NCBI GenBank assembly: GCA_030524545.1
Contig: JAUNGM010000011.1
Coordinates: 59,446 to 123,445, forward strand
Origin: Eubacteriales bacterium
GTDB taxonomy: Bacteria; Bacillota; Clostridia; Lachnospirales; Lachnospiraceae
DNA length: 64,000 nucleotides
Direction of reading: 5' to 3'
Shown: piece after piece, positions 1 through 64,000 of the stretch
Layout of the letters: every line of letters begins with the position of its first letter
How positions within the stretch are numbered: the first letter of the stretch is position 1
Translations under genes and position numbers: made by a program
The notes under the pieces: generated by a model
Database searches by the model: none
What the model was told of the DNA's origin: nothing
The model's input: the letters and a program-made list of their open reading frames with translations, nothing else

Positions 1-139
1 TATGGAAAAAGCACCGACATTTCTGCCGATGCTCTATGTAATATTACATTTTTAATCTCGCAAACTAAGAATTGAATTTCTCGATGTCACAAATGCTTAC
101 CCAAAATTGAAAAAACATTCATCCCTTCCGCCTTTAGAT

Positions 140-1420
140 CTATCTTTTCTGCATATTATTACGGAACCTTTCACGCAACAAAGTATATTCCATAAAGGAA
201 TACATAAATTTGCTTTCTTCTTTGCCATCAAAAAATAGTAATCTGTCTGATGGAAGCCGCCCTATATCTAATATTTTCCCTTTTAATTCTATTAATTCGG
301 AATGCTTACCAACATATTCCTTTAATTCATCTGACGGCAAACCACTAATCCTTCCGTTATGCCTAAATATTGCTTCTTTTCCAGATAAATTTACAAAGGT
401 GTCCATATTATATTCTAAGATTGCTTTGCTCACTTTAAATTTATCTATTGCCACAAAAAATACGGTATAACTTTTCCTATGAGTATTTTCCTTGTCGTAT
501 TCCGTTGATTCTCCTGTGCCGAACATCGAAAAACTCAATATCTGACTATCGCCATCAACATCGTTTATAAGAAACGACCTATATAATCCATCAAAATGAC
601 CTCCGCCACCGTTAGAATAATCATAGTATCGGACGCCCAAATCTTCCACCATTTCAAAGTTCTGAAATTTCACCGCTGGAAGTTTATGTTCTTCGTCCAG
701 CAATGCTTGATACAGATTAACTGCAAAGGGGATAAATTTTACAGGAGTATCACTGCCGAAAACCCATACATCCGCTTCACTGTACTCTCTCATTAAATCA
801 ATATCCCGTAATTGCTCTAAAGTAAACCGTGATAGCTTTTCTTCTACTAACATAATTGGCTCGTTTCTTGAAACCATCTCATCATAAGAAAGAACTTTCT
901 CTAGTTTCTGATAGCCATTGGTCTTTTCTATGAATTTAAACATCTCCATATCGATGCCGTTTGTAATGACAAAATAGTCTGCACCAATAATATCACAATA
1001 TCTAACCGCTTGCTCCGCCACTTTATCTGTGAGAAAGGCATTGGTTTGTTTACATTCCACTACCATCAGAGGGTATAATACATTATCCGATGTTTTCTGA
1101 TGGATAACTATATCGGCACGCCCCTTTGTCCCTGCCACATATTTTGACATTGGTATTTCAAGTATAATACACTCCGCAGGCACTTTAAGAATCTCCTCAC
1201 AGTATTTGGCAATCTTCTGTCTGACGATTTCCTCCGGAGTTATCTCAATCAACCGTTTCCTGTATGGGTCAAGAAAGCAATCTTTTCCATTTCTTTTATA
1301 CTGTTTTGGTAATTGCATTTCTTCAAGTTCTTCTTGTATTCTCACAGCAGCATCCTCTTTGCTATCGTTAAAATCATATTCAAATAAATCAATTATCAAA
1401 AAAGCGGTAATTTGTATCAA
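140..1420 (-). CDS. Type I restriction HsdR N-terminal-like nuclease domain protein
   Basis: The 426-residue reading frame has a PD-(D/E)xK nuclease signature resembling the N-terminal domain of type I restriction subunit R: a conserved GRADIVI strand followed about 20 residues later by VVECKQ. The family hydrolyses DNA, but no translocase domain follows, so this is a stand-alone nuclease-like protein. The C-terminal half is not recognised. The start is uncertain. The longest frame begins with TTG at 1420, while an ATG 4 bases upstream in another frame has a better-placed GGTGG and ends after 11 codons, which may indicate a small frameshift. An internal ATG at MQLPKQ is a third option. It is AT-rich compared with the adjoining phage genes and sits where a tape-measure gene is expected, so it is probably cargo. 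Confidence 0.6.
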   Translation of the reverse strand: MIQITAFLIIDLFEYDFNDSKEDAAVRIQEELEEMQLPKQYKRNGKDCFLDPYRKRLIEITPEEIVRQKIAKYCEEILKVPAECIILEIPMSKYVAGTKGRADIVIHQKTSDNVLYPLMVVECKQTNAFLTDKVAEQAVRYCDIIGADYFVITNGIDMEMFKFIEKTNGYQKLEKVLSYDEMVSRNEPIMLVEEKLSRFTLEQLRDIDLMREYSEADVWVFGSDTPVKFIPFAVNLYQALLDEEHKLPAVKFQNFEMVEDLGVRYYDYSNGGGGHFDGLYRSFLINDVDGDSQILSFSMFGTGESTEYDKENTHRKSYTVFFVAIDKFKVSKAILEYNMDTFVNLSGKEAIFRHNGRISGLPSDELKEYVGKHSELIELKGKILDIGRLPSDRLLFFDGKEESKFMYSFMEYTLLRERFRNNMQKR

Positions 1421-1470
1421 TCATACCATACCACCCGCCCATAGTAAAGCATCCGCAAATCCAACATCCC

Positions 1471-1495
1471 GGCAAGGAAATTTACATTCCTTGCC
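1471..1495 (-). other. Hairpin after tail chaperone gene
   Basis: A perfect 9-bp stem (GGCAAGGAA paired with TTCCTTGCC, 7-nt loop) lies just downstream of the tail-chaperone extension and upstream of the nuclease gene. There is no T run, so a role as intrinsic terminator is doubtful; it may mark the junction of the cargo insertion. Confidence 0.35.
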
Positions 1496-1503
1496 GATCC
1501 ATC

Positions 1504-1668
1504 TTAAAAACGGTCCATGTCCTCCTGTGTCGCAAGTGCAGCATATTTATGCTCATCGTTCCTGCTTTCGATATACATATCATTGATTAATCCTATGGAG
1601 AGAAGCTCCAGATCCGCTATGGACAGCCCCAACTGTACACATCTTAACAGGAACAGCGGCGTTGTCAT
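1504..1668 (-). CDS. Tail assembly chaperone -1 frameshift extension (T part)
   Basis: A 54-codon frame follows the chaperone gene in its -1 frame and ends in MDRF. It can be entered by a -1 slip on the run of eight A residues at 1690-1697 (minus strand, read as GCT AAA AAA AAC), giving a fused product through LRPTEREMTTPLFLL. Alternatively, translation could begin at the ATG at 1668, which overlaps the chaperone TGA as ATGA but lacks a clear ribosome-binding site. The G/GT arrangement of a short chaperone plus frameshifted extension just before the tape measure is conserved in long-tailed phages. I favour the frameshift because of the slippery run, the size and the position. Confidence 0.6.
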   Translation of the reverse strand: MTTPLFLLRCVQLGLSIADLELLSIGLINDMYIESRNDEHKYAALATQEDMDRF

Positions 1669-2042
1669 TTCGCGCTCTGTTGGGCGAAGTTTTTTTTAGC
1701 TTCAGCATCCGTCTTGACATTCAGCCCCCAAAGTTCAATCAGCTTCGACAACACTTGGTAAATGGAAAATGTGTTAAAGCCGTCCAGCCATTCCTCCGGG
1801 GTATCCGGTATGGACGGGTCAGCGTGCTTCGCCATAACAAATGCGATATTTTCAAACATTTCCAAGCTGAACAAGTCAAGGCTGCTCTCTTCTTCCTTCT
1901 GCCCTCCCACGCTTTTTTCAAGCACCCGAAGATCCTTATAAATATCCCTCTGGAATTTCAGCCTGTAAATACGGGGAATCGCCGCGCTTGCTTTAAACGC
2001 CACCTGCTGCCCGTCTATTTCGATTTTTTTCATAATGCTCAT
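1665..2042 (-). CDS. Phage tail assembly chaperone (G-like)
   Basis: This 125-residue acidic, mostly helical protein follows the major tail protein and fits the siphovirus tail assembly chaperone family, which coats the tape measure protein during tail tube polymerisation. A glutamate-rich stretch near residue 50 and a FNTFSIYQVLSKLIELWG segment are typical. The last codons contain an A8 slippery run (1690-1697) that would yield a longer GT form. The tape measure gene that should follow is not present in the window. Confidence 0.7.
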   Translation of the reverse strand: MSIMKKIEIDGQQVAFKASAAIPRIYRLKFQRDIYKDLRVLEKSVGGQKEEESSLDLFSLEMFENIAFVMAKHADPSIPDTPEEWLDGFNTFSIYQVLSKLIELWGLNVKTDAEAKKNFAQQSAK

Positions 2043-2057
2043 CCTTTTCCATCTCCT

Positions 2058-2663
2058 TTACGCATTTTCTGTATTTGAAGTTTCCTCCGGCGTTGGGGAG
2101 GCATTCGGCTCGTAAACGGATTTATACCAGTTATTGTAAACCGCCTCCGTAGTTGCATCCCCGGTCTTGGCTTTCACATACCCGTTTGCCATCGGCCTTG
2201 CTTTTACCGTCAGCGTCTCCGTCTGCACTTCCTTATCTTCCTCATTGGTCTTTGATTCAATGGATGGGCGGGAAGCGGAGCAGTTATACAATACATGGCG
2301 GATTTTACGGATGTCCCCGTCAAACTCAAACAACAGTGCAAAACTGCCTGTCTCGCTGTTTGCATTTTCCACAAGCACCTGATTAGCATCCGTTTCTTCT
2401 TTCAGTATATCCGTCCTGAAGGATTCCGGGATCATGGCAAGTTCCAGATCGCCGTCATATCCCTGATTGTTATTGATTACATAGTATTCCACCCCATCCG
2501 CATAAAACGATTCCGGTTCCCCTGTCGGGTCCATGCTGATGGAAACCGCACCGGGCATTGCCACAGGCGCGGCAAACGATACTGTCCCGTCCTCCGCTGC
2601 CGTAATCGGCGCATAGTGGACATTGCAGATATTGAATTTTACTTTGTTCTTTTTATTGGACAC
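2058..2663 (-). CDS. Phage major tail tube protein
   Basis: The 201-residue product matches the phi13/TP901-like major tail protein family: a beta-rich tube-forming protein with the conserved ESFYADGVEYYVINNNQGY region near residues 52-70 and a disordered acidic C-terminus. It forms the hollow tail tube of a siphovirion. The start is a GTG at 2663 with GGAGG 7 bases upstream. It lies between the neck/tail-completion gene and the tail chaperone, in the canonical HK97-like order. The C-terminal part rich in Thr/Glu after residue 140 is probably outside the core fold. Confidence 0.8.
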   Translation of the reverse strand: MSNKKNKVKFNICNVHYAPITAAEDGTVSFAAPVAMPGAVSISMDPTGEPESFYADGVEYYVINNNQGYDGDLELAMIPESFRTDILKEETDANQVLVENANSETGSFALLFEFDGDIRKIRHVLYNCSASRPSIESKTNEEDKEVQTETLTVKARPMANGYVKAKTGDATTEAVYNNWYKSVYEPNASPTPEETSNTENA

Positions 2664-2665
2664 TT

Positions 2666-2983
2666 CTATACCTCCATCTCATAAAGCACTTCATACAGTT
2701 TTTCTGACTCAATCCATACTTCGCTTTTCTCATAAAATATACCGTAACCGTCAAGGACATCCTCCACTGTTTCCTCTAAGCCGATATCCTTCCGGTCAGT
2801 ATAAAGTTCTATATTCAAACGGCTGGCTTTAAAATAAACCTTCCCGTCCGCTGCGAAGTTCCTGCTGTTCGGATAGAGGAACACCACGAATGGCGGATCG
2901 GGGGATTCTCCTTCCACAAAATGGTCATATGCGGACGGAAGCCCCATTTTACTGATCATTTCCATTACTTCATCATGTGTCAT
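2666..2983 (-). CDS. Putative tail completion / terminator-like protein
   Basis: This 105-residue protein has no motif I can name with certainty. Its place, between the HK97 gp10-like neck protein and the tail tube gene, is where siphophages carry the tail terminator or tail-to-head completion protein, and its size fits. Translation is coupled: its ATG overlaps the upstream TGA as ATGA. The function is inferred from synteny only. Confidence 0.5.
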   Translation of the reverse strand: MTHDEVMEMISKMGLPSAYDHFVEGESPDPPFVVFLYPNSRNFAADGKVYFKASRLNIELYTDRKDIGLEETVEDVLDGYGIFYEKSEVWIESEKLYEVLYEMEV

Positions 2984-3363
2984 GGCTTAAGCCCCCTCTC
3001 GATCCGTTCCATCAGTTCTTCCTCGCCCTTTGCCTCTGCCGGGGCGATATGGGGAATGGCAGCCACCCTGCCGCCCCCGCGCTTGGCATGGCCATGCTCC
3101 AGAAGATGTGCGATCTGGTAGCGGTCTTTCGAATGCACCGTAATGACAAGCCCATTGCTGCTCTCCTTTGTCTTTTTTGCCGTCCAGCTTTTCTTATACT
3201 TCCCCGTCCAGGATGGCGCACCGGCCTGTATTTCCTTTTTGACCGTCTTCGCCGATTCCGTCACCGCTTCCTTGACTGTATCCGAAGCAAGGTCAGCATA
3301 TTCCAGCAGACCTTCCATTATGGCATCCGCCATCGCATCAACGCTTACTCTTTCTCCCGCCAT
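2980..3363 (-). CDS. HK97 gp10-like phage neck protein
   Basis: The 127-residue product resembles the HK97 gp10 / putative tail-component family, with amphipathic helices at residues 10-45, a basic KKTWTAKK-like segment and the HLLEHGHAKRGGGRVAA block near residue 88 that is characteristic of the family. Members act at the head-tail interface. It follows the head closure gene with a short gap and is translationally coupled to the next gene through ATGA. Confidence 0.75.
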   Translation of the reverse strand: MAGERVSVDAMADAIMEGLLEYADLASDTVKEAVTESAKTVKKEIQAGAPSWTGKYKKSWTAKKTKESSNGLVITVHSKDRYQIAHLLEHGHAKRGGGRVAAIPHIAPAEAKGEEELMERIERGLKP

Positions 3364-3369
3364 ATTCCC

Positions 3370-3699
3370 TCACCTCTTTACCAGCGCCGCCCGGATTTTC
3401 ACGGTTTTATTTTTATACTGCACGTTGTCGATCAAGGAAATATTATAAATTTTTCCCCGGAACAGGATACGGTAATGCTCCGTATCCATAACGGCAATCT
3501 CAGAACAGTGCCGGACGACAAAATTTATCTCCGTCTGTGCATTGACCTGCGCCGCTTCCCAATATTCCTTTCCCGACAGGTTGTTGACATAGGCGACGCA
3601 GGAATAGCAGTCTGACCAGTTTAAGATGTGGTTTCCATTCTTATCCGTGCCTGCTTCGCTTTTCTGGAACGTAATGCGTTCCCGCATCAGTTCTATCAT
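3370..3699 (-). CDS. Phage head closure / head-tail adaptor protein
   Basis: The 109-residue protein starts MIELMRERITFQ, typical of SPP1 gp16-like head-completion proteins that seal the portal after packaging. The beta-barrel pattern continues through the ISLIDNVQYKNKTVKI region. Its ATG overlaps the stop codon of the upstream connector gene, so the two are coupled. Confidence 0.75.
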   Translation of the reverse strand: MIELMRERITFQKSEAGTDKNGNHILNWSDCYSCVAYVNNLSGKEYWEAAQVNAQTEINFVVRHCSEIAVMDTEHYRILFRGKIYNISLIDNVQYKNKTVKIRAALVKR

Positions 3700-3974
3700 C
3701 AGAATGCCTCCTTCCGCACGGAGAACAGCAGATACTTGAGCGTTTCTGTCATAGCCCTGTGGTCAGCCTCTTCCCTATGCTCATACAGATATGCAATGGC
3801 ATAAAGCTCCGCCGACCTGACAATATCCGTATACGTTTCCAGTTCCTCCGCAGGCCGTCTGCTTACCTCCAGAACCAGATGTTCCGCAGTACACATAAAC
3901 TGGAGGATTGACTCATCCTCATCCGATGAGTCAATCCTCAGATACTGCTTTGCTTCCTTCAGTGTAACCACCAT
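3699..3974 (-). CDS. Head-tail connector protein (gp6-like)
   Basis: The 91-residue product begins with VTLKEAKQYLRID and continues with acidic helices, the pattern of the HK97 gp6/YqbG-like connector family that forms the ring below the portal. Its start has GGAGG about 9 bases upstream. It sits directly after the major capsid gene, the usual location. Confidence 0.75.
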   Translation of the reverse strand: MVVTLKEAKQYLRIDSSDEDESILQFMCTAEHLVLEVSRRPAEELETYTDIVRSAELYAIAYLYEHREEADHRAMTETLKYLLFSVRKEAF

Positions 3975-3993
3975 TCCTGCCGCCCTCCCTCAT

Positions 3994-5199
3994 TTAAGTT
4001 GTCTTCGCTTTCACGTCCAGTGTTTTTACTGCTTCAGAGAGAATCAGCTTGCCGTCCACACGCTCACAGGCAAGGAAGCCCACCTGCCCTGTTGCGGCAT
4101 ACAGCTCATTCAGTCTCTTGAAGCTCCTGCCCTGACGGTCAGCAATCCAGTAATAGCTGTAATCGCCGAATGCCATGACACGTTTCCCCTCCGCCAACTC
4201 CGGCACATAGATGGAAGTACGGTACGGACGGTTTAAAATCCTGTCCGGCTCGCCCTCACGCACGCTCGGCTGCCAGATATAATTCCCATTGCCGTCCTTC
4301 AGCTTACGGATAGCCTTGACCGTGGAATCGTTCAGGAGCCATGACGCCTTATTGCGGTACGGCGCGCGGAGGGAATAATACAGGTCCATGACATCATCAA
4401 ACGTGATGCTCACGGTTGCTGCGGTTACCCCTGTCTCTGCACCGCTAGTAGTGTTAAATAACCCGATGGGCTTGCCCTGACCGTCACCGACAAAAAATGC
4501 TTCCTCCTCTTTCGCACCGATCCTGCGTCCGAACTCCTTGGAAATATACTGTTCGATATTAAACACCGAATCATTCAGAAGCTCATCGGATACCTTAATC
4601 ATGGTAGCCAGCTTATAGGCGCCGATGGAAGTCTGACCGAAGCTGTCATCGCTTTCCGGGAACTGCCCTTCCTCATCGATCCATGCCGCCTCCCCTTTGC
4701 TCGTCACAATCGGGATCTTGCGGTCACCGCTGGAAGTGCGGATCACTGTCGCAAGGCTTCTGAAGAACACCTCATCCTGCAGAGACTCCACCAGCTTTTT
4801 CTCATATTCATCCGGCACGAGATAGCCTCCCTCGGAATCCGTGCCAATGGAAAGAGCGTTCTGGACATCATAGGAAATCCTGTTCCTCATGCCGTTCCAG
4901 AACGCTCTCTTATACTCCTCCGTGGCCCTCCCGGTTTTAACTTCCCCGTCAATCCTTCCATTCGGCTGGTTCGTGATCGGTGTGCTGGTTGCCCTTGCCA
5001 GCTCCGCATCGATGGCGGCCTGCCGTTCCAGCCGCTCAATCTCCTTTCCGAGATTGACCACATCCGCTTCCATCCGGTCATATGCTGCCGCATCCTCGGC
5101 AGACACAAACCCGTCCGCCGTCCTCTTGGCATCCAGAAACTTTTTCGCCGCTTCCCATGCCTTCGCCCTTTTTTCCCTCAGTTCCAATACCTTGCTCAT
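3994..5199 (-). CDS. HK97-family major capsid protein
   Basis: This 401-residue protein has an N-terminal coiled-coil 'delta' scaffold domain (about residues 1-100, rich in Lys/Glu/Ala) and then the HK97 coat fold, beginning near ALSIGTDSEGGYLVPDE and including the IEQYISKEFGRRIGAKEE and ADRQGRSFKRLNE segments. The delta domain is normally removed by the prohead protease encoded immediately upstream. It assembles the icosahedral head. The length and gene order (portal, protease, capsid, connector) are canonical. Confidence 0.92.
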   Translation of the reverse strand: MSKVLELREKRAKAWEAAKKFLDAKRTADGFVSAEDAAAYDRMEADVVNLGKEIERLERQAAIDAELARATSTPITNQPNGRIDGEVKTGRATEEYKRAFWNGMRNRISYDVQNALSIGTDSEGGYLVPDEYEKKLVESLQDEVFFRSLATVIRTSSGDRKIPIVTSKGEAAWIDEEGQFPESDDSFGQTSIGAYKLATMIKVSDELLNDSVFNIEQYISKEFGRRIGAKEEEAFFVGDGQGKPIGLFNTTSGAETGVTAATVSITFDDVMDLYYSLRAPYRNKASWLLNDSTVKAIRKLKDGNGNYIWQPSVREGEPDRILNRPYRTSIYVPELAEGKRVMAFGDYSYYWIADRQGRSFKRLNELYAATGQVGFLACERVDGKLILSEAVKTLDVKAKTT

Positions 5200-5215
5200 A
5201 TTATTTCGTCCTCCT

Positions 5216-5974
5216 TCAATGTGTTAAGAGACTCAGTCTCTTCTCTAACTGGTCAACGGGTACCATCGGCTTTCCATCCGAAACTTTGGAAAGGAAAGAA
5301 TCATCCATTGCTTTCCGTGAAAACAGCACGGAATCCTGCTGGAACGGGAGTTTCTTTCCTTCCCCTTCTTTCCCCTCTGTTTTCTCCGGCTCCTTCGGTG
5401 GATTTTTTCCTTCCTCACCGCCGGAATCAAACAGAATCCGATCCGCGAATCCAAGCTCTACTGCTTTCTTGGCATTGAACCAAGTCTCGTCATCCATCAT
5501 GTGGGAAAGCCTCGCACGGGAAAGCCCGGTTTTCCCCTCATAAGCATTTAAAATGGATTCCTTGACTTCATTCAGCATGGCAATGGCCCTCTCCATATCT
5601 TTTGCATTGCCGACTGCCAGAGTAGCGGGATTGTGGATCATCATCATTGCCACCGGGGACACAAGGACGGTATTCCCTGCCATCGCAATCACGGATGCCG
5701 CCGATGCTGCAAGCCCGTCAATCTTTATGGTCACGTTCCCTTTGTAGTCACGGAGCATATTGTAGATCTGCGCCGCCGCAAATACATCCCCACCCGGAGA
5801 ATTCAGCCATACCGTGACGTCCCCTTCCCCGGCGTTCAGCTCATCCTTAAACAGCTTGGGGGTGACTTCGTCCCCATACCATGTCTCATCCGAAATCTCC
5901 CCACTTAAAAAGAGCGTCCTCTCCGTGGAAAGACCGCCCTCATTTTTTACCCAGTTCCAAAACTTCCGTTTCAT
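5216..5974 (-). CDS. ClpP-like prohead maturation protease
   Basis: The 252-residue product is a ClpP-fold serine protease: the nucleophile Ser lies in GLAASAASVIAMAG (about residues 88-101) and the His in MMMIHNPAT (about residue 118). In HK97-type phages this enzyme cleaves the capsid delta domain. The C-terminal 70 residues are charged and probably scaffold-related. Its ATG overlaps the portal stop codon as ATGA. Confidence 0.88.
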   Translation of the reverse strand: MKRKFWNWVKNEGGLSTERTLFLSGEISDETWYGDEVTPKLFKDELNAGEGDVTVWLNSPGGDVFAAAQIYNMLRDYKGNVTIKIDGLAASAASVIAMAGNTVLVSPVAMMMIHNPATLAVGNAKDMERAIAMLNEVKESILNAYEGKTGLSRARLSHMMDDETWFNAKKAVELGFADRILFDSGGEEGKNPPKEPEKTEGKEGEGKKLPFQQDSVLFSRKAMDDSFLSKVSDGKPMVPVDQLEKRLSLLTH

Positions 5975-7278
5975 CGCTTGCCTCTCTTTCTTTGATTTTG
6001 TGCCGGAGTCTCCTGCCCGGTTTCCTCCGCCCCTTCCGTCTGCCCTTCCCCTGCAAACATCCCGGCATCTGCAAGTTTCGTCATCGCGCCGTTGATCAGA
6101 TACAGGTTCCCGCCTTCCTCATCGGGAATCGGGTTCATGTTCTCCATCTCCCGGATATCGTTTGCGGAAAACCACCCGTTCTGCCGGCCCGTGGCATACC
6201 CGTTCATACGGGACTGGTAATCGCCCCGGAGCAGGCCGTCCACATTCAGCTTGATAAAATATTTGTTTTTCTCGCCCGGAAGCAGGAGCGATTTTTGGAG
6301 CGACTGCTCCCACCGGATTACCCACGGGTCAAGCGTATATTTTACAAACTCCAGAGACTGCTGCTCAATATTGGAGAAACTGGATTTCTCCAGATCCCCT
6401 ACCATGTGCGGCGGGATACGGTACAGCCTTGCGATCTCATTGATCTGGAACTTCCTTGTTTCCAAAAATTGTGCTTCCTCCGGCGGTATCCCGATCTGTT
6501 GGTATTTCATGCCCTCCTCCAGAACGGCAATCTTATGGGCATTATTGGTACCCCGGTATACGGAATTCCAAGATTCCCTGACCTTTGACGGGTCTTTCAG
6601 GACGCCGGGATGCTCCAGCACGCCGCCGGGATTCGCTCCATTGGCAAAGAAACTCGCGCCGTACTCCTCACAGGCAAGCGTCATGCCCACGGCATTTTTT
6701 GCCATAGCAATCGGCGAGTACCCGATCAGCCCGTCAAAACCAAGCCCCGGAATGTGAAGCACATCCTCCGCCCGCAGCTTGATGTCACCATAGTCCTTGA
6801 ACATGGGATTCTCGTTGGTATCCCTCGAATACACATAATAAATCCGTCCCCGGTTATCCCTGTCCACATCCATCTTGTTGGGGAGAAGCGGATACAGCCC
6901 AAGCACCCTTCCACTTCCGTCCCTCACGATCTGCGCGTAGGCATTCCCCCAGAGCAGAAGATGGCTCATCAGCGTTTCACGGAACACAAAGGAAGTCATC
7001 TCCGGGTTCGGCTCATCGTGGAGCAGATAATACAGCGGATGGTCATACACCAGTTCCTTCCCTCCGTCTTTGTATTCATATACATGGAGGGGAAGCGAAG
7101 CTACCGTCTCCGCCAGAATCCTCACGCACGCATAGACCGCCGTAGTCTGCATTGCCGTCCTCTCGTTGACGGGCTTGCCGCTTGTTGTCCTCCCGAACAT
7201 AAACGAATACCCGCTTCCGGCTGTATTGGTCGGCTTATCCCTCGCCTGACCAAAACCGAAAAAATTCCTGATTCCCAT
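5971..7278 (-). CDS. HK97-family portal protein
   Basis: The 435-residue protein matches the HK97 portal family: an N-terminal region with MQTTAVYACVRILAETVASLPL, the LHIPG segment, and the helical core with NEIARLYRIPPHMVGDLE (about residue 275). Twelve copies form the DNA channel at one head vertex. The last 40 residues are low-complexity (Gly/Glu/Gln rich), a common portal tail. It is separated from the terminase by a two-gene cargo insertion, whereas the genes normally adjoin. Confidence 0.9.
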   Translation of the reverse strand: MGIRNFFGFGQARDKPTNTAGSGYSFMFGRTTSGKPVNERTAMQTTAVYACVRILAETVASLPLHVYEYKDGGKELVYDHPLYYLLHDEPNPEMTSFVFRETLMSHLLLWGNAYAQIVRDGSGRVLGLYPLLPNKMDVDRDNRGRIYYVYSRDTNENPMFKDYGDIKLRAEDVLHIPGLGFDGLIGYSPIAMAKNAVGMTLACEEYGASFFANGANPGGVLEHPGVLKDPSKVRESWNSVYRGTNNAHKIAVLEEGMKYQQIGIPPEEAQFLETRKFQINEIARLYRIPPHMVGDLEKSSFSNIEQQSLEFVKYTLDPWVIRWEQSLQKSLLLPGEKNKYFIKLNVDGLLRGDYQSRMNGYATGRQNGWFSANDIREMENMNPIPDEEGGNLYLINGAMTKLADAGMFAGEGQTEGAEETGQETPAQNQRKRGKR

Positions 7279-7302
7279 TCACTACCTCCTAAAATTGAAC
7301 GC

Positions 7303-7333
7303 AAAAAAGGCACCTGCATTCCTGTAAGTGCCT
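7303..7333 (-). terminator. Intrinsic terminator after XRE/zinc-ribbon gene
   Basis: On the minus strand AGGCAC (7328-7333) pairs with GTGCCT (7308-7313) and is followed by six T residues. It lies downstream of the regulator gene and just before the portal gene, so it would stop the cargo transcript before the late genes. Confidence 0.6.
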
Positions 7334-7359
7334 GTGACTTCTGTATTCGTTTTCAAAAA

Positions 7360-7803
7360 TTATTTCCAGTGTTTCAATTGTGAAAGATACCCATCAAACT
7401 GGGTGCGCCGATCTTCGTCTTTCTGATTGTCTGGATTCGGCATATGGCTGACAAGGTAATCCAGCAGCGACTCCTTTGACTGATATACAAATTTTCCATC
7501 CGCATAACACCATTTACAGTAGTCTTCATTATAGCTTCCATCCTTTTCCTTACTGATCAGGCTATCTTCATTCAGGGGCATACCGCAGCATTGGCAAATG
7601 AGCTGTCGTGGAGTCCCTAACAGTGTATTAATTGATACATTGAATTCTTTTGACAGCAATTTCAATGATTCTGTATCCGGCTGTGTCTCGCCGTTTTCCC
7701 AACGGCTGACAGCCTGCCTGCTGATCATCAGACGCTCCGCCATTTGCTCCTGCGTAAGACCATTCTTTTCAGGTAGTTTTTTAATGATATCCTGTATTTC
7801 CAT
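7360..7803 (-). CDS. XRE-family regulator with C-terminal zinc ribbon
   Basis: From the ATG at 7803 (AGGAGG 7 bases upstream) the 147-residue protein has a Cro/CI-type HTH at residues 1-60 with the recognition segment SRQAVSRWENGETQPD. A zinc-ribbon-like domain follows (CQCCGMPL and YCKWCYADGKF), as in the 'putative zinc ribbon' family found fused to such HTHs. It is a predicted transcription regulator. It forms a two-gene cargo unit with the MBL-fold hydrolase and has its own terminator, which is unusual between terminase and portal. Longer in-frame starts exist but lack a ribosome-binding site. Confidence 0.8.
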   Translation of the reverse strand: MEIQDIIKKLPEKNGLTQEQMAERLMISRQAVSRWENGETQPDTESLKLLSKEFNVSINTLLGTPRQLICQCCGMPLNEDSLISKEKDGSYNEDYCKWCYADGKFVYQSKESLLDYLVSHMPNPDNQKDEDRRTQFDGYLSQLKHWK

Positions 7804-7887
7804 CCCCGTTCCTCCTGCTAAATAATGTATCTCCATTATAAATTGATGCTTCATGCTTGGCAAGCAACCCGCTGTTGCTACCGTTCA

Positions 7888-8562
7888 TCAAACAGGACGT
7901 TGCCATTCAGGAATGTCCACCTCATGATGACCAGGCAGAATCTTTGCTATTTTATATTTCTGCACTCTTTTTACAGAGTGATAGAAAAGCTGCGGATCAG
8001 TGGTTGGATAAAAGGCATAAAGACATCCCTTGTAGATCAGATCACCGGAATACAGGTATTTTCGTCCCGGCTCATAAAAACAACAATGTCCGGGAGAGTG
8101 TCCCGGCGTGTGGATAACCTGAATTTCCCGTCCTCCTAAATCCAACAAATCGCCATCATGCAAAATTCTTTGCGGTTCTCCCTGAAATATCCGATAAGCG
8201 TCAATATCAAACTCTGCCGGAAAATTGCAAGGAACCTTTGTCAGATTATTCTTAACAACTTGCAGTGATATGGGGAACTTGACGGATAGCCAATCCTTTT
8301 CCATTTCATATACGGCGATATTTTCAAAATATTTATGCCCGCCGATATGATCCCAGTGAATATGAGTAGTAACTGCCATAATGGGCAGTTTCGTTAAGCT
8401 ATCTACGATTTCTCTAATGTTTGAAACACCCAACCCCGTATCAATGAGGACTGCACTTTTCTGACCACATAACAGATAACTATGTGTTTCTTCCCAATGC
8501 TTATATTCACTAATTGCAAATGTTTGAGAATCAATTTCTTCAACTGTAAACCAATCGCTCAT
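7888..8562 (-). CDS. MBL-fold metallo-hydrolase, possibly C-terminally shortened
   Basis: The 224-residue protein has the metallo-beta-lactamase signature HIHWDHIGG (about residue 90), the downstream metal ligand in HTPGHSPGH, the bridging Asp in YSGDLIY and a final His in PGHHEVD, so all metal ligands are present. Substrates of this superfamily vary and cannot be predicted here. The protein stops 8 residues after the last His region, while many relatives continue for 20-40 residues, so truncation is possible. It is more AT-rich than the flanking phage genes and is probably acquired cargo. Confidence 0.8.
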   Translation of the reverse strand: MSDWFTVEEIDSQTFAISEYKHWEETHSYLLCGQKSAVLIDTGLGVSNIREIVDSLTKLPIMAVTTHIHWDHIGGHKYFENIAVYEMEKDWLSVKFPISLQVVKNNLTKVPCNFPAEFDIDAYRIFQGEPQRILHDGDLLDLGGREIQVIHTPGHSPGHCCFYEPGRKYLYSGDLIYKGCLYAFYPTTDPQLFYHSVKRVQKYKIAKILPGHHEVDIPEWQRPV

Positions 8563-8625
8563 ATTCTATGCTCATCTCCGTAAATTCCACTTTTCCGCTT
8601 TCAGTATATCACTTCCAGCACGATA

Positions 8626-10173
8626 TTAAAATACCAGAATGCCCCTTTCATCATAAACACTGCCTTCGCTCCCGCCATGACGGATAGCCCTGTCAAGCGC
8701 CATAACTGTTGCGACTGCGGCATCGATCTTCTCCGTGGATTTTTCTTTATCCATCTTGATATTTCCCGCCGGGTCCTGCCGCACAAACACGTTATCCATC
8801 ATCCACCGCAGCACCTTATGACCGCCGTGTGCAATCCGCTGTTCCAGCGTCAGCTTCATCAGTTCCTTTGTCGGCGGACTCATATCCTTATATCCCTGTC
8901 CGAAAGGAACAACCGTAAATCCCATGCCCTCCAGATTCTGCACCATCTGGACTGCGCCCCAACGGTCAAAGGCGATCTCCTTAATATGGTATTTCATGCC
9001 GAGTTTTTCAATGAACTGCTCAATGAATCCATAGTGAATGACATTTCCTTCCGTAGTCTGCAGGCACCCCTCCATTGCCCACACATCGTAAGGCACATGA
9101 TCACGCCGGACACGCAGCCGCATATTGTCTTCTGGAATCCAGCAGAACGGCAAAATGATATATTTTTCCTCGTCATTTCTTGGAGGAAATACAAGCACGA
9201 ATGCTGTGATATCCGTGGAACTAGAAAGGTCAAGACCGCCGTAGCATTCTCTCCCTGTAAGCTCATCCTCATCCACCGGAAACGCGCAGGCATCCCATTT
9301 ATCCATCTGCATCCACCGTGTACTTTGCTTTACCCACTGGTTCAGCCGGAGCTGACGGAACACATTTTCCTCTGCAGCATTCTCCCTCGCGCTGATATAA
9401 GCGTTCTGTACCTTTTCCAGATCAATCGTATATCCGAGGGAAGGATTCGCTTTAAACCACGTCTCCTCTTTCGTCCAGTCCTCATCATCTGAAGCGCCGT
9501 AAATAACGGGATAGAAAGTCGGATCAATCTTCCTTCCCTCCATGATATCCACCGCCTTCTGGTGCTGCTCAAAACACACGGAATTCCTGTCCGTCCCGGC
9601 TGTTGTGATCAGAAAGAACAGCGGCTGTGTTCTGGCATCGCCGGAGCCTTTCGTCATGACATCGAACAGCTCCCTGTTCGGCTGCGCGTGCAGCTCATCA
9701 AAAATAACCGCATGGACATTCAAGCCGTGCTTTGTATAGGCTTCCGCCGACAGCACTTGGTAAAAGCTGTTAGTCGGCTTATATACAAGCCTCTTCACGG
9801 ACATGACAGGCTTGATTCTTTTTTTCAGTGCCGGACATTGATCCACCATATCTACAGCCACATCAAATACGATGGAAGCCTGCTGGCGGTCAGAAGCACA
9901 GCCATACACCTCTGCGCCCCACTCGCCATCGCCGCAGGTCATATAAAGAGCAACAGCCGCCGCCAGTTCCGACTTCCCGTTTTTCTTCGGTATCTCACAG
10001 TAACAGGTATTGTACTGGCGGTATCCATTTTCTTTGACCGTGCCGAACAAAGTACGAATAATCTGATCCTGCCACGGAAGCAGTTCAAACGGAATGCCTC
10101 TCCATTTTCCTTTCGTATGCTTCAGGCAATTTATAAACTGAACGGCATGAGCCGCTTTTTCTTCCTCAAACAC
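8626..10173 (-). CDS. Phage terminase large subunit
   Basis: The 515-residue DNA-packaging motor has an N-terminal ATPase with LLPWQDQIIRTLFG (adenine-binding region), a Walker A-like PKKNGKSELA (about residue 72) and Walker B IFDELHAQ (about residue 155). The C-terminal RNase H-like nuclease begins at GGLDLSSSTDITAF (about residue 312), with a second acidic site near DRWGAVQM. It cuts concatemers and pumps DNA into the prohead. Its start codon overlaps the end of the small subunit gene. Placement in the Terminase_1 / HK97-like group is from these motifs. Confidence 0.92.
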   Translation of the reverse strand: MFEEEKAAHAVQFINCLKHTKGKWRGIPFELLPWQDQIIRTLFGTVKENGYRQYNTCYCEIPKKNGKSELAAAVALYMTCGDGEWGAEVYGCASDRQQASIVFDVAVDMVDQCPALKKRIKPVMSVKRLVYKPTNSFYQVLSAEAYTKHGLNVHAVIFDELHAQPNRELFDVMTKGSGDARTQPLFFLITTAGTDRNSVCFEQHQKAVDIMEGRKIDPTFYPVIYGASDDEDWTKEETWFKANPSLGYTIDLEKVQNAYISARENAAEENVFRQLRLNQWVKQSTRWMQMDKWDACAFPVDEDELTGRECYGGLDLSSSTDITAFVLVFPPRNDEEKYIILPFCWIPEDNMRLRVRRDHVPYDVWAMEGCLQTTEGNVIHYGFIEQFIEKLGMKYHIKEIAFDRWGAVQMVQNLEGMGFTVVPFGQGYKDMSPPTKELMKLTLEQRIAHGGHKVLRWMMDNVFVRQDPAGNIKMDKEKSTEKIDAAVATVMALDRAIRHGGSEGSVYDERGILVF

Positions 10174-10652
10174 TATTTCGCACCACCCCTCACAAGCAGA
10201 AGCTCCATCTCATCGCTCTGCTTATCGTCTCCATCATTTGCCGTGATCCTGCTTCTGGCAGAAGGCGTCAGACCAAACTGTTCGCAGAATTTATTCATAA
10301 TCTTAAGGTAAGTCTGAGCAATAGAAACCTGCGGCACCTGCTGCCAGTACCCGCTTGGCGTCTTCACGATTGTGCCATGCTGTGAAATAAATTCCTCTGC
10401 CTCTTTCCACCTTGCATACGCTTGGCAGTACCCCGCGAAAGCCGCCATATCAATCTCCGTAAGGATGCCGAGCTGCTCTAGCTGCTTTGCCATCCGCTTC
10501 CATTCCTTTTTTGCTTCTTCCTCAAGCCACGAAGGACAGCGCGGGGCTTTTTTCTCCGGCTTCGGTTCGCCCGTGTTCAGGCTGCGCTTGCCCGGATTGC
10601 CTTCCAGCACCTTTACCGCCGTAGGCTTCGGTTTTCTTCCTCTCTGTGCCAC
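10173..10652 (-). CDS. Phage terminase small subunit, P27 family
   Basis: The 159-residue product begins with AQRGRKPKPTAVKVLEGNPGKR, a hallmark of P27-type small terminases, which bind pac/cos DNA and deliver it to the large subunit. I choose the GTG at 10652 because AGGAGG lies 8 bases upstream; the 31 additional in-frame codons upstream run into a terminator hairpin and are not plausible. It overlaps the large subunit by one base. Confidence 0.88.
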   Translation of the reverse strand: MAQRGRKPKPTAVKVLEGNPGKRSLNTGEPKPEKKAPRCPSWLEEEAKKEWKRMAKQLEQLGILTEIDMAAFAGYCQAYARWKEAEEFISQHGTIVKTPSGYWQQVPQVSIAQTYLKIMNKFCEQFGLTPSARSRITANDGDDKQSDEMELLLVRGGAK

Positions 10653-10682
10653 TGTCCTCACCTCCTTCAGATTATGGCAAAC

Positions 10683-10708
10683 AAAAAAGACCCCCGGAGA
10701 AGTCTTTT
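10683..10708 (-). terminator. Intrinsic terminator before packaging genes
   Basis: AAAAGAC (10702-10708, minus strand) pairs with GTCTTTT (10685-10691) around a GC-rich loop, followed by more T residues. It lies 30 bases upstream of the small terminase start, so it would separate the middle block from the late operon. Confidence 0.6.
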
Positions 10709-10748
10709 CTGTATATTTGTTAATGAACTTCCTATAAAACTGCACTTA

Positions 10749-10933
10749 TTAATCTGCGCCATCAGCAAGCTCATCTACGATTTTCTTTGCTTCCTTTAAA
10801 ACGTTACTTCATAAAAATATGCTGCTTCGCTCTCCGCAGCTACTTTCCCGTTCAGATCATAAACTTTAAAACGGAATCCCCAGTCTTTGTCGGTTCAGTA
10901 AACATTGATCCTGTATCCTTTATATGCCATCAT
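10749..10933 (-). pseudogene. Broken small phage protein (nonsense + frameshift)
   Basis: From ATG 10933 (AGGAG upstream) the frame reads MMAYKGYRINVY, hits TGA, then continues in frame as TDKDWGFRFKVYDLNGKV. After YFYE a frameshift is needed to continue as NVLKEAKKIVDELADGAD to a TAA at 10749. Joined, it is a coherent protein of about 60 residues, so I read it as a decayed gene; the stop could be a CGA-to-TGA change. The original function is unknown. It sits at the 3' side of the 144-residue helical protein gene. Confidence 0.55.
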
Positions 10934-10980
10934 AATTTCTCCTATCTCTGCAATCATTCCTATGCCTATTCTTCCATATC

Positions 10981-11007
10981 GCCAGCAGGGCCGGAAGCTC
11001 TGCTGGC
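10981..11007 (-). other. GC-rich hairpin downstream of 11018 gene
   Basis: GCCAGCAG and CTGCTGGC form an 8-bp stem with an 11-nt loop, 10 bases after the stop codon of the neighbouring gene. There is no T run; it may stabilise the transcript end. Confidence 0.35.
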
Positions 11008-11017
11008 ATCGCGGCGC

Positions 11018-11452
11018 TTAGTTCACTCTGAAAAGGTAACCATGCTTTTTCTCCCGCTTTTCTTCAAAAAAGTTCATGCTTCCGTTGATCTCAACCAACC
11101 CTTCCAGTTCGCATCCCTTCTGCTTAAAGAGCCATGCTGTCTCCACCGCGCTGCTCCAAGTGGAAGAAAAGGTAAACTTTTCAATCCCAATCTGTCTTAT
11201 GCAGGAAAAAAGTTTTTCCGCATCTTTCTCCCATACAACCTCTCTGATGTCGAGAAGCTCGTTTCCGTTATCTCTGGAAATTTCGTATTCCCTCCAAAGG
11301 CGTCCGGCTGTATCCCCAAGCTCCTCAAGGGGCTTCAGCAAATCGTGGTATGCATCTCTTACTTTCTCTCTGCTTTCCTCGTCCTCCGCCGCATCGTAGG
11401 CTTTCTTCAGTTCCGCGATCTTTGTGTAAGTTTTTTCAAAAATGTTCTTCAT
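11018..11452 (-). CDS. Hypothetical helical phage protein
   Basis: From ATG 11452 (GGAGG 9 bases upstream) the 144-residue protein starts MKNIFEKTYTKI and has an N-terminal charged helical part (residues 1-60, coiled-coil-like) and a C-terminal alpha/beta part ending GYLFRVN. I do not recognise the family. Upstream in-frame codons belong to an 80-bp leader that is repeated before the amidoligase gene (13297-13377), so the two genes are probably controlled together. Confidence 0.55.
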   Translation of the reverse strand: MKNIFEKTYTKIAELKKAYDAAEDEESREKVRDAYHDLLKPLEELGDTAGRLWREYEISRDNGNELLDIREVVWEKDAEKLFSCIRQIGIEKFTFSSTWSSAVETAWLFKQKGCELEGLVEINGSMNFFEEKREKKHGYLFRVN

Positions 11453-11460
11453 GGCATGTA

Positions 11461-11540
11461 CCTCCGTTTTTGTTTTCCCTTTCGGTAGGTACATATTCGC
11501 TCCGAACCGGATAATTATCCAGTCAATTCTTTTCATAATA
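11461..11540 (-). repeat. Repeated leader, copy A
   Basis: These 80 bases upstream of the 11018-11452 gene match, apart from a variable 14-base core, those at 13297-13377 upstream of the amidoligase gene. Shared parts include AAAAGAATTGACTGGATAA and the tract GCGAATATGTACCTACCG followed by AAAGGGAAAACAAAAA before the ribosome-binding site. It is likely a shared promoter/leader. Confidence 0.7.
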
Positions 11541-11575
11541 AGCACAAATATGTGAAGGATAAATTGTATATATTA

Positions 11576-11776
11576 TTACCGGCCGCTCCGGTGGATAGCG
11601 GCAAGAATCTGTTCCTGTTCATCCGGATCAACCCCCATGCTCTCCAATGCCTCCCGTGTCCCGCAGTCCGGGCAGACCAGCGTTTCATTGTCCCTCCTCG
11701 AAAGTGCAGGAGCGCCATGATAAACATTCCCGCATCGAGGGCATATTTTAATCCTCGCATTTGCATCAATTTTCAC
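11576..11776 (-). CDS. Small zinc-ribbon protein
   Basis: From the GTG at 11776 (GGAGG 7 bases upstream) this is a 66-residue protein with two Cys pairs, CPRCG and CPDCG, spaced to form one zinc ribbon, and an acidic helical tail DPDEQEQILAAIHRSG. Such small ribbons are common in phage middle regions and may bind nucleic acid or proteins. Its start overlaps the end of the cyclotransferase gene by 11 bases, so both are co-translated. Confidence 0.65.
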   Translation of the reverse strand: MKIDANARIKICPRCGNVYHGAPALSRRDNETLVCPDCGTREALESMGVDPDEQEQILAAIHRSGR

Positions 11777-12239
11777 AGCATTCCCTCCTATCACTGTCAG
11801 CATAAGCCTGCGCCAGTATTTTCTCGTCAAACCCAAAGCTCCGGTATCCCTGCAGGCAGGTCTCAAGATAGAATTCACTCGGCAGGCCAAGCGGACGCTC
11901 TTCATGCATGATGTACACAAAAACATTCCTCATTCTGATTTTCCCGGTTCGGATTCCCTTGATCGGCAATCTCATCTCCGCCTTGTAATAAAAAGCGGGA
12001 AATCCTTCATAACGGTCAAGTGCCGCTTCATCGGCATCTGTTACCGACCATGCCGCCACAGGGACGCTGCTGCCTCCCTTCGGTTCAATAGTCAGATAGG
12101 AACCTGTCTTGCTGCCCTTAAAAAGCAGCCTGTAATTTTCAATTTCTGAAGTCCCGATCACTCTCGCACCGGGACAGCGCCTTTGCATCTGCTGGATATT
12201 CAAGTTGCTTCCGTAGGCAATGTAATATCTTTTTTCCAT
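11766..12239 (-). CDS. Gamma-glutamylcyclotransferase (GGCT/AIG2-like)
   Basis: From ATG 12239 (AAGGATGG upstream) the 157-residue protein has the GGCT nucleotide-like loop YGSN (residues 9-12) and the catalytic acid in DRYEGFP (Glu78). The family turns gamma-glutamyl-amine compounds into 5-oxoproline plus the free amine. It lies beside a GS-fold amidoligase, which makes amide bonds. Pairing of these two enzyme types in prophages has been noted in comparative genomics of amidoligases, and suggests formation and removal of a gamma-glutamyl (isopeptide) tag. The substrate is unknown. Confidence 0.82.
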   Translation of the reverse strand: MEKRYYIAYGSNLNIQQMQRRCPGARVIGTSEIENYRLLFKGSKTGSYLTIEPKGGSSVPVAAWSVTDADEAALDRYEGFPAFYYKAEMRLPIKGIRTGKIRMRNVFVYIMHEERPLGLPSEFYLETCLQGYRSFGFDEKILAQAYADSDRRECCEN

Positions 12240-12258
12240 TATGGTATCCATCCTTTCC

Positions 12259-12331
12259 GAAGGGATTACCCTTCTACTGCCTTAAGACCGCCGGGGCGAC
12301 CGTGGTAAGGCAGCAGGAGGCTAACTCCTGC
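12259..12331 (-). other. Three consecutive hairpins between amidoligase and GGCT genes
   Basis: The short gap holds three stems: GCAGGAG/CTCCTGC (12313-12331), TGCCTTA/TAAGGCA (12306-12312 with 12278-12284) and GAAGGG/CCCTTC (12259-12274). None is followed by a T run. This dense structure could modulate expression of the downstream cyclotransferase. Confidence 0.5.
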
Positions 12332-12338
12332 GGTCCCT

Positions 12339-13289
12339 TCAAGCGATCTGTCTGCCGTGGCGGAATGCCGTATCACCCGAAAGGTTTCTGGTAAGGAAAT
12401 CCCGTGCCGTGGCAAATTCCTCGCCGATGAAGCCCAGCCGGAGGAGCCATGTCCTCATGGCGTATTTGGGATTCTCATTCTGCTGCGGTTTCGGGCTTGC
12501 CGTCTTCACTTCCTTTGCCATCTGGCTGAGCGCAAGGCAAAGCTGGATGTAACTCTTAAGCTGTCCTGCATGCAGGCCGTTCTGCTTCCCATCCGCCGGG
12601 GCATCGAACTGGAAAAGCCTGAATTCGATGGTTCCTTTCGTAAAAGTCGCATGGTAATTGAGCATATGGTAGCGGCTCCGGTTGTAATGATGGCTCCTGC
12701 CTCTGTCTGTACCGTGGCTGGTGTACCAGATATCGGCAAGCTGCGCCATCGTCTGCGGCTTCCTGCGGTTTAACTGCTCCAGAAAATTTGGGTCTACAGT
12801 GCGGCAATAGCGGTCCATGCGGTAAGCATCCAGCTTCAGCGCCTCCGCGATCAGCCTTTCATGGCCTGCCATAATGTTGGCGAGGTTGCGGAGCGTCTGC
12901 GGTGTGTGTCCCTGCGCCCCGATGTGGATGTGGACTCCGCAGCCCCTCGCGGCATCGCTCTTGGCTCCTGCATGGCGGAGCTTCCGGATCAGCTCCTGCA
13001 AAGTTTCCATGTCGGTGTAAGTCAGTATCGGCGTAACCATCTCGCATTTTTCGTCATCCGGCCCGTCAATGCTGACGTCCCTCTGGAATTTCCATTCCCT
13101 GCCCTGTGCATCCCATGCGCTCCATGTCTCATAGCCATTGCGCTCTGCCGTATACTGGCTTCTGCCCGTTCCAAAGAACCCTGCGGCAATCTTCGCCGCC
13201 CTGCTTCTTGTGATGCTGTTCATCTCAACCTCAACCCCAATGGTCTGCTTTTTCATTTCTTCAATCTGTCTTGCGATTTTTTCGTTCAT
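12339..13289 (-). CDS. Amidoligase (GS-fold COOH-NH2 ligase)
   Basis: From ATG 13289 (GGAGG 7 bases upstream) the 316-residue protein has the motifs of the putative amidoligase family (PF12224 type): GVEVEMNS (residues 18-25), a Glu in KCEMVTP (81-87), GCGVHIHIGA (116-125) and KGTIEFRLF (218-226). These resemble glutamine-synthetase metal- and ATP-binding strands, so the predicted reaction is ATP-dependent amide formation between a carboxylate and an amine. Residues 266-310 are about half identical, without gaps, to the C-terminus of the protein at 13637-14509, which suggests a shared docking domain. It is upstream of the GGCT gene in the same transcript. Confidence 0.85.
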   Translation of the reverse strand: MNEKIARQIEEMKKQTIGVEVEMNSITRSRAAKIAAGFFGTGRSQYTAERNGYETWSAWDAQGREWKFQRDVSIDGPDDEKCEMVTPILTYTDMETLQELIRKLRHAGAKSDAARGCGVHIHIGAQGHTPQTLRNLANIMAGHERLIAEALKLDAYRMDRYCRTVDPNFLEQLNRRKPQTMAQLADIWYTSHGTDRGRSHHYNRSRYHMLNYHATFTKGTIEFRLFQFDAPADGKQNGLHAGQLKSYIQLCLALSQMAKEVKTASPKPQQNENPKYAMRTWLLRLGFIGEEFATARDFLTRNLSGDTAFRHGRQIA

Positions 13290-13296
13290 GGCAATT

Positions 13297-13377
13297 CCTC
13301 CGTTTTTTGTTTTCCCTTTCGGTAGGTACATATTCGCTCTAAACGAAGGATTTATCCAGTCAATTCTTTTCATAATA
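13297..13377 (-). repeat. Repeated leader, copy B
   Basis: This is the second copy of the leader described at 11461-11540, before the amidoligase gene. A weaker relative (TTGACT, then GATTAATGTTACTACC and AAAG before the ribosome-binding site) precedes the 13637-14509 gene near 14525-14571, so three genes of this block may share one control signal. Confidence 0.65.
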
Positions 13378-13411
13378 TACACAAACCTTTCCAGCGGATA
13401 TTGTGTATATT
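13374..13411. promoter_or_regulatory. Inverted repeat, likely operator
   Basis: AATATACACAA (13374-13384) and TTGTGTATATT (13401-13411) are perfect 11-bp inverted repeats 16 bases apart, just upstream of the repeated leader of the amidoligase gene. A degenerate version (AATAAGCACAA with TTGTATATATT) sits at the same position near 11536-11573. The conservation suggests a regulator-binding site or a promoter element. Confidence 0.5.
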
Positions 13412-13649
13412 ATGGTGCTGTTTCATCCCTGACTTTCTCCCACGCATCTTCCCCATAAATAAGCGGTAGTGATCCGTAACCATGCCACCGGGTGTGTATC
13501 TGCCCTGCATCATCCACAAATTCCACCGTGCCGATAGTCCCCATCGGGATTTTGCGGTACGGATCATCCAAGCGGATGAGCCGTACCTTCGTTCCCTGCG
13601 GATACTCGTTTCTCAGCCGTTCCAGCCGCTTCCTGCTTACTCCGAACAT
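13410..13649 (-). CDS. DUF4314-like small protein
   Basis: From ATG 13649 (AGGAGG upstream) the 79-residue protein contains the SH3-like pattern of DUF4314: PQGTKVRLIRLDD, PMGTIGTVEFVDDAGQIHTRW and YGSLPLIYGEDAW. The family is frequent in Firmicutes phages and conjugative elements and its function is unknown. Its start lies inside the last codons of the upstream 290-residue gene (13-base overlap), which indicates translational coupling. Confidence 0.7.
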   Translation of the reverse strand: MFGVSRKRLERLRNEYPQGTKVRLIRLDDPYRKIPMGTIGTVEFVDDAGQIHTRWHGYGSLPLIYGEDAWEKVRDETAP

Positions 13650-14509
13650 TCTGCTTCCTCCTCTGCAATTTCTTCTGCTCTTTCCTCCGTCATCTCTTCT
13701 GCAGTTTTTTCTGCCGCTTCCTTTGTAGCTGCCCTTGCTGCCTTGCGGTTCGCTTTCCATTTCTCTTCATCCGCCGGAGTCCGGAAAGCCGTATGCCCCT
13801 TCAATCTGCCAAGAAGGAATGTTCTCTCTTCCTTCGTATCCTTACCGCCAAGCCCGATCCTTACCATCCAAGACCTCATGTAATATTTTTCATTTTCCTC
13901 AATGGTCGGCTTCGGGCTGATCCGCTTCTGCATTCCTGCCGACTGCACCATCTTGGAAGCAAGCACCGTGTAGGCTTTCACTGCTGTCGGCTCCTCGGTG
14001 TAAGGAAATCCCGTGAAAAGAATGGTGTCCTCCCAAAAAGCAAATCCCGTATTGCTGCTCCCATGATTTCCAATAAAGTCAATCACTTCTCCGGCATTCT
14101 GGAATGTCCCCGCTTCCAGATCCGTGATTAAGCTGTCGCTGACTGAAAATCCGTCCTGCCCGACTGCCTTATTGATCAGGTACTGCTTTGCGTGGAGCAT
14201 ATTCATAAGGTTAATGATGCCCTGCGCCTCCAAGCCACCGACCGGAATCCGGATGCTTGTGTAAGATGCGTCTGCATCCGCATCTTCCCCGCTTCCGCCT
14301 AAAAATCCATGCGCAGCAAGCACCGCCTCAATCTCCTCCGCCCGGCTTTCGTCCTCAAGGATGATTTTCCCTTCCCGGTCTACCGTAATGCTCCCGATCT
14401 GGTAAGCAAAGGATGGCGGGCCGGCGTAAACCGCCTTTTCCCCAAGATGCTCTGCGAGTGCCTTTACTACATTTTTTCTGCTTTCAGCGTTTGTCATAAT
14501 TTCCTTCAT
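13637..14509 (-). CDS. Mobile-element 'virulence-related' protein sharing the amidoligase C-terminal domain
   Basis: The 290-residue protein starts MKEIMTNAESRKNVVKALAE and has an alpha/beta N-terminal domain (AYQIGSITVDREGKI) of a type often annotated as virulence-related in clostridial mobile elements, without known function. Residues 199-243, from SPKP through MRSWMVRIGLGG to HTAFR, align without gaps with residues 266-310 of the neighbouring amidoligase. The C-terminal 40 residues are an Ala/Glu-rich coiled coil. It may supply the substrate or a scaffold for the ligase; that is inference. GGAGG precedes the ATG. Confidence 0.6.
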   Translation of the reverse strand: MKEIMTNAESRKNVVKALAEHLGEKAVYAGPPSFAYQIGSITVDREGKIILEDESRAEEIEAVLAAHGFLGGSGEDADADASYTSIRIPVGGLEAQGIINLMNMLHAKQYLINKAVGQDGFSVSDSLITDLEAGTFQNAGEVIDFIGNHGSSNTGFAFWEDTILFTGFPYTEEPTAVKAYTVLASKMVQSAGMQKRISPKPTIEENEKYYMRSWMVRIGLGGKDTKEERTFLLGRLKGHTAFRTPADEEKWKANRKAARAATKEAAEKTAEEMTEERAEEIAEEEAECSE

Positions 14510-14590
14510 ATACGCTGTCCTCCTTTTCTTTTGGTAGTAACATTAATCACTCTAAAGCCCCATATAGTCAAGCGGATACTGCAGATATTT

Positions 14591-15748
14591 TCAAAAAATA
14601 TCCGGTTCCCTTGATTCCGGGAGAGACATTGCGACAGCATATGCCACCATTGCCGTTACCGCATTTCCTGCCTGCTTGTAAAGCTGGGCATCCGAATTGA
14701 CCGCCGCCGCTTTTTCATACAACTCATCGGGAAAACCTTGCAGCCGAAAGCATTCCCTCGGCGTAAGCCGCCGGATTCTTCCTCCCTTCAGGAGTGTGCC
14801 TGTCTTCCCTGAACCTTCCCGGCCATCTGCCTTTTCACAAATATACACGCCGTGCCTGTCCTGAGAAGTCAGGGTAAACATCGGCTCCCCGTCCTCCTTC
14901 ATCCTCCTTCCGTTCTGCCGTTTCTCCATCCGTTCCGGGGTAAGCACCGGATGCACTTCCAGCACAGCAGAATTCATGGCTGTATGGTTGACCATCCCGG
15001 CAGTATACCTTGCCGTCAGGCAGCTTGTGGTATCCGTAACCTTCGGCATTGTATTGGACTGGTCGATAAAATAAAGCCCGGTCTTCGCCCCGATTCCCCC
15101 GGCATTCCCGACAAGCGTTACCGAAATGCCATCCGTGCCGTAAACACGGTATCCCTGCATCCCGTCTATAAGTTTGACAAGAGCTGCTGCGTTTTCTCCG
15201 CTGAGAGGTAGTATTTCTCGTCTACCTCTGCTTCTAAGATTTGCGATAATGAACACGCGCTCCCGATTCTGCGGGACTCCGAAATTTTTGGAATTAAACA
15301 CCTGCCACCGACAGTCATACCCTGCTTGGTCCATTTCAGAGAGAACGGAGGCAAAATCGAATCCAGCGTTAATCGATAACAGGTTCTTAACGTTTTCAAC
15401 AAGTAGGTATGTGGGCTTAGCACTTTCTTCTTTGCCTTTGAGGAGATCAATAATGTTGTAATATATTCCGCTTCTTTTTCCGACCAATCCCCTTTGCTTC
15501 CCCGCAACGGAGATGTCCTGGCAGGGGAATCCAAAACACCAGATGTCCGCATCGGGGATATCTTCGCTCTTAAGTTTTGTGACGTCATCCGCTTTCCATT
15601 CTCCTTCCGTGTTATACATGGCTTCATAGGAAGCCCTCGCAAATTTATCATATTCACAGTAGCCGATACATTTATGTCCGGCTCTCTCAAGGCCGAGCCG
15701 GAAACCGCCGATGCCCGAACATAAATCAAGGAAGGTCATCTGCCGCAT
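14591..15748 (-). CDS. Phage C5-cytosine DNA methyltransferase
   Basis: From ATG 15748 (GGAGG 8 bases upstream) the 385-residue protein has C5-methyltransferase motifs in normal order: motif I DLCSGIGGFRLGLE, motif IV GFPCQDIS, motif VI VENVKNLL, motif VIII NFGVPQNRERVFI, a variable recognition region, and motif IX-X LTPRECFRLQGFP and QAGNAVT. It methylates cytosine in a specific sequence, probably protecting phage DNA from host restriction. No cognate endonuclease is nearby. Its start overlaps the end of the upstream ParB/methyltransferase gene by 23 bases. Confidence 0.9.
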   Translation of the reverse strand: MRQMTFLDLCSGIGGFRLGLERAGHKCIGYCEYDKFARASYEAMYNTEGEWKADDVTKLKSEDIPDADIWCFGFPCQDISVAGKQRGLVGKRSGIYYNIIDLLKGKEESAKPTYLLVENVKNLLSINAGFDFASVLSEMDQAGYDCRWQVFNSKNFGVPQNRERVFIIANLRSRGRREILPLSGENAAALVKLIDGMQGYRVYGTDGISVTLVGNAGGIGAKTGLYFIDQSNTMPKVTDTTSCLTARYTAGMVNHTAMNSAVLEVHPVLTPERMEKRQNGRRMKEDGEPMFTLTSQDRHGVYICEKADGREGSGKTGTLLKGGRIRRLTPRECFRLQGFPDELYEKAAAVNSDAQLYKQAGNAVTAMVAYAVAMSLPESREPDIF

Positions 15749-16982
15749 GGCCGATACCTCCCTTGATAAAATCTCCATATGAATTCTTCTCCCCGTCTCT
15801 AATGAGGAACACATCCCCCGCCGATCCCTTCTGCTCGATGTAGCGGTTGACGATGACGTCCACGAACTTCTCATCCAACTCTATGCCATAGCAGATGCGG
15901 TTGGTCTGCTCACAGGCGATTAGCGTGGAGCCGGAGCCGAGGAACGGATCAAGCACGATGCAGTTGCTCATGCAGGAATTCTGAATCGGATACGACATCA
16001 GCGCCACAGGCTTCATGGTCGGATGATCCTTGCTTGCCTTCGGGCGGTCATATTCCCAGATCGTAGTCTGCTTCCGGTCTGAGTACCATTGGTGCTTCCC
16101 ACCTTTCTTCCATCCGAAGAGGCAAGGCTCGTGCTGCCATTGGTACGGGCTTCGCCCAAGCACCAGCGCATTCTTCTTCCAGATGCAGCACCCGGACAGA
16201 TAAAATCCGGCTTCCTTAAACGCCCTGCGGAAGTTCAGCCCCTCCGTATCGGCATGGAAAATATAAATGGAAGCATCCTGCTCCATCGACTGCTCCATGT
16301 TGACAAAAGCCGCAAAAAGGAACTGGTAAAAATCCGCATCCGCCATATTGTCATTCTTGATCTTCCCGGCGGTTTCCTCCACATTTACATTGTAAGGCGG
16401 ATCGGTCAGGACAAGGTTGGCTTTCCGTCCGTCCATCAGCACATCGTAGGTTTCCGGCAGGATGGAATCACCGCATACGACACGGTGCTTCCCCAAGAGC
16501 CACACATCCCCGGCCTTCGCCATGACAGGCTTCTTTAACTCTGCTTCCACATCGAATTCATCTTCCTTGACTTTCTTGTCATGGACAGAATTGAAAAGCT
16601 GCTCAATCTCCGGCGGCTCAAAGCCCGTAACCGCCACATCAAAATCCGAATTCTCCAAATCTTTGATGAGATCCGCCAGCAGTTCCTTATTCCACTCGCC
16701 CGTAATCTTATTCAGTGCGACATTCAGCGCCTTCTCTTTCGTCTTGTCAATATCAACGACAATACATTCCACCTCATCGTACCCAAGATCAGAAAGCACC
16801 GTTGCCCGCTGATGTCCGCCGATGATGGTCATGTCTGTGTTGATGATGATCGGCTCGACATAGCCGAATTCCTGAATGGATTTTTTTATCTTTTCATATT
16901 CCTTATCGCCGGGTTTCAGCTTCTTCCTCGGATTGTACGCTGCCGGGATAAGGTCGGCAATCTTAAAACATTGGAATTTCAT
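15726..16982 (-). CDS. ParB-like domain + N6/N4 DNA methyltransferase
   Basis: The 418-residue protein has an N-terminal ParB/Srx-type nuclease-like domain (residues 1-110; LIPAAYNPRKKLKPGD, IIGGHQRATVLSDLG) and a beta-class amino-methyltransferase with catalytic DPPYNV (about residue 195), the target-recognition middle part, and the AdoMet motif DPFLGSGSTLIACE (about residue 345). It methylates adenine N6 or cytosine N4. This ParB-methyltransferase fusion is common in Firmicutes prophages and probably serves anti-restriction or regulation. Confidence 0.88.
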   Translation of the reverse strand: MKFQCFKIADLIPAAYNPRKKLKPGDKEYEKIKKSIQEFGYVEPIIINTDMTIIGGHQRATVLSDLGYDEVECIVVDIDKTKEKALNVALNKITGEWNKELLADLIKDLENSDFDVAVTGFEPPEIEQLFNSVHDKKVKEDEFDVEAELKKPVMAKAGDVWLLGKHRVVCGDSILPETYDVLMDGRKANLVLTDPPYNVNVEETAGKIKNDNMADADFYQFLFAAFVNMEQSMEQDASIYIFHADTEGLNFRRAFKEAGFYLSGCCIWKKNALVLGRSPYQWQHEPCLFGWKKGGKHQWYSDRKQTTIWEYDRPKASKDHPTMKPVALMSYPIQNSCMSNCIVLDPFLGSGSTLIACEQTNRICYGIELDEKFVDVIVNRYIEQKGSAGDVFLIRDGEKNSYGDFIKGGIGHAADDLP

Positions 16983-17412
16983 CTTCGTCCTCCTTCAAAA
17001 ATCTGTACTGGATGTAGCACTCCCTGCTGCAGTACTTCCTGTTCCTATTCCCGTAGGAAATGAATGTCTTTCCGCAATGCTGGCAGGTCAGCTCATAGGA
17101 AGCGGATTCGCTTTTGTTCATTGCCTCCGGGTGCGCCTTCCACCATTCCCTCCTGCATTTTTCTGAGCAGAAGCGTCTCGGCCTTCCGGTCTTCGGCTGC
17201 GTAATTGCATTCCCGCAAAAATGGCATACCTCCTTGCCATCCACCATGAGTTTCACATTTTTTGAAACCACCGCAGCATATCCGGCAAGGTTATGTTTTT
17301 TACAGTAATTCCTTACAATATCACGGGACAGTCCGATGGCTGCACCGATAGCCTTATAGCCGCTGCCCTTCATCCGCATTTCCTGTATCTGCCTTGCCTG
17401 TGCATCCGTCAT
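16963..17412 (-). CDS. HTH protein with two zinc-finger segments
   Basis: The 149-residue protein begins with a resolvase/sigma-like HTH (residues 1-45; GSGYKAIGAAIGLSRDIVRNYCKKH). It has two Cys clusters: CHFCGNAI with FCSEKCRREWW, and CQHCGKTF with YCSRECYIQYRF. This fits a small DNA-binding phage protein. Its last codons overlap the start of the ParB-methyltransferase gene by 20 bases. Confidence 0.65.
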   Translation of the reverse strand: MTDAQARQIQEMRMKGSGYKAIGAAIGLSRDIVRNYCKKHNLAGYAAVVSKNVKLMVDGKEVCHFCGNAITQPKTGRPRRFCSEKCRREWWKAHPEAMNKSESASYELTCQHCGKTFISYGNRNRKYCSRECYIQYRFLKEDEDEIPMF

Positions 17413-17440
17413 CCGTTCCCCACTTCCTTTCCTGCATAAT

Positions 17441-17484
17441 AAAAGGCCAAAAAACAGCTTTTTTACACTGCTTTTTGACCTTTA
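17441..17484 (-). terminator. Strong hairpin terminator upstream of the HTH/zinc gene
   Basis: AAAGGTCAAAAAGCAG and CTGTTTTTTGGCCTTT form a long stem (one mismatch) with an approximately 10-nt loop; both flanks are A/T runs, so it could act in both directions. It separates the HNH gene from the genes downstream. No convincing promoter was found between it and 17412. Confidence 0.6.
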
Positions 17485-17671
17485 AAACCCACATTTTCAT
17501 TATAATATGGCAAAAGAAAATCTCCGTTTCTGCCATGTAAGTAAACCATTTTGCGAAAATATCTGACCTCCTTTCCTATCCCCCCTGTTTAATTCTGCGA
17601 AAATTTACGCAAAGGGGGCCATCGGTCTTCCGTAGGCCGCCCTGTGGAGATCTGCAATCCCCCACCCCTCG

Positions 17672-18025
17672 TCAGAAATGGTACACGGGATTGGCGTCCT
17701 CGTTCCATGTTTTCTTATCATGGCACGGCTTGCATAGGCTCTGCCAGTTCCCCTCATCCCAAAAGAGGATTGGATTCCCACGGTGCGGCGTGATATGATC
17801 TACCACCGTTGCCGTGACTGCCCTGCCATTTTTTAAGCACTCCACACACAGCGGATGCTCCTTCAAGTATCTCGCCCTAGCCTTCTGCCACTTCTTATTA
17901 TAACCACGCTTCCCAGCACTCTCCCGTTCCCCACGGTGCAGTGCTTCATGCTCCTCGCAGTAATTCCCGTCCGTCAGCTTCGGACAGCCGGGATGTTTAC
18001 ACGGTTTCTTTGGTTTTCTTGGCAT
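17672..18025 (-). CDS. HNH endonuclease
   Basis: The 117-residue protein has a Cys-rich N-terminus (CKHPGCPKL, YCEEH) and an HNH core with CVECLKNGR, VVDHITPHRGNP and NWQSLCKPCHDKKT, which supplies the metal-binding His and the zinc Cys pairs. In HK97-like phages such HNH proteins assist terminase cleavage and lie next to the small terminase; here the gene is about 7 kb upstream of it, which is unusual. GGGAGG precedes the ATG. Confidence 0.85.
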   Translation of the reverse strand: MPRKPKKPCKHPGCPKLTDGNYCEEHEALHRGERESAGKRGYNKKWQKARARYLKEHPLCVECLKNGRAVTATVVDHITPHRGNPILFWDEGNWQSLCKPCHDKKTWNEDANPVYHF

Positions 18026-18087
18026 TCCGTAACCTCCCTTCTATGTATCATGGCAGCGTGAAAGGATTGGAAAGCCGCTGCCATAGG

Positions 18088-18112
18088 CAAAAAAATAAGA
18101 GCATCTCTGCTC
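18088..18112 (-). terminator. Intrinsic terminator downstream of MazF
   Basis: GAGCA and TGCTC form a short stem with a 4-nt loop, followed on the minus strand by TTATTTTTTT. A second inverted repeat (ATGGCAGCG / CGCTGCCAT, about 18048-18085) lies just after it. Confidence 0.5.
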
Positions 18113-18161
18113 CCATCCAGTTTTGCCAGCTTAATCGTACCACGGAATCCCATGCAAAACA

Positions 18162-18189
18162 ACTAACTCTTAACTAACCTTTGACTAAC
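18162..18189. repeat. Three ACTAAC repeats spaced by exactly 11 bp
   Basis: ACTAAC occurs at 18162, 18173 and 18184, one helical turn apart, in the non-coding gap between the mazF-like and HNH genes. Such phasing suggests a binding site for a protein array, for example a regulator or replication factor; the reader is unknown. Confidence 0.4.
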
Positions 18190-18242
18190 CATTCCTCCGC
18201 TAAAGGGGGACACGGCAAAGGGACAGCCATCCCTGACTGCCC

Positions 18243-18608
18243 CTAATTGTATTCTTCATAAACCCCGATCTGTATCTGAAGCGCCACGGTAATCGCATCC
18301 ATAAGAATGGAATCCGTGATCTTCCCTATCTTCTCCCCCAGCTTGGTCTTGTCCAGTGTTTCCACCTGTTCCGCCAGCGCCATGCTCGGCTTATCCAGCC
18401 CCACACTTTTACTAAGCGGTATCTGCACATGGGTAGGAAGGTACTTCTTTTTCCATACCCTTGCCGACAGCGGGACTACCGTCACCACCGGGGAATTCCG
18501 GTTATTCCTGTTATTGCTTACGATAACAGCGGGACGGATGCCGCTCTGCTTATGGGAATTGCCATGATCTCCAAAATCCACAAAAAATATGTCTCCGCGC
18601 ATACACAT
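18243..18608 (-). CDS. MazF/PemK-family endoribonuclease toxin, orphan
   Basis: The 121-residue protein has the PemK/MazF fold signature: MRGDIFFVDFGD at the start, SGIRPAVIVSNNRNN, the VVTVVPLSA strand, and the QVETLDKTKLGEKIGKI segment. MazF toxins cleave mRNA. No antitoxin-sized gene adjoins it; the upstream gene is a sigma-like protein ending 13 bases before. It may therefore act as a phage host-takeover factor or be controlled from elsewhere. Confidence 0.8.
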   Translation of the reverse strand: MCMRGDIFFVDFGDHGNSHKQSGIRPAVIVSNNRNNRNSPVVTVVPLSARVWKKKYLPTHVQIPLSKSVGLDKPSMALAEQVETLDKTKLGEKIGKITDSILMDAITVALQIQIGVYEEYN

Positions 18609-18621
18609 AACTGCCGCCCTC

Positions 18622-19107
18622 CTATCCTAAGACATAGGCTTCTACCTGTTTATCTCTGAATCCATACATCTTTTCCAGTTCCATCGCCGCTTTTTTCTTA
18701 TACTTCGCAATCATGGCAGTGCTCACATGGTACTTTGCTGCTATGTTCTCCCATGTCAGTTCCCCTTCCACTAAATCCATGACCACGCCCGGAAGCTGCC
18801 CGGAAAGCGCCGACACGCTTCTTTCAAAAAAATCAATCTCTTCCGAAAGATACAGGTAACGGTTGAAAAGATACTGGTACCACCCGTCATTCTCCCGTTC
18901 CATGATTTTCCTGTAATTGACCGCAATGCCTGCCGTCTTATCGGAAAGCGTGCTGGTCTGCACCCTTTCGCCCTCGTGGTGGGAATACAGCATGGACTCG
19001 ATCATCTCATGTTCGCTGATTCCCTCAAACCGCTGGAGCTGAAACCCGGTCACGGACAGCTCCCGTTTCAGGCTCCTATATTCCTTCATCATCGTTTCCG
19101 CTGTCAT
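18622..19107 (-). CDS. Sigma-70 region 4-like phage regulator
   Basis: From ATG 19107 (GGAGGG 7 bases upstream) the 161-residue protein has a helical N-terminus and a C-terminal HTH near residues 115-150 (ELTWENIAAKYHVSTAMIAKYKKKA), as in the ArpU/DUF1492-like late regulators of Firmicutes phages. It could direct late transcription; that is inferred from position and fold. Its start overlaps the helicase gene by 32 bases. Confidence 0.6.
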   Translation of the reverse strand: MTAETMMKEYRSLKRELSVTGFQLQRFEGISEHEMIESMLYSHHEGERVQTSTLSDKTAGIAVNYRKIMERENDGWYQYLFNRYLYLSEEIDFFERSVSALSGQLPGVVMDLVEGELTWENIAAKYHVSTAMIAKYKKKAAMELEKMYGFRDKQVEAYVLG

Positions 19108-20449
19108 CCAGCATCCCTCCAATCCTTGCCCTGACCGCATTTATCATTGCATCCTGCGTATTATCCTTTTTCTCCAATGCACGGAGGATATCCTCGTCCA
19201 CCGTCCCCTCCGTGACCAGATGCTGAAGGACTACGGTCTGTTTCTGCCCCTGCCTGTAGAGCCTTGCATTTAACTGCTGGTACAGTTCCAGCGACCATAT
19301 CTGTGAAAACCACACGATGCAGCTCCCGCCCTCCTGCAGATTCAATCCATGCCCTGCCGATGCCGGATGGATCAGTGCAACGGATATCTTCCCGGCGTTC
19401 CAATCCTCAATGTCCTTTTTCGTATCGATGCTCCGAACTGGAAAACGCTTGGAAATCCTCTCCCTGTCATGTTTATACCAATACGCCACGAGAAGCGGCC
19501 TGCCGTTGGCGGCTTCAATCAGTTCTTCCAGCGCATCCAGTTTCCGGTCATGGATGCACTGCACCCCACCGGATTCGTTATACACCGCACCGTTTTCCAT
19601 CTGCTGCAGTTTGTTGCTTAAGGAAGCGGCATTGACCGCATCGATGTCTTTCCCCTCGCCGAGCTGCAGTACCATGTCCCGTTCCATTTTGTCGTAGAGG
19701 GCTTTTTCTTTCTCCGACATCCTGACCTCCACCCGGTTGCTGATCAGCTCCGGCATTTCCAGATGGTCCGCCGCTTTCATAGAAATGCTGATATCGGAAA
19801 TCAGTTCATATATTTTTTCCTCCGCACCTTCCCTCGGCTTATAGGAATAAATGATCTCCCGGTTTCTTTTATCCGGCACAAAGAAACGGTCACGGTACCC
19901 GCCGATATACCTCCCAAGCCTCTGCCCCATGTCAAGGATTCCGATCTCCGCCCACAGGTCCATCGGATTCCCCGGCGTCCCGGTAAGTCCCACCGCGCGT
20001 TTTGCCATCGGCCTGACCTTCTTCAGCGCCTTAAACCTCTGCGCCTTCGGGGATTTGAAGCTGGACAGTTCATCGATCACGACCATGTCAAAGGAAAACA
20101 GCGACTGCTCCACAAGCCACGTTACGTTATCCCTCCCGATGATGTAAATATCCGCCTTCTTCTCAAGAGCCTCCCGTCTCTCCTTCGCCGTCCCCATCGC
20201 TACGGAAAACTGCAGTCCTGCCAGATGCTCCCATTTTGTGATCTCCGCCGGCCAAGTGTTCTCCGCCACACGCTTCGGGGCGATGATCAGAATCCTGCTG
20301 ACTTCAAAATAATCAAACAGCAAAAGCCACAGGGCAGTCAGCGTGATCACTGTCTTGCCAAGTCCCATATCCAGTATCAGACAGCTTACCGGATGCTCCA
20401 GTATAAAATCCGTGGCATACTGCTGATAATCATGTGCCTTGTATTTCAT
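19076..20449 (-). CDS. SNF2-family DNA helicase/translocase
   Basis: From ATG 20449 (GGAGGG 7 bases upstream) the 457-residue protein has SNF2/DEAD-like motifs: Walker A DMGLGKTVI (about residue 27), motif II VVIDELSSFKS (DE-L-S variant, about residue 120), motif III VGLTGTP, and motifs V-VI HGLNLQEGG and QLNARLYRQGQ. It is an ATP-driven DNA translocase of the phage replication module, usually paired with the small VRR-NUC protein next to it. Confidence 0.9.
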   Translation of the reverse strand: MKYKAHDYQQYATDFILEHPVSCLILDMGLGKTVITLTALWLLLFDYFEVSRILIIAPKRVAENTWPAEITKWEHLAGLQFSVAMGTAKERREALEKKADIYIIGRDNVTWLVEQSLFSFDMVVIDELSSFKSPKAQRFKALKKVRPMAKRAVGLTGTPGNPMDLWAEIGILDMGQRLGRYIGGYRDRFFVPDKRNREIIYSYKPREGAEEKIYELISDISISMKAADHLEMPELISNRVEVRMSEKEKALYDKMERDMVLQLGEGKDIDAVNAASLSNKLQQMENGAVYNESGGVQCIHDRKLDALEELIEAANGRPLLVAYWYKHDRERISKRFPVRSIDTKKDIEDWNAGKISVALIHPASAGHGLNLQEGGSCIVWFSQIWSLELYQQLNARLYRQGQKQTVVLQHLVTEGTVDEDILRALEKKDNTQDAMINAVRARIGGMLDDSGNDDEGI

Positions 20450-20711
20450 CCAAAATCCCTCCAATCCTTTCCGTTCCATCCAGCACATAAACCAAAAATC
20501 CTAACCGTCTAAGCTGCCAGATTCTTTTTTCCTGCAGCGCCCTCGGCACTTTCCCCGGAGCCTTCAATTCCACAAATGCCATCTTCCCTCCCGGCAGGAG
20601 GACGATACGGTCAGGCACCCCATTCATGCCGGGAGAGACGAACTTCAGCGCCATGCCCCCGCGCTTCTTTGCTTCCTGCCTCAGACGGCTCTCGATCACA
20701 CTTTCTAACAT
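20430..20711 (-). CDS. VRR-NUC domain nuclease
   Basis: This 93-residue PD-(D/E)xK protein has the VRR-NUC core NGVPDRIVLLPGG, FVELKAPGK and the QLRRLGFLVYVLDG helix-strand. Stand-alone VRR-NUC proteins cut Holliday-junction or flap-like DNA and commonly accompany the SNF2 helicase in phages. The two genes overlap by 20 bases. Confidence 0.9.
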   Translation of the reverse strand: MLESVIESRLRQEAKKRGGMALKFVSPGMNGVPDRIVLLPGGKMAFVELKAPGKVPRALQEKRIWQLRRLGFLVYVLDGTERIGGILDEIQGT

Positions 20712-20877
20712 GGCTTATTCCTCCTTTGCCGATTGCGGTTGCCCAATGCGTTTTATCCTTTACGCGCATATACGCCTGTGATTGCCTTTTTTATCTTTAT
20801 TTTTTTATCCCAACTTAGTTTTATGGGAAATTGAGAAACCGAAACCCGAAAGCCCTTATTCTGCAAGATGTCAGCAC

Positions 20878-20916
20878 GGTTTCCCACTAGCGTTGCCCAT
20901 TGCCTTTTGGGAAACC
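20878..20916. other. Hairpin downstream of the VirE-like gene
   Basis: GGTTTCCCA (20878-20886) and TGGGAAACC (20908-20916) form a 9-bp inverted repeat with a 21-base loop, beginning about 10 bases after the primase/helicase stop. The rest of the 217-base gap to the VRR-NUC gene shows no gene. Confidence 0.45.
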
Positions 20917-20928
20917 GCAGGCAACCTC

Positions 20929-23301
20929 TTATACGGTTTCCGAAGTTGCCCTTACAAATGTTTTCTGTACTCCGTATAATGCCACCTTCGTCTTTCCCGT
21001 GCTGTTGGCGTCATATTTTTTCCAGCCGCCGATCTTATTGATGATACCCTCGATTTCATAAGAATCCGTTTTCCGAAGGTTCTGCCGTTCCTTTCCAGAA
21101 CACTCCACCCATATCTCCATACAGCACACGCGCTCCCGCCTGACGGTTCCCGTGATCCCCTCGGTTTCAAATTCCCCTCCGCCCAAGAAGGCTCTCCTTT
21201 GGTAGACATCCATCATATTCCAATTATCCGGCAGGAGGCGGTCAAGATACTCCGCCACGATACCTTCCCGGTCATCGGACTCCATCGCTTCCTGCTGCAT
21301 CTTATAGGCTTCCTCCGCTTCCCGTCCTTTTAAGAACAGCTCCTCACCTTCTTTGTAAAGATGGATCGCCTCCGCCCATACCTGATCCACGCAGTCCAGC
21401 TCCCACGGATGGAACTTCCCTGTTCCCGGAACGTGGACCGGCCAGAACCTTCGGTTGCCCGTCACATCCCGCAGGAATCCTCCCTCTGAGTTCGTGCTGC
21501 CGACAATGACACATTTTCTCGGATGGGATTCCACGTTCACACCGTATGCCTGACGGAATTTATCATCCTGCCTTGTGACAAAGGACTTCACGACCTCCAC
21601 CTCCGTCTTACGGATACCGCTCATCTCGGAGATCTCCAATATCCAGTTCCCCAACAACTTCTCAGCAGCAGTTTTATCTCTCATGTCAGAAATCGACAGG
21701 GAATCGGAAAACCACTGCTTCCCCAACAGGGAGAAAAATGTGGATTTTCCCATGCCCTGCGGACCGTTCAGCACAAGGATGGAATCAAACTTAATCCCCG
21801 GCTCATAAATACGGGCTACCGCTGCGACAAGCGTCTTGCGGATGACCGCCCTCGTATACGGCGTATCCGCCGCACCGAAATAATCAATGAGTAAGGTATC
21901 GACACGCTCCGTGCCGTCCCACTTCAGCGTGGAAAAATATTCTTTGATGGGATGGTACAGCCTGTCAGAAGACACCACCGCAAGCAGGGCATCCTTGAAT
22001 TTCGCCGGGGACCATATCCCGTATACCCTCTCAAAATATACCTTTGCATTGGCAAGGTCAGAATCGTTCCAGCCCGGCTTGACCTGCTTCCACGGAAGCT
22101 CGCCGATGACGTCAATGGTATCTTTGAATTCGTTGTAGACTATATTTTTAAAATTTTCATCGTTACGGATAATCAGCGCAATATTCTGCAGGCTGTCCTT
22201 GATATTCCCCCAGCGGTCAATCACAAGGCGTCTCTGCCAGTCCTCTTCTGTTTCAGAAAATTCTGCCGCCGCCAGCTCCTGCCTTTCCCTTGCCAGTGTC
22301 GCTTTTACCTGTTCATCCTGCGCGGCAAAATCCTGCATTGCCTTAAAGGAAGGCAGTTTTCCAAGTTCCGTCCCTTCTGCGGCACGGGCATCCTTCTCCC
22401 CGAATTTATGGAGCCGGACCACATCAAACGCATTCATCAGCTTTCCGCAGCAAGGATCAGTGGCATGGTGGCTGTATGCGAACAGCCCGTCATAAATGAC
22501 CACGCCCGCCGCCGAATCCGCCAGGATATAATCATACCTCCCATGAATGGCACTTGACGGGCGGTACACATCCGGCAGGAATTTATCAATCGCATCCGTA
22601 ATGCTGTAGGTACGGTTGAACGCCCCGATCAGCCCTTCCTTGGAAAGCGGATCAGCCTGTTGCTTTATGCCCTTCCGCACTACAGCGCTCTGCCTGCTGC
22701 TTACCGGCCATGAGGACACATCATGCCAGTCCCTGTACCTTGCCAGCACCTCATCCGGCTCCACAAGCCGTCCGTCCATTTCACGGAATACATATTCCCC
22801 ATCGCTTGAGGTACTCGGCCAGTACATCAGTCTGGAAGGCTCATAGGTGGAATCATCGAATAATTCAATCCCGATGTCGTCTGCAAGCATCCTGCTCACC
22901 GCGCCATACTCATCAGGTGTAACTTCCCTTGCAAGGAAAATGATGAGACGGAGTCTCGGCTTCTCCGGGGTATGCTTATGGGTGGAATAGGCGATCATCT
23001 TCATGTCAAAAAACATATCAATCTCATCAAAAATGCCTTCCGTCCCGTAATCCATATCCAGCGTGACAGCCGACCGGGAAATAACGCAGTCTTTCTTCCT
23101 CCTGCCGCCTTTCAGCTTCCCTAACACGAAACCTCCCACGTCCTTGACATTATCCTGCTCCCCCTTCGGCATCTTCCGGTACTGCTCCATCGTCTCTGCG
23201 GTATAAGTGGTCTGCGACAGCCTCTTGGCAAACTCCTCATACGTCATTTCCTGCCCGTTGAATTTCTTTTCCATCCTTGAATTTCCGACTGATACGAACA
23301 T
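20929..23301 (-). CDS. VirE/VapE-type phage primase-helicase
   Basis: The 790-residue protein has an N-terminal primase-like (PrimPol/D5-type) part (residues 1-200; VTLDMDYGT supplies acidic residues, then PRLRLIIFLAR). A VirE-type P-loop ATPase follows, with GPQGMGKSTFF (about residue 513), EISEM (Walker B-like) and GSTNSEGGFLRD. It probably primes and unwinds phage DNA. ATG 23301 has GGAGG 9 bases upstream; a short coding frame overlaps its first 65 bases. Confidence 0.85.
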   Translation of the reverse strand: MFVSVGNSRMEKKFNGQEMTYEEFAKRLSQTTYTAETMEQYRKMPKGEQDNVKDVGGFVLGKLKGGRRKKDCVISRSAVTLDMDYGTEGIFDEIDMFFDMKMIAYSTHKHTPEKPRLRLIIFLAREVTPDEYGAVSRMLADDIGIELFDDSTYEPSRLMYWPSTSSDGEYVFREMDGRLVEPDEVLARYRDWHDVSSWPVSSRQSAVVRKGIKQQADPLSKEGLIGAFNRTYSITDAIDKFLPDVYRPSSAIHGRYDYILADSAAGVVIYDGLFAYSHHATDPCCGKLMNAFDVVRLHKFGEKDARAAEGTELGKLPSFKAMQDFAAQDEQVKATLARERQELAAAEFSETEEDWQRRLVIDRWGNIKDSLQNIALIIRNDENFKNIVYNEFKDTIDVIGELPWKQVKPGWNDSDLANAKVYFERVYGIWSPAKFKDALLAVVSSDRLYHPIKEYFSTLKWDGTERVDTLLIDYFGAADTPYTRAVIRKTLVAAVARIYEPGIKFDSILVLNGPQGMGKSTFFSLLGKQWFSDSLSISDMRDKTAAEKLLGNWILEISEMSGIRKTEVEVVKSFVTRQDDKFRQAYGVNVESHPRKCVIVGSTNSEGGFLRDVTGNRRFWPVHVPGTGKFHPWELDCVDQVWAEAIHLYKEGEELFLKGREAEEAYKMQQEAMESDDREGIVAEYLDRLLPDNWNMMDVYQRRAFLGGGEFETEGITGTVRRERVCCMEIWVECSGKERQNLRKTDSYEIEGIINKIGGWKKYDANSTGKTKVALYGVQKTFVRATSETV

Positions 23302-23404
23302 TCTTCGCTGCCTCCTTCTTCTTTTTCTTCTCTGTACGGGTTACCCTGCCGACAGCGGTGTTGGCTGTCGGGTCCAGATACCCTTCCCGGTTTTTCCCTG
23401 ACAA
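23237..23404 (-). CDS. Small basic phage protein overlapping the primase start
   Basis: A 55-codon frame starts at TTG 23404, with AGGGGG about 8 bases upstream (a GTG lies 9 bases earlier). It reads SGKNREGYLDPTANTAVG, then a Lys run, ending in RAGNDV. The GY(L/Y)DPTA pattern recurs in small proteins at this position in clostridial prophages, which supports it. It lies between the polymerase stop and the primase gene and overlaps the latter. Function unknown. Confidence 0.5.
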   Translation of the reverse strand: MSGKNREGYLDPTANTAVGRVTRTEKKKKKEAAKNVRISRKFKDGKEIQRAGNDV

Positions 23405-23416
23405 AACAGACACCCC

Positions 23417-25354
23417 CTAATCCTTTTTATAAAATGGGCTTTCAAATCCCGCCGCCTTAAGCGGAAGCCCCTCGCACCATGACGGGCAGACCGACATGAT
23501 CTCATTTACTTCCTCCACGCTGGAAACACCCTCTGGCACTTCCAGAACCACTTCATCATGGACATGGCAGACAATGGGAAGCCCCTCTTTTTCCAGCCGG
23601 AGCATTGCCTCCGCCAGCAGATCCCTCGCCATCGCCTGAACGATGTTCTCACAGAATTTCGCGCCGTAGGATTCCACCCGGCTCCATTTTTTGTTCAGCC
23701 CCACGCCCTCATAACAGACGCTTTCCGAGCCGAAGCGGTTTACGGTCATCCGGGGGCGCACATAGGAAAGCACCCTCCCGGACGGTAGCCGGATCATCAG
23801 CATCCCTGACTGGTAGAACACGCATACTCTTCCTACCGTAGTTGCCTTATGCTCCTTAACCGCCGCCTTGACTGCGCCGTCAATCTCATACCAGAAATTC
23901 ACGATATGCGGGTTGGCGCTCCGCCAAGACTGCACCAGCCCTTTCAATTCCGATTCCTCTACGAAATTCAAAGCCCCCATGCTGATGAGCGCCCCTTCCG
24001 CGCCTCCGTACTGGCAGGCAAGCGATGCCACCTTCCCCCTCGCCCGGTAAGGGCTTCCTTTCGTGATCTCCCCGATGGGGATATGGAACATCTTTGCCGC
24101 CGTCTGCTCATAGATTTTTCCAGCTCCCCGGAATTCCTCCATTACCCATCCCTCCCCGGCAAGGTAGCCCATTACCCTCGCTTCGATGGCAGAGAAATCG
24201 CTGACAATGAAGCGGCACCCTTCCTTTGCCACAAATGCGGTACGGATCAGCTCCGACAGCACCTCCGGTGTGGAATCGTATAATAATTCGATGAGGTCAT
24301 ACCGTCCTTCCTTCACAAGGGAGCGTGCAAGCTCCAGATCCTCCATATGGTTCTGCGGGAGGTTGTGGATCTGCACGAGCCGGCCCGCCCATCTCCCTGT
24401 CCGGTTTGCCCCGTAGAACTGCAGAAGCCCGTGTACCCTTCCATCCGGGCAGACGGAGCGTTCCATCGCCTCATACTTCTTGACGGAAGTCTTAGACATA
24501 GCAAGGCGCAGTTTCATCATTTCCGACACCTCGCCCTCATTTTTTTCCACTAGTTCCTCCACCGCGGCTTTGGCAAGGGAACCAGCCTCGACTCCTTTCT
24601 CCTGAAGCCACGCCTTAAGCTGCGATACGCTGTTGGGATTTTCAAGCCCTGACAGCTCATACGCCCTCTTGGAAGCCGCTTCCTTATATAGAAGGTCACA
24701 GGCCGCCGCATGGGTGATCAGCTCCCGGTCTACCAAAATGCCCCTGTCATTGATGCGCTGGTCCATGCAGTAAAGCTCCTGCTCCTTATCGGGGATCGGG
24801 AACTTCTGCAGTATTTTCCTGATCTGCATCTCCACCGCCACATCCCGGATGCAGTAGGTTTTGAACAGCTCCCACTTCTCCGGCGCGTGGGACGGCAGGT
24901 TCCTTGCCCTGCCGCCGTTGCTCTTGGTCGGCTTGCAGGGGATACAGAAATAGCGGATCAGTTCCTTCCCCTCCGTCATTTTCTTTTTATCCAGCTTCAG
25001 TGCTTCCCCCACACCCTCCAGAGATAACGGCAGGGAAAGCATGGAAGCCTGAACAGCGGTGCAGCGCCAGCTCTCCGGCTGCAGATCCAGATGAAAAAAA
25101 CGGTTAATACAGGTCCGCTCAAAGGAAGCGTTGAATGCCGTCTTGATAATCGTGTCATCTTTCAGGCACTCCATAACTTTCTCTGGCATCTCCTCCCCGG
25201 AAGCAAGATCGATTACCGCAATCTCCCCGTCATCGATGCTGTATGCAAACAGCAGGATTTCAAACTGCGGGGACGATGCATAACGGTGTACCCCGCAGTC
25301 TGGTAGGGAAACATCCGAATAGGTCTCAATGTCAATCGCCATCAGTTCAGCCAT
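23417..25354 (-). CDS. Phage family A DNA polymerase
   Basis: The 645-residue protein has an N-terminal 3'-5' exonuclease (AIDIETYSDV supplies the DxE) and a polymerase domain with motif A VSDFSAIEARVMGYLAGE (about residue 390), motif B region RGKVASLACQYGG and motif C CHVHDEVVLEV (about residue 598). There is no 5'-3' exonuclease domain. It replicates phage DNA together with the VirE-like primase and the ssDNA-binding protein. Its start overlaps the upstream NUMOD4 gene by 13 bases. Confidence 0.92.
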   Translation of the reverse strand: MAELMAIDIETYSDVSLPDCGVHRYASSPQFEILLFAYSIDDGEIAVIDLASGEEMPEKVMECLKDDTIIKTAFNASFERTCINRFFHLDLQPESWRCTAVQASMLSLPLSLEGVGEALKLDKKKMTEGKELIRYFCIPCKPTKSNGGRARNLPSHAPEKWELFKTYCIRDVAVEMQIRKILQKFPIPDKEQELYCMDQRINDRGILVDRELITHAAACDLLYKEAASKRAYELSGLENPNSVSQLKAWLQEKGVEAGSLAKAAVEELVEKNEGEVSEMMKLRLAMSKTSVKKYEAMERSVCPDGRVHGLLQFYGANRTGRWAGRLVQIHNLPQNHMEDLELARSLVKEGRYDLIELLYDSTPEVLSELIRTAFVAKEGCRFIVSDFSAIEARVMGYLAGEGWVMEEFRGAGKIYEQTAAKMFHIPIGEITKGSPYRARGKVASLACQYGGAEGALISMGALNFVEESELKGLVQSWRSANPHIVNFWYEIDGAVKAAVKEHKATTVGRVCVFYQSGMLMIRLPSGRVLSYVRPRMTVNRFGSESVCYEGVGLNKKWSRVESYGAKFCENIVQAMARDLLAEAMLRLEKEGLPIVCHVHDEVVLEVPEGVSSVEEVNEIMSVCPSWCEGLPLKAAGFESPFYKKD

Positions 25355-25617
25355 GCATACGACCTCCCCGATTTGATTTTGCTGACCATTTTCCTTGAAA
25401 TCCCCATTTTCTCCGCAATTTCATATGGGTGGATGCCGCCAGCAAGCATCCTTTTGATCTGAAGAACCTCGTCATATTTCAGTTCCAGCACCTTCATCGG
25501 GAGTCGCCGTACAGATCCGCCCCGGCACTTCATATAGCGCGGCATACAGCGGATGCTGTCTTGGTCGCTGATCTGGTACCTTCCTTCCATTCCTTCTATG
25601 TCTTTCCACCGTTCCAA
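25342..25617 (-). CDS. NUMOD4-HTH DNA-binding protein
   Basis: From TTG 25617 (GGAGG 8 bases upstream) the 91-residue protein begins ERWKDIEGMEGRYQIS, a NUMOD4 motif. It ends with an HTH (HPYEIAEKMGISRKMVSKIKSGRSY). NUMOD4 modules normally direct homing HNH endonucleases; no nuclease core is present, so this is a regulator or the remnant of a homing enzyme. Confidence 0.7.
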   Translation of the reverse strand: MERWKDIEGMEGRYQISDQDSIRCMPRYMKCRGGSVRRLPMKVLELKYDEVLQIKRMLAGGIHPYEIAEKMGISRKMVSKIKSGRSYAWLN

Positions 25618-25672
25618 TCCCAAAACCTCCTTTATGTATAGGGCGGCGTTCCTGCCGCCCGTCCCGTTTCCT

Positions 25673-26218
25673 TTAGGAGAGGAAATCATCCTCGCCGTCA
25701 TCCACCGCTTCAAACTCATCCTTCGCATTGGCTCTGGAGCCCAGCGGCTCCCCGTCCCTTAATTTCTGGACATTGCCAAGCCCGGCTGCAATACCCTTGT
25801 TACCGTTGGAATTATAGGCATAAAAGGTAATGGAAACCCTGCCGTAGCATCCGCTGTACACCTCGCTCTGGTCAAGGATCGGCTGCACCTGTCTGTCCAC
25901 GATCTGCGGCGCCTGTTTGGAATTGGCGTTTAAGAACATACAGCCTCCGTATGCCTCATCCTCCGACCTGTCCGTATCGCCATCCCTCAGCGGCGTTTTC
26001 AAGTTAGTAGGGATTTTGCCTCCCCATTTCCCTTTGCCTTCCTCCTTCGCAGTTTCGATAGCCTTTTTGATCTTGGCAATCGTATCCTTATCCTTCTTGT
26101 CGATGATGCAGGAGACCGAATACTTCGGCTCGCTGCCATTGACGGAATCCGGCTCCCACAAATGTGCATAGGAAAGCCTGCATGGAACAATTACTTTGGT
26201 TCTGTTTTCTGTACTCAT
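25673..26218 (-). CDS. DUF2815 phage ssDNA-binding protein
   Basis: From ATG 26218 (GGAGG 8 bases upstream) the 181-residue protein matches DUF2815, an OB-fold family related to T7 gp2.5: KVIVPCRLSYAHLWEP, KYSVSCIIDKKD, GGCMFLNANSKQAPQIVD and YSGCYGRVSITFYAY. The acidic tail (EFEAVDDGEDDF) is typical of ssDNA-binding proteins that recruit polymerases. It lies between the DUF2800 nuclease and the polymerase. Confidence 0.85.
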   Translation of the reverse strand: MSTENRTKVIVPCRLSYAHLWEPDSVNGSEPKYSVSCIIDKKDKDTIAKIKKAIETAKEEGKGKWGGKIPTNLKTPLRDGDTDRSEDEAYGGCMFLNANSKQAPQIVDRQVQPILDQSEVYSGCYGRVSITFYAYNSNGNKGIAAGLGNVQKLRDGEPLGSRANAKDEFEAVDDGEDDFLS

Positions 26219-26221
26219 CAC

Positions 26222-27349
26222 TTAATCCTCCTTAAAATCCGCTTCTGCGGTTGATACATTGACTGCTTCCCGTTTATCTGATTCCGGCACCAGCGTGACC
26301 TTGCCTTCCGGCTTATACACAAAGGCTCCGAGAATCTCAGCAAACTTCTTTTTTCCCATCAGCTTCTCCATCTCGGTAATGCCGATCAGGGTAGATTTGA
26401 AGATATCCGTGTACCCGGCTGCCTTTGCCGCATTCGCCGCGTCCTCCTCATCCGTATATCTGCGGTTGCTCCGTCCAAGCACCAGCTTGAATCCCGGCCA
26501 TTTCTTATGGTTCACAACCGCTTCATTCTGTGCATAGGTGTAAATTTCCTCCGCCCATTTTTTCAAAGCGTCCGCTTTGATAAGCACCTCTGCGATTTCT
26601 TCTTCCGACAGAAGCGGGGCTTCCCGAAACTCCATCTGCGCCAGTCTCAGATACTCATTCGCCCTCTCCCGGCAGGTAAACCGCGCTTTGCAGAACCTAC
26701 AGTGTTCTCCGGCAGCGTATTCGCCTTCCCCGGCAAGGGCCTTTTTCGCCCCGGTTTCAAATACCTCGCTTCCCCATTTCAGTAATGCTTCTGCGGAAAT
26801 CTCCCATGTAGAGAGGTGCTGCAGCCTCGGCTGCACGATGGTCAGTTCCACCGTGTCGATATCATACAGGCAGCACAGCATATCGAGGACTCCAAGTCCA
26901 TAAATCATAAGCTGTACATTCTCTTCCGCTTCCACCATGACGCCCTTGCCGAGTTTCAAATCGATAATATGGATTTTCCGGGAATCCACCACCACAAGGT
27001 CCGCCGTTCCGAAGCACCCTTCCACACGGCTGCTCAAATCCACCTTCAGCTCCACGCCGACATACGAATCAGGGCAGTCCCTCTTTGCTTCCTCAATCTG
27101 GCTGACACCGTAAGCGACATAATCATCCACTGCCTCCATCAGCTCATCCGTGTAATAATCCGATACCGGGCGCTTCGTCCTTTTCTTCAGGTGCTTCTTG
27201 ATCAGGTATTCCGCCATCTCATGTCCGGCAGTCCCCTCCGCCGCATACGGGGACTGCTCATCTGCAAACTGCTCTTCCAGCCGGAGTGACGGCGGGCAGC
27301 TTAAGTAACGCTTGCCGGACGAGGGGGAAAACCTTGCATGTGCGCCCAT
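26222..27349 (-). CDS. DUF2800 RecB/Cas4-like nuclease
   Basis: The 375-residue protein begins GAHARFSPSSGKRYLSCPPS and matches DUF2800. It has a PD-(D/E)xK core with GTADLVVVDS and IHIIDLKLGKGV (about residue 135), and a C-terminal Cys cluster CRFCKARFTC that, with the N-terminal Cys, could hold an iron-sulfur cluster as in Cas4/AddB. It likely acts as an exonuclease in phage recombination with the adjacent ssDNA-binding protein. Start and upstream stop share one base. Confidence 0.87.
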   Translation of the reverse strand: MGAHARFSPSSGKRYLSCPPSLRLEEQFADEQSPYAAEGTAGHEMAEYLIKKHLKKRTKRPVSDYYTDELMEAVDDYVAYGVSQIEEAKRDCPDSYVGVELKVDLSSRVEGCFGTADLVVVDSRKIHIIDLKLGKGVMVEAEENVQLMIYGLGVLDMLCCLYDIDTVELTIVQPRLQHLSTWEISAEALLKWGSEVFETGAKKALAGEGEYAAGEHCRFCKARFTCRERANEYLRLAQMEFREAPLLSEEEIAEVLIKADALKKWAEEIYTYAQNEAVVNHKKWPGFKLVLGRSNRRYTDEEDAANAAKAAGYTDIFKSTLIGITEMEKLMGKKKFAEILGAFVYKPEGKVTLVPESDKREAVNVSTAEADFKED

Positions 27350-27678
27350 CAGAGTGCCTGCGCTTTCTGGTACAGCTCACTGAGCTTCTCATCCGGCACA
27401 TCCGACAGCTTGCTGTATCCAAACTCGGTAATGAGGCTCTTGACCTCAGAAGTCTTTCCAGCCCTTGATTTCTCCGTCAGAAATGCACGGACTGTTTTCC
27501 TGTCAATCTGCGGCTCATCCTTTTCCTTCCATTTGGGAGACGCCGCTTCCGCAGCTTCCTTCTTTTCAGGTGCTTTCCCTGCATCCTCCGGCAAGCCCTT
27601 ACTCTCCGAAATCATCTGCCGGATTCCGGCGGCAATCAGTTCATAGCCTTCCGCCATCTTCATTAATCCTTCATTCAT
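27349..27678 (-). CDS. Hypothetical early phage protein
   Basis: This 109-residue charged protein has an N-terminal helix, a Lys/Glu-rich linker (residues 25-60) and a C-terminal helical domain (VRAFLTEKSRAGKTSEVKSL, FGYSKLSDVPDE) that recurs in small phage proteins next to recombination genes. The function is unknown; context suggests a recombination accessory role. Confidence 0.6.
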   Translation of the reverse strand: MNEGLMKMAEGYELIAAGIRQMISESKGLPEDAGKAPEKKEAAEAASPKWKEKDEPQIDRKTVRAFLTEKSRAGKTSEVKSLITEFGYSKLSDVPDEKLSELYQKAQAL

Positions 27679-27693
27679 AAATCTTCTCCTCCT

Positions 27694-28089
27694 TTATTCC
27701 AGTCTCAGCCCCTGAACCGCCATGCGGTATTCCGGCGCGGCACGTTCATCAATCGGAAGCGTCCTAACATTTACTGCATTGAATCTGTCATCATAAAGCC
27801 GGACAGGTTTCTTTTTCTTTCTGGCATGGTCAAGCTCAAACTTCATGCCTTCCGTAATGTCGAATCCGAACACATACACCTCATCACAGGAATCCATCAG
27901 TTCCAAACCCATCTCAATACCGATCATTCTCTCGTTGGGATTATTCTCATCGAGGAATGTTGGAAAATAGAGATGCGGGGCCACAGGGATTCTCCCTGTT
28001 CCAATGACAATCTTCCCGTAGAATTTTGCCTTTTTCATGTTCTCCTCGATGTTTCCCCGATATGGGGAGCAGATAAAAACTTTTCTCAT
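27694..28089 (-). CDS. DUF4406/DUF7768-like nucleotide-binding protein
   Basis: The 131-residue protein starts RKVFICSPYRGNIEENMKKA and continues with PVAPHLYFPTFLDEN, and GMKFELDHARKKKKPV, the layout of nucleoside 2-deoxyribosyltransferase-like (Rossmannoid) domains common in phages. A catalytic Glu lies in EGMKFEL. It may act on nucleotides; the substrate is unknown. Confidence 0.7.
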   Translation of the reverse strand: MRKVFICSPYRGNIEENMKKAKFYGKIVIGTGRIPVAPHLYFPTFLDENNPNERMIGIEMGLELMDSCDEVYVFGFDITEGMKFELDHARKKKKPVRLYDDRFNAVNVRTLPIDERAAPEYRMAVQGLRLE

Positions 28090-28177
28090 AATAAAATCAT
28101 CCTTTCACATTCGGCTCTCATGGCCGTGGGGTACTCGTCAATAAACATCTGACCGCCGGATCGTCATCCGGCTTGTC

Positions 28178-28513
28178 CTAGACAGAAGGAACATATCTGT
28201 TAGAGCCGTATTCACGGAGCATCTGATCCAACACCCTTTTCTGTTCATCATCAGCTTTATCCATAAGCTGTTCCAAAACGGAAATCTGCTCTTGTGACAG
28301 AATATTCTTATGTGGGTGATACCAGTCGGCGATACGGACGCCGCCTCCGTTACCTCTTGAAGTTTCCAGAGGATACTCAGCCGTGAGTACAAGAATGTCA
28401 TTTCGGATTGTCCTGTCCGTCACTCCAAGTTCGGCTGCTAAGACCTGCATATTTTCCTGTCTTCGCGCGACCATGATTCTCATGATCTCCGCCCTTCTTT
28501 CATTTGCACTCAC
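28178..28513 (-). CDS. Winged-helix (HTH_11/DeoR-like) early regulator
   Basis: From GTG 28513 (AGGAGG 9 bases upstream) the 111-residue protein has an N-terminal winged helix (RMIMVARRQENMQVLAAELGVTD-type core, then DRTIRNDILVLTAEYPLE and wing GNGGGVRI) and a helical C-terminus. It is the first gene of the prophage early operon and its probable regulator. Immediately after it lies a perfect GCCGGAT/ATCCGGC hairpin (28155-28172). Confidence 0.75.
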   Translation of the reverse strand: MSANERRAEIMRIMVARRQENMQVLAAELGVTDRTIRNDILVLTAEYPLETSRGNGGGVRIADWYHPHKNILSQEQISVLEQLMDKADDEQKRVLDQMLREYGSNRYVPSV

Positions 28514-28825
28514 GGCTTTTCACCTCCTTTCGTCCTCGTCTGATAGGAATATAAAATTCAAATAGGAAGGGGCATTTCCGATTTGAAAATATTTCTGAAT
28601 TTTTTTCCTATTTCTTCTTTTTCTTTATTCGCCCAATCTTCATGCGTTTTTCTGCGTTTTCTATTTTCCAAACGGAGAATATATAAGGTTAGGCATTTCC
28701 CATGATGAATCGCAAATCGTCAATTACACGGACATTAACTCTAGCCAATTGCGTGCATCAGATGTATATTTCTTCTCCTTCTCACAGAAAAGTTTTTGTT
28801 TCCGTCCGAGCAGTACGGAGAGACA
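28514..28825. other. Intergenic region, AT-rich, upstream of early operon
   Basis: About 310 bases without a supported gene. It must contain the early-operon promoter, but I see no confident -35/-10 pair. No integrase, repressor or att-like repeat is recognisable here. Confidence 0.5.
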
Positions 28826-29045
28826 CAAAAAGAGCCTGTGGTTGAAGATGACCACAGGCTCCGATAACCGAAAAAAAGCGCACGAAACTACAGTGGGTGC
28901 ATCTTCGTTCCATACGCAGCCGTCATCGCTGCGTTCCGAACTCTTATGCATCCCTCCGTCCTTATAGCGCTGTTCGGACTAAGCGATTTGATTTGGCAAT
29001 TCCCCTCCCGTAGGGGATGGATAGGCTGATTAGTTAATCTGTCAC
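28826..29045 (-). ncRNA. Candidate structured RNA
   Basis: About 220 bases read on the minus strand fold into consecutive stems: GATTA/TAATC (29028-29039), CCCCT/AGGGG (29002-29015), GTCC/GGAC around AGCGCT (28958-28979), and a composite arm. The arm joins 28946-28954 with 28895-28902, GTTC with GAAC (28938-28941, 28907-28910), and ACGCAGC with GCTGCGT (28928-28934, 28914-28920). An 11-bp terminator hairpin with T5 closes the set. No known RNA family is recognised. It could be a separate small RNA or the 3' UTR of the tiny gene at 29065. Confidence 0.4.
28827..28861 (-). terminator. Intrinsic terminator ending the candidate RNA
   Basis: On the minus strand GAGCCTGTGGT (28851-28861) pairs perfectly with ACCACAGGCTC (28832-28842) and is followed by TTTTT. 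Nothing comparable follows on the plus strand, so it terminates a leftward transcript. Confidence 0.8.
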
Positions 29046-29064
29046 CGCCCATCGAATGATGACC

Positions 29065-29205
29065 TTACTTTTTTTTTCTGGGCTTGGTCTGAGCCAAGGC
29101 ACTCCCGGCAACAGACTTAGAGTCTTTACTATAGCGCCCGTCCTTCAAAATCCTGCTTGCTTTTGTAGCTACAAACTTTGAAGTTTGCTTGCTGTTTTTC
29201 GTCAT
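29065..29205 (-). CDS. Small basic protein (46 aa)
   Basis: From ATG 29205 (GAGGTG 6 bases upstream) the protein begins TKNSKQTSKFVATKASRILK, ends in PRKKK and contains SVAGSALAQ. Similar Ser/Lys-rich proteins with an ASxxL...AGSALAQ pattern are widespread in bacteria and on mobile elements; no function is known. The candidate structured RNA lies directly downstream on the same strand. Confidence 0.65.
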   Translation of the reverse strand: MTKNSKQTSKFVATKASRILKDGRYSKDSKSVAGSALAQTKPRKKK

Positions 29206-29515
29206 CTCATTCACCTCTCTTTCATCAAAATTTACTCTGTAAGAAAAACTGATTTTTTGCATTCGCAAATTTTTCTATGTGTTTGCCAAATGAAAATTTA
29301 CAAAAAATGTAGAAATTGCGTTTCGAGTGTAATATAATATTTTTATACACTCTGTCCTTTCCCAAACGTCAAGTTCAGAATTTGACTGCTATTCCCTATC
29401 AGCCCGTCTTACATATACCAGTTTAGCAAAGCTGTCTTTTTGAAAAGCGGACTGGACGGACGCTCTCGGACACTCTCGGACAAAGGTAAAAATTTAGACA
29501 GGAGGCAAATAGCGC
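29206..29515. promoter_or_regulatory. Divergent intergenic region with TATAAT inside an inverted repeat
   Basis: This 310-base AT-rich gap separates the tiny minus-strand gene from the plus-strand defence operon. GAGTGTA (29325-29331) and TACACTC (29346-29352) form a 7-bp inverted repeat enclosing TATAAT (about 29333-29338), which suggests a promoter with an operator over its -10 box. The -35 (TAGAAA, 17 bases upstream) is weak. The XRE protein encoded in the operon is a candidate ligand. Confidence 0.45.
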
Positions 29516-30448
29516 ATGACGTTTTCTGAATATGCTTCAAATCTTTCGCCGTTCATTTCATTCGGCAAATCTGAACATGAATATTTCACAGAACTAGTCG
29601 GCAACTTCGTACAAGATGCCGCTATGGACTCCTGCAAACTGTTGAAGCGAAAGCCTGACACAAAATACCGCTACATAAAAGGTGACCGCACAATTCAGCC
29701 CAAGGACGCGCAGTACCTTTACGACCATCGTGACAAAAGCAAATTCTCGAATTGGGTATGGGAAAGAATGGACGAGTCCGACTCCTACGACAATGTCGTA
29801 GCATGGCTGGATAGCCTTAGCATTGCCAGCGATGATCCTTCAACCGCCTGTGCTGATATATTCGAGAGCATAGTCTTGGACATCATCAACTCTACTCCTA
29901 CCACCCAAGCAGCACAGGAAGCAGAGATTGATTTAAAGCTGATTGATGACATCCAGAAAAAAATAAAGTCGCTACCACGACCGACAAATGTGTCGGTTCC
30001 GAAGGTAGCGACTCAAGATGAGCAAAAATATATTGATGAACTGTATCTGGCATACGGCGATGCAGAGGGGATGGATCCTTTTTCGGAAGATGACCTTTCC
30101 TCATTTCCTGATTACTCTGATGACTTGGAAGACCGCCGCATTGATTTCTACGCTGCAGAAACAATTCGGCGTGGTGTTTTAGAGTTAAAAGGGAGTAGCC
30201 TGACAGGGCAATTCGATGTATTAAAAGATGAAACCTATAACGGTGTAAAGGACACAGCAAGGAGAACACACACAAATGGTTATGAACGTATGCTTGCTGT
30301 CATGGAGCAAGCAGTTATCGCCCCGGTCACAAATTATATTCTCAGTGCCTCACCTTATTGGATAAGCGGAAAAATCAAAAAAGGTGTATGTCACCACCTC
30401 GTTAATGATGGAAAACTGACATGGATAAGGAGAAGAAAGAAGCAATGA
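29516..30448 (+). CDS. ABC-3C system protein with C-terminal ABC-3C domain
   Basis: The 310-residue protein has two domains. The N-terminal one (residues 1-130) includes the pattern KDAQYLYDHRDKSKFSNWV and ADIFESIVLDIIN. The C-terminal one (210-310) has RRIDFYAAETIRRG, FDVLKDETYNGV, YERMLAVMEQA and KKGVCHHLVNDGKLTW, typical of the CTD that links effectors to ABC-three-component systems. I see no catalytic effector domain, unlike most such proteins. AGGAGG lies 10 bases before the ATG; the end overlaps the next gene by 28 bases. It is predicted to take part in phage defence. Confidence 0.65.
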   Translation: MTFSEYASNLSPFISFGKSEHEYFTELVGNFVQDAAMDSCKLLKRKPDTKYRYIKGDRTIQPKDAQYLYDHRDKSKFSNWVWERMDESDSYDNVVAWLDSLSIASDDPSTACADIFESIVLDIINSTPTTQAAQEAEIDLKLIDDIQKKIKSLPRPTNVSVPKVATQDEQKYIDELYLAYGDAEGMDPFSEDDLSSFPDYSDDLEDRRIDFYAAETIRRGVLELKGSSLTGQFDVLKDETYNGVKDTARRTHTNGYERMLAVMEQAVIAPVTNYILSASPYWISGKIKKGVCHHLVNDGKLTWIRRRKKQ

Positions 30449-30906
30449 ATGAATCAGCCATCGGCTCTACCTTTGAAATATCTCTCCGTATCCTTCTGAT
30501 GCTGAATGAACTCGCGCCTGCGAAATTAGACGAACAGCAAATAGGAGCGATTGATTTTATAGCTGTTTATGCCGCGGATTTTGGATTGATGGACGAGAAC
30601 CTTCACGGATATAGCAACTACAGATATAGCGAGTTTCCTGCAAGAAAGCAGATGGTTTCTTCGGCTTTGAAAAATCTCGTGTTGGATGGTTATGTTAGGC
30701 TATATCTTACTTCGAGTGGATACAGATACTCACTTCTGGAAGTAGGTAAAATGATATGCACTAAACTTACAAGTGGGTATGCCAAGGAATATATTCTTGC
30801 AGTTCAATCCGTGACCGATAGATTTGATAAAGCAAATGCGGCTGCCATGTTGAAGGAAATCAACAGGCTCACTATTCAATCATTGCAGGAGGTCAAACAT
30901 GAATAG
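30421..30906 (+). CDS. ABC-3C middle component
   Basis: The 161-residue protein matches the middle component of ABC-three-component systems: a winged-helix-like fold with STFEISLRILLMLNEL, LDEQQIGAIDFIAVYAADFG, RKQMVSSALKNLVLDGYV and SGYRYSLLEVGK. It is thought to bridge the ATPase and the effector protein. It overlaps both neighbours (28 and 8 bases), so the three products are probably made in fixed ratio. Confidence 0.8.
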   Translation: MDKEKKEAMNESAIGSTFEISLRILLMLNELAPAKLDEQQIGAIDFIAVYAADFGLMDENLHGYSNYRYSEFPARKQMVSSALKNLVLDGYVRLYLTSSGYRYSLLEVGKMICTKLTSGYAKEYILAVQSVTDRFDKANAAAMLKEINRLTIQSLQEVKHE

Positions 30907-32740
30907 GTTCTATATTGATAAACTTACCGTGTCCGGCGGCGGACACAAAACAACAGTAATTGACTTTAAGCCGGGTTTGAATTTTATTCTTGGTCCCTCC
31001 AATACCGGAAAGAGCCTTGTGATGGACTGCCTGGATTATGCATTTGGCTTTACTCCCAAAAAGAATCGTCCTTCAAAAATCGTTGACAACAACTACAGAT
31101 ATGAGCGGATTACACTTCACTTGATAACAGGTAATGGGACAGTCATTCTCGAACGCAAAATCGGCGATACTAAAATTGCTGTCAGCGGTACCGATCCAAC
31201 GGTGGAGCATGGCACTTATAGTGTAGGTCATAAAGCCAAAAAGAATATCAACGCCGTTTATCTTCATCTGCTTGGAATTGATGAGGTTCATTCTGTTCGT
31301 TCAGCTGAAAAGGGATCAAAAACACAGGACTTAACTTGGAGAAGTATGCTCCATCTCTTCTTTATACGACAGGCAGATGTTGCAAGAGAAAGTTCTGCAT
31401 TGTTGGCTCCTGGAAGCGTGGGACATACGGCTTCAGCTGCAGTGTTGCTATACCTTTTAACCGGGCAGGATGCAAACAATCTCGCCGCAGATGAAGACCC
31501 GAAAATCAGTGAGGCGAAGAAAAAAGCCCTCATTGGCTATATTCAGGAAAAGGTCGATGAATTTACAAGAAGGCGTGAAACGTTGGAGGAAACACTCTCA
31601 TCCTCCAATATTACAGACCCTCGCTCAAATGTTGAACAGGTTAGAAAAGAAATCGCAGAATTACAAGCACAAGTGGATGCTGCTACCCGAGACAGTCAGC
31701 AACTAATGTCACAGATTTATGAATTGAATGGTAAACTTTCCGAATCCAGGACAGTCGGACATAATTTTGCTGTTCTTCGCCAGCAATACCAATCTGACAT
31801 AAGACGGATTGGTTTCATTGTTGACGGCGCATCAACCGTCTCGCCGGTTCGCAAAAAAGTCAAATGTCCTATCTGCGGAGAAGAAACCGAGCGCGTACAG
31901 GATACCTCATTTATTGACGCATCTGCTGCGGAACTTGAAAAAATAAAAAGTCATCTGTCAGAGCTAAGTGATGCACAGCGTAGCGTAGAACATCAACAGG
32001 AAACTATTATTGCTACGATTCGCACATTGGAAGAAAAGAAAAAAACTGTTGATACTCTGATTTCCGAACAACTACAACCGAGATTATCTGTGTTTGAAGA
32101 GGAATTGGAGCAACAACTAAGCCTGATACGCCTCACAAGCGAATTAGAGATAGTACGTCAAAATGAAACTCAGTATAGAAGCGAGCTGTTCAACAAGGAA
32201 ACTGAAGAGACATCGGAACTCTCCAAACACAACATTTATGAGGATTACGATTATGATATCATCCACGGTTTTGAAGAAAAGCTAAGGGGAATCTTGCAGG
32301 CATCTAAAATTGGCGGTGCTGCTTCTGCAAGGCTCAATATGGAAAACTTTGATATTGAAATTGGTGGTTTCAAGAAGTCCGTTTCAATGGGCGGAGGTTT
32401 CTGCGGAATACTGAACACAATAACTACACTTGCAATGAGCGGATACCTTATCGATCTTGATAGAAATGCCCCTGGCTTCTATGCCGTAGACTCTTCACTG
32501 ACTCAATTATCAGAGGCAGAGCATAAAGAACAAAGCGATACGATTAAGCAAAATTTCATAGAGTACCTTATCTCTCATGCTCACGAACGCCAAGTAATTA
32601 TTGTGGAGCAAACAAAGCGTATGCCGTTTGTCCCAGATGAGAGCGATGAGAACGGTGTTCATGTAATTCGGTTCTCCAGAAACAAAGAAGAAGGACGATA
32701 TGGTTTTTTGAACGAGGTTTATAACCCGGAGGATCAGTAA
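30899..32740 (+). CDS. ABC-3C SMC/Rad50-like ATPase (DUF3732 type)
   Basis: The 613-residue ATPase has an N-terminal Walker A LGPSNTGKSLV (residues 31-41), a long coiled coil (about 200-440), a Cys pair CPICGEETE near residue 323 that could form a zinc hook, and a C-terminal lobe with SMGGGFCGILNT (signature-like), GFYAVDSSLTQL (Walker B region) and VIIVEQTKRMP. It is the DNA- or damage-sensing motor of an ABC-3C conflict system. All motifs look intact. Confidence 0.85.
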   Translation: MNRFYIDKLTVSGGGHKTTVIDFKPGLNFILGPSNTGKSLVMDCLDYAFGFTPKKNRPSKIVDNNYRYERITLHLITGNGTVILERKIGDTKIAVSGTDPTVEHGTYSVGHKAKKNINAVYLHLLGIDEVHSVRSAEKGSKTQDLTWRSMLHLFFIRQADVARESSALLAPGSVGHTASAAVLLYLLTGQDANNLAADEDPKISEAKKKALIGYIQEKVDEFTRRRETLEETLSSSNITDPRSNVEQVRKEIAELQAQVDAATRDSQQLMSQIYELNGKLSESRTVGHNFAVLRQQYQSDIRRIGFIVDGASTVSPVRKKVKCPICGEETERVQDTSFIDASAAELEKIKSHLSELSDAQRSVEHQQETIIATIRTLEEKKKTVDTLISEQLQPRLSVFEEELEQQLSLIRLTSELEIVRQNETQYRSELFNKETEETSELSKHNIYEDYDYDIIHGFEEKLRGILQASKIGGAASARLNMENFDIEIGGFKKSVSMGGGFCGILNTITTLAMSGYLIDLDRNAPGFYAVDSSLTQLSEAEHKEQSDTIKQNFIEYLISHAHERQVIIVEQTKRMPFVPDESDENGVHVIRFSRNKEEGRYGFLNEVYNPEDQ

Positions 32741-32775
32741 TCCCCAATATCTACATGCAAAAGCAGGAGGCAAAT

Positions 32776-32979
32776 ATGCGTATAAGTTACAATAAGTTAT
32801 GGAAAATGCTGATAGATAAGAACATGAACAAACATGATCTTGCAGAGAAAAGCGGTGTCAGTTCAGCTTCCATTGCCAAACTAAGCAAAGGATCGAATAT
32901 CACCACAGATGTACTTCTGAAAATCTGTGAGGCTATGGACTGCACATTAGAGGATATTATGGAAACGGTAAAGGATTGA
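32776..32979 (+). CDS. XRE-family small regulator
   Basis: From ATG 32776 (GGAGG 5 bases upstream) the 67-residue protein is a single Cro/CI-type HTH: RISYNKLWKMLIDKNM, KHDLAEKSGVSSASIAKLSK, and VLLKICEAMDCTLEDIME. It sits 35 bases after the ATPase gene and 17 bases before the glycosylase in the same operon, and probably autoregulates it. Confidence 0.8.
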   Translation: MRISYNKLWKMLIDKNMNKHDLAEKSGVSSASIAKLSKGSNITTDVLLKICEAMDCTLEDIMETVKD

Positions 32980-32996
32980 CAAAGGGAGGTGGTATC

Positions 32997-33647
32997 TTGC
33001 CAAATGTCGTAACACTCGATATGGATCACCCCGCTGTCCAATACCTATGCAAAAAAGATAAACGTCTGGCAAAGGTCATCCGTATGGTCGGTCCCATAAC
33101 CTATGTTCCGCATGACGAAAGCATTTACTCCTTTTTAGTGCATGAAATCATCGAGCAAATGCTATCTGTAAAAGCAGGTCAGAAAATATATAAAAGGCTT
33201 GAAGATTTATGCGATGGCGATGTGACTCCTGAAAAAGTCAATGCACTTTCAGATGATGAGATACGTGGAACTGGAACATCATCTTCAAAAGTCAAATGTA
33301 TCCGTGGTGTCACCGAAGCCGTAATATGTGGAGATCTGGATTTCGATAAAATGCATTCTCTGTCTGACGAGGAAGTCATGCTACACCTTACCAAGTTTCA
33401 TGGCATAGGCAAATGGACTGCAAAAATGTTCTTAATGTTTGTTCTTGATCGTCCAGATGTTCTCCCCGTTGAGGATGGTGCTTTTTTACAAACTTATCGC
33501 TGGGCATATAAGACGGACGATTGCAGCGAGGATGCTATCTATAAAAAATGCCGGAAGTGGAAACCTTACTCATCTATTGCATCACGTTTTTTCTATAAGG
33601 CGTTAGATGCAGGAATGACAAAGGAAGAATTTCACCTATTCAAATAA
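32997..33647 (+). CDS. AlkA-like HhH-GPD DNA glycosylase
   Basis: From TTG 32997 (GGGAGG 8 bases upstream) the 216-residue protein has the HhH-GPD core: helix-hairpin-helix LTKFHGIGKWTAKMF (131-145) and the catalytic Asp in VLPVEDGAFLQTY (Asp160). The N-terminal part lacks the usual AlkA barrel extension. DNA-3-methyladenine glycosylase II-type enzymes remove alkylated or modified bases. Inside a defence operon it may instead excise modified bases from invading DNA; that is inference. There is no iron-sulfur cluster motif. The gene lies 14 bases before the restriction endonuclease gene. Confidence 0.8.
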   Translation: MPNVVTLDMDHPAVQYLCKKDKRLAKVIRMVGPITYVPHDESIYSFLVHEIIEQMLSVKAGQKIYKRLEDLCDGDVTPEKVNALSDDEIRGTGTSSSKVKCIRGVTEAVICGDLDFDKMHSLSDEEVMLHLTKFHGIGKWTAKMFLMFVLDRPDVLPVEDGAFLQTYRWAYKTDDCSEDAIYKKCRKWKPYSSIASRFFYKALDAGMTKEEFHLFK

Positions 33648-33661
33648 GCACGGAGGATAAA

Positions 33662-35320
33662 ATGGCTACAAAAGGAAATAAACGAACAAATTTGGAGGCT
33701 AACGAAGCCTTTCTTCAATATGAAGAAGAAATTGTTAATCATCCTGCATATGCCGGGATGCCGGACTTGCGCCACGATGACGGAACAATTCAATGGGAAA
33801 CTCCATCAAATAGAGGTGCAGGCGTTTTTCAATTTTCTCACGACAAGCGTTATCAATGGTGGTTAGAAAAGGCTGCCGAAATAGGAATCAGTACAGATGA
33901 AGATAAATGGATTAGTAAGGTTGCCAAAACTATCCATCCTACTAAGCTTCATCCTTGTAAAGTCTGCGGTCGTGTTATGGATATTCGCTATTGCTATTTG
34001 TCAACCAATTTTATGAAAAGGGTTCAGAAACTCTCTTTTTATGATAGTTCTGTAGAAATGGAAGAAGTAACTCACATTCTGGATTTTGTTACATCCCTCG
34101 TTGATACATATGGAGATGTGGCTTACGATGCTTTACCGGGCTTACTCAAATGTACACAGGTGAAAGAAATTCCTGATTTGCCCCATGACCTTTCTGCATG
34201 GACATCATGGATAGAGCAAAGCTATATTCCCAAAGAACCAAGTATGCTTAGCCCTGGTGCAATGTCCAATGCTCCTGATCGACTTGACGGTTTTCATACT
34301 TTTAATCGCTGCTGTCGTTCCACAGCAGACAAAGGTCGTTCAAAAGAAAATCTCGCATCATATTCAACTGACAGGAGAGCTTTTGAAAATTGGAGTGATG
34401 GTAACTGGATCACAGCCAATAAGCTGATGGGCTTTATAAACTCTAATCCTGGCATGAAAAAGGAACATTGCGCAAACGAAGGAAACGGCGGACATCATCC
34501 GCGTCCATGTAGTGCAGATCATATCGGTCCGATATCCCTTGGCTTCTGCCATAGACCGGAGTTTCAGGTCCTTTGTAAGCCTTGTAACAGCGCAAAGAAT
34601 AACAGGATGTATTATTCTGATGTTCTCCACTTGATTGAAGTTGAAAAAGCCGGAGAAACTGTTGCAACCTGGTACGCTGATTCGATTTGGCAAAAATGTA
34701 AAGGAAAGGTCACCGATAAGGAATCTGCGTTGAGACTTAGCCGTGTGATGCGTGATAATCGCAATGTTGCGATGATGCTTTTGGCTGACTTTATTGACAG
34801 AAACGAATTTCTTTTTCTCTTTACACTCCTCAATTTGGAGTATGCTGACTATGACTACGACATCATTCCTGGATCGACAAAAATCAATCACCAGATTGTA
34901 ACTGTGGATTTTTCGAGGGAAGCAAGCACTTTGAGATATGTCAGTATTCAGAAAACGAGAAAAATACGAGTCGCTTTTTCTTCGCTTTCCGAATATGCAA
35001 AGAAAGAAAACCGCAATGGATACACATATACTAATGCAAAGATTGAGTCGCTGAAGAAACAAGCATTCAGCATTCTGTCCAATATCAACAGCAAAATGAA
35101 AAAGCTGAATGAGACTCTTATCGTGGCTCTTTCTGATGAAGAGCGAATTGATGCTGAAATCGAAGCATTTTTGTCTACTGTAGATTATACCGCGCTAAAG
35201 AACATGCGAGAATTTATTGAAGTAAAAGAACTGCTCAAACAGATTATGGAGTTAGTCGCTCAAGAACTATCCTCCAATTGGGACGATCCTCGTTATTCAA
35301 GAGAAACTGCTGACGAATAA
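33662..35320 (+). CDS. Type IIS restriction endonuclease, Alw26I/Eco31I/Esp3I family
   Basis: The 552-residue protein resembles the Alw26I/Eco31I/Esp3I endonucleases. The N-terminal half has a Cys motif HPCKVCGR (about residue 100) and the middle has an HNH-type site in ADHIGPISLGFCHRP with LCKPCNSAKNNR (about residues 283-315), matching the single HNH active site shown for Eco31I. Known members read GTCTC-containing sites and cut outside them. The specificity here is unknown. It ends the six-gene operon and is convergent with its methyltransferase. Confidence 0.82.
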   Translation: MATKGNKRTNLEANEAFLQYEEEIVNHPAYAGMPDLRHDDGTIQWETPSNRGAGVFQFSHDKRYQWWLEKAAEIGISTDEDKWISKVAKTIHPTKLHPCKVCGRVMDIRYCYLSTNFMKRVQKLSFYDSSVEMEEVTHILDFVTSLVDTYGDVAYDALPGLLKCTQVKEIPDLPHDLSAWTSWIEQSYIPKEPSMLSPGAMSNAPDRLDGFHTFNRCCRSTADKGRSKENLASYSTDRRAFENWSDGNWITANKLMGFINSNPGMKKEHCANEGNGGHHPRPCSADHIGPISLGFCHRPEFQVLCKPCNSAKNNRMYYSDVLHLIEVEKAGETVATWYADSIWQKCKGKVTDKESALRLSRVMRDNRNVAMMLLADFIDRNEFLFLFTLLNLEYADYDYDIIPGSTKINHQIVTVDFSREASTLRYVSIQKTRKIRVAFSSLSEYAKKENRNGYTYTNAKIESLKKQAFSILSNINSKMKKLNETLIVALSDEERIDAEIEAFLSTVDYTALKNMREFIEVKELLKQIMELVAQELSSNWDDPRYSRETADE

Positions 35321-35365
35321 AAAATAGCCGACCATCTGTTAATCGTAGGTGGTCGACTTATTTTA
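35321..35365. terminator. Bidirectional terminator between endonuclease and methyltransferase
   Basis: CGACCA (35329-35334) pairs with TGGTCG (35350-35355), flanked by AAAATA on one side and TTATTTTAT on the other, so it can terminate both convergent transcripts. Confidence 0.6.
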
Positions 35366-38182
35366 TCAGAGGTAACTGTCAAGGTATTCGTCCACAGTTA
35401 TTTCTCCTCGCATAAATTTTTGATAAGGATTTGTCGCAGGAAAACGATAATTATATCCACTTCCATCTTCTCCTGGTTGAAGCGGCGGCAAATCGCCAAT
35501 TGCGTCCTCGACACCTATTACAGAGGGGAGGAGCGATAATTGCCCATCCTTGGGAACGCAGGATATTTCCTTCATACTAAAGCCTTGAACAAGATTAGCA
35601 TCCCCGCCAATGATTATTACACGATCTCTACGTTGCGGAACTCCGAAGTTAGCTGCGCTAACCTGGTTTACTTTGATTTCTGTAACACATTCTTTCAACT
35701 CGGTCTTTATCATCTCAAAGAATTGTCCTTTATCTAAATTGAGAATTCCACGAACATTCTCAAATACAAAGCCATCCGGTCTGATTGCCTTGACTATGCT
35801 GGCATAGGACTTAAATAACCAGTTGCGCATATCTTCAGCACCTCGCCGTGTATTCGCGGTCGAGAATCCTTGACAAGGCGGTCCTCCAAGAACAAATAGA
35901 GGAAGGTTCGGATTTGCTTTCTTTGCAGCTACCGCCGCATCCACAATCGCATCATGTACCTCTTGACTATTAATATCACCAACAATTGCTTCTCCACCAA
36001 GATTTCGCTTGTGTGTTTCTACTGCGTAGTTGTCGATATCATTCCCAATTATCGGAGTCCAACCAGCCCAAATAAAGCCCAATGCAAGTCCTCCTGCACC
36101 GCAGAAAAGGTCAACAAACTGCCCCTTGAAAGGAATGTTTTTAGCAATCTGATAGGCAAGCAGTGGTGGTACAGCGTTTCCAATCTGATTATTTATCGCC
36201 CCAAGCGACCCGATAAACTCAAACGAATCTGGGAAGCTCTGAAAACGCGCTGCTTCTCGTTGCGATATTGTCCGGTTCTGGTCGTAATGCATATTACATC
36301 CATTTCCTGGTCGGTTGAAGTAAGTGTTAATAGTATATGCAGGCATATCCGGACGAAGCCTTCCATAATATGTAGATCGACTTCCTTTCCCGGCTTTATA
36401 ACTTTCTCGGATTTGTGCGATTCTTTGCGATGGCACACTGTCCGGGATATTCTTCCAGTTACCTCCTGGCGGAACACACTTTATTACTTGCATATCCAAT
36501 TCACTCAACGAAGATGCGTAGTGATTGAAAATCATGGTTTTCTTTTCTCCATCCTGACTTTTTTCACGATACTGTCTAACAATGTTTACTCGTTTTTCAT
36601 TATCCAGCTTGAACGAATCTACAATGATTTCATATTCATCAGCTGAGAGATTGTATAGATGTGCGACCGCCAATTCAATAGCATCTTCAACATCTTGACC
36701 TGCCAATTGCTTGTCCACTAATTCTATGATGTTCATATCAACACACGGTCGAGGAACACGAATCTGCTTCACTATCCCTGCTGACACATGATTGGATACC
36801 AACATACTCCTTGCTTGATATTCAAATATCATCGAATTCATGATCGCAAGCAACATTTTGAGGCTTGAAAGTGCGACTTCATCTCCATACACCACGCCGA
36901 GAGAATTTCCACAAATGAATCCGGGTGGCAACAATGTGGCTTTGATTCGCCGTACTTGAGAGTCACGTGACACATCTCGCCACACGACCTTGCTCATGAA
37001 CGAACTTTGCGGAGGAATCACCATCTCCTCATTCAAGAATAATTGATCGCTCATAAAAGAATACCTGTCTACCATATAGCCTTTTGCGAATTCAATTTTA
37101 CCAGTATGTAACAGTTTTTCTTTTACTCTTGTTTCGTCCAATTCACGTGTAAAGTGCAATCCAGTTTCATTGCAGAATTCATCCGTCGAAGGCAACTGCT
37201 CAAGATACATCATTATAGGTATGGCCTCTATTCCAGTTTTTAAAGGAATGCAATAACCTGTCCGTTTGATATATTCAAAGACGGCCTTTTCTATTTTTTT
37301 CTCTTTATACTTTCTCTTATCGCTATAAATCCTAACGCTAAGACTTTGGTCAGTTTCACCGCCTTTAACCACTATGGTGATGCTTGAAATATCTGCACTA
37401 CCATAGAGCTTTAATTCCGCAGGGTAGTAAGAAACATTAATGACTTTATAGTTCTCAAAAATCCAAACTCTGAGTTTGCTTGAAACTTGGTCATTAAGCA
37501 ACGAGGCAGGAGAAACAATGCCACAAAATCCGTCTGATTTTATTAGTCTAAGGGCTACTTCAGTTCCACAACGTGCAAGGTTTGTCCCCCATTTTCCAAA
37601 TTTTGAAGAGGGTTGCGAAATTACAAACGCCTCCTTCATGTATGAATCATACTGCTCTATTGCATTTCGATAGCCAACCATAGCTTCTTCGCCATTACTC
37701 TTGCTGAAGAGCTTTTGAGGCTTTAACAGACTCCACGGAGGATTTGTAACACATATATCGTATTTGCCACGAACAGCATTATACTCTACAAAAGCATCTG
37801 CCTGACGCGCATCAATCTCAAACCTCAATCCAACAGTTTCGCAAAACTGTGCTATCTCACTTTTTGCCGTATTCACAGCATTCCCATCTATGTCCCAAAC
37901 TGAGATGAACAACCGATCAGAAGATAATTTCCCTGATTTGTGTAATTCTGAAAGCAAAGAAATAATCAGCCTTCCATCTCCGCAAAACGGATCAATAATG
38001 TGTAATTCCGAAGAAAAGGTGTCGTACATATAATGCTGACTTAACACCTGCATCATGCTCGTTGCTATATCATAATCGGTATAGAATTTTCCGAGAAGTT
38101 TTTCATCCTCGAAATCCGTCTGCGTAAACTCATCAACGAACTGATAATATTCTTCACTTAATTCATGTGGAGTTTTAATCAT
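35366..38182 (-). CDS. Fused m6A + circularly permuted m5C DNA methyltransferase
   Basis: The 938-residue protein has an N-terminal adenine methyltransferase (DPFCGDGRLIISLL near residue 67, catalytic TNPPWSLL near 160) followed by a long specificity part. The C-terminal cytosine-5 enzyme has a changed motif order: IX-X (REAARFQSFPDSFEF, IGNAVPP, about 635-670) precede motif I FVDLFCGAGGLALGF (about 686), IV GGPPCQGFS (about 765), VI FVFENVRG and VIII PQRRDRV. It would protect both strands of an asymmetric type IIS site, A on one and C on the other, as known for this family. It pairs with the convergent endonuclease. Confidence 0.88.
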   Translation of the reverse strand: MIKTPHELSEEYYQFVDEFTQTDFEDEKLLGKFYTDYDIATSMMQVLSQHYMYDTFSSELHIIDPFCGDGRLIISLLSELHKSGKLSSDRLFISVWDIDGNAVNTAKSEIAQFCETVGLRFEIDARQADAFVEYNAVRGKYDICVTNPPWSLLKPQKLFSKSNGEEAMVGYRNAIEQYDSYMKEAFVISQPSSKFGKWGTNLARCGTEVALRLIKSDGFCGIVSPASLLNDQVSSKLRVWIFENYKVINVSYYPAELKLYGSADISSITIVVKGGETDQSLSVRIYSDKRKYKEKKIEKAVFEYIKRTGYCIPLKTGIEAIPIMMYLEQLPSTDEFCNETGLHFTRELDETRVKEKLLHTGKIEFAKGYMVDRYSFMSDQLFLNEEMVIPPQSSFMSKVVWRDVSRDSQVRRIKATLLPPGFICGNSLGVVYGDEVALSSLKMLLAIMNSMIFEYQARSMLVSNHVSAGIVKQIRVPRPCVDMNIIELVDKQLAGQDVEDAIELAVAHLYNLSADEYEIIVDSFKLDNEKRVNIVRQYREKSQDGEKKTMIFNHYASSLSELDMQVIKCVPPGGNWKNIPDSVPSQRIAQIRESYKAGKGSRSTYYGRLRPDMPAYTINTYFNRPGNGCNMHYDQNRTISQREAARFQSFPDSFEFIGSLGAINNQIGNAVPPLLAYQIAKNIPFKGQFVDLFCGAGGLALGFIWAGWTPIIGNDIDNYAVETHKRNLGGEAIVGDINSQEVHDAIVDAAVAAKKANPNLPLFVLGGPPCQGFSTANTRRGAEDMRNWLFKSYASIVKAIRPDGFVFENVRGILNLDKGQFFEMIKTELKECVTEIKVNQVSAANFGVPQRRDRVIIIGGDANLVQGFSMKEISCVPKDGQLSLLPSVIGVEDAIGDLPPLQPGEDGSGYNYRFPATNPYQKFMRGEITVDEYLDSYL

Positions 38183-38213
38183 TTCTCAATTCCTCCCAGG
38201 CATAGTAAGCACA

Positions 38214-38408
38214 TCAGTCCATTGCACTTTTTCCACTGGATACCCAATTGTCTAATTCTGAGCATTTGAATTTCCACTGTTTGCCTATTTTATGTGCGGG
38301 TATGTCCTTGCCTTTCCTAATCCAATCGCGGATTGTTCCGGGCTTAACTCCCAGATATTCCGCAGCTTCATCTATGCCTACCCATTTGTCATTTCCGATT
38401 TCTCCCAT
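38214..38408 (-). CDS. Excisionase-type HTH_17 DNA-binding protein
   Basis: From ATG 38408 (GAGGTG 6 bases upstream) the 64-residue protein is a MerR-like HTH_17: WVGIDEAAEYLGVKPGTIRDWI, KGKDIPAHKIGKQWKFK and ELDNWVSSGK. It lies 31 bases before the methyltransferase gene on the same strand, a position used by R-M controller proteins. It could also be a recombination directionality factor, but no integrase adjoins. Confidence 0.8.
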   Translation of the reverse strand: MGEIGNDKWVGIDEAAEYLGVKPGTIRDWIRKGKDIPAHKIGKQWKFKCSELDNWVSSGKSAMD

Positions 38409-38838
38409 TCCAGCACCTCCGAACAAACAAAATATAGCAAGTTTATTATAGCAAGTTTTGATGCAGTTTTCAATAGATTTCCTATTGTTTTATGTTGTTT
38501 TTTGTAATTTATAAGCATTTAATATATCACTCTGGAAGGTAGAAAAGTCAAGGAGATTCAGCGATATTTGATACAATCGACAATCTGCACACCATAAATT
38601 ATCGCAAAATGTATTTATCCGTTTTATGAAGCCTTTATTTATAAAAATGGCATCACATCTTCAATTAATGAAAATGTAATGCCACTATTTTATTTTTGCG
38701 AAAACATATCCTTTCGCCAAAATGTATATCTTCCGTTCCCCACAGCCTATCCCCTGGGTAAATCAATTCCCTCATCCCCATTCTGCGGAAACTGAAACAC
38801 ACAACCATTTTCGCCCCAAATCGGCAGAAACCTTTGAT
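38409..38838. other. Intergenic junction of the defence island and core genes
   Basis: An AT-rich stretch of 430 bases without a supported gene. It contains the rlmCD terminator (38648-38684) and probably the promoter of the methyltransferase unit. I found no tRNA, integrase remnant or clear direct repeat marking an attachment site. Confidence 0.5.
38648..38684 (-). terminator. Terminator of the rlmCD operon
   Basis: TGGCAT...ATGCCA with inner ACAT/ATGT and TTC/GAA pairs forms a 15-bp stem with two mismatches, followed on the minus strand by TTTTTAT; the other flank is also T-rich in its direction. Confidence 0.65.
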
Positions 38839-40206
38839 TTACCGGGCTTTTTTCGTCAGCAGAGCGACTGTCTCCACATGCACCGTATTCCCAAACTGAT
38901 CAACCGGGCAAACCTTCTCTAACTCATATCCCTTCCCGCACAAATACTTCAGATCCCTTGCCAGTGTCGCGCTGTCGCAGCTGACATACACCACCCTCTT
39001 CGGCTGCATCTTCAGGATTGTCTCGAGCAGCACCTCATCGCAGCCTTTTCTTGGCGGGTCAACCACGATTACGTCGGCGTAAACACCATGTTTCTCGTAC
39101 TCCCGCGGAAGGACTTCTTCGGCCTTGCCGACAAAAAATTCTACATTTTGCAATCCATTCAGTTCTGCATTCCGCCGTGCATCCTCAATTGCAGCAGGCA
39201 CGATTTCCACTCCGCGGACAAACTTAGCCTGCTGTGCCAAAAACAGAGAAATGGTACCGATTCCGCAATAAAGATCCCATACAGTTTCCTCGCCGTGAAG
39301 ATTCGCATATTCCAGAGCCTTGGCATATAATTTACCGGTCTGAAGGGGATTGACCTGGTAAAAGGACAGAGGTGAAATCTGATAGGAAACTTCACCGATT
39401 TTGTCCGTAATATAAGTCTGGCCCCAGAGAAGCTTTAATTCCTCTCCCAGAATCACATTGCTCCTGCTGCGATTGACATTCAGCGTGATGCTGGTCATTC
39501 CCGGAATCTCCTGGAGAGCCTCCACCAGCTTTTCACTGTGCGGAAGCCTTGCACCATTGGCAATCACGCATACCATCACTTCCCCGGTAAAGAATCCATA
39601 ACGAATCAGAATATGACGCACAAGTCCTTTCCCTGTTGCTTCCTCATAAGGCTCCACACCGTATTTTTCCATATAGGCGATTACCCGATCCAGAACCTCT
39701 TTATTCTGGGAAACACCCAGGGCACAGTCTCTGTTCTCAATAATATTGTGGGTTCTTCCTGCATAAAATCCGGTGATGATACGGCCTTCTTTATTCCGTC
39801 CGACCGGAAACTGTGCTTTATTGCGGTAATGATACGGCTCCTCCATCCCAATGATCGGCTCCATGGGAATCTCTGTAAATCCTCCGATCCGTTCCAGATG
39901 CCCCCGCACTTTGGCTTCTTTAAACGCAAGCTGCTGTTCATAAGAAAGTGCCTGAATCTGGCAGCCGCCGCACTGGCGTGCATAAGGGCATCTCGGCTCC
40001 ACACGGTATGGGGATGGTTTCAGGATTTCCATAAGTCTTCCGTAGCCATAATTCTTCTTTGCTTTCATGATCTTCGCGCGGACCGTGTCACCGATCACAG
40101 CGTCTTTCACAAAGACGGTGAAGCCATCAGCTTTACCGATGCCTTCACCGTCAATTCCGCAATCTTCTATATCTAACGTCACAATGTCGTTTTTACGAAA
40201 TTCCAT
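38839..40206 (-). CDS. rlmCD: 23S rRNA (uracil-C5)-methyltransferase RlmCD/RumA family
   Basis: The 455-residue protein has an N-terminal TRAM domain (residues 1-60), an iron-sulfur Cys set CPYARQCGGCQIQ (Cys73, 79, 82, with another near 161), AdoMet motif DLYCGIGTISLF, VVDPPRKGCDE and the catalytic Cys in YVSCDSATLARDL. It methylates U in 23S rRNA; in Firmicutes a single enzyme often does both positions 747 and 1939. Exact sites cannot be read from sequence. It is the last gene of a three-gene operon. Confidence 0.88.
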   Translation of the reverse strand: MEFRKNDIVTLDIEDCGIDGEGIGKADGFTVFVKDAVIGDTVRAKIMKAKKNYGYGRLMEILKPSPYRVEPRCPYARQCGGCQIQALSYEQQLAFKEAKVRGHLERIGGFTEIPMEPIIGMEEPYHYRNKAQFPVGRNKEGRIITGFYAGRTHNIIENRDCALGVSQNKEVLDRVIAYMEKYGVEPYEEATGKGLVRHILIRYGFFTGEVMVCVIANGARLPHSEKLVEALQEIPGMTSITLNVNRSRSNVILGEELKLLWGQTYITDKIGEVSYQISPLSFYQVNPLQTGKLYAKALEYANLHGEETVWDLYCGIGTISLFLAQQAKFVRGVEIVPAAIEDARRNAELNGLQNVEFFVGKAEEVLPREYEKHGVYADVIVVDPPRKGCDEVLLETILKMQPKRVVYVSCDSATLARDLKYLCGKGYELEKVCPVDQFGNTVHVETVALLTKKAR

Positions 40207-40211
40207 AAGGA

Positions 40212-41159
40212 TTAAAAATCTCCTGTTCTTCTCAAATTGGACTCAAACAGCCGGTTATACCCGAGCCATTCCTTCTTTCCTTTATCTGCGGCAAAAATTT
40301 CTGTCAGAGTTTCCATGCGGGCATCTGTGTTGTCCGCCAGGTTTAATGCTACCGCCTCTGCAAGGGCAGGTTTCTTTGGAGAGCCGTATTCCAGTTCTCC
40401 GTGATGAGCCAGAATGCAATGTACCAGCTGGTTCTCCAGATCTGTCGGAAAATCCGGGATTTCCCTGGCCAGATCGTGAATCATCTGCGCCCCGATGATG
40501 ATGTGCCCCAGAAGCTGTCCCTCATCCGTATAATCATTCATCGGGAAAGCGGAAAGTTCCCTGGTCTTGCCAACATCATGCAGCAGCGCTGCAGTGATCA
40601 GCAGGTCTCTCTTCAGCAACGGATAGGCACCTGCCATATAATCACAAAGCCTTGTAACGCTCAGTGTATGTTCCATAAGTCCCCCAATAAAGCCGTGATG
40701 CACGGTCTTAGCTGCTGAATGGCCTTCAAAGGATTTCAGAAATTCCTTATCTTCCACAAAAAGTTTCTTCAAAAGTGCAGATAAATACGGATTCTTTACA
40801 CTTCCGATCATAGCCAGAAGCTGGCTGTACATGTCATCTGTGCTGTTCTCGCTCACCGGAAGGTAATCAGCAGGATTGTACTCGCCCTCGGACGCCTTTC
40901 TGGCTCGCTTGACATTCAGCTGCATGGCCCCTGCAAAACTTGTAACATCTCCCATGACCTCTATGTAATCCAGTGCATCAAATTCATCTATTCCCAGTGA
41001 ATTCGGATCCCAGATCTTGCCGTCCAGGACACCGGTTTTGTCCTGAAGGATAATGCTGTCATAAGGTTTCCCGTTCTTCGTCACAGCAGACTGTCTCTGC
41101 TTGCATAAATAAATACCGTTAATTCTGTCCCCTTCGTGTAATTCGTTGATAAAACGCAT
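40212..41159 (-). CDS. yhaM: 3'-5' exoribonuclease YhaM family
   Basis: The 315-residue protein has an N-terminal OB-fold (residues 10-90; DGKIWDPNS, YIEVMGDVTSFAG) and a C-terminal HD domain with HGFIGGLMEHTLSV, LLHDVGKTREL (His194-Asp195) and ILAHHGELEYGSPK. The family degrades RNA from the 3' end. It lies 5 bases before the rlmCD gene and 15 bases after the HtrA-like gene. Confidence 0.88.
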   Translation of the reverse strand: MRFINELHEGDRINGIYLCKQRQSAVTKNGKPYDSIILQDKTGVLDGKIWDPNSLGIDEFDALDYIEVMGDVTSFAGAMQLNVKRARKASEGEYNPADYLPVSENSTDDMYSQLLAMIGSVKNPYLSALLKKLFVEDKEFLKSFEGHSAAKTVHHGFIGGLMEHTLSVTRLCDYMAGAYPLLKRDLLITAALLHDVGKTRELSAFPMNDYTDEGQLLGHIIIGAQMIHDLAREIPDFPTDLENQLVHCILAHHGELEYGSPKKPALAEAVALNLADNTDARMETLTEIFAADKGKKEWLGYNRLFESNLRRTGDF

Positions 41160-41174
41160 GTTGGTTCTGCCTTT

Positions 41175-42527
41175 CTATTTCTCTTCTATTGTCAAATCAT
41201 ATCCAATCTCTGCAAATTTGCCGTCTGCTCCCCGTCTGCAGACAGTAATCTTTGCCCTCGTGCCGACTGTCAGCTTTTGCAGCTCGGTCATGTAGGACTG
41301 CATATCTGTTATCTCTTTTTCATTCAGTCCCGTAATAATATCTCCGCTCTGAACACCGGCAACCATCGCCGGGGAATCGGTCTCCACACTGTTTACATAA
41401 ATTCCCTGAGGAATTTCCATATTCACTGCCTGAGCACTGGATATACTGGAACCGCGGATGCCGAGATAACGCAGCGGCTCTCCATTGGAAAGACTTTCAA
41501 TCAATGGGCGGAGCTGTGCAATGGAAACTGCTTTCAGGATGTTTTCATCCGACTGGGTGCGGACAATGATCCCAACCACTTCGCCTTCCATATTCAGCAG
41601 CACTCCGCTGCTGCCGGTACTGCCCATAATATTCGTACCCAGCAGCGAATATTCACAATCTGCAGCCGTTATTTTTCCTGATACGGATGTAATGAGCCCG
41701 TAGATCACTGATCCGAAATCACCTGACGGACTTCCGATCGCAACAACAGGCTTCTCATTATTCAGGCTGTAGGAATCGCTTAAGGATGCCACATAAATCT
41801 CATCCAGATTTTCTTTTGTCAAAAGGGTCATCGGGACACGCACTACTGCCATCCCTGTCCTTGGATCTGACTTGCAGAGAACTCCGTCGGCCGCCGCTCC
41901 ATTACAAAAAGTCACGCGAATGATCTCCGCATCTTCCAGCTTTTTATAGTTAGTTAAGATATATAAATCTGTTTCATTATTTAAAAATACTACCCCTTCC
42001 TCGTCACCGTACGTAAGAAAAGAATCGTCCAGAAGATCCGAATCATCGCTGAGTCCGGATACTCTGACCATAGCTTTCATAGGTTTTTCGGCAATCCGAA
42101 GGGCATCCTGGTAAACGGATTCATAAATCTCCATCGGAGCTGCTGTAACTGATACGGTTTCCTGTTCCTGCAGGTCATTGAATTCTGTCTCTGTTTCTTC
42201 CGCCGCACTATTCTGATCCTCTCCTGCTGACGTTGGTTCTGCCGCAGGTGTCACGGGCTCTGTCGCTCCTATACTAACCGGGCCTGGTTTGGCACCGGAA
42301 AGGGAGATGTCCTCTTTTTCGATAAATTTGTCTGACGCTATCGAGTATACCAGTGTGAAGGCCCCTGCAGCGCTGCACCCGAAAAGCACGCCGCACACAG
42401 TGACGGCTAATACCCTTTTTAAATAAAACCTGACGTCAAGAGGTTTTCTTTTAATCGTCTCCTTCATGAATAAATAATTTTCCGGTTTTTGTTCACTTTC
42501 TTTTCTGTGAGGTTCTTTTTCTGCCAT
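41175..42527 (-). CDS. Degenerate HtrA-like (S1C) protein with PDZ domain
   Basis: The 450-residue protein has a cytoplasmic N-terminus, one membrane segment (residues 38-62), a low-complexity linker (75-130), a trypsin-like domain (150-345) and a PDZ domain (350-445; GIYVNSVETDSPAMVAGVQSGD). The triad is broken: the His position in LTNYKKL is Lys195, the Asp position in DPRTGMAVV is Gly225, and only the Ser in TGSSGVLL (Ser307) remains. It is probably a surface-anchored pseudoprotease that binds peptides. It is first in the operon with yhaM and rlmCD. Confidence 0.75.
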   Translation of the reverse strand: MAEKEPHRKESEQKPENYLFMKETIKRKPLDVRFYLKRVLAVTVCGVLFGCSAAGAFTLVYSIASDKFIEKEDISLSGAKPGPVSIGATEPVTPAAEPTSAGEDQNSAAEETETEFNDLQEQETVSVTAAPMEIYESVYQDALRIAEKPMKAMVRVSGLSDDSDLLDDSFLTYGDEEGVVFLNNETDLYILTNYKKLEDAEIIRVTFCNGAAADGVLCKSDPRTGMAVVRVPMTLLTKENLDEIYVASLSDSYSLNNEKPVVAIGSPSGDFGSVIYGLITSVSGKITAADCEYSLLGTNIMGSTGSSGVLLNMEGEVVGIIVRTQSDENILKAVSIAQLRPLIESLSNGEPLRYLGIRGSSISSAQAVNMEIPQGIYVNSVETDSPAMVAGVQSGDIITGLNEKEITDMQSYMTELQKLTVGTRAKITVCRRGADGKFAEIGYDLTIEEK

Positions 42528-42840
42528 AAATCTATCTCCCAGTAAAACTGATAATCTGGAATCTAGTTTAACAAAAAGATATGTACTTTCTATGAATGAA
42601 TCTTATACTTTCCCTTATATTTTCCTATTTTCAAACTTCTGCGGTTTTGAGCAGAAAGTGTACATTCATCCTTTATTCCGCTAAAACAGGAAAGCTGGTC
42701 ACTACATATCAGTAACGAAAGCTGCCGTGTTTTCCCTTCCGGATGAATTTTTCCTTTTCAATATACCGCAAATCATGTAAAATGGATAGTAGTAAATAAA
42801 AAAAGATAGTTAAAATTTCACTTACAACTTAGGAGACATC
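42528..42840 (+). promoter_or_regulatory. Divergent promoter region of mutS2
   Basis: This 313-base gap has a probable mutS2 promoter: TTTTCA (42755-42760), 17 bases, TAAAAT (42778-42783). No other gene is seen in the gap. The promoter for the leftward HtrA-like operon must also lie here but is not obvious. Confidence 0.45.
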
Positions 42841-45219
42841 ATGAACCAAAAAGCATTAAACGCACTGGAATATTATAAGATCATCAATCACCTGGCTGAC
42901 AAAGCATCCTCACCTATGGGCAAGGAGCTTTGCCGAAGGCTGGTTCCATATACCGACATTGAACAGATCCGCCTGATGCAGACCCAGACAAAGGATGCCT
43001 TAAGCCGCCTTTTTCAAAAAGGAACGCTTTCCTTTGGAAGTGTCCGGGATGTCCGGGGTTCTTTAAAGCGCCTGGAGATCGGCAGCTCCCTCGGTATTCC
43101 GGAGATTCTTTCTATCTGCGGTCTTCTGGAAAATGTTAATCGGGTGAAGGCCTATTCACGCAGCGACAGAAGCGATGCCCTGCCGGATTCCCTGGACGGG
43201 ATGTTTGAAGTTCTGGAACCGCTTACTCCGCTTACGGCAGAAATCCGCCGCTGCATCCTTTCCGAAGACGAGATCAGCGATGATGCAAGCCCGGCTCTCC
43301 GACAAATCCGCAGGAACATGAAACTGGTAAACGACCGTATCCACACCCAGCTTGCAGGACTGGTAAACGGAAGTGCCCGCACCTATCTGCAGGACTCCGT
43401 GATCACCATGCGGAACGGACGCTACTGTATCCCTGTGAAAGCAGAATATAAGGGCCAGGTGCCCGGCATGATCCATGACCAGTCCTCTACAGGCTCCACG
43501 CTTTTCATCGAACCAATGGCCATCGTGAAGCTCAATAATGACATGCGGGAGCTTGAGCTTCAGGAGCAAAAAGAAATCGAAGTCATCCTGGCCTCTTTAA
43601 GCGAGCAGATTGCCCTGGACCGGGAAGCCATTTCCCTGGATCTGGAGACAATGGTAGAATTGGATTTCATTTTTGCCCGCGCTTCCCTTGCCATGGAAAT
43701 GAACGCCAGCGAACCAATCTTTAACGAGGAGGGTCGTGTGAAGCTGAGAAAAGCCCGCCATCCTCTCATTGATAAGAAAAAAGTCGTTCCCATTGATATC
43801 CGCCTTGGGGATGATTTCGACCTGCTTGTAGTCACAGGTCCCAATACCGGCGGCAAAACCGTTTCCCTGAAAACTGTGGGGCTGCTTACCCTGATGGGCC
43901 AGTCCGGGCTCCATATCCCGGCCTATGACCGTTCAGAGCTTGCGGTCTTCCATGAGGTTTATGCGGATATCGGGGATGAGCAGAGCATCGAACAATCGTT
44001 AAGCACCTTCTCTTCCCACATGACCAATGTGGTATCCTTTTTACGCAGGGCTGATGAGCGTTCTCTCGTACTGTTTGACGAGCTTGGAGCAGGTACGGAT
44101 CCCACAGAAGGTGCGGCCCTTGCCATTGCCATTCTCTCCACCCTGCACGAGCAGGGCATCAGGACTATGGCTACCACTCATTACAGCGAACTGAAGATTT
44201 ATGCCCTTTCTACCCGGGGTGTGGAGAATGCATGCTGTGAATTTGACGTGGAAACTCTGCGTCCTACTTACCGTCTGCTGATCGGCGTACCGGGCAAGAG
44301 TAACGCCTTTGCCATCTCCTCCAAGCTTGGGCTCCCTGATTACATCATCAACAAGGCGAAGGAACAGATCAGCGAGCAGGACGAATCTTTTGAGGACGTC
44401 CTTACCTCCCTGGAAAACAGCCGCGTTACCATCGAAAATGAGCGAAGGGAAGTCGAACGCTACAAAGAAGAGGTCAAAACATTAAAAGAACAGCTGGAAG
44501 CACAGCAGGAAAAAATGGATGAACGTAAAGAGCGCATCCTCCGCCAGGCAAATGAAGAAGCCCATGCCATCCTTCGTGAAACCAAGGAATATGCAGACCA
44601 GACCATGAAGCTTTTCCACAAATTCCAGAAGGATCACGTAGATACCGCCGCCGTGGAAAAAGAGCGGCAGAATCTCCGCCAGCGAATGTCCAAAGCAGAA
44701 AAAAATATCTCTCTGAAGCCGGATACCAAAAAGCCAAAGAAAGAGCTGAAGCCTGCGGATCTTCGTCTCGGAGAGTCAGTAAAAGTCCTCAGTATGAATC
44801 TCAAAGGGACTGTCAGCAGCCACCCTGATTCCAAAGGGTATCTTTTTGTACAGATGGGTATCATCCGTTCCAAAGTCCATATTTCTGACCTGGAACTGGC
44901 TGACGAACCTGTTATCAGCACCCCGGCCCTGCAGCGCACCGGCGCAGGCAAAATACGCATGTCCAAGTCCGCCGGCATCTCCACGGAGATCAACCTTCTC
45001 GGTAAAACCGTAGATGAGGCAGTAGCGGAGCTGGACAAATATCTGGATGACGCATATATTGCGCATCTGAAATCCGTCCGGATCGTCCATGGCAAAGGCA
45101 CCGGTGCCCTGCGCAAGGGTGTCCACAATTACCTGAGACGTCAGAAACATGTAGCCTCCTTCCGCCTCGGAGAGTTTGGCGAAGGCGACGCAGGCGTGAC
45201 GATTGTAGATTTTAAGTAA
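42841..45219 (+). CDS. mutS2: MutS2 DNA mismatch-repair-like / ribosome-rescue protein
   Basis: The 792-residue protein lacks the MutS mismatch-binding domain and has the MutS2 layout: core lever domain, ATPase with Walker A VTGPNTGGKTVSLKT (about residue 333), Walker B DELGAGTDPTEG, the coiled-coil insertion (520-640), and a C-terminal Smr nuclease domain (INLLGKTVDEA; RIVHGKGTGALRKGV). MutS2 suppresses recombination and, in Bacillus, splits collided ribosomes. AGGAG precedes the ATG. The response regulator starts 12 bases downstream. Confidence 0.95.
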   Translation: MNQKALNALEYYKIINHLADKASSPMGKELCRRLVPYTDIEQIRLMQTQTKDALSRLFQKGTLSFGSVRDVRGSLKRLEIGSSLGIPEILSICGLLENVNRVKAYSRSDRSDALPDSLDGMFEVLEPLTPLTAEIRRCILSEDEISDDASPALRQIRRNMKLVNDRIHTQLAGLVNGSARTYLQDSVITMRNGRYCIPVKAEYKGQVPGMIHDQSSTGSTLFIEPMAIVKLNNDMRELELQEQKEIEVILASLSEQIALDREAISLDLETMVELDFIFARASLAMEMNASEPIFNEEGRVKLRKARHPLIDKKKVVPIDIRLGDDFDLLVVTGPNTGGKTVSLKTVGLLTLMGQSGLHIPAYDRSELAVFHEVYADIGDEQSIEQSLSTFSSHMTNVVSFLRRADERSLVLFDELGAGTDPTEGAALAIAILSTLHEQGIRTMATTHYSELKIYALSTRGVENACCEFDVETLRPTYRLLIGVPGKSNAFAISSKLGLPDYIINKAKEQISEQDESFEDVLTSLENSRVTIENERREVERYKEEVKTLKEQLEAQQEKMDERKERILRQANEEAHAILRETKEYADQTMKLFHKFQKDHVDTAAVEKERQNLRQRMSKAEKNISLKPDTKKPKKELKPADLRLGESVKVLSMNLKGTVSSHPDSKGYLFVQMGIIRSKVHISDLELADEPVISTPALQRTGAGKIRMSKSAGISTEINLLGKTVDEAVAELDKYLDDAYIAHLKSVRIVHGKGTGALRKGVHNYLRRQKHVASFRLGEFGEGDAGVTIVDFK

Positions 45220-45231
45220 CAGGAGAAGAAT

Positions 45232-45933
45232 ATGATTGCAAAACAAAAAATATTAATCGTAGATGATGACAATAATATTGCAGAGCTGATTTCTCTCTAT
45301 CTCACCAAAGAATGCTTTGAGACAAAAATCGTCAATGACGGAGAACAGGCTCTGCGGGAATTTCAGATTTTCCAGCCCAACCTGATTCTTCTGGATCTGA
45401 TGCTTCCGGGGATTGACGGCTACCAGGTCTGCCGGGAAATCCGCCATACTTCGGAGGTTCCCATCATCATGCTTTCTGCTAAAGGGGAAACCTTCGACAA
45501 GGTTCTCGGACTGGAGCTTGGTGCAGATGATTACATCATCAAACCCTTTGATTCCAAGGAACTGGTGGCCCGGGTACGTGCTGTGCTCAGGCGATTCAAG
45601 GTAAAGCAGCCTGTAGCTGCCTCCAACGAAAAGAGCGTCAGCTATCCGGATCTGACCATTAACCTGACCAATTACTCTGTGACCTATATGGGACGTCAGG
45701 TGGATATGCCGCCTAAGGAACTGGAGCTTTTGTATTTCCTGGCCTCCTCTCCTAATCAGGTATTTACCAGAGAGCAGCTTTTGGATCATATCTGGGGATA
45801 TGAATATATTGGAGACACCAGGACCGTAGATGTACATATTAAGCGTCTCCGTGAAAAGATCAAGGACCATCCCCGCTGGAGTCTTGCTACCGTTTGGGGA
45901 ATCGGTTACAAATTCGAGGTGAAGCCTGAATGA
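45232..45933 (+). CDS. OmpR/PhoB-family response regulator
   Basis: The 233-residue protein has a receiver domain with acidic pocket VDDDNN, phosphoacceptor Asp55 in LILLDLMLPG, and Lys in YIIKPFDSKEL. A winged-helix effector domain follows (PKELELLYFLASSPNQVF, TRTVDVHIKRLREKI). Its end overlaps the kinase gene as ATGA. The regulon is not evident from context. Confidence 0.93.
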   Translation: MIAKQKILIVDDDNNIAELISLYLTKECFETKIVNDGEQALREFQIFQPNLILLDLMLPGIDGYQVCREIRHTSEVPIIMLSAKGETFDKVLGLELGADDYIIKPFDSKELVARVRAVLRRFKVKQPVAASNEKSVSYPDLTINLTNYSVTYMGRQVDMPPKELELLYFLASSPNQVFTREQLLDHIWGYEYIGDTRTVDVHIKRLREKIKDHPRWSLATVWGIGYKFEVKPE

Positions 45934-47339
45934 AAAAAGTCCTGTACCGGCGATTCCTGCTGGTTTATCTTTTGACAGGTATTGCAGGATTATTGCTTGC
46001 CACAACCGCCGGCTCCTACATGATAGAGTGCCGTCTGGAAAAAGCCGTCAGCGAAGATCTCTATCGGGAAGCCCACCGGATTGCTTCCGACGATAATATC
46101 CGGCACAATATTTCTTCCGCAAACCTGGATCTTGTGCGGGAAAATCTCTCCGTAGCCGCAGAATATCAGAATTCCATCATCTGGATTCTCAATAACAGCG
46201 GAGAAATCGTATTGAGCACCAGAAAGGACATTTCTCCTGATGAACCGATTGACCTCAGTACCTTTGACCCCACCCTCTGGGGCGGAAACTATTATCAGAT
46301 CGGAGATTTTTACGGATATTTTTCTGAGACACGCCTGAGTGTCATTGCACCGATCACAGAAAATATGAACACCAAGGGTTACGTCTGCATTCACTATCTC
46401 ATGAGCGATCTTTATCAGGACAGAAGCAGTCTTCTGGGAGTCCTTCTGCTCCTGCTTGGTATTTTTTATCTGCTGTCAGGGCTGCTGGTCGTATTCTATC
46501 ATTTTTCTGTCCAACGCCCTCTTCAGCATATTATCAAGGGAGCCAGGGAGTATGCCGGCGGAAATCTTTCCTATCGGATTCCCCTGAAGTCTGATGACGA
46601 GATCGGCTACCTGGCCAATACGCTGAACTATATGACAGACAAGCTGAATAAGACCGGGGAATACCAGCGGAAATTTATTTCCAATGTCTCCCACGACTTT
46701 CGCTCTCCCCTGACTTCCATCAAGGGATATGTGAACGCCATGCTGGACGGTACCATTCCTCCTGAAATGCAGGAAAAATATCTGAAAATCATTGCTTATG
46801 AAGCCGGAAGGCTGGAAAAGCTCACCAATAGTCTTCTGACCTTGAATGATCTGGATATTAAGAAACGCATGATGCATATCCGGAAGTTTGATATCAATGA
46901 AGTAGTGAAGACCACAGCCGCAACGTTTGAAGGAATCTGTACAGAACGCAAGATTCTTCTGGAACTTGTCCTTTCCGGCAAAGAGCTTTATACCAAAGCA
47001 GATATGGAACAGATTCAGCAGGTACTGTATAATTTACTGGATAATGCTATCAAATTCAGCTACGACGGCTCTTCCATCATTATTGAAACCACAGAGAAAA
47101 ACGACAAGATTTTTGTCTCTGTAAAAGACCGCGGTGAAGGGATTCCCAAAGCATGCCTTTCCAAGATCTGGGACCGTTTCTACAAGAGCGATGCCTCCCG
47201 CGGAAAAGACCGCAAGGGAACAGGACTTGGCCTGTCCATTGTTCAGGAGATCATCCATGCACATAACCAGAATATCAATGTGATCAGCACAGAGGGCGTG
47301 GGTACGGAATTTATTTTCACTCTGGATAAAGTACGATGA
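45930..47339 (+). CDS. Sensor histidine kinase
   Basis: The 469-residue kinase has two membrane segments (about residues 8-28 and 170-192) flanking an extracellular sensor of 140 residues, a HAMP domain, the H-box NVSHDFRSPLTSIKGY (His near 254), N-box NLLDNAIKFS, and G-boxes DRGEGIPK and GTGLGLSIV. It phosphorylates the adjacent response regulator. The signal is unknown. Confidence 0.93.
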   Translation: MKKVLYRRFLLVYLLTGIAGLLLATTAGSYMIECRLEKAVSEDLYREAHRIASDDNIRHNISSANLDLVRENLSVAAEYQNSIIWILNNSGEIVLSTRKDISPDEPIDLSTFDPTLWGGNYYQIGDFYGYFSETRLSVIAPITENMNTKGYVCIHYLMSDLYQDRSSLLGVLLLLLGIFYLLSGLLVVFYHFSVQRPLQHIIKGAREYAGGNLSYRIPLKSDDEIGYLANTLNYMTDKLNKTGEYQRKFISNVSHDFRSPLTSIKGYVNAMLDGTIPPEMQEKYLKIIAYEAGRLEKLTNSLLTLNDLDIKKRMMHIRKFDINEVVKTTAATFEGICTERKILLELVLSGKELYTKADMEQIQQVLYNLLDNAIKFSYDGSSIIIETTEKNDKIFVSVKDRGEGIPKACLSKIWDRFYKSDASRGKDRKGTGLGLSIVQEIIHAHNQNINVISTEGVGTEFIFTLDKVR

Positions 47340-47370
47340 CTTTTATAGTTCTATGATTTTTATAATCAAA

Positions 47371-47415
47371 CCCCGGCGGCAGTTCGTCTAACGAATCTGT
47401 CAGCCGGGGCTTTTC
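47371..47415 (+). terminator. Terminator of the mutS2/two-component transcript
   Basis: CCCCGGC (47371-47377) pairs with GCCGGGG (47403-47409), with inner CAG/CTG and CGT/ACG pairs, and is followed by CTTTTCTT. It faces the convergent adenine deaminase gene and may work for both. Confidence 0.75.
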
Positions 47416-47467
47416 TTCCATCTGATATTTCAAATACCGCTTTGGCAGTCTCTGTCATTTACGAAAT

Positions 47468-49201
47468 CTATCGAATGTCTGCAAATGGATTGTCCAGCAG
47501 ACGATCCTCTGCAACCAGATAAATCCCTCTCGGGGTGATACGGATTTCCGGAATCACCGGCAAAGCCATGAAAGACAGAGTGATAAATGGATCAAAACCT
47601 TCCGGGATTCCCATCGAATAGGCTTTTGGAATCATACGGGCCAGTTTTGCATTGACTTCTTCGTATCCGGCATCACTCATCAGCCCCATCACAGGCAGGG
47701 GAAGAGTGTCGTAAATGCTTCCGTTTTCCACCAGAGTGTATCCGCCCTGTGTACGAATCAGTTCCCGTACTGCAAGTACCATATCCCGGTCATTGTCTCC
47801 TACAACAATAATATTGTGGGAATCGTGCGAAACGCTGGAAGCAATGGCTCCGCCGGTAAGACCGAAGCCTTTTACGATTCCAGCACCTGTTCTGCCTGTA
47901 TATTTATGGCGTTCAATGACAGCGATTTTTCCATAAGTACCATCCGGGGCAAAGTATCTTTTACTGCCCGCCTGTATCCAGGGTACTTCCTCATGTATGG
48001 CTTTTGTCGTAATCTGTCCCTCTTCCATCAGAATCACGTGTGCCTTTCCCGGACGTGCCTCAAGTTTCAGGGAATCTTCCCGAAACTTGAGAAGATGTAC
48101 GGTGTTTTTCAGATACGGAGCACAGGGCTTGATTTCCACTTTTTCATCTCGTTTTATCAGAGTGCCTTTATAATACACTTCCGTTACATTCAGTTCTTTC
48201 AGATTATCAAAAACAACAAAATCCGCCTGATAGCCCGGTGCAATGGCCCCCAGATTCTTCAATCCGTAGCAGCGTGCCGCCTGGATTGTCGCCATCTTAA
48301 GAGCCTTTTCCACCGGAAGGCCAAGCTCTACTGCCTTTTTCACATTGTAGTTGATATGTCCGTCTTTTCGTATTTCTTCGATATGCTTGTCATCCGTACA
48401 GAAACAGAATCCTGAGGTATCTCCATCGTGCTCCACAATTCCCCTGACAATGGCCTCAAGATTTCGTGCGGCACTTCCCTCACGAATCAGAACCTGCATT
48501 CCGTTCCTGCACTCAGCCATGGCATACTCGTAATCTACACATTCATGGTCAGTGGAAATCCCTGCCATCGCATAAGCAGCCAGTTCTCCCGGAGCCAGGA
48601 ACGGTGCATGGCCATCCTTTATTTTATTTTTGAACAGGTTTAATTTCTCATGCATAGAAACATTTCCATTGATCACCGCAGCAGCATCCATCACTTCCCC
48701 AAGTCCCAAAATCCTTGGATTGTCCAGATATGCCTTCATTTTTCCTGCAGTCAGTGTACATCCGTTATCATCCACATGAGTGGCAGGCACACAGGAGGGC
48801 ATCATGACAAATACATTTGCAGGAACCTCTTCTGTCTGATCCAGAATATAGTCAATTCCGTCCGTCCCGGACACATTCGCAGATTCATGGGGATCCACTA
48901 TAAAAGTCGTTGTTCCGCACTGAGCCGCCTGGCGAATCAATTCTCCCGGTGTGACCAGGGTGGATTCCAGATGGAGGTGACTGTCGATCAGTCCCGGACA
49001 GAGGTATTTTCCTTTCAGATTGATTTCCTGTTCCCCTTCATATTGCCCGATTCCCAGAACCATACCGTCAGCAACAGCCACATCCCCCTGAATAAATTCT
49101 CCTGTATGTGCAGAGAACACATGCGCGTTTTTAAATACCAGTTCTGCTTTTTTCAGTCCTCGTGACATTTCCGAGTGAATACGATATTTTTCCAGCTGCA
49201 T
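47468..49201 (-). CDS. ade: Adenine deaminase
   Basis: The 577-residue amidohydrolase has the metal-binding DSHLHLES (about residue 75), FIVDPHESANVSG, a Glu-rich GLGEVMD segment, FCTDDKH (catalytic Asp) and the C-terminal domain ending DNPFADIR, typical of Ade. It deaminates adenine to hypoxanthine in purine salvage. AGGAGG precedes the ATG. It shares no operon signals with trmL, 88 bases upstream; no purine riboswitch was seen there. Confidence 0.93.
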   Translation of the reverse strand: MQLEKYRIHSEMSRGLKKAELVFKNAHVFSAHTGEFIQGDVAVADGMVLGIGQYEGEQEINLKGKYLCPGLIDSHLHLESTLVTPGELIRQAAQCGTTTFIVDPHESANVSGTDGIDYILDQTEEVPANVFVMMPSCVPATHVDDNGCTLTAGKMKAYLDNPRILGLGEVMDAAAVINGNVSMHEKLNLFKNKIKDGHAPFLAPGELAAYAMAGISTDHECVDYEYAMAECRNGMQVLIREGSAARNLEAIVRGIVEHDGDTSGFCFCTDDKHIEEIRKDGHINYNVKKAVELGLPVEKALKMATIQAARCYGLKNLGAIAPGYQADFVVFDNLKELNVTEVYYKGTLIKRDEKVEIKPCAPYLKNTVHLLKFREDSLKLEARPGKAHVILMEEGQITTKAIHEEVPWIQAGSKRYFAPDGTYGKIAVIERHKYTGRTGAGIVKGFGLTGGAIASSVSHDSHNIIVVGDNDRDMVLAVRELIRTQGGYTLVENGSIYDTLPLPVMGLMSDAGYEEVNAKLARMIPKAYSMGIPEGFDPFITLSFMALPVIPEIRITPRGIYLVAEDRLLDNPFADIR

Positions 49202-49289
49202 AGCACGCCTCCTTTTTTCTGATATTTTATATCATTCTGCCTTGGATCCTGCTGAACATGCAAAAGCTATTGTCCGCAAATATTCTCTT

Positions 49290-49790
49290 TTATTTCCAAT
49301 CGTACTTCGTCAGATGGCCTTCCAGACGCATGTGGTCGAAATTGTGCTGGCGAAGGGCCTCATAGAGAACGATTGCTACGGAATTACTTAGATTCAGCGA
49401 GCGGATATCCCCGATCATCGGGATTCGGATACATGTGGCCTGGTTCTTCAGAAGGATTTCCTCCGGAATACCTGCGCTTTCCTTGCCAAACATGATAAAG
49501 CAGTCGTCCTCGAATTGTACATCTGTGTAAGTTTGGGGAGCCTTGGTTGTTGCATAGTAGATTTTGGCTCCGGGATTTTTGTTCAGAAAGTCCTCGTAGT
49601 TCAGGTAATCTGTGACGTCCAGATCTTTCCAATAGTCCATTCCTGCACGCTTGATGGCTTTTTCGTTAAGCTTAAAGCCCAGCGGCTCGATGAGGTGCAG
49701 CTTTGTTCCTGTTGCTACACAGGTTCTGCCGATATTTCCCGTATTTGCCGGGATTTCCGGCTCATGTAAAACAATATTTAATCTTGCCAT
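49290..49790 (-). CDS. trmL: tRNA (cytidine/uridine-34 2'-O)-methyltransferase TrmL
   Basis: The 166-residue SPOUT enzyme has LNIVLHEPEIPANTGNIGR at the N-terminus, IMFGKESAGIPEEIL and a knot-forming C-terminus IPMIGDIRSLNLSNSVAIV. It 2'-O-methylates the wobble nucleotide of tRNA-Leu isoacceptors. Its start overlaps the upstream AIR-synthase-like gene by 13 bases. Confidence 0.93.
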   Translation of the reverse strand: MARLNIVLHEPEIPANTGNIGRTCVATGTKLHLIEPLGFKLNEKAIKRAGMDYWKDLDVTDYLNYEDFLNKNPGAKIYYATTKAPQTYTDVQFEDDCFIMFGKESAGIPEEILLKNQATCIRIPMIGDIRSLNLSNSVAIVLYEALRQHNFDHMRLEGHLTKYDWK

Positions 49791-50434
49791 TTTCCTTCCA
49801 ACTCCTTATTTGCTGCGGCTGCATTCAGATTTGGCTGATACCAGTTTCTTTTGTAGATTTCATCCCTGGCCGGACGATCCAGATATCTGGCATTTTCCCC
49901 GCTGTACAGCAGACGGTCATTGCCTCTGTTGGTCTGTCCGATCACAGCGGCAGGCAGGCCCATCCTGCGGTATTCCTGCACCAGGCTTTCTCCGCTTGGG
50001 ATGCCAATAAGAAGGGCTCCTTCTGACAGCAGGTAATAAGGATTCAGGTCAAAGTGTTCGCACACTTCTATCGTTTCCTGACGGATGGGAATCCGGCGCA
50101 GATTCGCCCAAAGTCCCACCTGTGAGGCCTCTGCCATCTTCCAGAGGGCGCTTAAAATCCCCCCTTCTCCCACAGAGTAAAGAGCACCGGCCCCTGCTTC
50201 TTCTGCCATATGGCTGCAGGTTTTTCCGCAAATGCCATAGTCCTTTCCCAGATTCAGGCAGTTCCATAAGAATCCCTCGGAAAAATACTTCCGAAGCTCC
50301 TCATATTCCTTCTGTGCCAACAGAACTGTTCCTCTGAGGGCAACGGCCCCCACTACCACAAGTTCATCTCCGGGAGACAGCAGGCCGGTAATCTCCGCCT
50401 GCAGCGCCTCCATTGCTTCTTTTCCCAGCTTCAT
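49778..50434 (-). CDS. AIR synthase-related / HypE-like domain protein
   Basis: The 218-residue protein begins KLGKEAMEALQAEITGLL and resembles the C-terminal half of AIR synthase/HypE proteins, with SVGEGGILSALWKMAEAS and FDLNPYYLLSEGALLIGIP, the PurM C-terminal pattern. The N-terminal ATP-binding half is missing, so it is probably not a full PurM. Its substrate is unknown; it is a conserved small protein next to trmL in clostridia. Confidence 0.7.
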   Translation of the reverse strand: MKLGKEAMEALQAEITGLLSPGDELVVVGAVALRGTVLLAQKEYEELRKYFSEGFLWNCLNLGKDYGICGKTCSHMAEEAGAGALYSVGEGGILSALWKMAEASQVGLWANLRRIPIRQETIEVCEHFDLNPYYLLSEGALLIGIPSGESLVQEYRRMGLPAAVIGQTNRGNDRLLYSGENARYLDRPARDEIYKRNWYQPNLNAAAANKELEGKWQD

Positions 50435-50447
50435 ATCCCCGTCCCCT

Positions 50448-50552
50448 TTACAGAACCATGGATAACACAGTCGGTACGACCATAGCCAGTACCAGGATCA
50501 CTGCGATTACGGCTGTGATGATTTTCCGTTTTTTTGGATCAAACATTCCCAT
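50448..50552 (-). CDS. 34-residue single-span membrane protein
   Basis: A short frame from ATG 50552 (GAGGTG 6 bases upstream) reads MGMFDPKKRKIITAV, then a hydrophobic helix (residues 11-33) ending in SMVL. The layout (basic N-terminus, one membrane span) is typical of conserved mini-membrane proteins in Firmicutes. It fills the gap between nth and the AIR-like gene, 5 bases after the nth stop. Confidence 0.7.
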   Translation of the reverse strand: MGMFDPKKRKIITAVIAVILVLAMVVPTVLSMVL

Positions 50553-50557
50553 TCTTA

Positions 50558-51187
50558 TCACCTCTTCTTATATTCTTTGCAGTATTTTGTCAAAAAGCAT
50601 TCTTCACATTTCGGATTCCGGGCAAAGCAGATCTGCCTTCCAAATGTGATAATCTGTATATTGTATAGGATCCAGTGGTCCTTCGGGAGCACCTTCATCA
50701 GTTCAAACTCTATCTTCTCCGGATCTTCTTCTTTGGCAAGGCCCAGCCGTCTGGAAATCCTCTTCACATGGGTATCCACCACAACACTTGGTTCATGATA
50801 AATATTTCCCCGGATCACATTGGCCGTTTTCCTTCCAACACCCGGAAGAGAAATCAGGTCTTCCAGACGTTCCGGCACCTCTCCCCCGAATTTGCTGCAG
50901 ACCATCTGTGCCATGCCGATGATGTTTTTTGCCTTATTGTGGTAAAAACCGGTCGGCTTGATGTCCTGTTCCAGTTCTTTCAGATCTGCATTGGCAAACG
51001 CCTCCATCGTCGGATATTTGCGGAACAGATCTTTTGTGACAATGTTCACCCTGGCATCCGTACACTGGGCACTGAGCATGGTGGCAACCAGAAGCTGGCC
51101 GGGATTCTCGTAATTCAGATAGCATTTATATTCTCTTGTATATTTCTCATCCAGCAGATCCAGGATTTCTCCGGTTCGCTTTGTCAT
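50558..51187 (-). CDS. nth: Endonuclease III
   Basis: The 209-residue HhH-GPD glycosylase/AP lyase has the hairpin LPGVGRKTANV with its catalytic Lys, the catalytic Asp in VVDTHVKRIS, and the 4Fe-4S cluster Cys pattern C-x6-C-x2-C-x5-C in CFARNPKCEECFLTKYC. It removes oxidised pyrimidines. Confidence 0.95.
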   Translation of the reverse strand: MTKRTGEILDLLDEKYTREYKCYLNYENPGQLLVATMLSAQCTDARVNIVTKDLFRKYPTMEAFANADLKELEQDIKPTGFYHNKAKNIIGMAQMVCSKFGGEVPERLEDLISLPGVGRKTANVIRGNIYHEPSVVVDTHVKRISRRLGLAKEEDPEKIEFELMKVLPKDHWILYNIQIITFGRQICFARNPKCEECFLTKYCKEYKKR

Positions 51188-51214
51188 GTTTTCACCTCAT
51201 ACTTCACTTTTTCT

Positions 51215-52939
51215 TTACAGTTCCACATTCTCCGCACAGGCATTCCTCATCAGCGGATCGCGCCTCGTATAGTCAAAGAGTACGGCCTGTCCGTTGCGAA
51301 AGACTTCGATATGGGCTGTTTTCGGTATATGATGAAGCCGACGGTACTCCCATATCTGCTTTTCCCACGGTTTCTGCAGGGATGCAAAGGACGGGCGGCT
51401 CTTCAGATTTTCTCTTAAATACAGGTCATAGATCATCTTGTCTGCCGCATCTTCCCGGGAGATCTGCGGATACTCCTCAAGAAACTCCAGCAGGATTTCG
51501 TATCTGCGCATTCTGGCATGAGAAATCTCTCCGTAGCCTTTTTTCTCATAAAATGTACCCAGCGCTTCATAAAATCCGAATGCATCCGGAAAAAACGGTT
51601 CCAGATAGAAAAGTGTGTTCTGGAACTGTCCACTATTATAATACACTTCTACCATACTTTCCACCATTTTCAGCTTCAGAACCTCTCCGTACGAAAGCCA
51701 GTTGGTACAAAGAACCTCATACGGCTCCCGGGCTTTGTAAATAATGCCATACTCTTTTGCCGTTTCCATCATGTAAGAGCCTTTCAGCACTTTCAGAAAT
51801 CCAAGCTGAAGCTGCTGCGGCCTCATGGCATAAACATCGTTGAAAGAGTGCCGGAAGCTGTCATAATCTTCATAGGGCAGCCCTGCAATAAGATCCAGGT
51901 GCTGGTGAATGTTGCCGAAGCTATGAATCCTCGCCACAATAGAAGATAATTTCTCAAGATTCATGGTTCTGCGGATGGCCCTGATCGTCCGGGGATTCGT
52001 GGACTGGACACCGATTTCCAGCTGGATCAGCCCGGGCCGCATCGTCTCCATCAGGGCAAGCTCCTCCTCACGCAAAAGGTCTGCAGAGACTTCAAAGTGA
52101 AAATTCGTCACTCCGTTATCATGGTCCGTGATGTATTGCCAGATGGCCATAGCATGGCCATGCTTACAATTAAAGGTACGGTCTACAAATTTCACCTGCG
52201 GAACCCTGTGGTCTATGAAAAACTGAAGTTCTTTTTTTACAAGCTCCAGGGAGCGGAACCTGAGCTTCTTATCCACTGAAGACAGGCAATAGCTGCAGGA
52301 AAAAGGACAGCCTCTGCTGCTTTCATAATAGATGATACGGTTTGAAAAATCTTCCAGATTTTCGTATGCAAAGGGCACGGTACTCAAATCCAGAGTCTCC
52401 CGGCATCCGTTATGATGGATACCGTTCTGATCCCGGTAAACAATTCCACGGATATGTTCCATTCCTGGATGCGGCTCTGTATGCCAGGTATCATATGTAC
52501 CTTTATTCCCAGACATATCTGCCTGCTTCTTATCGTCCTTACTGCAGTGTTTTTCCACATAGTATTTCACAAGCTCCAGAAATGTCTCTTCTCCCTCGCC
52601 TACCATGACTCCCGTCACGTGAGGGTTTTCTGTAAGAAATGCCTCCGCGTCAAAGGACACCTCCGGACCTCCCGTCCAGAATGCCGTGTTCGGCATAATT
52701 CCGGCAAGATCCTGCAAAAGCTCCTTCACAAAGGAAATATTCCAGATATAACAGGAAAAACACACCACATCTGCACCGCTTTTGTAGATATCGCGCATAA
52801 TATCATCCCTCTGCTGATTAATGGTGTATTCCCTCAGAAAAACATGCTCCTGATACGCCTTTGCATATGCCTTTAAATTATAAACCGCAAGGTTGGAATG
52901 AATATATTTTGCATTACATGCTGCTAATAAAATTTTCAT
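51215..52939 (-). CDS. B12-binding radical SAM protein (DUF4080)
   Basis: From ATG 52939 the 574-residue protein has an N-terminal cobalamin-binding-like Rossmann domain (KILLAACNAKYIHSNLAVY), the radical SAM cluster motif CPFSCSYC (about residue 205), the SAM-binding VKFVDRTFNCKHGHA and GLPYED segments, and a C-terminal DUF4080 domain. Its reaction is unknown. An in-frame upstream extension of 24 codons lacks a ribosome-binding site, so I prefer this start. Confidence 0.85.
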   Translation of the reverse strand: MKILLAACNAKYIHSNLAVYNLKAYAKAYQEHVFLREYTINQQRDDIMRDIYKSGADVVCFSCYIWNISFVKELLQDLAGIMPNTAFWTGGPEVSFDAEAFLTENPHVTGVMVGEGEETFLELVKYYVEKHCSKDDKKQADMSGNKGTYDTWHTEPHPGMEHIRGIVYRDQNGIHHNGCRETLDLSTVPFAYENLEDFSNRIIYYESSRGCPFSCSYCLSSVDKKLRFRSLELVKKELQFFIDHRVPQVKFVDRTFNCKHGHAMAIWQYITDHDNGVTNFHFEVSADLLREEELALMETMRPGLIQLEIGVQSTNPRTIRAIRRTMNLEKLSSIVARIHSFGNIHQHLDLIAGLPYEDYDSFRHSFNDVYAMRPQQLQLGFLKVLKGSYMMETAKEYGIIYKAREPYEVLCTNWLSYGEVLKLKMVESMVEVYYNSGQFQNTLFYLEPFFPDAFGFYEALGTFYEKKGYGEISHARMRRYEILLEFLEEYPQISREDAADKMIYDLYLRENLKSRPSFASLQKPWEKQIWEYRRLHHIPKTAHIEVFRNGQAVLFDYTRRDPLMRNACAENVEL

Positions 52940-53106
52940 TTGTTTTCTTATTTCTCCGCTCATTAAATATAGTTCAGTATAACCCCCGCAGGCGCCAGAA
53001 GCAAGAATCATTTTTATGGACTTGCAGACAAATGGATGTTTTCAGGCTGTTCACGGGGTATCTCCCTATGCCTGCAATCATACCGTCATTTTTTCCAATA
53101 TATACA

Positions 53107-53185
53107 AAAACAACTGCCTATACTGCAATCTCTTCATCTGCACTTCTATCAGGAAGTAACAACGATTGCTATAGACAGTTGTTTT
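53107..53185 (-). terminator. Long-stem terminator after trxA
   Basis: AAAACAACTG (53107-53116) pairs with CAGTTGTTTT (53176-53185), extended by CTAT/ATAG and GCAATC/GATTGC with small bulges. Minus-strand flank TTTTTGTATAT follows. It lies between trxA and the radical-SAM gene and is partly symmetrical. Confidence 0.6.
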
Positions 53186-53199
53186 TATATTTTTACCAA

Positions 53200-53505
53200 T
53201 CAGATTGTATCCAGAATGTTCTTTAACTTATCCTTCGCGGTAAGGCCTACCAGACGCTCCGCTTCTTTTCCGTCTTTAAAGACGATCAGGGTCGGAATAT
53301 TCATCACTCCATACTGCTGTGCCAGTCCCAGCTCCTGATCCACGTCTACTTTTCCTACCGCATATCCCTCTTCCGCAAGTTCTTCCACGATCGGACCCTG
53401 ACGCATACACGGGCCGCACCAGGTTGCCCAGAAATCTACCAATACCGGTTTGTCGGATTTTAACACTTCTGCTTCAAAATTCTGTGTTGTAATTGTTTTT
53501 GCCAT
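53200..53505 (-). CDS. trxA: Thioredoxin
   Basis: The 101-residue protein has the redox site WCGPC (Cys30 and Cys33), the buried Asp region VLVDFWATWC, and the cis-Pro in IPTLIVF. It reduces protein disulfides. The gene follows the flavoprotein reductase gene on the same strand, 103 bases away, so the pair probably forms one redox system. Confidence 0.95.
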   Translation of the reverse strand: MAKTITTQNFEAEVLKSDKPVLVDFWATWCGPCMRQGPIVEELAEEGYAVGKVDVDQELGLAQQYGVMNIPTLIVFKDGKEAERLVGLTAKDKLKNILDTI

Positions 53506-53608
53506 ATTTTATTCTCCTTTTTTCATTTCCTGTATCATACAGTATCATAACTTTCTTTTGCTATTATAACCAAATTATGTGCAACTGTCTTCCTCTTTAT
53601 TCCAAAAA

Positions 53609-54514
53609 TCAGGAAGCTTTCTTCCGCCTGCGTACATACTGTACTGCACTGATTCCTGCCTGACAGCCTTCGTAAACTGCTTTTGCCACCTGCAGAAGGC
53701 CTCCTGTACAGTCGCCTGCTGCGAAGAGCCCCGGAATGGTGGATTCCATATTTTCATTTACTTTGATATGGCCCTTTTCCGTAAGTTCCGCCCCCATCTG
53801 ACGGGCAATCTCCGAGCTGCCGGCTGTTCCGAGGGCTACAAATACTCCGTCTGCCGGCATGAAAGAGGTCTGTTCCCGTCCCATTTCCTGTGCTGCCATA
53901 TCACTTTCCAGACGGATTCCTTCCACATGGCGGTCGCCCTCAATGGCCTGAATTTTCATAGTATTTACCGCAATAGGATGCTCCCGTGAGAAGTCCGGTT
54001 CCATACCATCTGTATAGATCGTTACACCGGATGCCAGGCTGGCCAGCTCTTCCGCTTCATGAAGGGCAAAATCACTGTGTCCGAGGACTGCCACCTCTTT
54101 TCCTCTGTAGAAAAATGCATCACAGACAGCACAATAGCTGACTCCCTTTCCTTCTAATTCCCGGATACCCGGAATAGGAGGTGTTTTTCTCTTTCCGCCG
54201 GTAGCCAGTATCACACTCTCGGCTTCAAAGGTTCCTGCTGTGGTATGCACCTCAAAGGTATCGAATCCGCCCATGCCCAGCACCTGGGCTTCCAGAATTC
54301 TGACACCCAGATTCCGCGCCTGTTCCAGCCCTCTTTCATATAATTCCGGGCCGGAAAGCGGACGCTCCAGTCCATAATAATTTTCTATTTTTTCCGCTTT
54401 TTCCAACGCACCGATTCCGTTGTCAATCACCAGGGGATCCAAATTTCCTCTGGCTGCATAAAGCGCTGCGGAAATCCCCGCCGGACCTGCTCCGACAATA
54501 ATCAATCTTTCCAT
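53609..54514 (-). CDS. Atypical thioredoxin reductase-like flavoprotein
   Basis: The 301-residue protein has FAD motif VGAGPAGISAALYAARG (residues 7-23), redox pair CAVC (Cys128, Cys131) and FAD motif GLFAAGDCTGG. The NADPH domain is unusual: the loop reads VLGHSDFALHEAEE instead of the GGGNSA-type loop, and the HRRxxxR motif is missing after VTIYTDG. It may therefore use another donor, such as ferredoxin, as in clostridial FFTR enzymes, or be a different disulfide reductase. It lies directly upstream of trxA. Confidence 0.75.
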   Translation of the reverse strand: MERLIIVGAGPAGISAALYAARGNLDPLVIDNGIGALEKAEKIENYYGLERPLSGPELYERGLEQARNLGVRILEAQVLGMGGFDTFEVHTTAGTFEAESVILATGGKRKTPPIPGIRELEGKGVSYCAVCDAFFYRGKEVAVLGHSDFALHEAEELASLASGVTIYTDGMEPDFSREHPIAVNTMKIQAIEGDRHVEGIRLESDMAAQEMGREQTSFMPADGVFVALGTAGSSEIARQMGAELTEKGHIKVNENMESTIPGLFAAGDCTGGLLQVAKAVYEGCQAGISAVQYVRRRKKAS

Positions 54515-54685
54515 TTTTTATCACCGCTCTTTCTGTCTTCGATATTATACCAAATTTATCAAGTATTATCCACTCTTTTTTTCTATATCAGCACTTTTTT
54601 ATATATTATGAGGAAAATTCTCTTCAGTGTAAAACATATCCGGAAAGTAACATTCCCATCTGTTCCATTCATGCCCTTCGTGAAG

Positions 54686-54722
54686 AAAAGGCCTGCCGCC
54701 GTCATGGCTGCAGGCCCTTTTT
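54686..54722 (-). terminator. Terminator of the pxp operon
   Basis: AAAAGGCCTGC and GCAGGCCCTTTT enclose an inner GCC/GGC stem; the minus-strand copy ends in a T run. It lies 9 bases after pxpA, the last gene of the operon. Confidence 0.75.
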
Positions 54723-54730
54723 CTCTTATT

Positions 54731-55498
54731 TCATATAATCTCATCCAGAGAACAGATTTCAATGCCTTCTTTTGTAAGTGTTTCTCTGATTCGTTCCACA
54801 AATGCCAGCGCTTTTGCACCATCACCGTGGACACAGACAGAATCTGCCTGGATCGGAATATCCTTTCCTGTAATGGCAGTTACTTTTTTCTCCTTGATCA
54901 TACGAACGACACGGGAAATCGCTTCTTCCTCATCCGTGATCATAGCGCCCTCTTTCCGCCTGTTCACAAGGCTTCCGTCCTCTTCATAGGCACGGTCAGC
55001 AAATACTTCCAGAGCAGTGCGCAGTCCCATATCTCCGGCTGCATGAGCAAGCTCACCGCCGGACAGGGCAAGTACGATCAGGTTTTTGTCAAATTCTGCA
55101 ATTGCTTCGCAGATGGCCCGGGACAGTGCATAATCTTTGGCAGCCATATTATATAAAGCACCGTGCGGCTTCACATGCTGCATCTCGACTCCATTAGCCC
55201 TGCAGAACGCATCCAATGCGCCTAACTGATAAAGCGTATAGGCTTTGGCCTCATCAGGGGAAACAGCCATATTTCTTCTTCCGAAGCCCATAAGATCCGG
55301 AAAACCCGGATGAGCGCCCACACGGATTCCGGCCTCTTTTGCCATGGCAATGGTTCTGCTCATCACAACAGGATCGGAGGCATGATAACCGCAGGCTACA
55401 TTTGCGGAACTTACCAGAGGAATGATCTTATCGTCCATACCAAGGGTATAGTTTCCGAAGCTCTCTCCCAGGTCACTGTTTAAATCAACTCTGTACAT
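54731..55498 (-). CDS. pxpA: 5-oxoprolinase subunit A (LamB/YcsF family)
   Basis: The 255-residue protein begins [19 protein letters not shown] and has [36 protein letters not shown] and [10 protein letters not shown], the hallmark YcsF segments. PxpA works with PxpB and PxpC to hydrolyse 5-oxoproline to glutamate using ATP. It is last in an operon with both partners and a biotin carboxylase/BCCP pair. Confidence 0.92.
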
Positions 55499-55511
55499 CA
55501 GGATTCCTCCC

Positions 55512-56858
55512 TTACTTAATATTCATCATTTTTTCAATAAAGCCCGTATCTGCTTTTCCTTCACAGAATACAGGGTGACGCATGATCTGATACTGGAAGT
55601 CCAGATTGGTCTTTACGCCCATGATCAGCATCTCATCCAGGGCTGAACGCATTTTCTGCAGGGCAGCTTCCCTGTTGGGTGCATGCACGATTACCTTGGC
55701 GATCATGGAATCATATTCGGAAGGAATCTCATATCCGGCATAAAGCCCTGTATCCACGCGCACACCGTTTCCGGCCGGAAGATGAATATGCTTCACCAGG
55801 CCGGGACTTGGCATAAAATTCAATTCCGGAATTTCCGCATTGATCCTGCACTCAATGGCATGTCCGCGAAGCTTCACATCCTCCTGGGTAAAGCTCAGCG
55901 GCTCGCCCATGGCAACGCGGATCTGCTCAATGATCAGGTCCGTTCCTGTCACCATCTCCGTAACACCATGCTCCACCTGGATCCTGGTGTTCATTTCCAT
56001 AAAGAAAAATTCTCCGTGAGGATCCACAATGTATTCAATGGTTCCTGCATTGGTATAGTTTACGGTCTTTGCTGCCAGTACTGCATATTCATTCATTTTT
56101 GACCGGATTTCTTCCGTAATGGCAGGGGACGGGGATTCCTCAATCAGCTTCTGGTGATTTCGCTGTACAGAACAGTCTCTCTCCCCAAGGGCTACTACAT
56201 TTCCCTGCTTATCCGCAATAATCTGGATTTCCACATGGCGGGGATTTTCTACAAAACGTTCAATATACATGGTATCATCACCAAATGCATTGGCAGACTC
56301 CCTCTGTGCCATATTGAACTGAAATTCAAATTCGTCCTCGGATTTTGCCACACGCATCCCTTTGCCGCCGCCGCCGGAAGATGCTTTGATCATAACAGGA
56401 TAGCCAAGCTCATTGGCAAGCTCTCTTCCCACCTCTGCATCATAAACCGGCTCCTTCGTTCCCGGAACAACCGGAACGCCGGCTTCCATCATGGTCTTTC
56501 TGGCGTGGGATTTATTGCCCATTTTATCAATGACATCTGCTTCCGGGCCGATAAAGGTTATACCGTTCTCCTGGCATCTGCGCACAAATTCACTGTTTTC
56601 TGATAAAAAGCCGAAGCCGGGATGAATCGCATCTGCACCCATATTTTTGGCTGCCGTAATGATCCGGTCCATGTTCAGATAGCTGTTCTTGGCAGGTCCC
56701 TCTCCGATGCAGATTCTCTGATCCGCAAGCTGGACATGGAGACTTCTGGCATCCTCTTTGGAATAGACAGCTACGCTGCGGATTCCCATATTCCGGCAGG
56801 CCCGGATGATACGGACTGCAATTTCGCCGCGGTTGGCAATTAAGATTTTATTAAACAA
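55512..56858 (-). CDS. accC: Biotin carboxylase (AccC-type)
   Basis: The 448-residue ATP-grasp protein has [15 protein letters not shown], the glycine loop [11 protein letters not shown] (about residue 163), [18 protein letters not shown] and the active-site [13 protein letters not shown]. It carboxylates the biotin of BCCP using bicarbonate and ATP. Located between pxpC and pxpA, it probably serves a biotin-dependent reaction linked to this operon rather than, or besides, fatty-acid synthesis. Length is normal for AccC. Confidence 0.93.
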
Positions 56859-56880
56859 AGCTCCAACCTCCTTTTGGCTT

Positions 56881-57327
56881 TTATAATTTCTTCACCCGGA
56901 ATAAAGGCTGTCCATATTCTACCTTCTGTTCATTGCTTACCAGAACAGCTTCGATCTCACAGTCAAATTCACTCTGGATTTCATTCATCAGCTTCATTGC
57001 TTCCAGGATACATACAGTCTGGCCGTTCTTCACCTGGTCGCCGACTTTTACAAAAGCAGGTGCATCCGGAGCCGGTGCTGAATAGAAAGTACCAACGATC
57101 GGAGAGGTGATAAACAGCTTCTCATCTTCCTTTTCTTCCAAAGCCTGAACAGGCGCTTCTGCTGCAGGTGCTGCCATAGAAGGTGCCACAGGCATACCTG
57201 CTGCCACTACAGGCGGATGATCCAGCTTGCTCATGGTGATCTTTAAGTCCCCGTCCTTCAGGGTAAACTCTGTTAAAGAAGAATTTTCGATAATCTTCAC
57301 TAAACCTTCAATCTTTTCTAAATCCAT
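56881..57327 (-). CDS. accB: Biotin carboxyl carrier protein
   Basis: The 148-residue protein has an N-terminal helical part, a Pro/Ala-rich linker (residues 38-62) and a biotinyl domain with EAMKLMNEI (Lys112 the biotin site), TSPIVGTFY at its start, and a VEYGQPLFRVK end. It carries carboxyl-biotin for the adjacent biotin carboxylase. Twenty-two bases separate the two genes. Confidence 0.93.
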   Translation of the reverse strand: MDLEKIEGLVKIIENSSLTEFTLKDGDLKITMSKLDHPPVVAAGMPVAPSMAAPAAEAPVQALEEKEDEKLFITSPIVGTFYSAPAPDAPAFVKVGDQVKNGQTVCILEAMKLMNEIQSEFDCEIEAVLVSNEQKVEYGQPLFRVKKL

Positions 57328-57415
57328 ATGAATGATCTCCTTTTCTTAAATGTCAAGCGGACATTCGCATTCCGCTTTGCTGCATGCTCATGAATGCAGA
57401 CCGCTGCGCGGCTTG

Positions 57416-58423
57416 TCAGCATTCAAAAAGCTTTGTCAGGCGCTTGGCTACCAGACGGCAGTCCAATACTTCCTTGCACGGCTGGTGGATCGTTTTGCGC
57501 ATTTCGTCCAGTTCCTTCACCTCTTCCAGATAAAGCTTCTGTGCCTCCTGAACGGTGATGGCCCGGAAACGGATTTTATGGTCTGTCTTTCTCTGTACGA
57601 GCTTGGGGATATCTACGGATGCCACAGTAGCAATCTTGCCGTATCCTCCGGTCGTCTGTCTGTCGGAAAGCAGAATGATGGGCTTCCCGTGTGACGGTAC
57701 CTGGACGGAGCCGAATGCGATTCCGTCCGAGATAATATCGGAGGTATCCTTTGGTGCGATAAACGGTCCCTCCAGACGGCATCCCATTCTGTCAAAATCA
57801 CTGGTTACCGTATACTCACTGTTCAGGAAGGTCTCAATCCCCTGCTTGCTGAACAGATCATCCTGAGGTCCCATAATGACACGGAGTACAGTCTCCTCCT
57901 GGTCAAAGTTATCTCCTTCCAGCTCCCTTGACAGGAAGAACGGAAGATAGCGTCTTTTAATGCGGAAAGTAATATAATCGCCTGCCTGGAGCTTCCGCCC
58001 CTTAAAACCTCCCAGACGGCTTTTCAGATTTGTACAGCGGCTGCCCATCTCTACCGGAATATCCAGATAACTGGAAAATGCGATATATCCTCTGCTTCCG
58101 GTTCTGGCACTGCCGAATTTCAAAATGTCTCCTTTATTCATGTAAAGAGCCTTATACATAGGAGCAGGCTCTCCATTAATGGTAGGCTGGAAGTCTCCGC
58201 CGGTAATGGCAATGATCGTAGCAGATGTAAACTCCAGAGTCGGTCCGATCAGGGTAAACTCCAGAACTGCCTCGTTTTCTGGATTATCCAGCAAAAGATT
58301 GGCGATTTTAAAGGAGCGAACATCCATCACGCCTGCCACGGAAAAGCCCTGGCTCTGGTATCCGGTACGCCCCAGATCCTGTACGGTTGTCAGCATTCCG
58401 CCTTTCAGTATGCGAATTCCCAT
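57416..58423 (-). CDS. pxpC: 5-oxoprolinase subunit C (biotin-dependent carboxyltransferase family)
   Basis: From ATG 58423 (GGAGAGG 7 bases upstream) the 335-residue protein has GGMLTTVQDLGRTGYQ, SVAGVMDV-like start, DFDRMGCRLEGP, and ILLSDRQTTGGYGKIA, typical of KipA/PxpC. Its family overlaps the urea amidolyase carboxyltransferase domain, which fits the adjacent accB/accC. Its first base follows the pxpB stop by a single base. Confidence 0.92.
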   Translation of the reverse strand: MGIRILKGGMLTTVQDLGRTGYQSQGFSVAGVMDVRSFKIANLLLDNPENEAVLEFTLIGPTLEFTSATIIAITGGDFQPTINGEPAPMYKALYMNKGDILKFGSARTGSRGYIAFSSYLDIPVEMGSRCTNLKSRLGGFKGRKLQAGDYITFRIKRRYLPFFLSRELEGDNFDQEETVLRVIMGPQDDLFSKQGIETFLNSEYTVTSDFDRMGCRLEGPFIAPKDTSDIISDGIAFGSVQVPSHGKPIILLSDRQTTGGYGKIATVASVDIPKLVQRKTDHKIRFRAITVQEAQKLYLEEVKELDEMRKTIHQPCKEVLDCRLVAKRLTKLFEC

Positions 58424-58424
58424 T

Positions 58425-59156
58425 TTACACCTCTCCTTCGTGAACGATGCACTGGTATTCTCCACGTTCTACTAATTCTTTAATGCGTTTATATTCTGCT
58501 TCATCAATGGGGACAAAACGGATATAATCTCCTGCCTCCACAAGAATCGGCACTTCTCTGTCCGGGTCATAAGTCTTCACAGGAGTCATTCCCATCAGCT
58601 GCCAGCCTCCCGGTGAATCCAGCGGATAGATCCCTGTCTGCGAACCTCCGATACCGACGCTTCCTGCATTGATCTTGATTCTCGGATTAGCCAGACGGGG
58701 CGTATGGATTCTTTCGTCCAGACCGCCCAGATAACAAAAGCCCGGCAAGAAGCCCAGCATGTAGATCAGATAATCTCTGGAGGAGTGTATCTTAATGACC
58801 TCTTCCTCACTGAGTCCTGCATGCTGTGCAATATTGGCAATGTCAGGCCCGTATTCTCCGCCGTAGCAGACCGGAATCTCATAAACTTTTTTACGGTTTT
58901 CGCTGCCTTTGACCTCAACTTTTAAGAGGCACTGTATTCTTTCTTTGATTTCTTCATAGGCAATGACGCGCGGATCATAATTGATGAGCAGGGAACAGAA
59001 TGCCGGAATCACATCCACCACGCCTTCAATGTACTGATCCCGCATCAACTGTACAGTAGCAGCAATCTTCCGGTTAATCTCCGGGCTGATCTCTTTTCCG
59101 AATTCAACCAGAAGAGAGGAATCCCCTGCTGTTAATATTCTGATATTATTCTGCAT
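58425..59156 (-). CDS. pxpB: 5-oxoprolinase subunit B (KipI family)
   Basis: From ATG 59156 (AGGAG 8 bases upstream) the 243-residue protein has GDSSLLVEFGKEI, PVCYGGEYGPDI, YMLGFLPGFCYLGGLD and VGIGGSQTGIYPLDSPGGW, typical of KipI/PxpB. It pairs with PxpC to form the ATP-dependent 5-oxoprolinase core. It follows the NRAMP-like transporter gene after 151 bases that contain a 12-bp hairpin. Confidence 0.92.
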   Translation of the reverse strand: MQNNIRILTAGDSSLLVEFGKEISPEINRKIAATVQLMRDQYIEGVVDVIPAFCSLLINYDPRVIAYEEIKERIQCLLKVEVKGSENRKKVYEIPVCYGGEYGPDIANIAQHAGLSEEEVIKIHSSRDYLIYMLGFLPGFCYLGGLDERIHTPRLANPRIKINAGSVGIGGSQTGIYPLDSPGGWQLMGMTPVKTYDPDREVPILVEAGDYIRFVPIDEAEYKRIKELVERGEYQCIVHEGEV

Positions 59157-59234
59157 ATTGTTGTCTCCTAAAAAAGTGTTCATAACAAGTGACGCCTTTT
59201 CAGGCTGTTGTTCTCTATGTTTCCGTATAGCGGA

Positions 59235-59267
59235 AAAGGTGTAATCGTTTTAAAGGATTACACCTTT
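59235..59267 (-). other. 12-bp hairpin between transporter and pxpB
   Basis: AAAGGTGTAATC (59235-59246) pairs perfectly with GATTACACCTTT (59256-59267) around a 9-base loop. On the minus strand only TT follows before C residues, so it may be a leaky terminator or an RNA-processing site that lowers pxp expression relative to the transporter. Confidence 0.55.
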
Positions 59268-59307
59268 CATTAACTACAGCAAATAGCTTCACTCCGCCCG
59301 GCTGTTT

Positions 59308-60522
59308 TTATGCAAATAAGCTGCTCAGATTGGATACAAAAGTATTGATTCCAAGATAAGCAGAAAGGATGACTACGAGAACACCCAACACTAACAGCCA
59401 TACCGGGTGTTTGTATGACGTTCCCATAATGGATTTCTTCTGGGATGCGATCAGACAGATACCGAGAGTGATCGGAAGAATCAGTCCGTTCAGAGCACCC
59501 GCTACAACCAGCAGAGTAGCCGGATTTCCAAGGATCAGCATGATCAGAGTGGAAACTGCAATAAATCCGATTACAACCCAGTTCTCATTCTTATCGATTG
59601 CCGGATGGAAAGTCTTCAGGAAAGATACGGAGGTATATGCCGCACCAATAATAGAGGTAATGGCAGCACACAGCAGTACCAGGCCTGCAAAACGGTAACC
59701 GATCTGGCCTGCACCCTTCAGGAAGGCATCTGCTGCCGGGTTTCCGGATTCTTTCAGGAATTCAGAACCGTATTTTGTTACAACGCCCAATACGGCCAGG
59801 AACAGGAAGATACGCACAATCGTTGCAATTCCGATTCCCATGATAGAACTTTTGTTAATTTCTTTGAGATTCTTTTCTCCTGTGATGCCTGCATCGATCA
59901 GACGGTGTGCACCTGCAAAAGTAATATATCCGCCTACGGTGCCGCCCAGCAAAGTGATGATCGCCGGGAACAGATTGGTAACACCTGCATCCGGAACAAA
60001 CGTATTTTTCAGCGCTTCACCAACCGGAGGCTGTACAACGATAATGACTATAAAAATAACCACGATCATGATACCGCCCAGTACCTTGGTCAGAGTATCC
60101 ATAGCAGCTTTTGCATTTTTCAGTAAAAATACTACGATGGCAAGACCGCCGGCAAGCACATAACCTACCTTGGTAGGGATTCCGAGAAGTGTGTTAAATC
60201 CAAGCGCACCGCCTCCAACGTTTCCAATGTTAAATACAAGTCCGCCCAGCACGATCATAAATGCAACCAGATATCCCAGTCCGGGAAGTACCTTGTTCGC
60301 AACATCCTGTCCGCGAAGACCGGTTACACACAGCACTCTCCAGATATTCATCTGGGCGATCGCCGCTAAAATAATGGAAAACAGAATAACAAATCCAAAA
60401 CTGGCCCCATAATCACCGGTAAATTTGGCTGTCTGTGTCAGGAATCCAGGTCCGATTGCTGAAGTAGCCATCAGGAACGCCGCACCTAGCAGAGCGCCGC
60501 CGCTTTTTTTCTTTTCGTTCAT
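59308..60522 (-). CDS. NRAMP-family transporter, YcsG-like
   Basis: The 404-residue protein has about 11 membrane segments and the NRAMP/APC fold. The first helix reads AIGPGFLTQTAKF in place of the metal-binding DPGN, and helix 6 has AGAHRL where metal transporters have MPHN, so the usual metal ligands are missing. Members of this subgroup (YcsG) sit in oxoprolinase operons, and the substrate here is more likely 5-oxoproline or a related organic acid than a metal; this is inference. GGAGG precedes the ATG. Confidence 0.8.
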   Translation of the reverse strand: MNEKKKSGGALLGAAFLMATSAIGPGFLTQTAKFTGDYGASFGFVILFSIILAAIAQMNIWRVLCVTGLRGQDVANKVLPGLGYLVAFMIVLGGLVFNIGNVGGGALGFNTLLGIPTKVGYVLAGGLAIVVFLLKNAKAAMDTLTKVLGGIMIVVIFIVIIVVQPPVGEALKNTFVPDAGVTNLFPAIITLLGGTVGGYITFAGAHRLIDAGITGEKNLKEINKSSIMGIGIATIVRIFLFLAVLGVVTKYGSEFLKESGNPAADAFLKGAGQIGYRFAGLVLLCAAITSIIGAAYTSVSFLKTFHPAIDKNENWVVIGFIAVSTLIMLILGNPATLLVVAGALNGLILPITLGICLIASQKKSIMGTSYKHPVWLLVLGVLVVILSAYLGINTFVSNLSSLFA

Positions 60523-60564
60523 GTTGAACCCTCCTTCTTTTTGGGTAACTGTTCAGTTCTTTCC

Positions 60565-60780
60565 CTAGTACAGCGAAAAATAAATGTCTAGCTATATCAC
60601 GTAGAATGATTTCTTCATATGCAAGGCGGAGGAATGAGGCGATGCGGTGGCATCGTCGATTGACGGCGCTGTGTGCCAGTGGCACACGTTTAGCGCAGAC
60701 CGCAACGGAGTGTAGACCAACGCAGCAGATGAAAAATCAGACAAGTGATATTGCTGGGTATTTATTATTCGCTGTACTAG
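60565..60780. mobile_element. MITE-like inverted-repeat element
   Basis: The 216-base element has 36-base terminal inverted repeats (60565-60600 and 60745-60780) matching at 31 of 36 positions and beginning CTAGTACAGCGAA. A GGTAACT motif occurs outside both ends in mirrored orientation. The interior holds nested palindromes, among them GTGTGC/GCACAC within GCGCT/AGCGC. No transposase is encoded. It lies in the leader of the transporter-pxp operon, between promoter and start codon. Confidence 0.65.
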
Positions 60781-60864
60781 TTACCGCCTGCGAAAGCTGC
60801 CTGTAGAGACTGCGGAATACGGTATATGGAATCCTAATTGCTGAATAATTACCATTTTCGTTTA

Positions 60865-60893
60865 ATTATACTCAAAATTCAATACATTAACAA
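60865..60893 (-). promoter_or_regulatory. Promoter of the transporter-pxp operon
   Basis: Read on the minus strand, TTGTTA, 17 bases, TATAAT. TTAACTTGTTAA covers the -35 as a near-palindrome and may be an operator. The expected leader is about 335 bases and carries the inverted-repeat element. Confidence 0.6.
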
Positions 60894-61000
60894 GTTAATC
60901 CGGCAATTTTGCTAAAATTTAAAATTTTGTTCATATTTAAACTACTGTTTTCATATTGGATCAACTGGAAATATATGGAACAAGAAGTATCCTTTGAAAG

Positions 61001-61030
61001 AAAAAGACGCTCTGCATATCGCAGAGCGCC
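61001..61030 (-). terminator. Terminator of glyA
   Basis: GGCGCTCTGC and GCAGAGCGTC pair around GATAT, followed on the minus strand by TTTTTC. It lies 39 bases after the glyA stop. Confidence 0.85.
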
Positions 61031-61068
61031 CTTGCTCTTAAATTTACCATATTATAACATATTTTCTG

Positions 61069-62307
61069 TCATCCTACAAGCGGATATTTATCTGTTAATG
61101 TTTTAACCAGAGCCTTTGCCTGTTCTTTGTTGTCACGGCTCTTAAGCATCAGGGAAATAGCTTCTGCAATCGTATCCATGTCTTCCGGCTGCATGCCTCT
61201 GGAAGAAACCGCAGCAGTTCCAAGGCGGACACCGCTTGTAACGAATGCAGACTGCGGGTCGTTGGGAATCGCATTTTTATTACAGGTAATATTTACTTCA
61301 TCCAGAAGATTTTCCATTTCTTTTCCTGTGACTCCGATGCTTCTTAAATCAACCAGCATCAGATGGTTATCCGTACCGCCGGATACAATATCCACGCCTC
61401 TCTTCTTCAGGCCTTCGCAGAGAGCCTGTGCATTATCGACAATCCTGCGTGCATATTCTTTAAACTCCGGCTGCAGAGCCTCTTTCAGACATACAGCCTT
61501 AGCTGCGATCACATGCATCAGAGGACCTCCCTGGATTCCCGGGAAAACAGCTTTGTTAAAATTAAATTTCTTCGCATTTTCCGCGCTGGAAAGGATCAGG
61601 CCGCCGCGTGGTCCGCGGAGAGTTTTGTGTGTGGTCGTAGTCACAACGTCTGCATAAGGAATTGGGCTTGGATGCACACCCCCGGCAACAAGACCTGCAA
61701 TATGTGCCATATCTACCATCAGATAAGCCCCGACTTCATCTGCAATTTCACGGAATTTCTTAAAATCGATCGTTCTTGCGTACGCACTGGCTCCGGCCAC
61801 GATCAGCTTCGGCCTGCATTCGTTGGCAATTCTGCGGACTTCTTCATAATCGATCACACCGTCATCATTTACTCCGTAGGATACCGCGTTAAAGTATGCA
61901 CCGGAAAGGTTCGCCGGGCTTCCGTGGGTCAGATGTCCGCCGTGTGCCAGATTCATTCCGAGAACCGTATCTCCCGGCTTCAGCATTGCAAAGAATACTG
62001 CCATATTGGCCTGTGCACCGGAATGCGGCTGTACATTTGCATATTCGCAGCCAAACAATTCTTTGGCGCGCTCGATTGCAAGCTTCTCCACTTCATCTAC
62101 ACAGACACAGCCGCCGTAAAAACGCTTCCCGGGATATCCTTCCGCATATTTATTTGTAAGCGGACTTCCCATAGCTGCCATAACAGCCTTGCTTACCCAG
62201 TTCTCGGAAGCAATCAGCTCAATATGGGAATTCTGACGTTCTACTTCTGCTTCAATCAATTTTGCAATATCGGAATCTACCTTTCCGATTTCCTCTAATG
62301 AATACAT
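61069..62307 (-). CDS. glyA: Serine hydroxymethyltransferase
   Basis: From ATG 62307 (AGGAGG 7 bases upstream) the 412-residue PLP enzyme has [29 protein letters not shown], the PLP lysine in [13 protein letters not shown] (about residue 228) and [10 protein letters not shown]. It interconverts serine and glycine with tetrahydrofolate. It has its own strong promoter and terminator, so it is monocistronic. Confidence 0.97.
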
Positions 62308-62405
62308 GATCCATCCTCCTATTTTCCTATACCGCATCGCGAAACGCCTGTCTCAGAAAGATGTATTACAGGGATACTAAATGGGTATTTATAATCGCAA
62401 AGACG

Positions 62406-62434
62406 ATTATACTCGATTTTTCTCTATGTGTCAA
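62406..62434 (-). promoter_or_regulatory. Strong sigma-A promoter of glyA
   Basis: On the minus strand TTGACA (62429-62434), 17 bases, TATAAT (62406-62411): a consensus promoter about 100 bases upstream of the glyA start. No glycine or folate riboswitch is apparent in the leader. Confidence 0.9.
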
Positions 62435-62493
62435 CGACAAAAAGACATTTGTCCGCCATGTAAGAATTTTTTTATATTTTTTCTTGATTTTTT

Positions 62494-62522
62494 TTGACTA
62501 ATTGTCAATTATTTGCTTTAAT
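62494..62522 (+). promoter_or_regulatory. Promoter of the alcohol dehydrogenase with inverted repeat over -35
   Basis: TTGACT (62494-62499), 17 bases, TTTAAT (62517-62522). TTGAC-TAATT-GTCAA (62494-62508) overlaps the -35 box as an inverted repeat and may bind a repressor such as a redox-responsive regulator. Confidence 0.55.
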
Positions 62523-62597
62523 ATGAAAGAAAGCTTTTTTACAGCAGATTTTTATAGCGGTTTTGGTTTTAAAGAAATATTTTAAGGAGCAGATATT

Positions 62598-63782
62598 ATG
62601 AGAGGTTTTGAATATTATACGCCTACAAGGGTCATTTTCGGCAAAGACACGCATTTACAGGTCGGGACGCTTTTAAAGGAACAGGGATGCCATAAGGTTT
62701 TGATTCATTATGGCGGAGGAAGCGCTGTCAGCTCCGGTCTTCTCGATCAGGTAAAAGGAAGCCTGGCGGAAGCCGGAATCGAATACGTTACTCTTGGCGG
62801 AGTTGTTCCCAATCCCAGACTTTCTAAGGTGTATGAGGGTATGGAGCTTTGTAAGAAGGAAAATGTGGATTTTCTTCTTGCTGTCGGTGGAGGCAGTGTT
62901 ATTGACTCCTGTAAGGCTATCGGATATGGAGTTGCCAATCCATGGACAGATGTGTGGAATTTTTTCCTGAAAACAGAAACGCCGAAGGCCTGTCTTCCAG
63001 TAGGGGCGATTCTTACGATCGCCGCATCCGGCAGTGAAATGAGTAATTCCTGTGTGATTACCAATGAGGACGGATGGCTGAAGCGAGGGAGCGTAAAATG
63101 TGATTTCTGCAGACCCAGATTTGCGATTTTGAATCCCCGGCTTACCTATACTCTGCCGCAGTACCAGACAGAAAGCGGATGTGTTGATATTCTTATGCAT
63201 ACTATGGAACGGTATTTTGTAAATAGCGAGACTATGGAAATCACAGACAGTATCAGCGAAGCTCTGATGCAGACGGTAATCTATAATGCACGGATTCTTA
63301 TGAAAGAGCCTGGAAATTATAATGCAAGGGCCGAAATTATGTGGGCCGGCAGTCTTTCTCATAATGGCCTTACCGGATGCGGCACTGCAGGAGGTGACTG
63401 GGCCTGCCATCAGCTGGAGCACGAGCTTGGCGGAATGTTCGACGTGGCTCATGGAGCCGGACTGGCCGCTATCTGGGGAAGCTGGGCAAGGTATGTGTAT
63501 CAGGAAAATCCGGAGAGGTTTGCACAGTTTGCAACGAATGTTTTTGAGATTCCATGCGGGGTTGATTTTGAGAAAACCGCGCTTGCAGGGATTGAAGCTA
63601 TGGAGGAATTCTTCCGGTCTGTGAAAATGCCTACCAGCCTTGGGGAGCTGGGTCTGGAACTGACGGAAGCGCAGGTGCATGAACTCGCGTTTAAGTGCAG
63701 CTTTGAAGATACCAGAACGATCGGAGCTATGAAGCAGTTGAATATGAAGGATATGGAGAAGATTTATTTGATGGCACGGTAG
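62598..63782 (+). CDS. Iron-dependent alcohol dehydrogenase (butanol-dehydrogenase-like)
   Basis: The 394-residue group III alcohol dehydrogenase has FEYYTPTRVIFGKD, the nucleotide loop VGGGSVIDSCKAIGYG (about residue 96), and metal ligands in GCVDILMHTMERYF, ACHQLEHELGG and DVAHGAGLAAIWG. It likely reduces aldehydes with NAD(P)H during fermentation. AAGGAG precedes the ATG. It is followed by a complex terminator and a tRNA gene. Confidence 0.92.
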   Translation: MRGFEYYTPTRVIFGKDTHLQVGTLLKEQGCHKVLIHYGGGSAVSSGLLDQVKGSLAEAGIEYVTLGGVVPNPRLSKVYEGMELCKKENVDFLLAVGGGSVIDSCKAIGYGVANPWTDVWNFFLKTETPKACLPVGAILTIAASGSEMSNSCVITNEDGWLKRGSVKCDFCRPRFAILNPRLTYTLPQYQTESGCVDILMHTMERYFVNSETMEITDSISEALMQTVIYNARILMKEPGNYNARAEIMWAGSLSHNGLTGCGTAGGDWACHQLEHELGGMFDVAHGAGLAAIWGSWARYVYQENPERFAQFATNVFEIPCGVDFEKTALAGIEAMEEFFRSVKMPTSLGELGLELTEAQVHELAFKCSFEDTRTIGAMKQLNMKDMEKIYLMAR

Positions 63783-63798
63783 AGAAGCAGAAGGCTGA

Positions 63799-63895
63799 TG
63801 AGACGAGGGCAAGGAGAAAATCCCAAACCGGATGCAGAACAATCCGGACGCAGGAGGAAGCCGCCTACACCTCGTCTCAGAAATCTTTTTATTTT
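63799..63895 (+). terminator. Complex terminator after the alcohol dehydrogenase
   Basis: TGAGACGAGG (63799-63808) pairs perfectly with CCTCGTCTCA (63870-63879) across 61 bases that themselves hold CCGGAT/ATCCGG (63828-63847) and an AGG/CCT stem, forming a multi-branched structure; ATCTTTTTATTTTTTT follows. Confidence 0.7.
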
Positions 63896-63948
63896 TTTGT
63901 TGCAAAGTTTGGCAGAGTATGATAGTATTTGTCATGTGATATTTGTAT

Positions 63949-64000
<52 letters not shown>

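Follow-up and report, generated by a model that had tools for sequence, protein, structure and literature searches.

A recurrent modular cassette uniting a Lamassu module, an AlkA-like DNA glycosylase and Alw26I-type restriction-modification in a prophage of a Eubacteriales bacterium

The window analysed here is a stretch of 64,000 nt from a Eubacteriales bacterium (GCA_030524545.1, contig JAUNGM010000011.1, positions 59,446-123,445 of the forward strand). All eight genes of the locus were located where a preliminary description had placed them: six plus-strand genes that overlap or are separated by at most 35 bp, followed by a convergent fused methyltransferase (MTase) and its HTH gene. Gene starts were refined from ribosome-binding sites and by comparison with relatives.

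29516..30448, plus strand: LmuA, Lamassu/ABC-3C effector protein with CTD6 (CTD6 1.6e-40; LmuA 2.8e-101)
30445..30906, plus strand: LmuC, ABC-3C middle component MC2 (MC2 2.9e-38; LmuC 1.1e-54)
30899..32740, plus strand: LmuB, Rad50/SMC-like ATPase (LmuB 1.4e-218)
32776..32979, plus strand: XRE/HTH_26 regulator, 67 aa; gap of 35 bp after LmuB
32997..33647, plus strand: HhH-GPD DNA glycosylase, AlkA/DrAlkA2-like, 216 aa; TTG start; gap of 17 bp after XRE
33662..35320, plus strand: Alw26I/Eco31I/Esp3I-type type IIS restriction endonuclease (REase) (PF09665 584.5 bits); gap of 14 bp after the glycosylase
35366..38182, minus strand: fused MTase, N-terminal m6A (Alw26I-type) and C-terminal m5C domain; convergent, 45 bp from the REase
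38214..38408 (or start 38426), minus strand: HTH_17 (MAD1/excisionase-like) regulator, upstream of the MTase

The first three genes, joined by ATGA overlaps (LmuA/LmuC and LmuC/LmuB), were recognized as Lamassu (ABC-3C) by the PADLOC models, which bears out the ABC-3C identity proposed earlier. The module comprises the LmuB ATPase, the LmuC middle component, and an LmuA with the ABC-3C C-terminal domain; a Walker A motif (GPSNTGKS) and a zinc-hook motif (CPICG) can be read in LmuB. The N-terminus of LmuA was modelled with modest confidence (pLDDT 71) as a small helical domain. Residues 1-131 gave no match in the Foldseek and VIA-align lists, nor did a sequence search of the PDB bring up any hit to E 1. 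Part of this N-terminal domain recurs in the protein that accompanies the PDC-S53 helicase; in the one such protein scanned, from L062, a weak similarity to HamA (E 0.0028) was seen.

The restriction-modification (R-M) genes could be assigned with curated profiles, which likewise uphold the proposed Alw26I-type type IIS identity. The REase scored 520.8 bits with TIGR02986 (cut-off 443.85) and thus belongs to the Alw26I family; the cognate m6A MTase (TIGR02987, 365.1 bits, cut-off 353.5) and an m5C MTase (TIGR00675, dcm, 179.2 bits, cut-off 100.65) are both present. The m6A-m5C fusion was also found in relatives, and the two MTases are separate genes in L057. Alw26I-type enzymes recognize GTCTC or a longer form. 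The HTH_17 gene scored 59 bits with NF047737 (MADS1), below the cut-off of 80, and 52.5 bits with TIGR01764 (cut-off 28.8). Alw26I terms were not found in PMC12898733.

The glycosylase has the HhH-GPD fold with the catalytic Asp, and no Pfam family other than PF00730 (HhH-GPD) matched it up to E 1. The nearest structures are 2h56 (TM-score 0.86) and DrAlkA2 (2yg8). MIG/MutY/Nth-type T:G glycosylases carry a C-terminal four-cysteine Fe-S cluster; by reading, this cluster is not in the window's glycosylase, and the best structures are AlkA-type. Together with its relatives, the glycosylase groups in a clade of its own, separated from the generic AlkA-like proteins with an SH-aLRT of 100. At 24 family-conserved positions, a set of 25 generic AlkA-like proteins has a different commonest residue; at position 55, for instance, 73/73 family members have Met and 25/25 of the generic proteins have Gln. 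The catalytic Asp160 is kept in the family; the residues around it differ from those of generic AlkA-like proteins. According to the part of PMC5128194 consulted, DrAlkA2 removes 3-methylcytosine, 1-methyladenine, 3meA and 7meG.

The candidate transcription signals of the locus are as follows.

29310..29338, plus strand: candidate sigma-70-like promoter upstream of the six-gene operon, TAGAAA-17-TATAAT (10/12 matches); the number of such sites is not above chance
~29422-29430: TTTAGCAAA element, nearer to the operon, found by eye and similar in close relatives
29448..29481, plus strand: four CGGAC pentamers with a 9-10 bp period, directly before the first gene
35329..35355: hairpin terminator between the convergent operons (REase/MTase), 11 pairs, the longest of 11 sites
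38445..38473, minus strand: promoter-like site for the HTH_17-MTase unit, TTGAAA-17-TATAAT, with TG before the second hexamer (11/12 matches)

The gaps between the six genes are too small for a conventional promoter to fit outside the coding sequence. The earlier proposal of shared transcription is supported, in that the six genes appear to form one transcription unit. The MTase is a predicted transcription unit of its own. Since 18 promoter-like sites were found at the locus and 22.9 were expected, such matches inside the genes mean little; terminator-like sites numbered 11 (7.6 expected). The CGGAC array appears operator- or leader-like. At least four CGGAC units were present in 15 of 20 loci tested, and fewer in L064, L106, L120 and L141; the test in L091 was void, as the coordinate used there was arbitrary. 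The chances of the 15 arrays, calculated against resampled sequence that was not that of their own locus, ranged from 0.5% to 7.25%, so that single arrays are not all convincing. By eye, the array classes and the XRE classes appear to be matched. L046 and L047 likewise have arrays ahead of LmuACB, of three and four units respectively, with no XRE-like ORF found in either; a role of the XRE protein as reader of the array is accordingly not claimed. Neither of these two LmuACB loci has a glycosylase or any searched R-M family.

The setting of the locus, which was absent from the preliminary description, was examined from the flanking genes.

1..28513, minus strand: prophage genes, including the major head protein, portal, terminase, DNA helicase/primase, DNA polymerase and exonuclease (PHROGs)
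within 1..28513, minus strand: the prophage exonuclease, labelled DUF2800
38839..40206, minus strand: host gene beside the cassette, which we take to be rlmD-like (23S rRNA uracil methyltransferase)

Judged by gene content, the locus belongs to the cargo of a prophage and lies at its early-gene end. The prophage region also encodes a presumed ssDNA-binding-type protein, which we take to be DUF2815; its relative in L062 is annotated as ssDNA binding. In L048, an integrase and an endolysin lie further left. Relatives of the rlmD-like gene were present in the stretch examined of L057, L076, L082, L097, L119, L123, L129 and L144. Within the 104 kb examined, no exact repeat longer than 17 bp that could mark an attachment site is shared between the rlmD side and the remainder, and the prophage ends are estimates. 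Two of the related loci (L061 and L062) are phage records. Phage early genes were found in the stretch examined of 23/69 family rows, in the same place as here.

The linkage is not confined to one genome, as the same eight-gene block recurs in two others. The block of L073 shares 78-92% protein identity and 82% DNA identity over 9.5 kb with the window, and its LmuA is in two pieces. In L076, the proteins from XRE to HTH_17 are 76-86% identical and the Lmu proteins 68-82%, with 74% DNA identity over 8.1 kb; this contig starts within LmuA, so that no more than the final 28 residues of that protein are present. Other relatives retain the gene order (defence module, XRE, glycosylase, REase, facing the MTase) and exchange the modules. 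The defence module may be Lamassu, PDC-S53 or PDC-S06, and the R-M may be Alw26I, SacI, Eco47II, Bsp6I or others, as labelled in both slots by profiles built on single scanned proteins; the XRE and the glycosylase remain. XRE was found in 23/69 family rows, including 12 of the 13 rows with LmuB; where it occurs, it usually lies immediately before the glycosylase gene. These comparisons support a recurrent modular cassette. The components also occur apart. For example, Alw26I-type R-M lies without a nearby glycosylase in L057, L058 and L063, all with full flanks, and in L060 and L042 the usual glycosylase place is empty, with contig ends close by; L059 is uninformative, as its contig ends within the REase. 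The glycosylase is therefore not obligatory for Alw26I-type R-M.

The neighbours of the glycosylase were counted in 81 candidate loci. Eight without a glycosylase ORF of at least 180 aa (L101, L130-L135, L138) and four duplicates (L100, L139, L143, L145) were dropped, leaving 69 family rows; 17 of these were short of flank, and 52 loci had at least 1 kb upstream and at least 4 kb downstream. The controls were 25 of 26 generic AlkA-like matches (L027 was not enlarged), of which six were short of flank, leaving 19. An m5C MTase was near the glycosylase in 36/52 loci, a count to be read with the mutual relatedness of the family rows, and in 0/19 controls. On a rough reading, made with no computed count, the m5C excess is weak by kind of R-M, unlike by locus. 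Five of the 52 loci have amino-MTases only: L084, L090, L111 and L120, all by Pfam, and L146 (via L069 on the same contig). By Pfam, three more (L094, L128, L133) also have only an amino-MTase, but are short of flank or have a truncated glycosylase. No amino-MTase was found in the 25 controls by a motif and two profiles. The remaining 11/52 loci have neither kind of MTase, and no XRE, phage marker or known defence module. Over all rows, 39/69 have an m5C MTase, 21 of them without a phage marker; in L113, L118, L119, L136 and L137, which have no phage marker, the glycosylase is beside m5C genes in other orders.

Other repair genes were also searched. The AlkB family (PF13532) was found in 0/18 carrier genomes and 3/14 control genomes; as evidence for the repair of MTase-made damage by the glycosylase this is weak, because bacteria of this kind may often lack AlkB. 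In L137 a Vsr gene comes immediately after the glycosylase, and in L110 (identical to L071) the two are 6.7 kb apart; these were the hits of a phmmer scan of the loci with one Vsr sequence, which diverged Vsr genes may escape. Somewhere in the genome, Vsr is present in 8/18 carriers, and none was found in the window's genome. The adjacency in L137 suggests that the two enzymes do different jobs. Strict repair of deaminated 5-methylcytosine (Vsr/MIG-like) as the sole role of the glycosylase is weakened by this Vsr and by the loci with amino-MTases only.

The most plausible account, which we hold tentatively, is a temperate-phage cargo cassette of exchangeable modules in a fixed order, in which the glycosylase removes damage made by the MTase. 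In this cassette, a defence module (here Lamassu), the XRE, the AlkA-like glycosylase and the REase face one or more MTases and the small HTH gene. Its anatomy, prophage setting, recurrence and module exchange are read from the sequences, and from here on we infer functional roles. The type IIS R-M would be the first line against superinfecting DNA; Lamassu would be the second, abortive line, triggered by structure or damage. The glycosylase would functionally be on the R-M side and remove base damage caused by the MTase, so that the carrier tolerates the R-M. The lesion would most likely be N3-methylcytosine or another N-methyl base; the alternative is thymine that arises by deamination of 5-methylcytosine. 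Co-transcription would mean that the parts are expressed together, but would not make them one biochemical machine. In the part of PMC9246332 consulted, eukaryotic C5-MTases make 3-methylcytosine as a by-product; its production by bacterial C5-MTases was not found in the portions of the literature searched. A bolder form of this account, which is rather unlikely, is that the glycosylase adds a third, new component to type II R-M systems. It would be derived from AlkA, have a re-shaped active site and remove N3-methylcytosine (or a related lesion) left by the cognate C5-MTase, as a counterpart, in bacteria and phages, of the eukaryotic DNMT-ALKB2 pairing; temperate phages would package it along with an exchangeable cassette of Lamassu and R-M governed by a single control element. 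Several observations speak against the repair reading: in the window and most phage cassettes, the glycosylase is encoded in the operon of the REase rather than in that of the MTase; the loci with amino-MTases only, or with no MTase, offer it no C5-MTase; and Alw26I-type R-M lives without it.

The preliminary description had favoured one integrated multi-layer system, in which the MTase marks self, the REase cuts, the glycosylase attacks modified phage bases and Lamassu reacts to damage. The six genes without promoter-sized gaps, the repeat array in front, the whole block kept in L073 and L076, and the encoding of the glycosylase together with the REase are consistent with this, and phage-defence glycosylases exist (Brig1/Brig3, PMC13160076). 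However, this reading is very unlikely, as the parts occur without one another and no sign of phage-base specificity was seen in the glycosylase; moreover, the Brig enzymes are thought, in the part of that source consulted, to be derived from uracil glycosylases, whereas the window's glycosylase is AlkA-type. The claim of fusion into one system is not supported, because relatives swap the defence module and the R-M with the order kept; the MTase is also, by prediction, separately transcribed. For an attack on modified-base phage DNA no positive evidence was obtained, the relatives being AlkA/DrAlkA2-type alkyl-base glycosylases with C5-MTases as the commonest partner. With modest confidence, we prefer repair of MTase-made damage to an attack on phage DNA.

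That the glycosylase is a stand-alone anti-phage effector, which excises the modified bases of competing phages escaping R-M and whose R-M link reflects complementary defence as with type IV enzymes, is unlikely. The constant position of the glycosylase gene among the REase-operon genes of defence cassettes, the altered residues near the catalytic Asp and the association with amino-MTase R-M as well would fit such a role. The 11 loci with no MTase, XRE, phage marker or known defence module fit a repair enzyme better, the m5C excess by locus speaks against an attacker, and the nearest characterized enzyme acts on simple alkyl lesions in the part of its description consulted. It is also unlikely that the XRE and the glycosylase are hitch-hikers, that is, ordinary phage accessory genes in a defence-insertion hot spot with no functional link to R-M or Lamassu. 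Both remain in the phage cassettes while their neighbours change, and Alw26I R-M occupies the same slot without them in L057; however, adjacency to R-M without a phage marker and in other orders (L074, L113, L118, L119, L136, L137, L149) and the absence of m5C MTases from 19/19 controls speak against this reading.

Lamassu, type II R-M and base-excision repair are usually studied apart, and are here united in a fixed, recurrent phage cassette; among the papers listed by a literature search, none described this combination as judged by titles and the beginnings of abstracts. The neighbours of the glycosylase clade suggest that cytosine methylation might have a repair cost in bacteria, as in eukaryotes. 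We know of no AlkA-type defence glycosylase so far; if the glycosylase were an attacker, it would be the first.

Like Brig1 and Brig3, of which Brig3 acts on 5hmC in the part of PMC13160076 consulted, the window's enzyme is a DNA glycosylase in a defence operon, but it is HhH-GPD/AlkA-type. Compared with known Lamassu systems, LmuA differs in its N-terminal effector domain, which is small and helical and gave no clear match, and the operon continues into the glycosylase and the REase. The R-M resembles Alw26I/Eco31I/Esp3I in its REase and m6A MTase, both above curated cut-offs, and in having an m5C MTase; it differs in that the m6A and m5C MTases are fused in one 938-aa protein and the REase operon includes the XRE and the glycosylase. 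The glycosylase shares fold and catalytic Asp with the AlkA/DrAlkA2-type enzymes, but forms a separate clade that has its own conserved residues, is linked to R-M and has phages among its carriers. The MIG-type T:G glycosylase travels with m5C R-M, and like Vsr and MIG the window's glycosylase is a putative repair gene travelling with a C5-methyltransferase; however, it is not Vsr, lacks the Fe-S cysteines by reading, and is not simply a Vsr replacement, because Vsr adjoins it in L137 and lies 6.7 kb from it in L110. The defence hot spots of P2/P4-like phages similarly carry exchangeable defence modules as cargo, at one constant position in the phage and with different modules in related phages; here, the XRE-glycosylase pair stands between two variable slots.

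The six genes on the plus strand and the pair that converges on them, reported in the preliminary description, were borne out on checking, and gene spacing supports the operon structure proposed there. The first three genes belong to Lamassu: the CTD protein is LmuA (PADLOC E-value 2.8e-101), the middle component LmuC (1.1e-54) and the ATPase LmuB (1.4e-218), with Pfam matches to CTD6 and MC2; a review takes the Lamassu superfamily to include ABC-3C (PMC10586767). The REase and the m6A half of the fused MTase scored above the curated cut-offs of the Alw26I/Eco31I/Esp3I family; the remaining half of the MTase is a C5-cytosine (m5C) methyltransferase. ATGA overlaps join LmuA to LmuC and LmuC to LmuB; the remaining gaps among the six genes are 35, 17 and 14 bp. 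We read the cassette as two putative transcription units, because the convergent REase and MTase are separated by a hairpin of 11 pairs and the HTH_17-MTase pair has a promoter-like site in front of it. The features around the cassette are as follows.

Left part of the window: phage head, portal, terminase, helicase/primase, DNA polymerase and exonuclease genes
29448-29481: four CGGAC pentamers with a 9-10 bp period, upstream of the first cassette gene

Beyond the left end of the window, the contig carries a phage endolysin gene and an integrase gene, the latter with a second recombinase-like ORF (by reading) next to it. The cassette occupies the early-gene end of the prophage and adjoins an rlmD-like host gene; together with the phage genes on the left, this places the prophage roughly at contig positions 47,000-98,000, the ends being approximate. 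The same place is used in relatives of this prophage. The Christensenellales phage NatCom_6392 (PV036419.1, locus L061) carries LmuACB-XRE-HhH near its DNA polymerase gene, with 67-82% identity; the Terrisporobacter phage TPDSL_ph1 (PP197246.1, locus L062; source stated as culture supernatant) carries a helicase module, XRE, HhH and two genes facing two DNA methyltransferases. Among 69 glycosylase-family rows, 23 had phage early genes within the stretch fetched, and the family as a whole is therefore not confined to phages. In another genome (L057:1850-18614), this prophage slot, again close to an rlmD-like gene, is occupied by an Alw26I REase that faces separate m5C and m6A MTases; XRE and glycosylase were not found in that slot. 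Two more methyltransferase-like prophage proteins, of m5C and ParB/N6 type by reading only, seem to be encoded at 14591-16982 of the window, and through them the prophage may carry DNA methylation activities beyond the cassette's own.

Of 20 loci tested, 15 have such an array of at least four units in the corresponding position, in some of them with PDC-S53 replacing Lamassu, and the units include GGTAG, GGAA and others besides CGGAC. For each of the 15 arrays, no more than 2.25% of 400 random windows drawn from its own locus gave a match, and 0.5-7.25% of resampled sequences did. The array also precedes LmuACB in loci where no XRE was found, so the reader may be XRE, the N-terminal domain of LmuA or some other protein. 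Tandem pentamers of the CGGAC or GGTAG class, with a period of 9-10 bp, were seen directly before the first cassette gene, be it of Lamassu or PDC-S53, in the window and in the comparison loci L061, L062, L073, L077-L079, L082, L092, L129, L133 and L148.

Genome contigs and viral contigs were scanned with an alignment of 11 glycosylase family members, which gave 66 and 13 loci, respectively. The entire set, LmuACB-XRE-HhH-Alw26I REase facing the fused MTase and HTH_17 gene, is present in the window, in an Oscillospiraceae MAG (L073; LmuA split in two pieces) and in a Lachnospiraceae MAG (L076; LmuA incomplete, the contig beginning inside the gene), so the proposed linkage does recur in other genomes. 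The exact combination is rare: in an order-level sample of 295 genomes, none but the window's own yielded the Alw26I-type REase and five yielded LmuA, while across the phylum 4 of 398 genomes had PF09665, own genome counted in both. Among the 69 family rows, LmuB is nearby in 13 (a fragment in L119), the PDC-S53 helicase in six, PDC-S06 in five and the Alw26I REase in nine. The REase slot after the glycosylase is elsewhere filled by the SacI, Eco47II and Bsp6I families, by the EcoRV family in L111, or by c42, a family of about 369 aa without assigned class. These partners are scattered over the glycosylase tree, which indicates that the modules are exchanged. The glycosylase itself is dispensable for Alw26I R-M, because it is missing from three loci with full flanks (L057, L058, L063) and, close to the ends of their contigs, L060 and L042 have nothing at its usual place. 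The idea of a single multi-layer system is thus not supported; the locus is a genuine phage cassette of ordinary parts, rare yet recurrent, and the point of interest is the R-M-linked glycosylase clade.

Two occupants of the exchangeable positions deserve mention. The c42 family stands beside m5C MTases (L061:9694-10800, L064:10682-11788, L082, L097, L099 and others), gave no Pfam, PADLOC or PHROGs match for the one member scanned (L064), and is a candidate new restriction endonuclease. A two-gene module (L062:5134-8781, L141:6002-9639) encodes a PDC-S53 helicase of about 920 aa and a 280-aa protein with an N-terminus like LmuA's. In L062 the latter protein is weakly similar to HamA (E 0.0028), and the module may therefore be Hachiman-like and have a domain in common with Lamassu.

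The window glycosylase is an AlkA-type HhH-GPD protein. Its nearest solved structures, by sequence and by predicted model, are 2h56 and 2yg8 (model pLDDT 93; TM-score 0.86 against 2h56). Set against 10 generic AlkA-like controls, its relatives group together as a single clade (SH-aLRT 100). At 24 positions a residue is conserved in at least 90% of 73 family rows and the commonest residue of 25 controls is different, including Tyr36, Met55, Lys143, Pro157, Glu159, Phe163, Gln165, Trp169, Trp188, Arg197 and Tyr200 (216-aa numbering, printed position minus 8); Gln54, Trp140 and the catalytic Asp160 are common to both groups. A changed substrate is plausible, because several family-specific positions fall, along the sequence, in the stretch around the catalytic Asp.

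Neighbours were counted in the 52 family loci whose flanks reach at least 1 kb upstream and 4 kb downstream, an m5C MTase being sought within 9 kb; the rows are related to one another. An m5C MTase was present in 36 loci, only an amino-MTase (Pfam-checked) in five and neither in 11. No m5C MTase was found in 19 controls with the same flank, and no amino-MTase in 25 controls (motif or two profiles only). In these 11 loci, XRE, phage markers and known slot-A modules (the defence module before XRE) were likewise not seen, and the family therefore has stand-alone members. By a rough reading, kinds of R-M without m5C seem about as many as those with it. No phage marker was seen in 21 of the 39 m5C rows among all 69, and the adjacency there takes other orders, namely HhH-m5C (L113, L118, L119), m5C-gene-HhH (L136) and m5C-gene-HhH-Vsr (L137). 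A functional link between glycosylase and R-M is therefore likelier than hitch-hiking, but the relatedness of the rows, the balance of R-M kinds and the Alw26I loci lacking the glycosylase weigh against it. That the C5-methyltransferases here keep company with base-excision enzymes is further suggested by a second glycosylase: one (OGG_N and HhH-GPD, Pfam) lies directly downstream of the m5C MTase at L064:13333-14148, and others were found by profile in L078, L080, L086 and L140. Single-strand runs at L113:7697-13954 and L118:9917-14932 comprise an HhH glycosylase, a 643-aa m5C protein, one or two proteins of about 429 aa and a second m5C MTase; no phage marker was seen around them.

We infer that the glycosylase would repair base damage produced by the methyltransferase. 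This is because DrAlkA2 was reported to act on 1-methyladenine and 3-methylcytosine as well as 3meA and 7meG (PMC5128194), eukaryotic C5-methyltransferases were described as making 3-methylcytosine as a by-product and co-evolving with ALKB2 (PMC9246332), and the AlkB family gave no match in any of the 18 carrier genomes searched (matches in 3 of 14 control genomes). The main objection is that the window glycosylase is encoded with the REase, as expected of an enzyme that attacks DNA. Such a role, however, has no homology support, since the authors who described Brig1 and Brig3 consider them derived from uracil glycosylases (PMC13160076) and the window enzyme is of the AlkA type. Lamassu would serve as an abortive line sensing DNA structures, by analogy with the systems treated in the review (PMC10586767).
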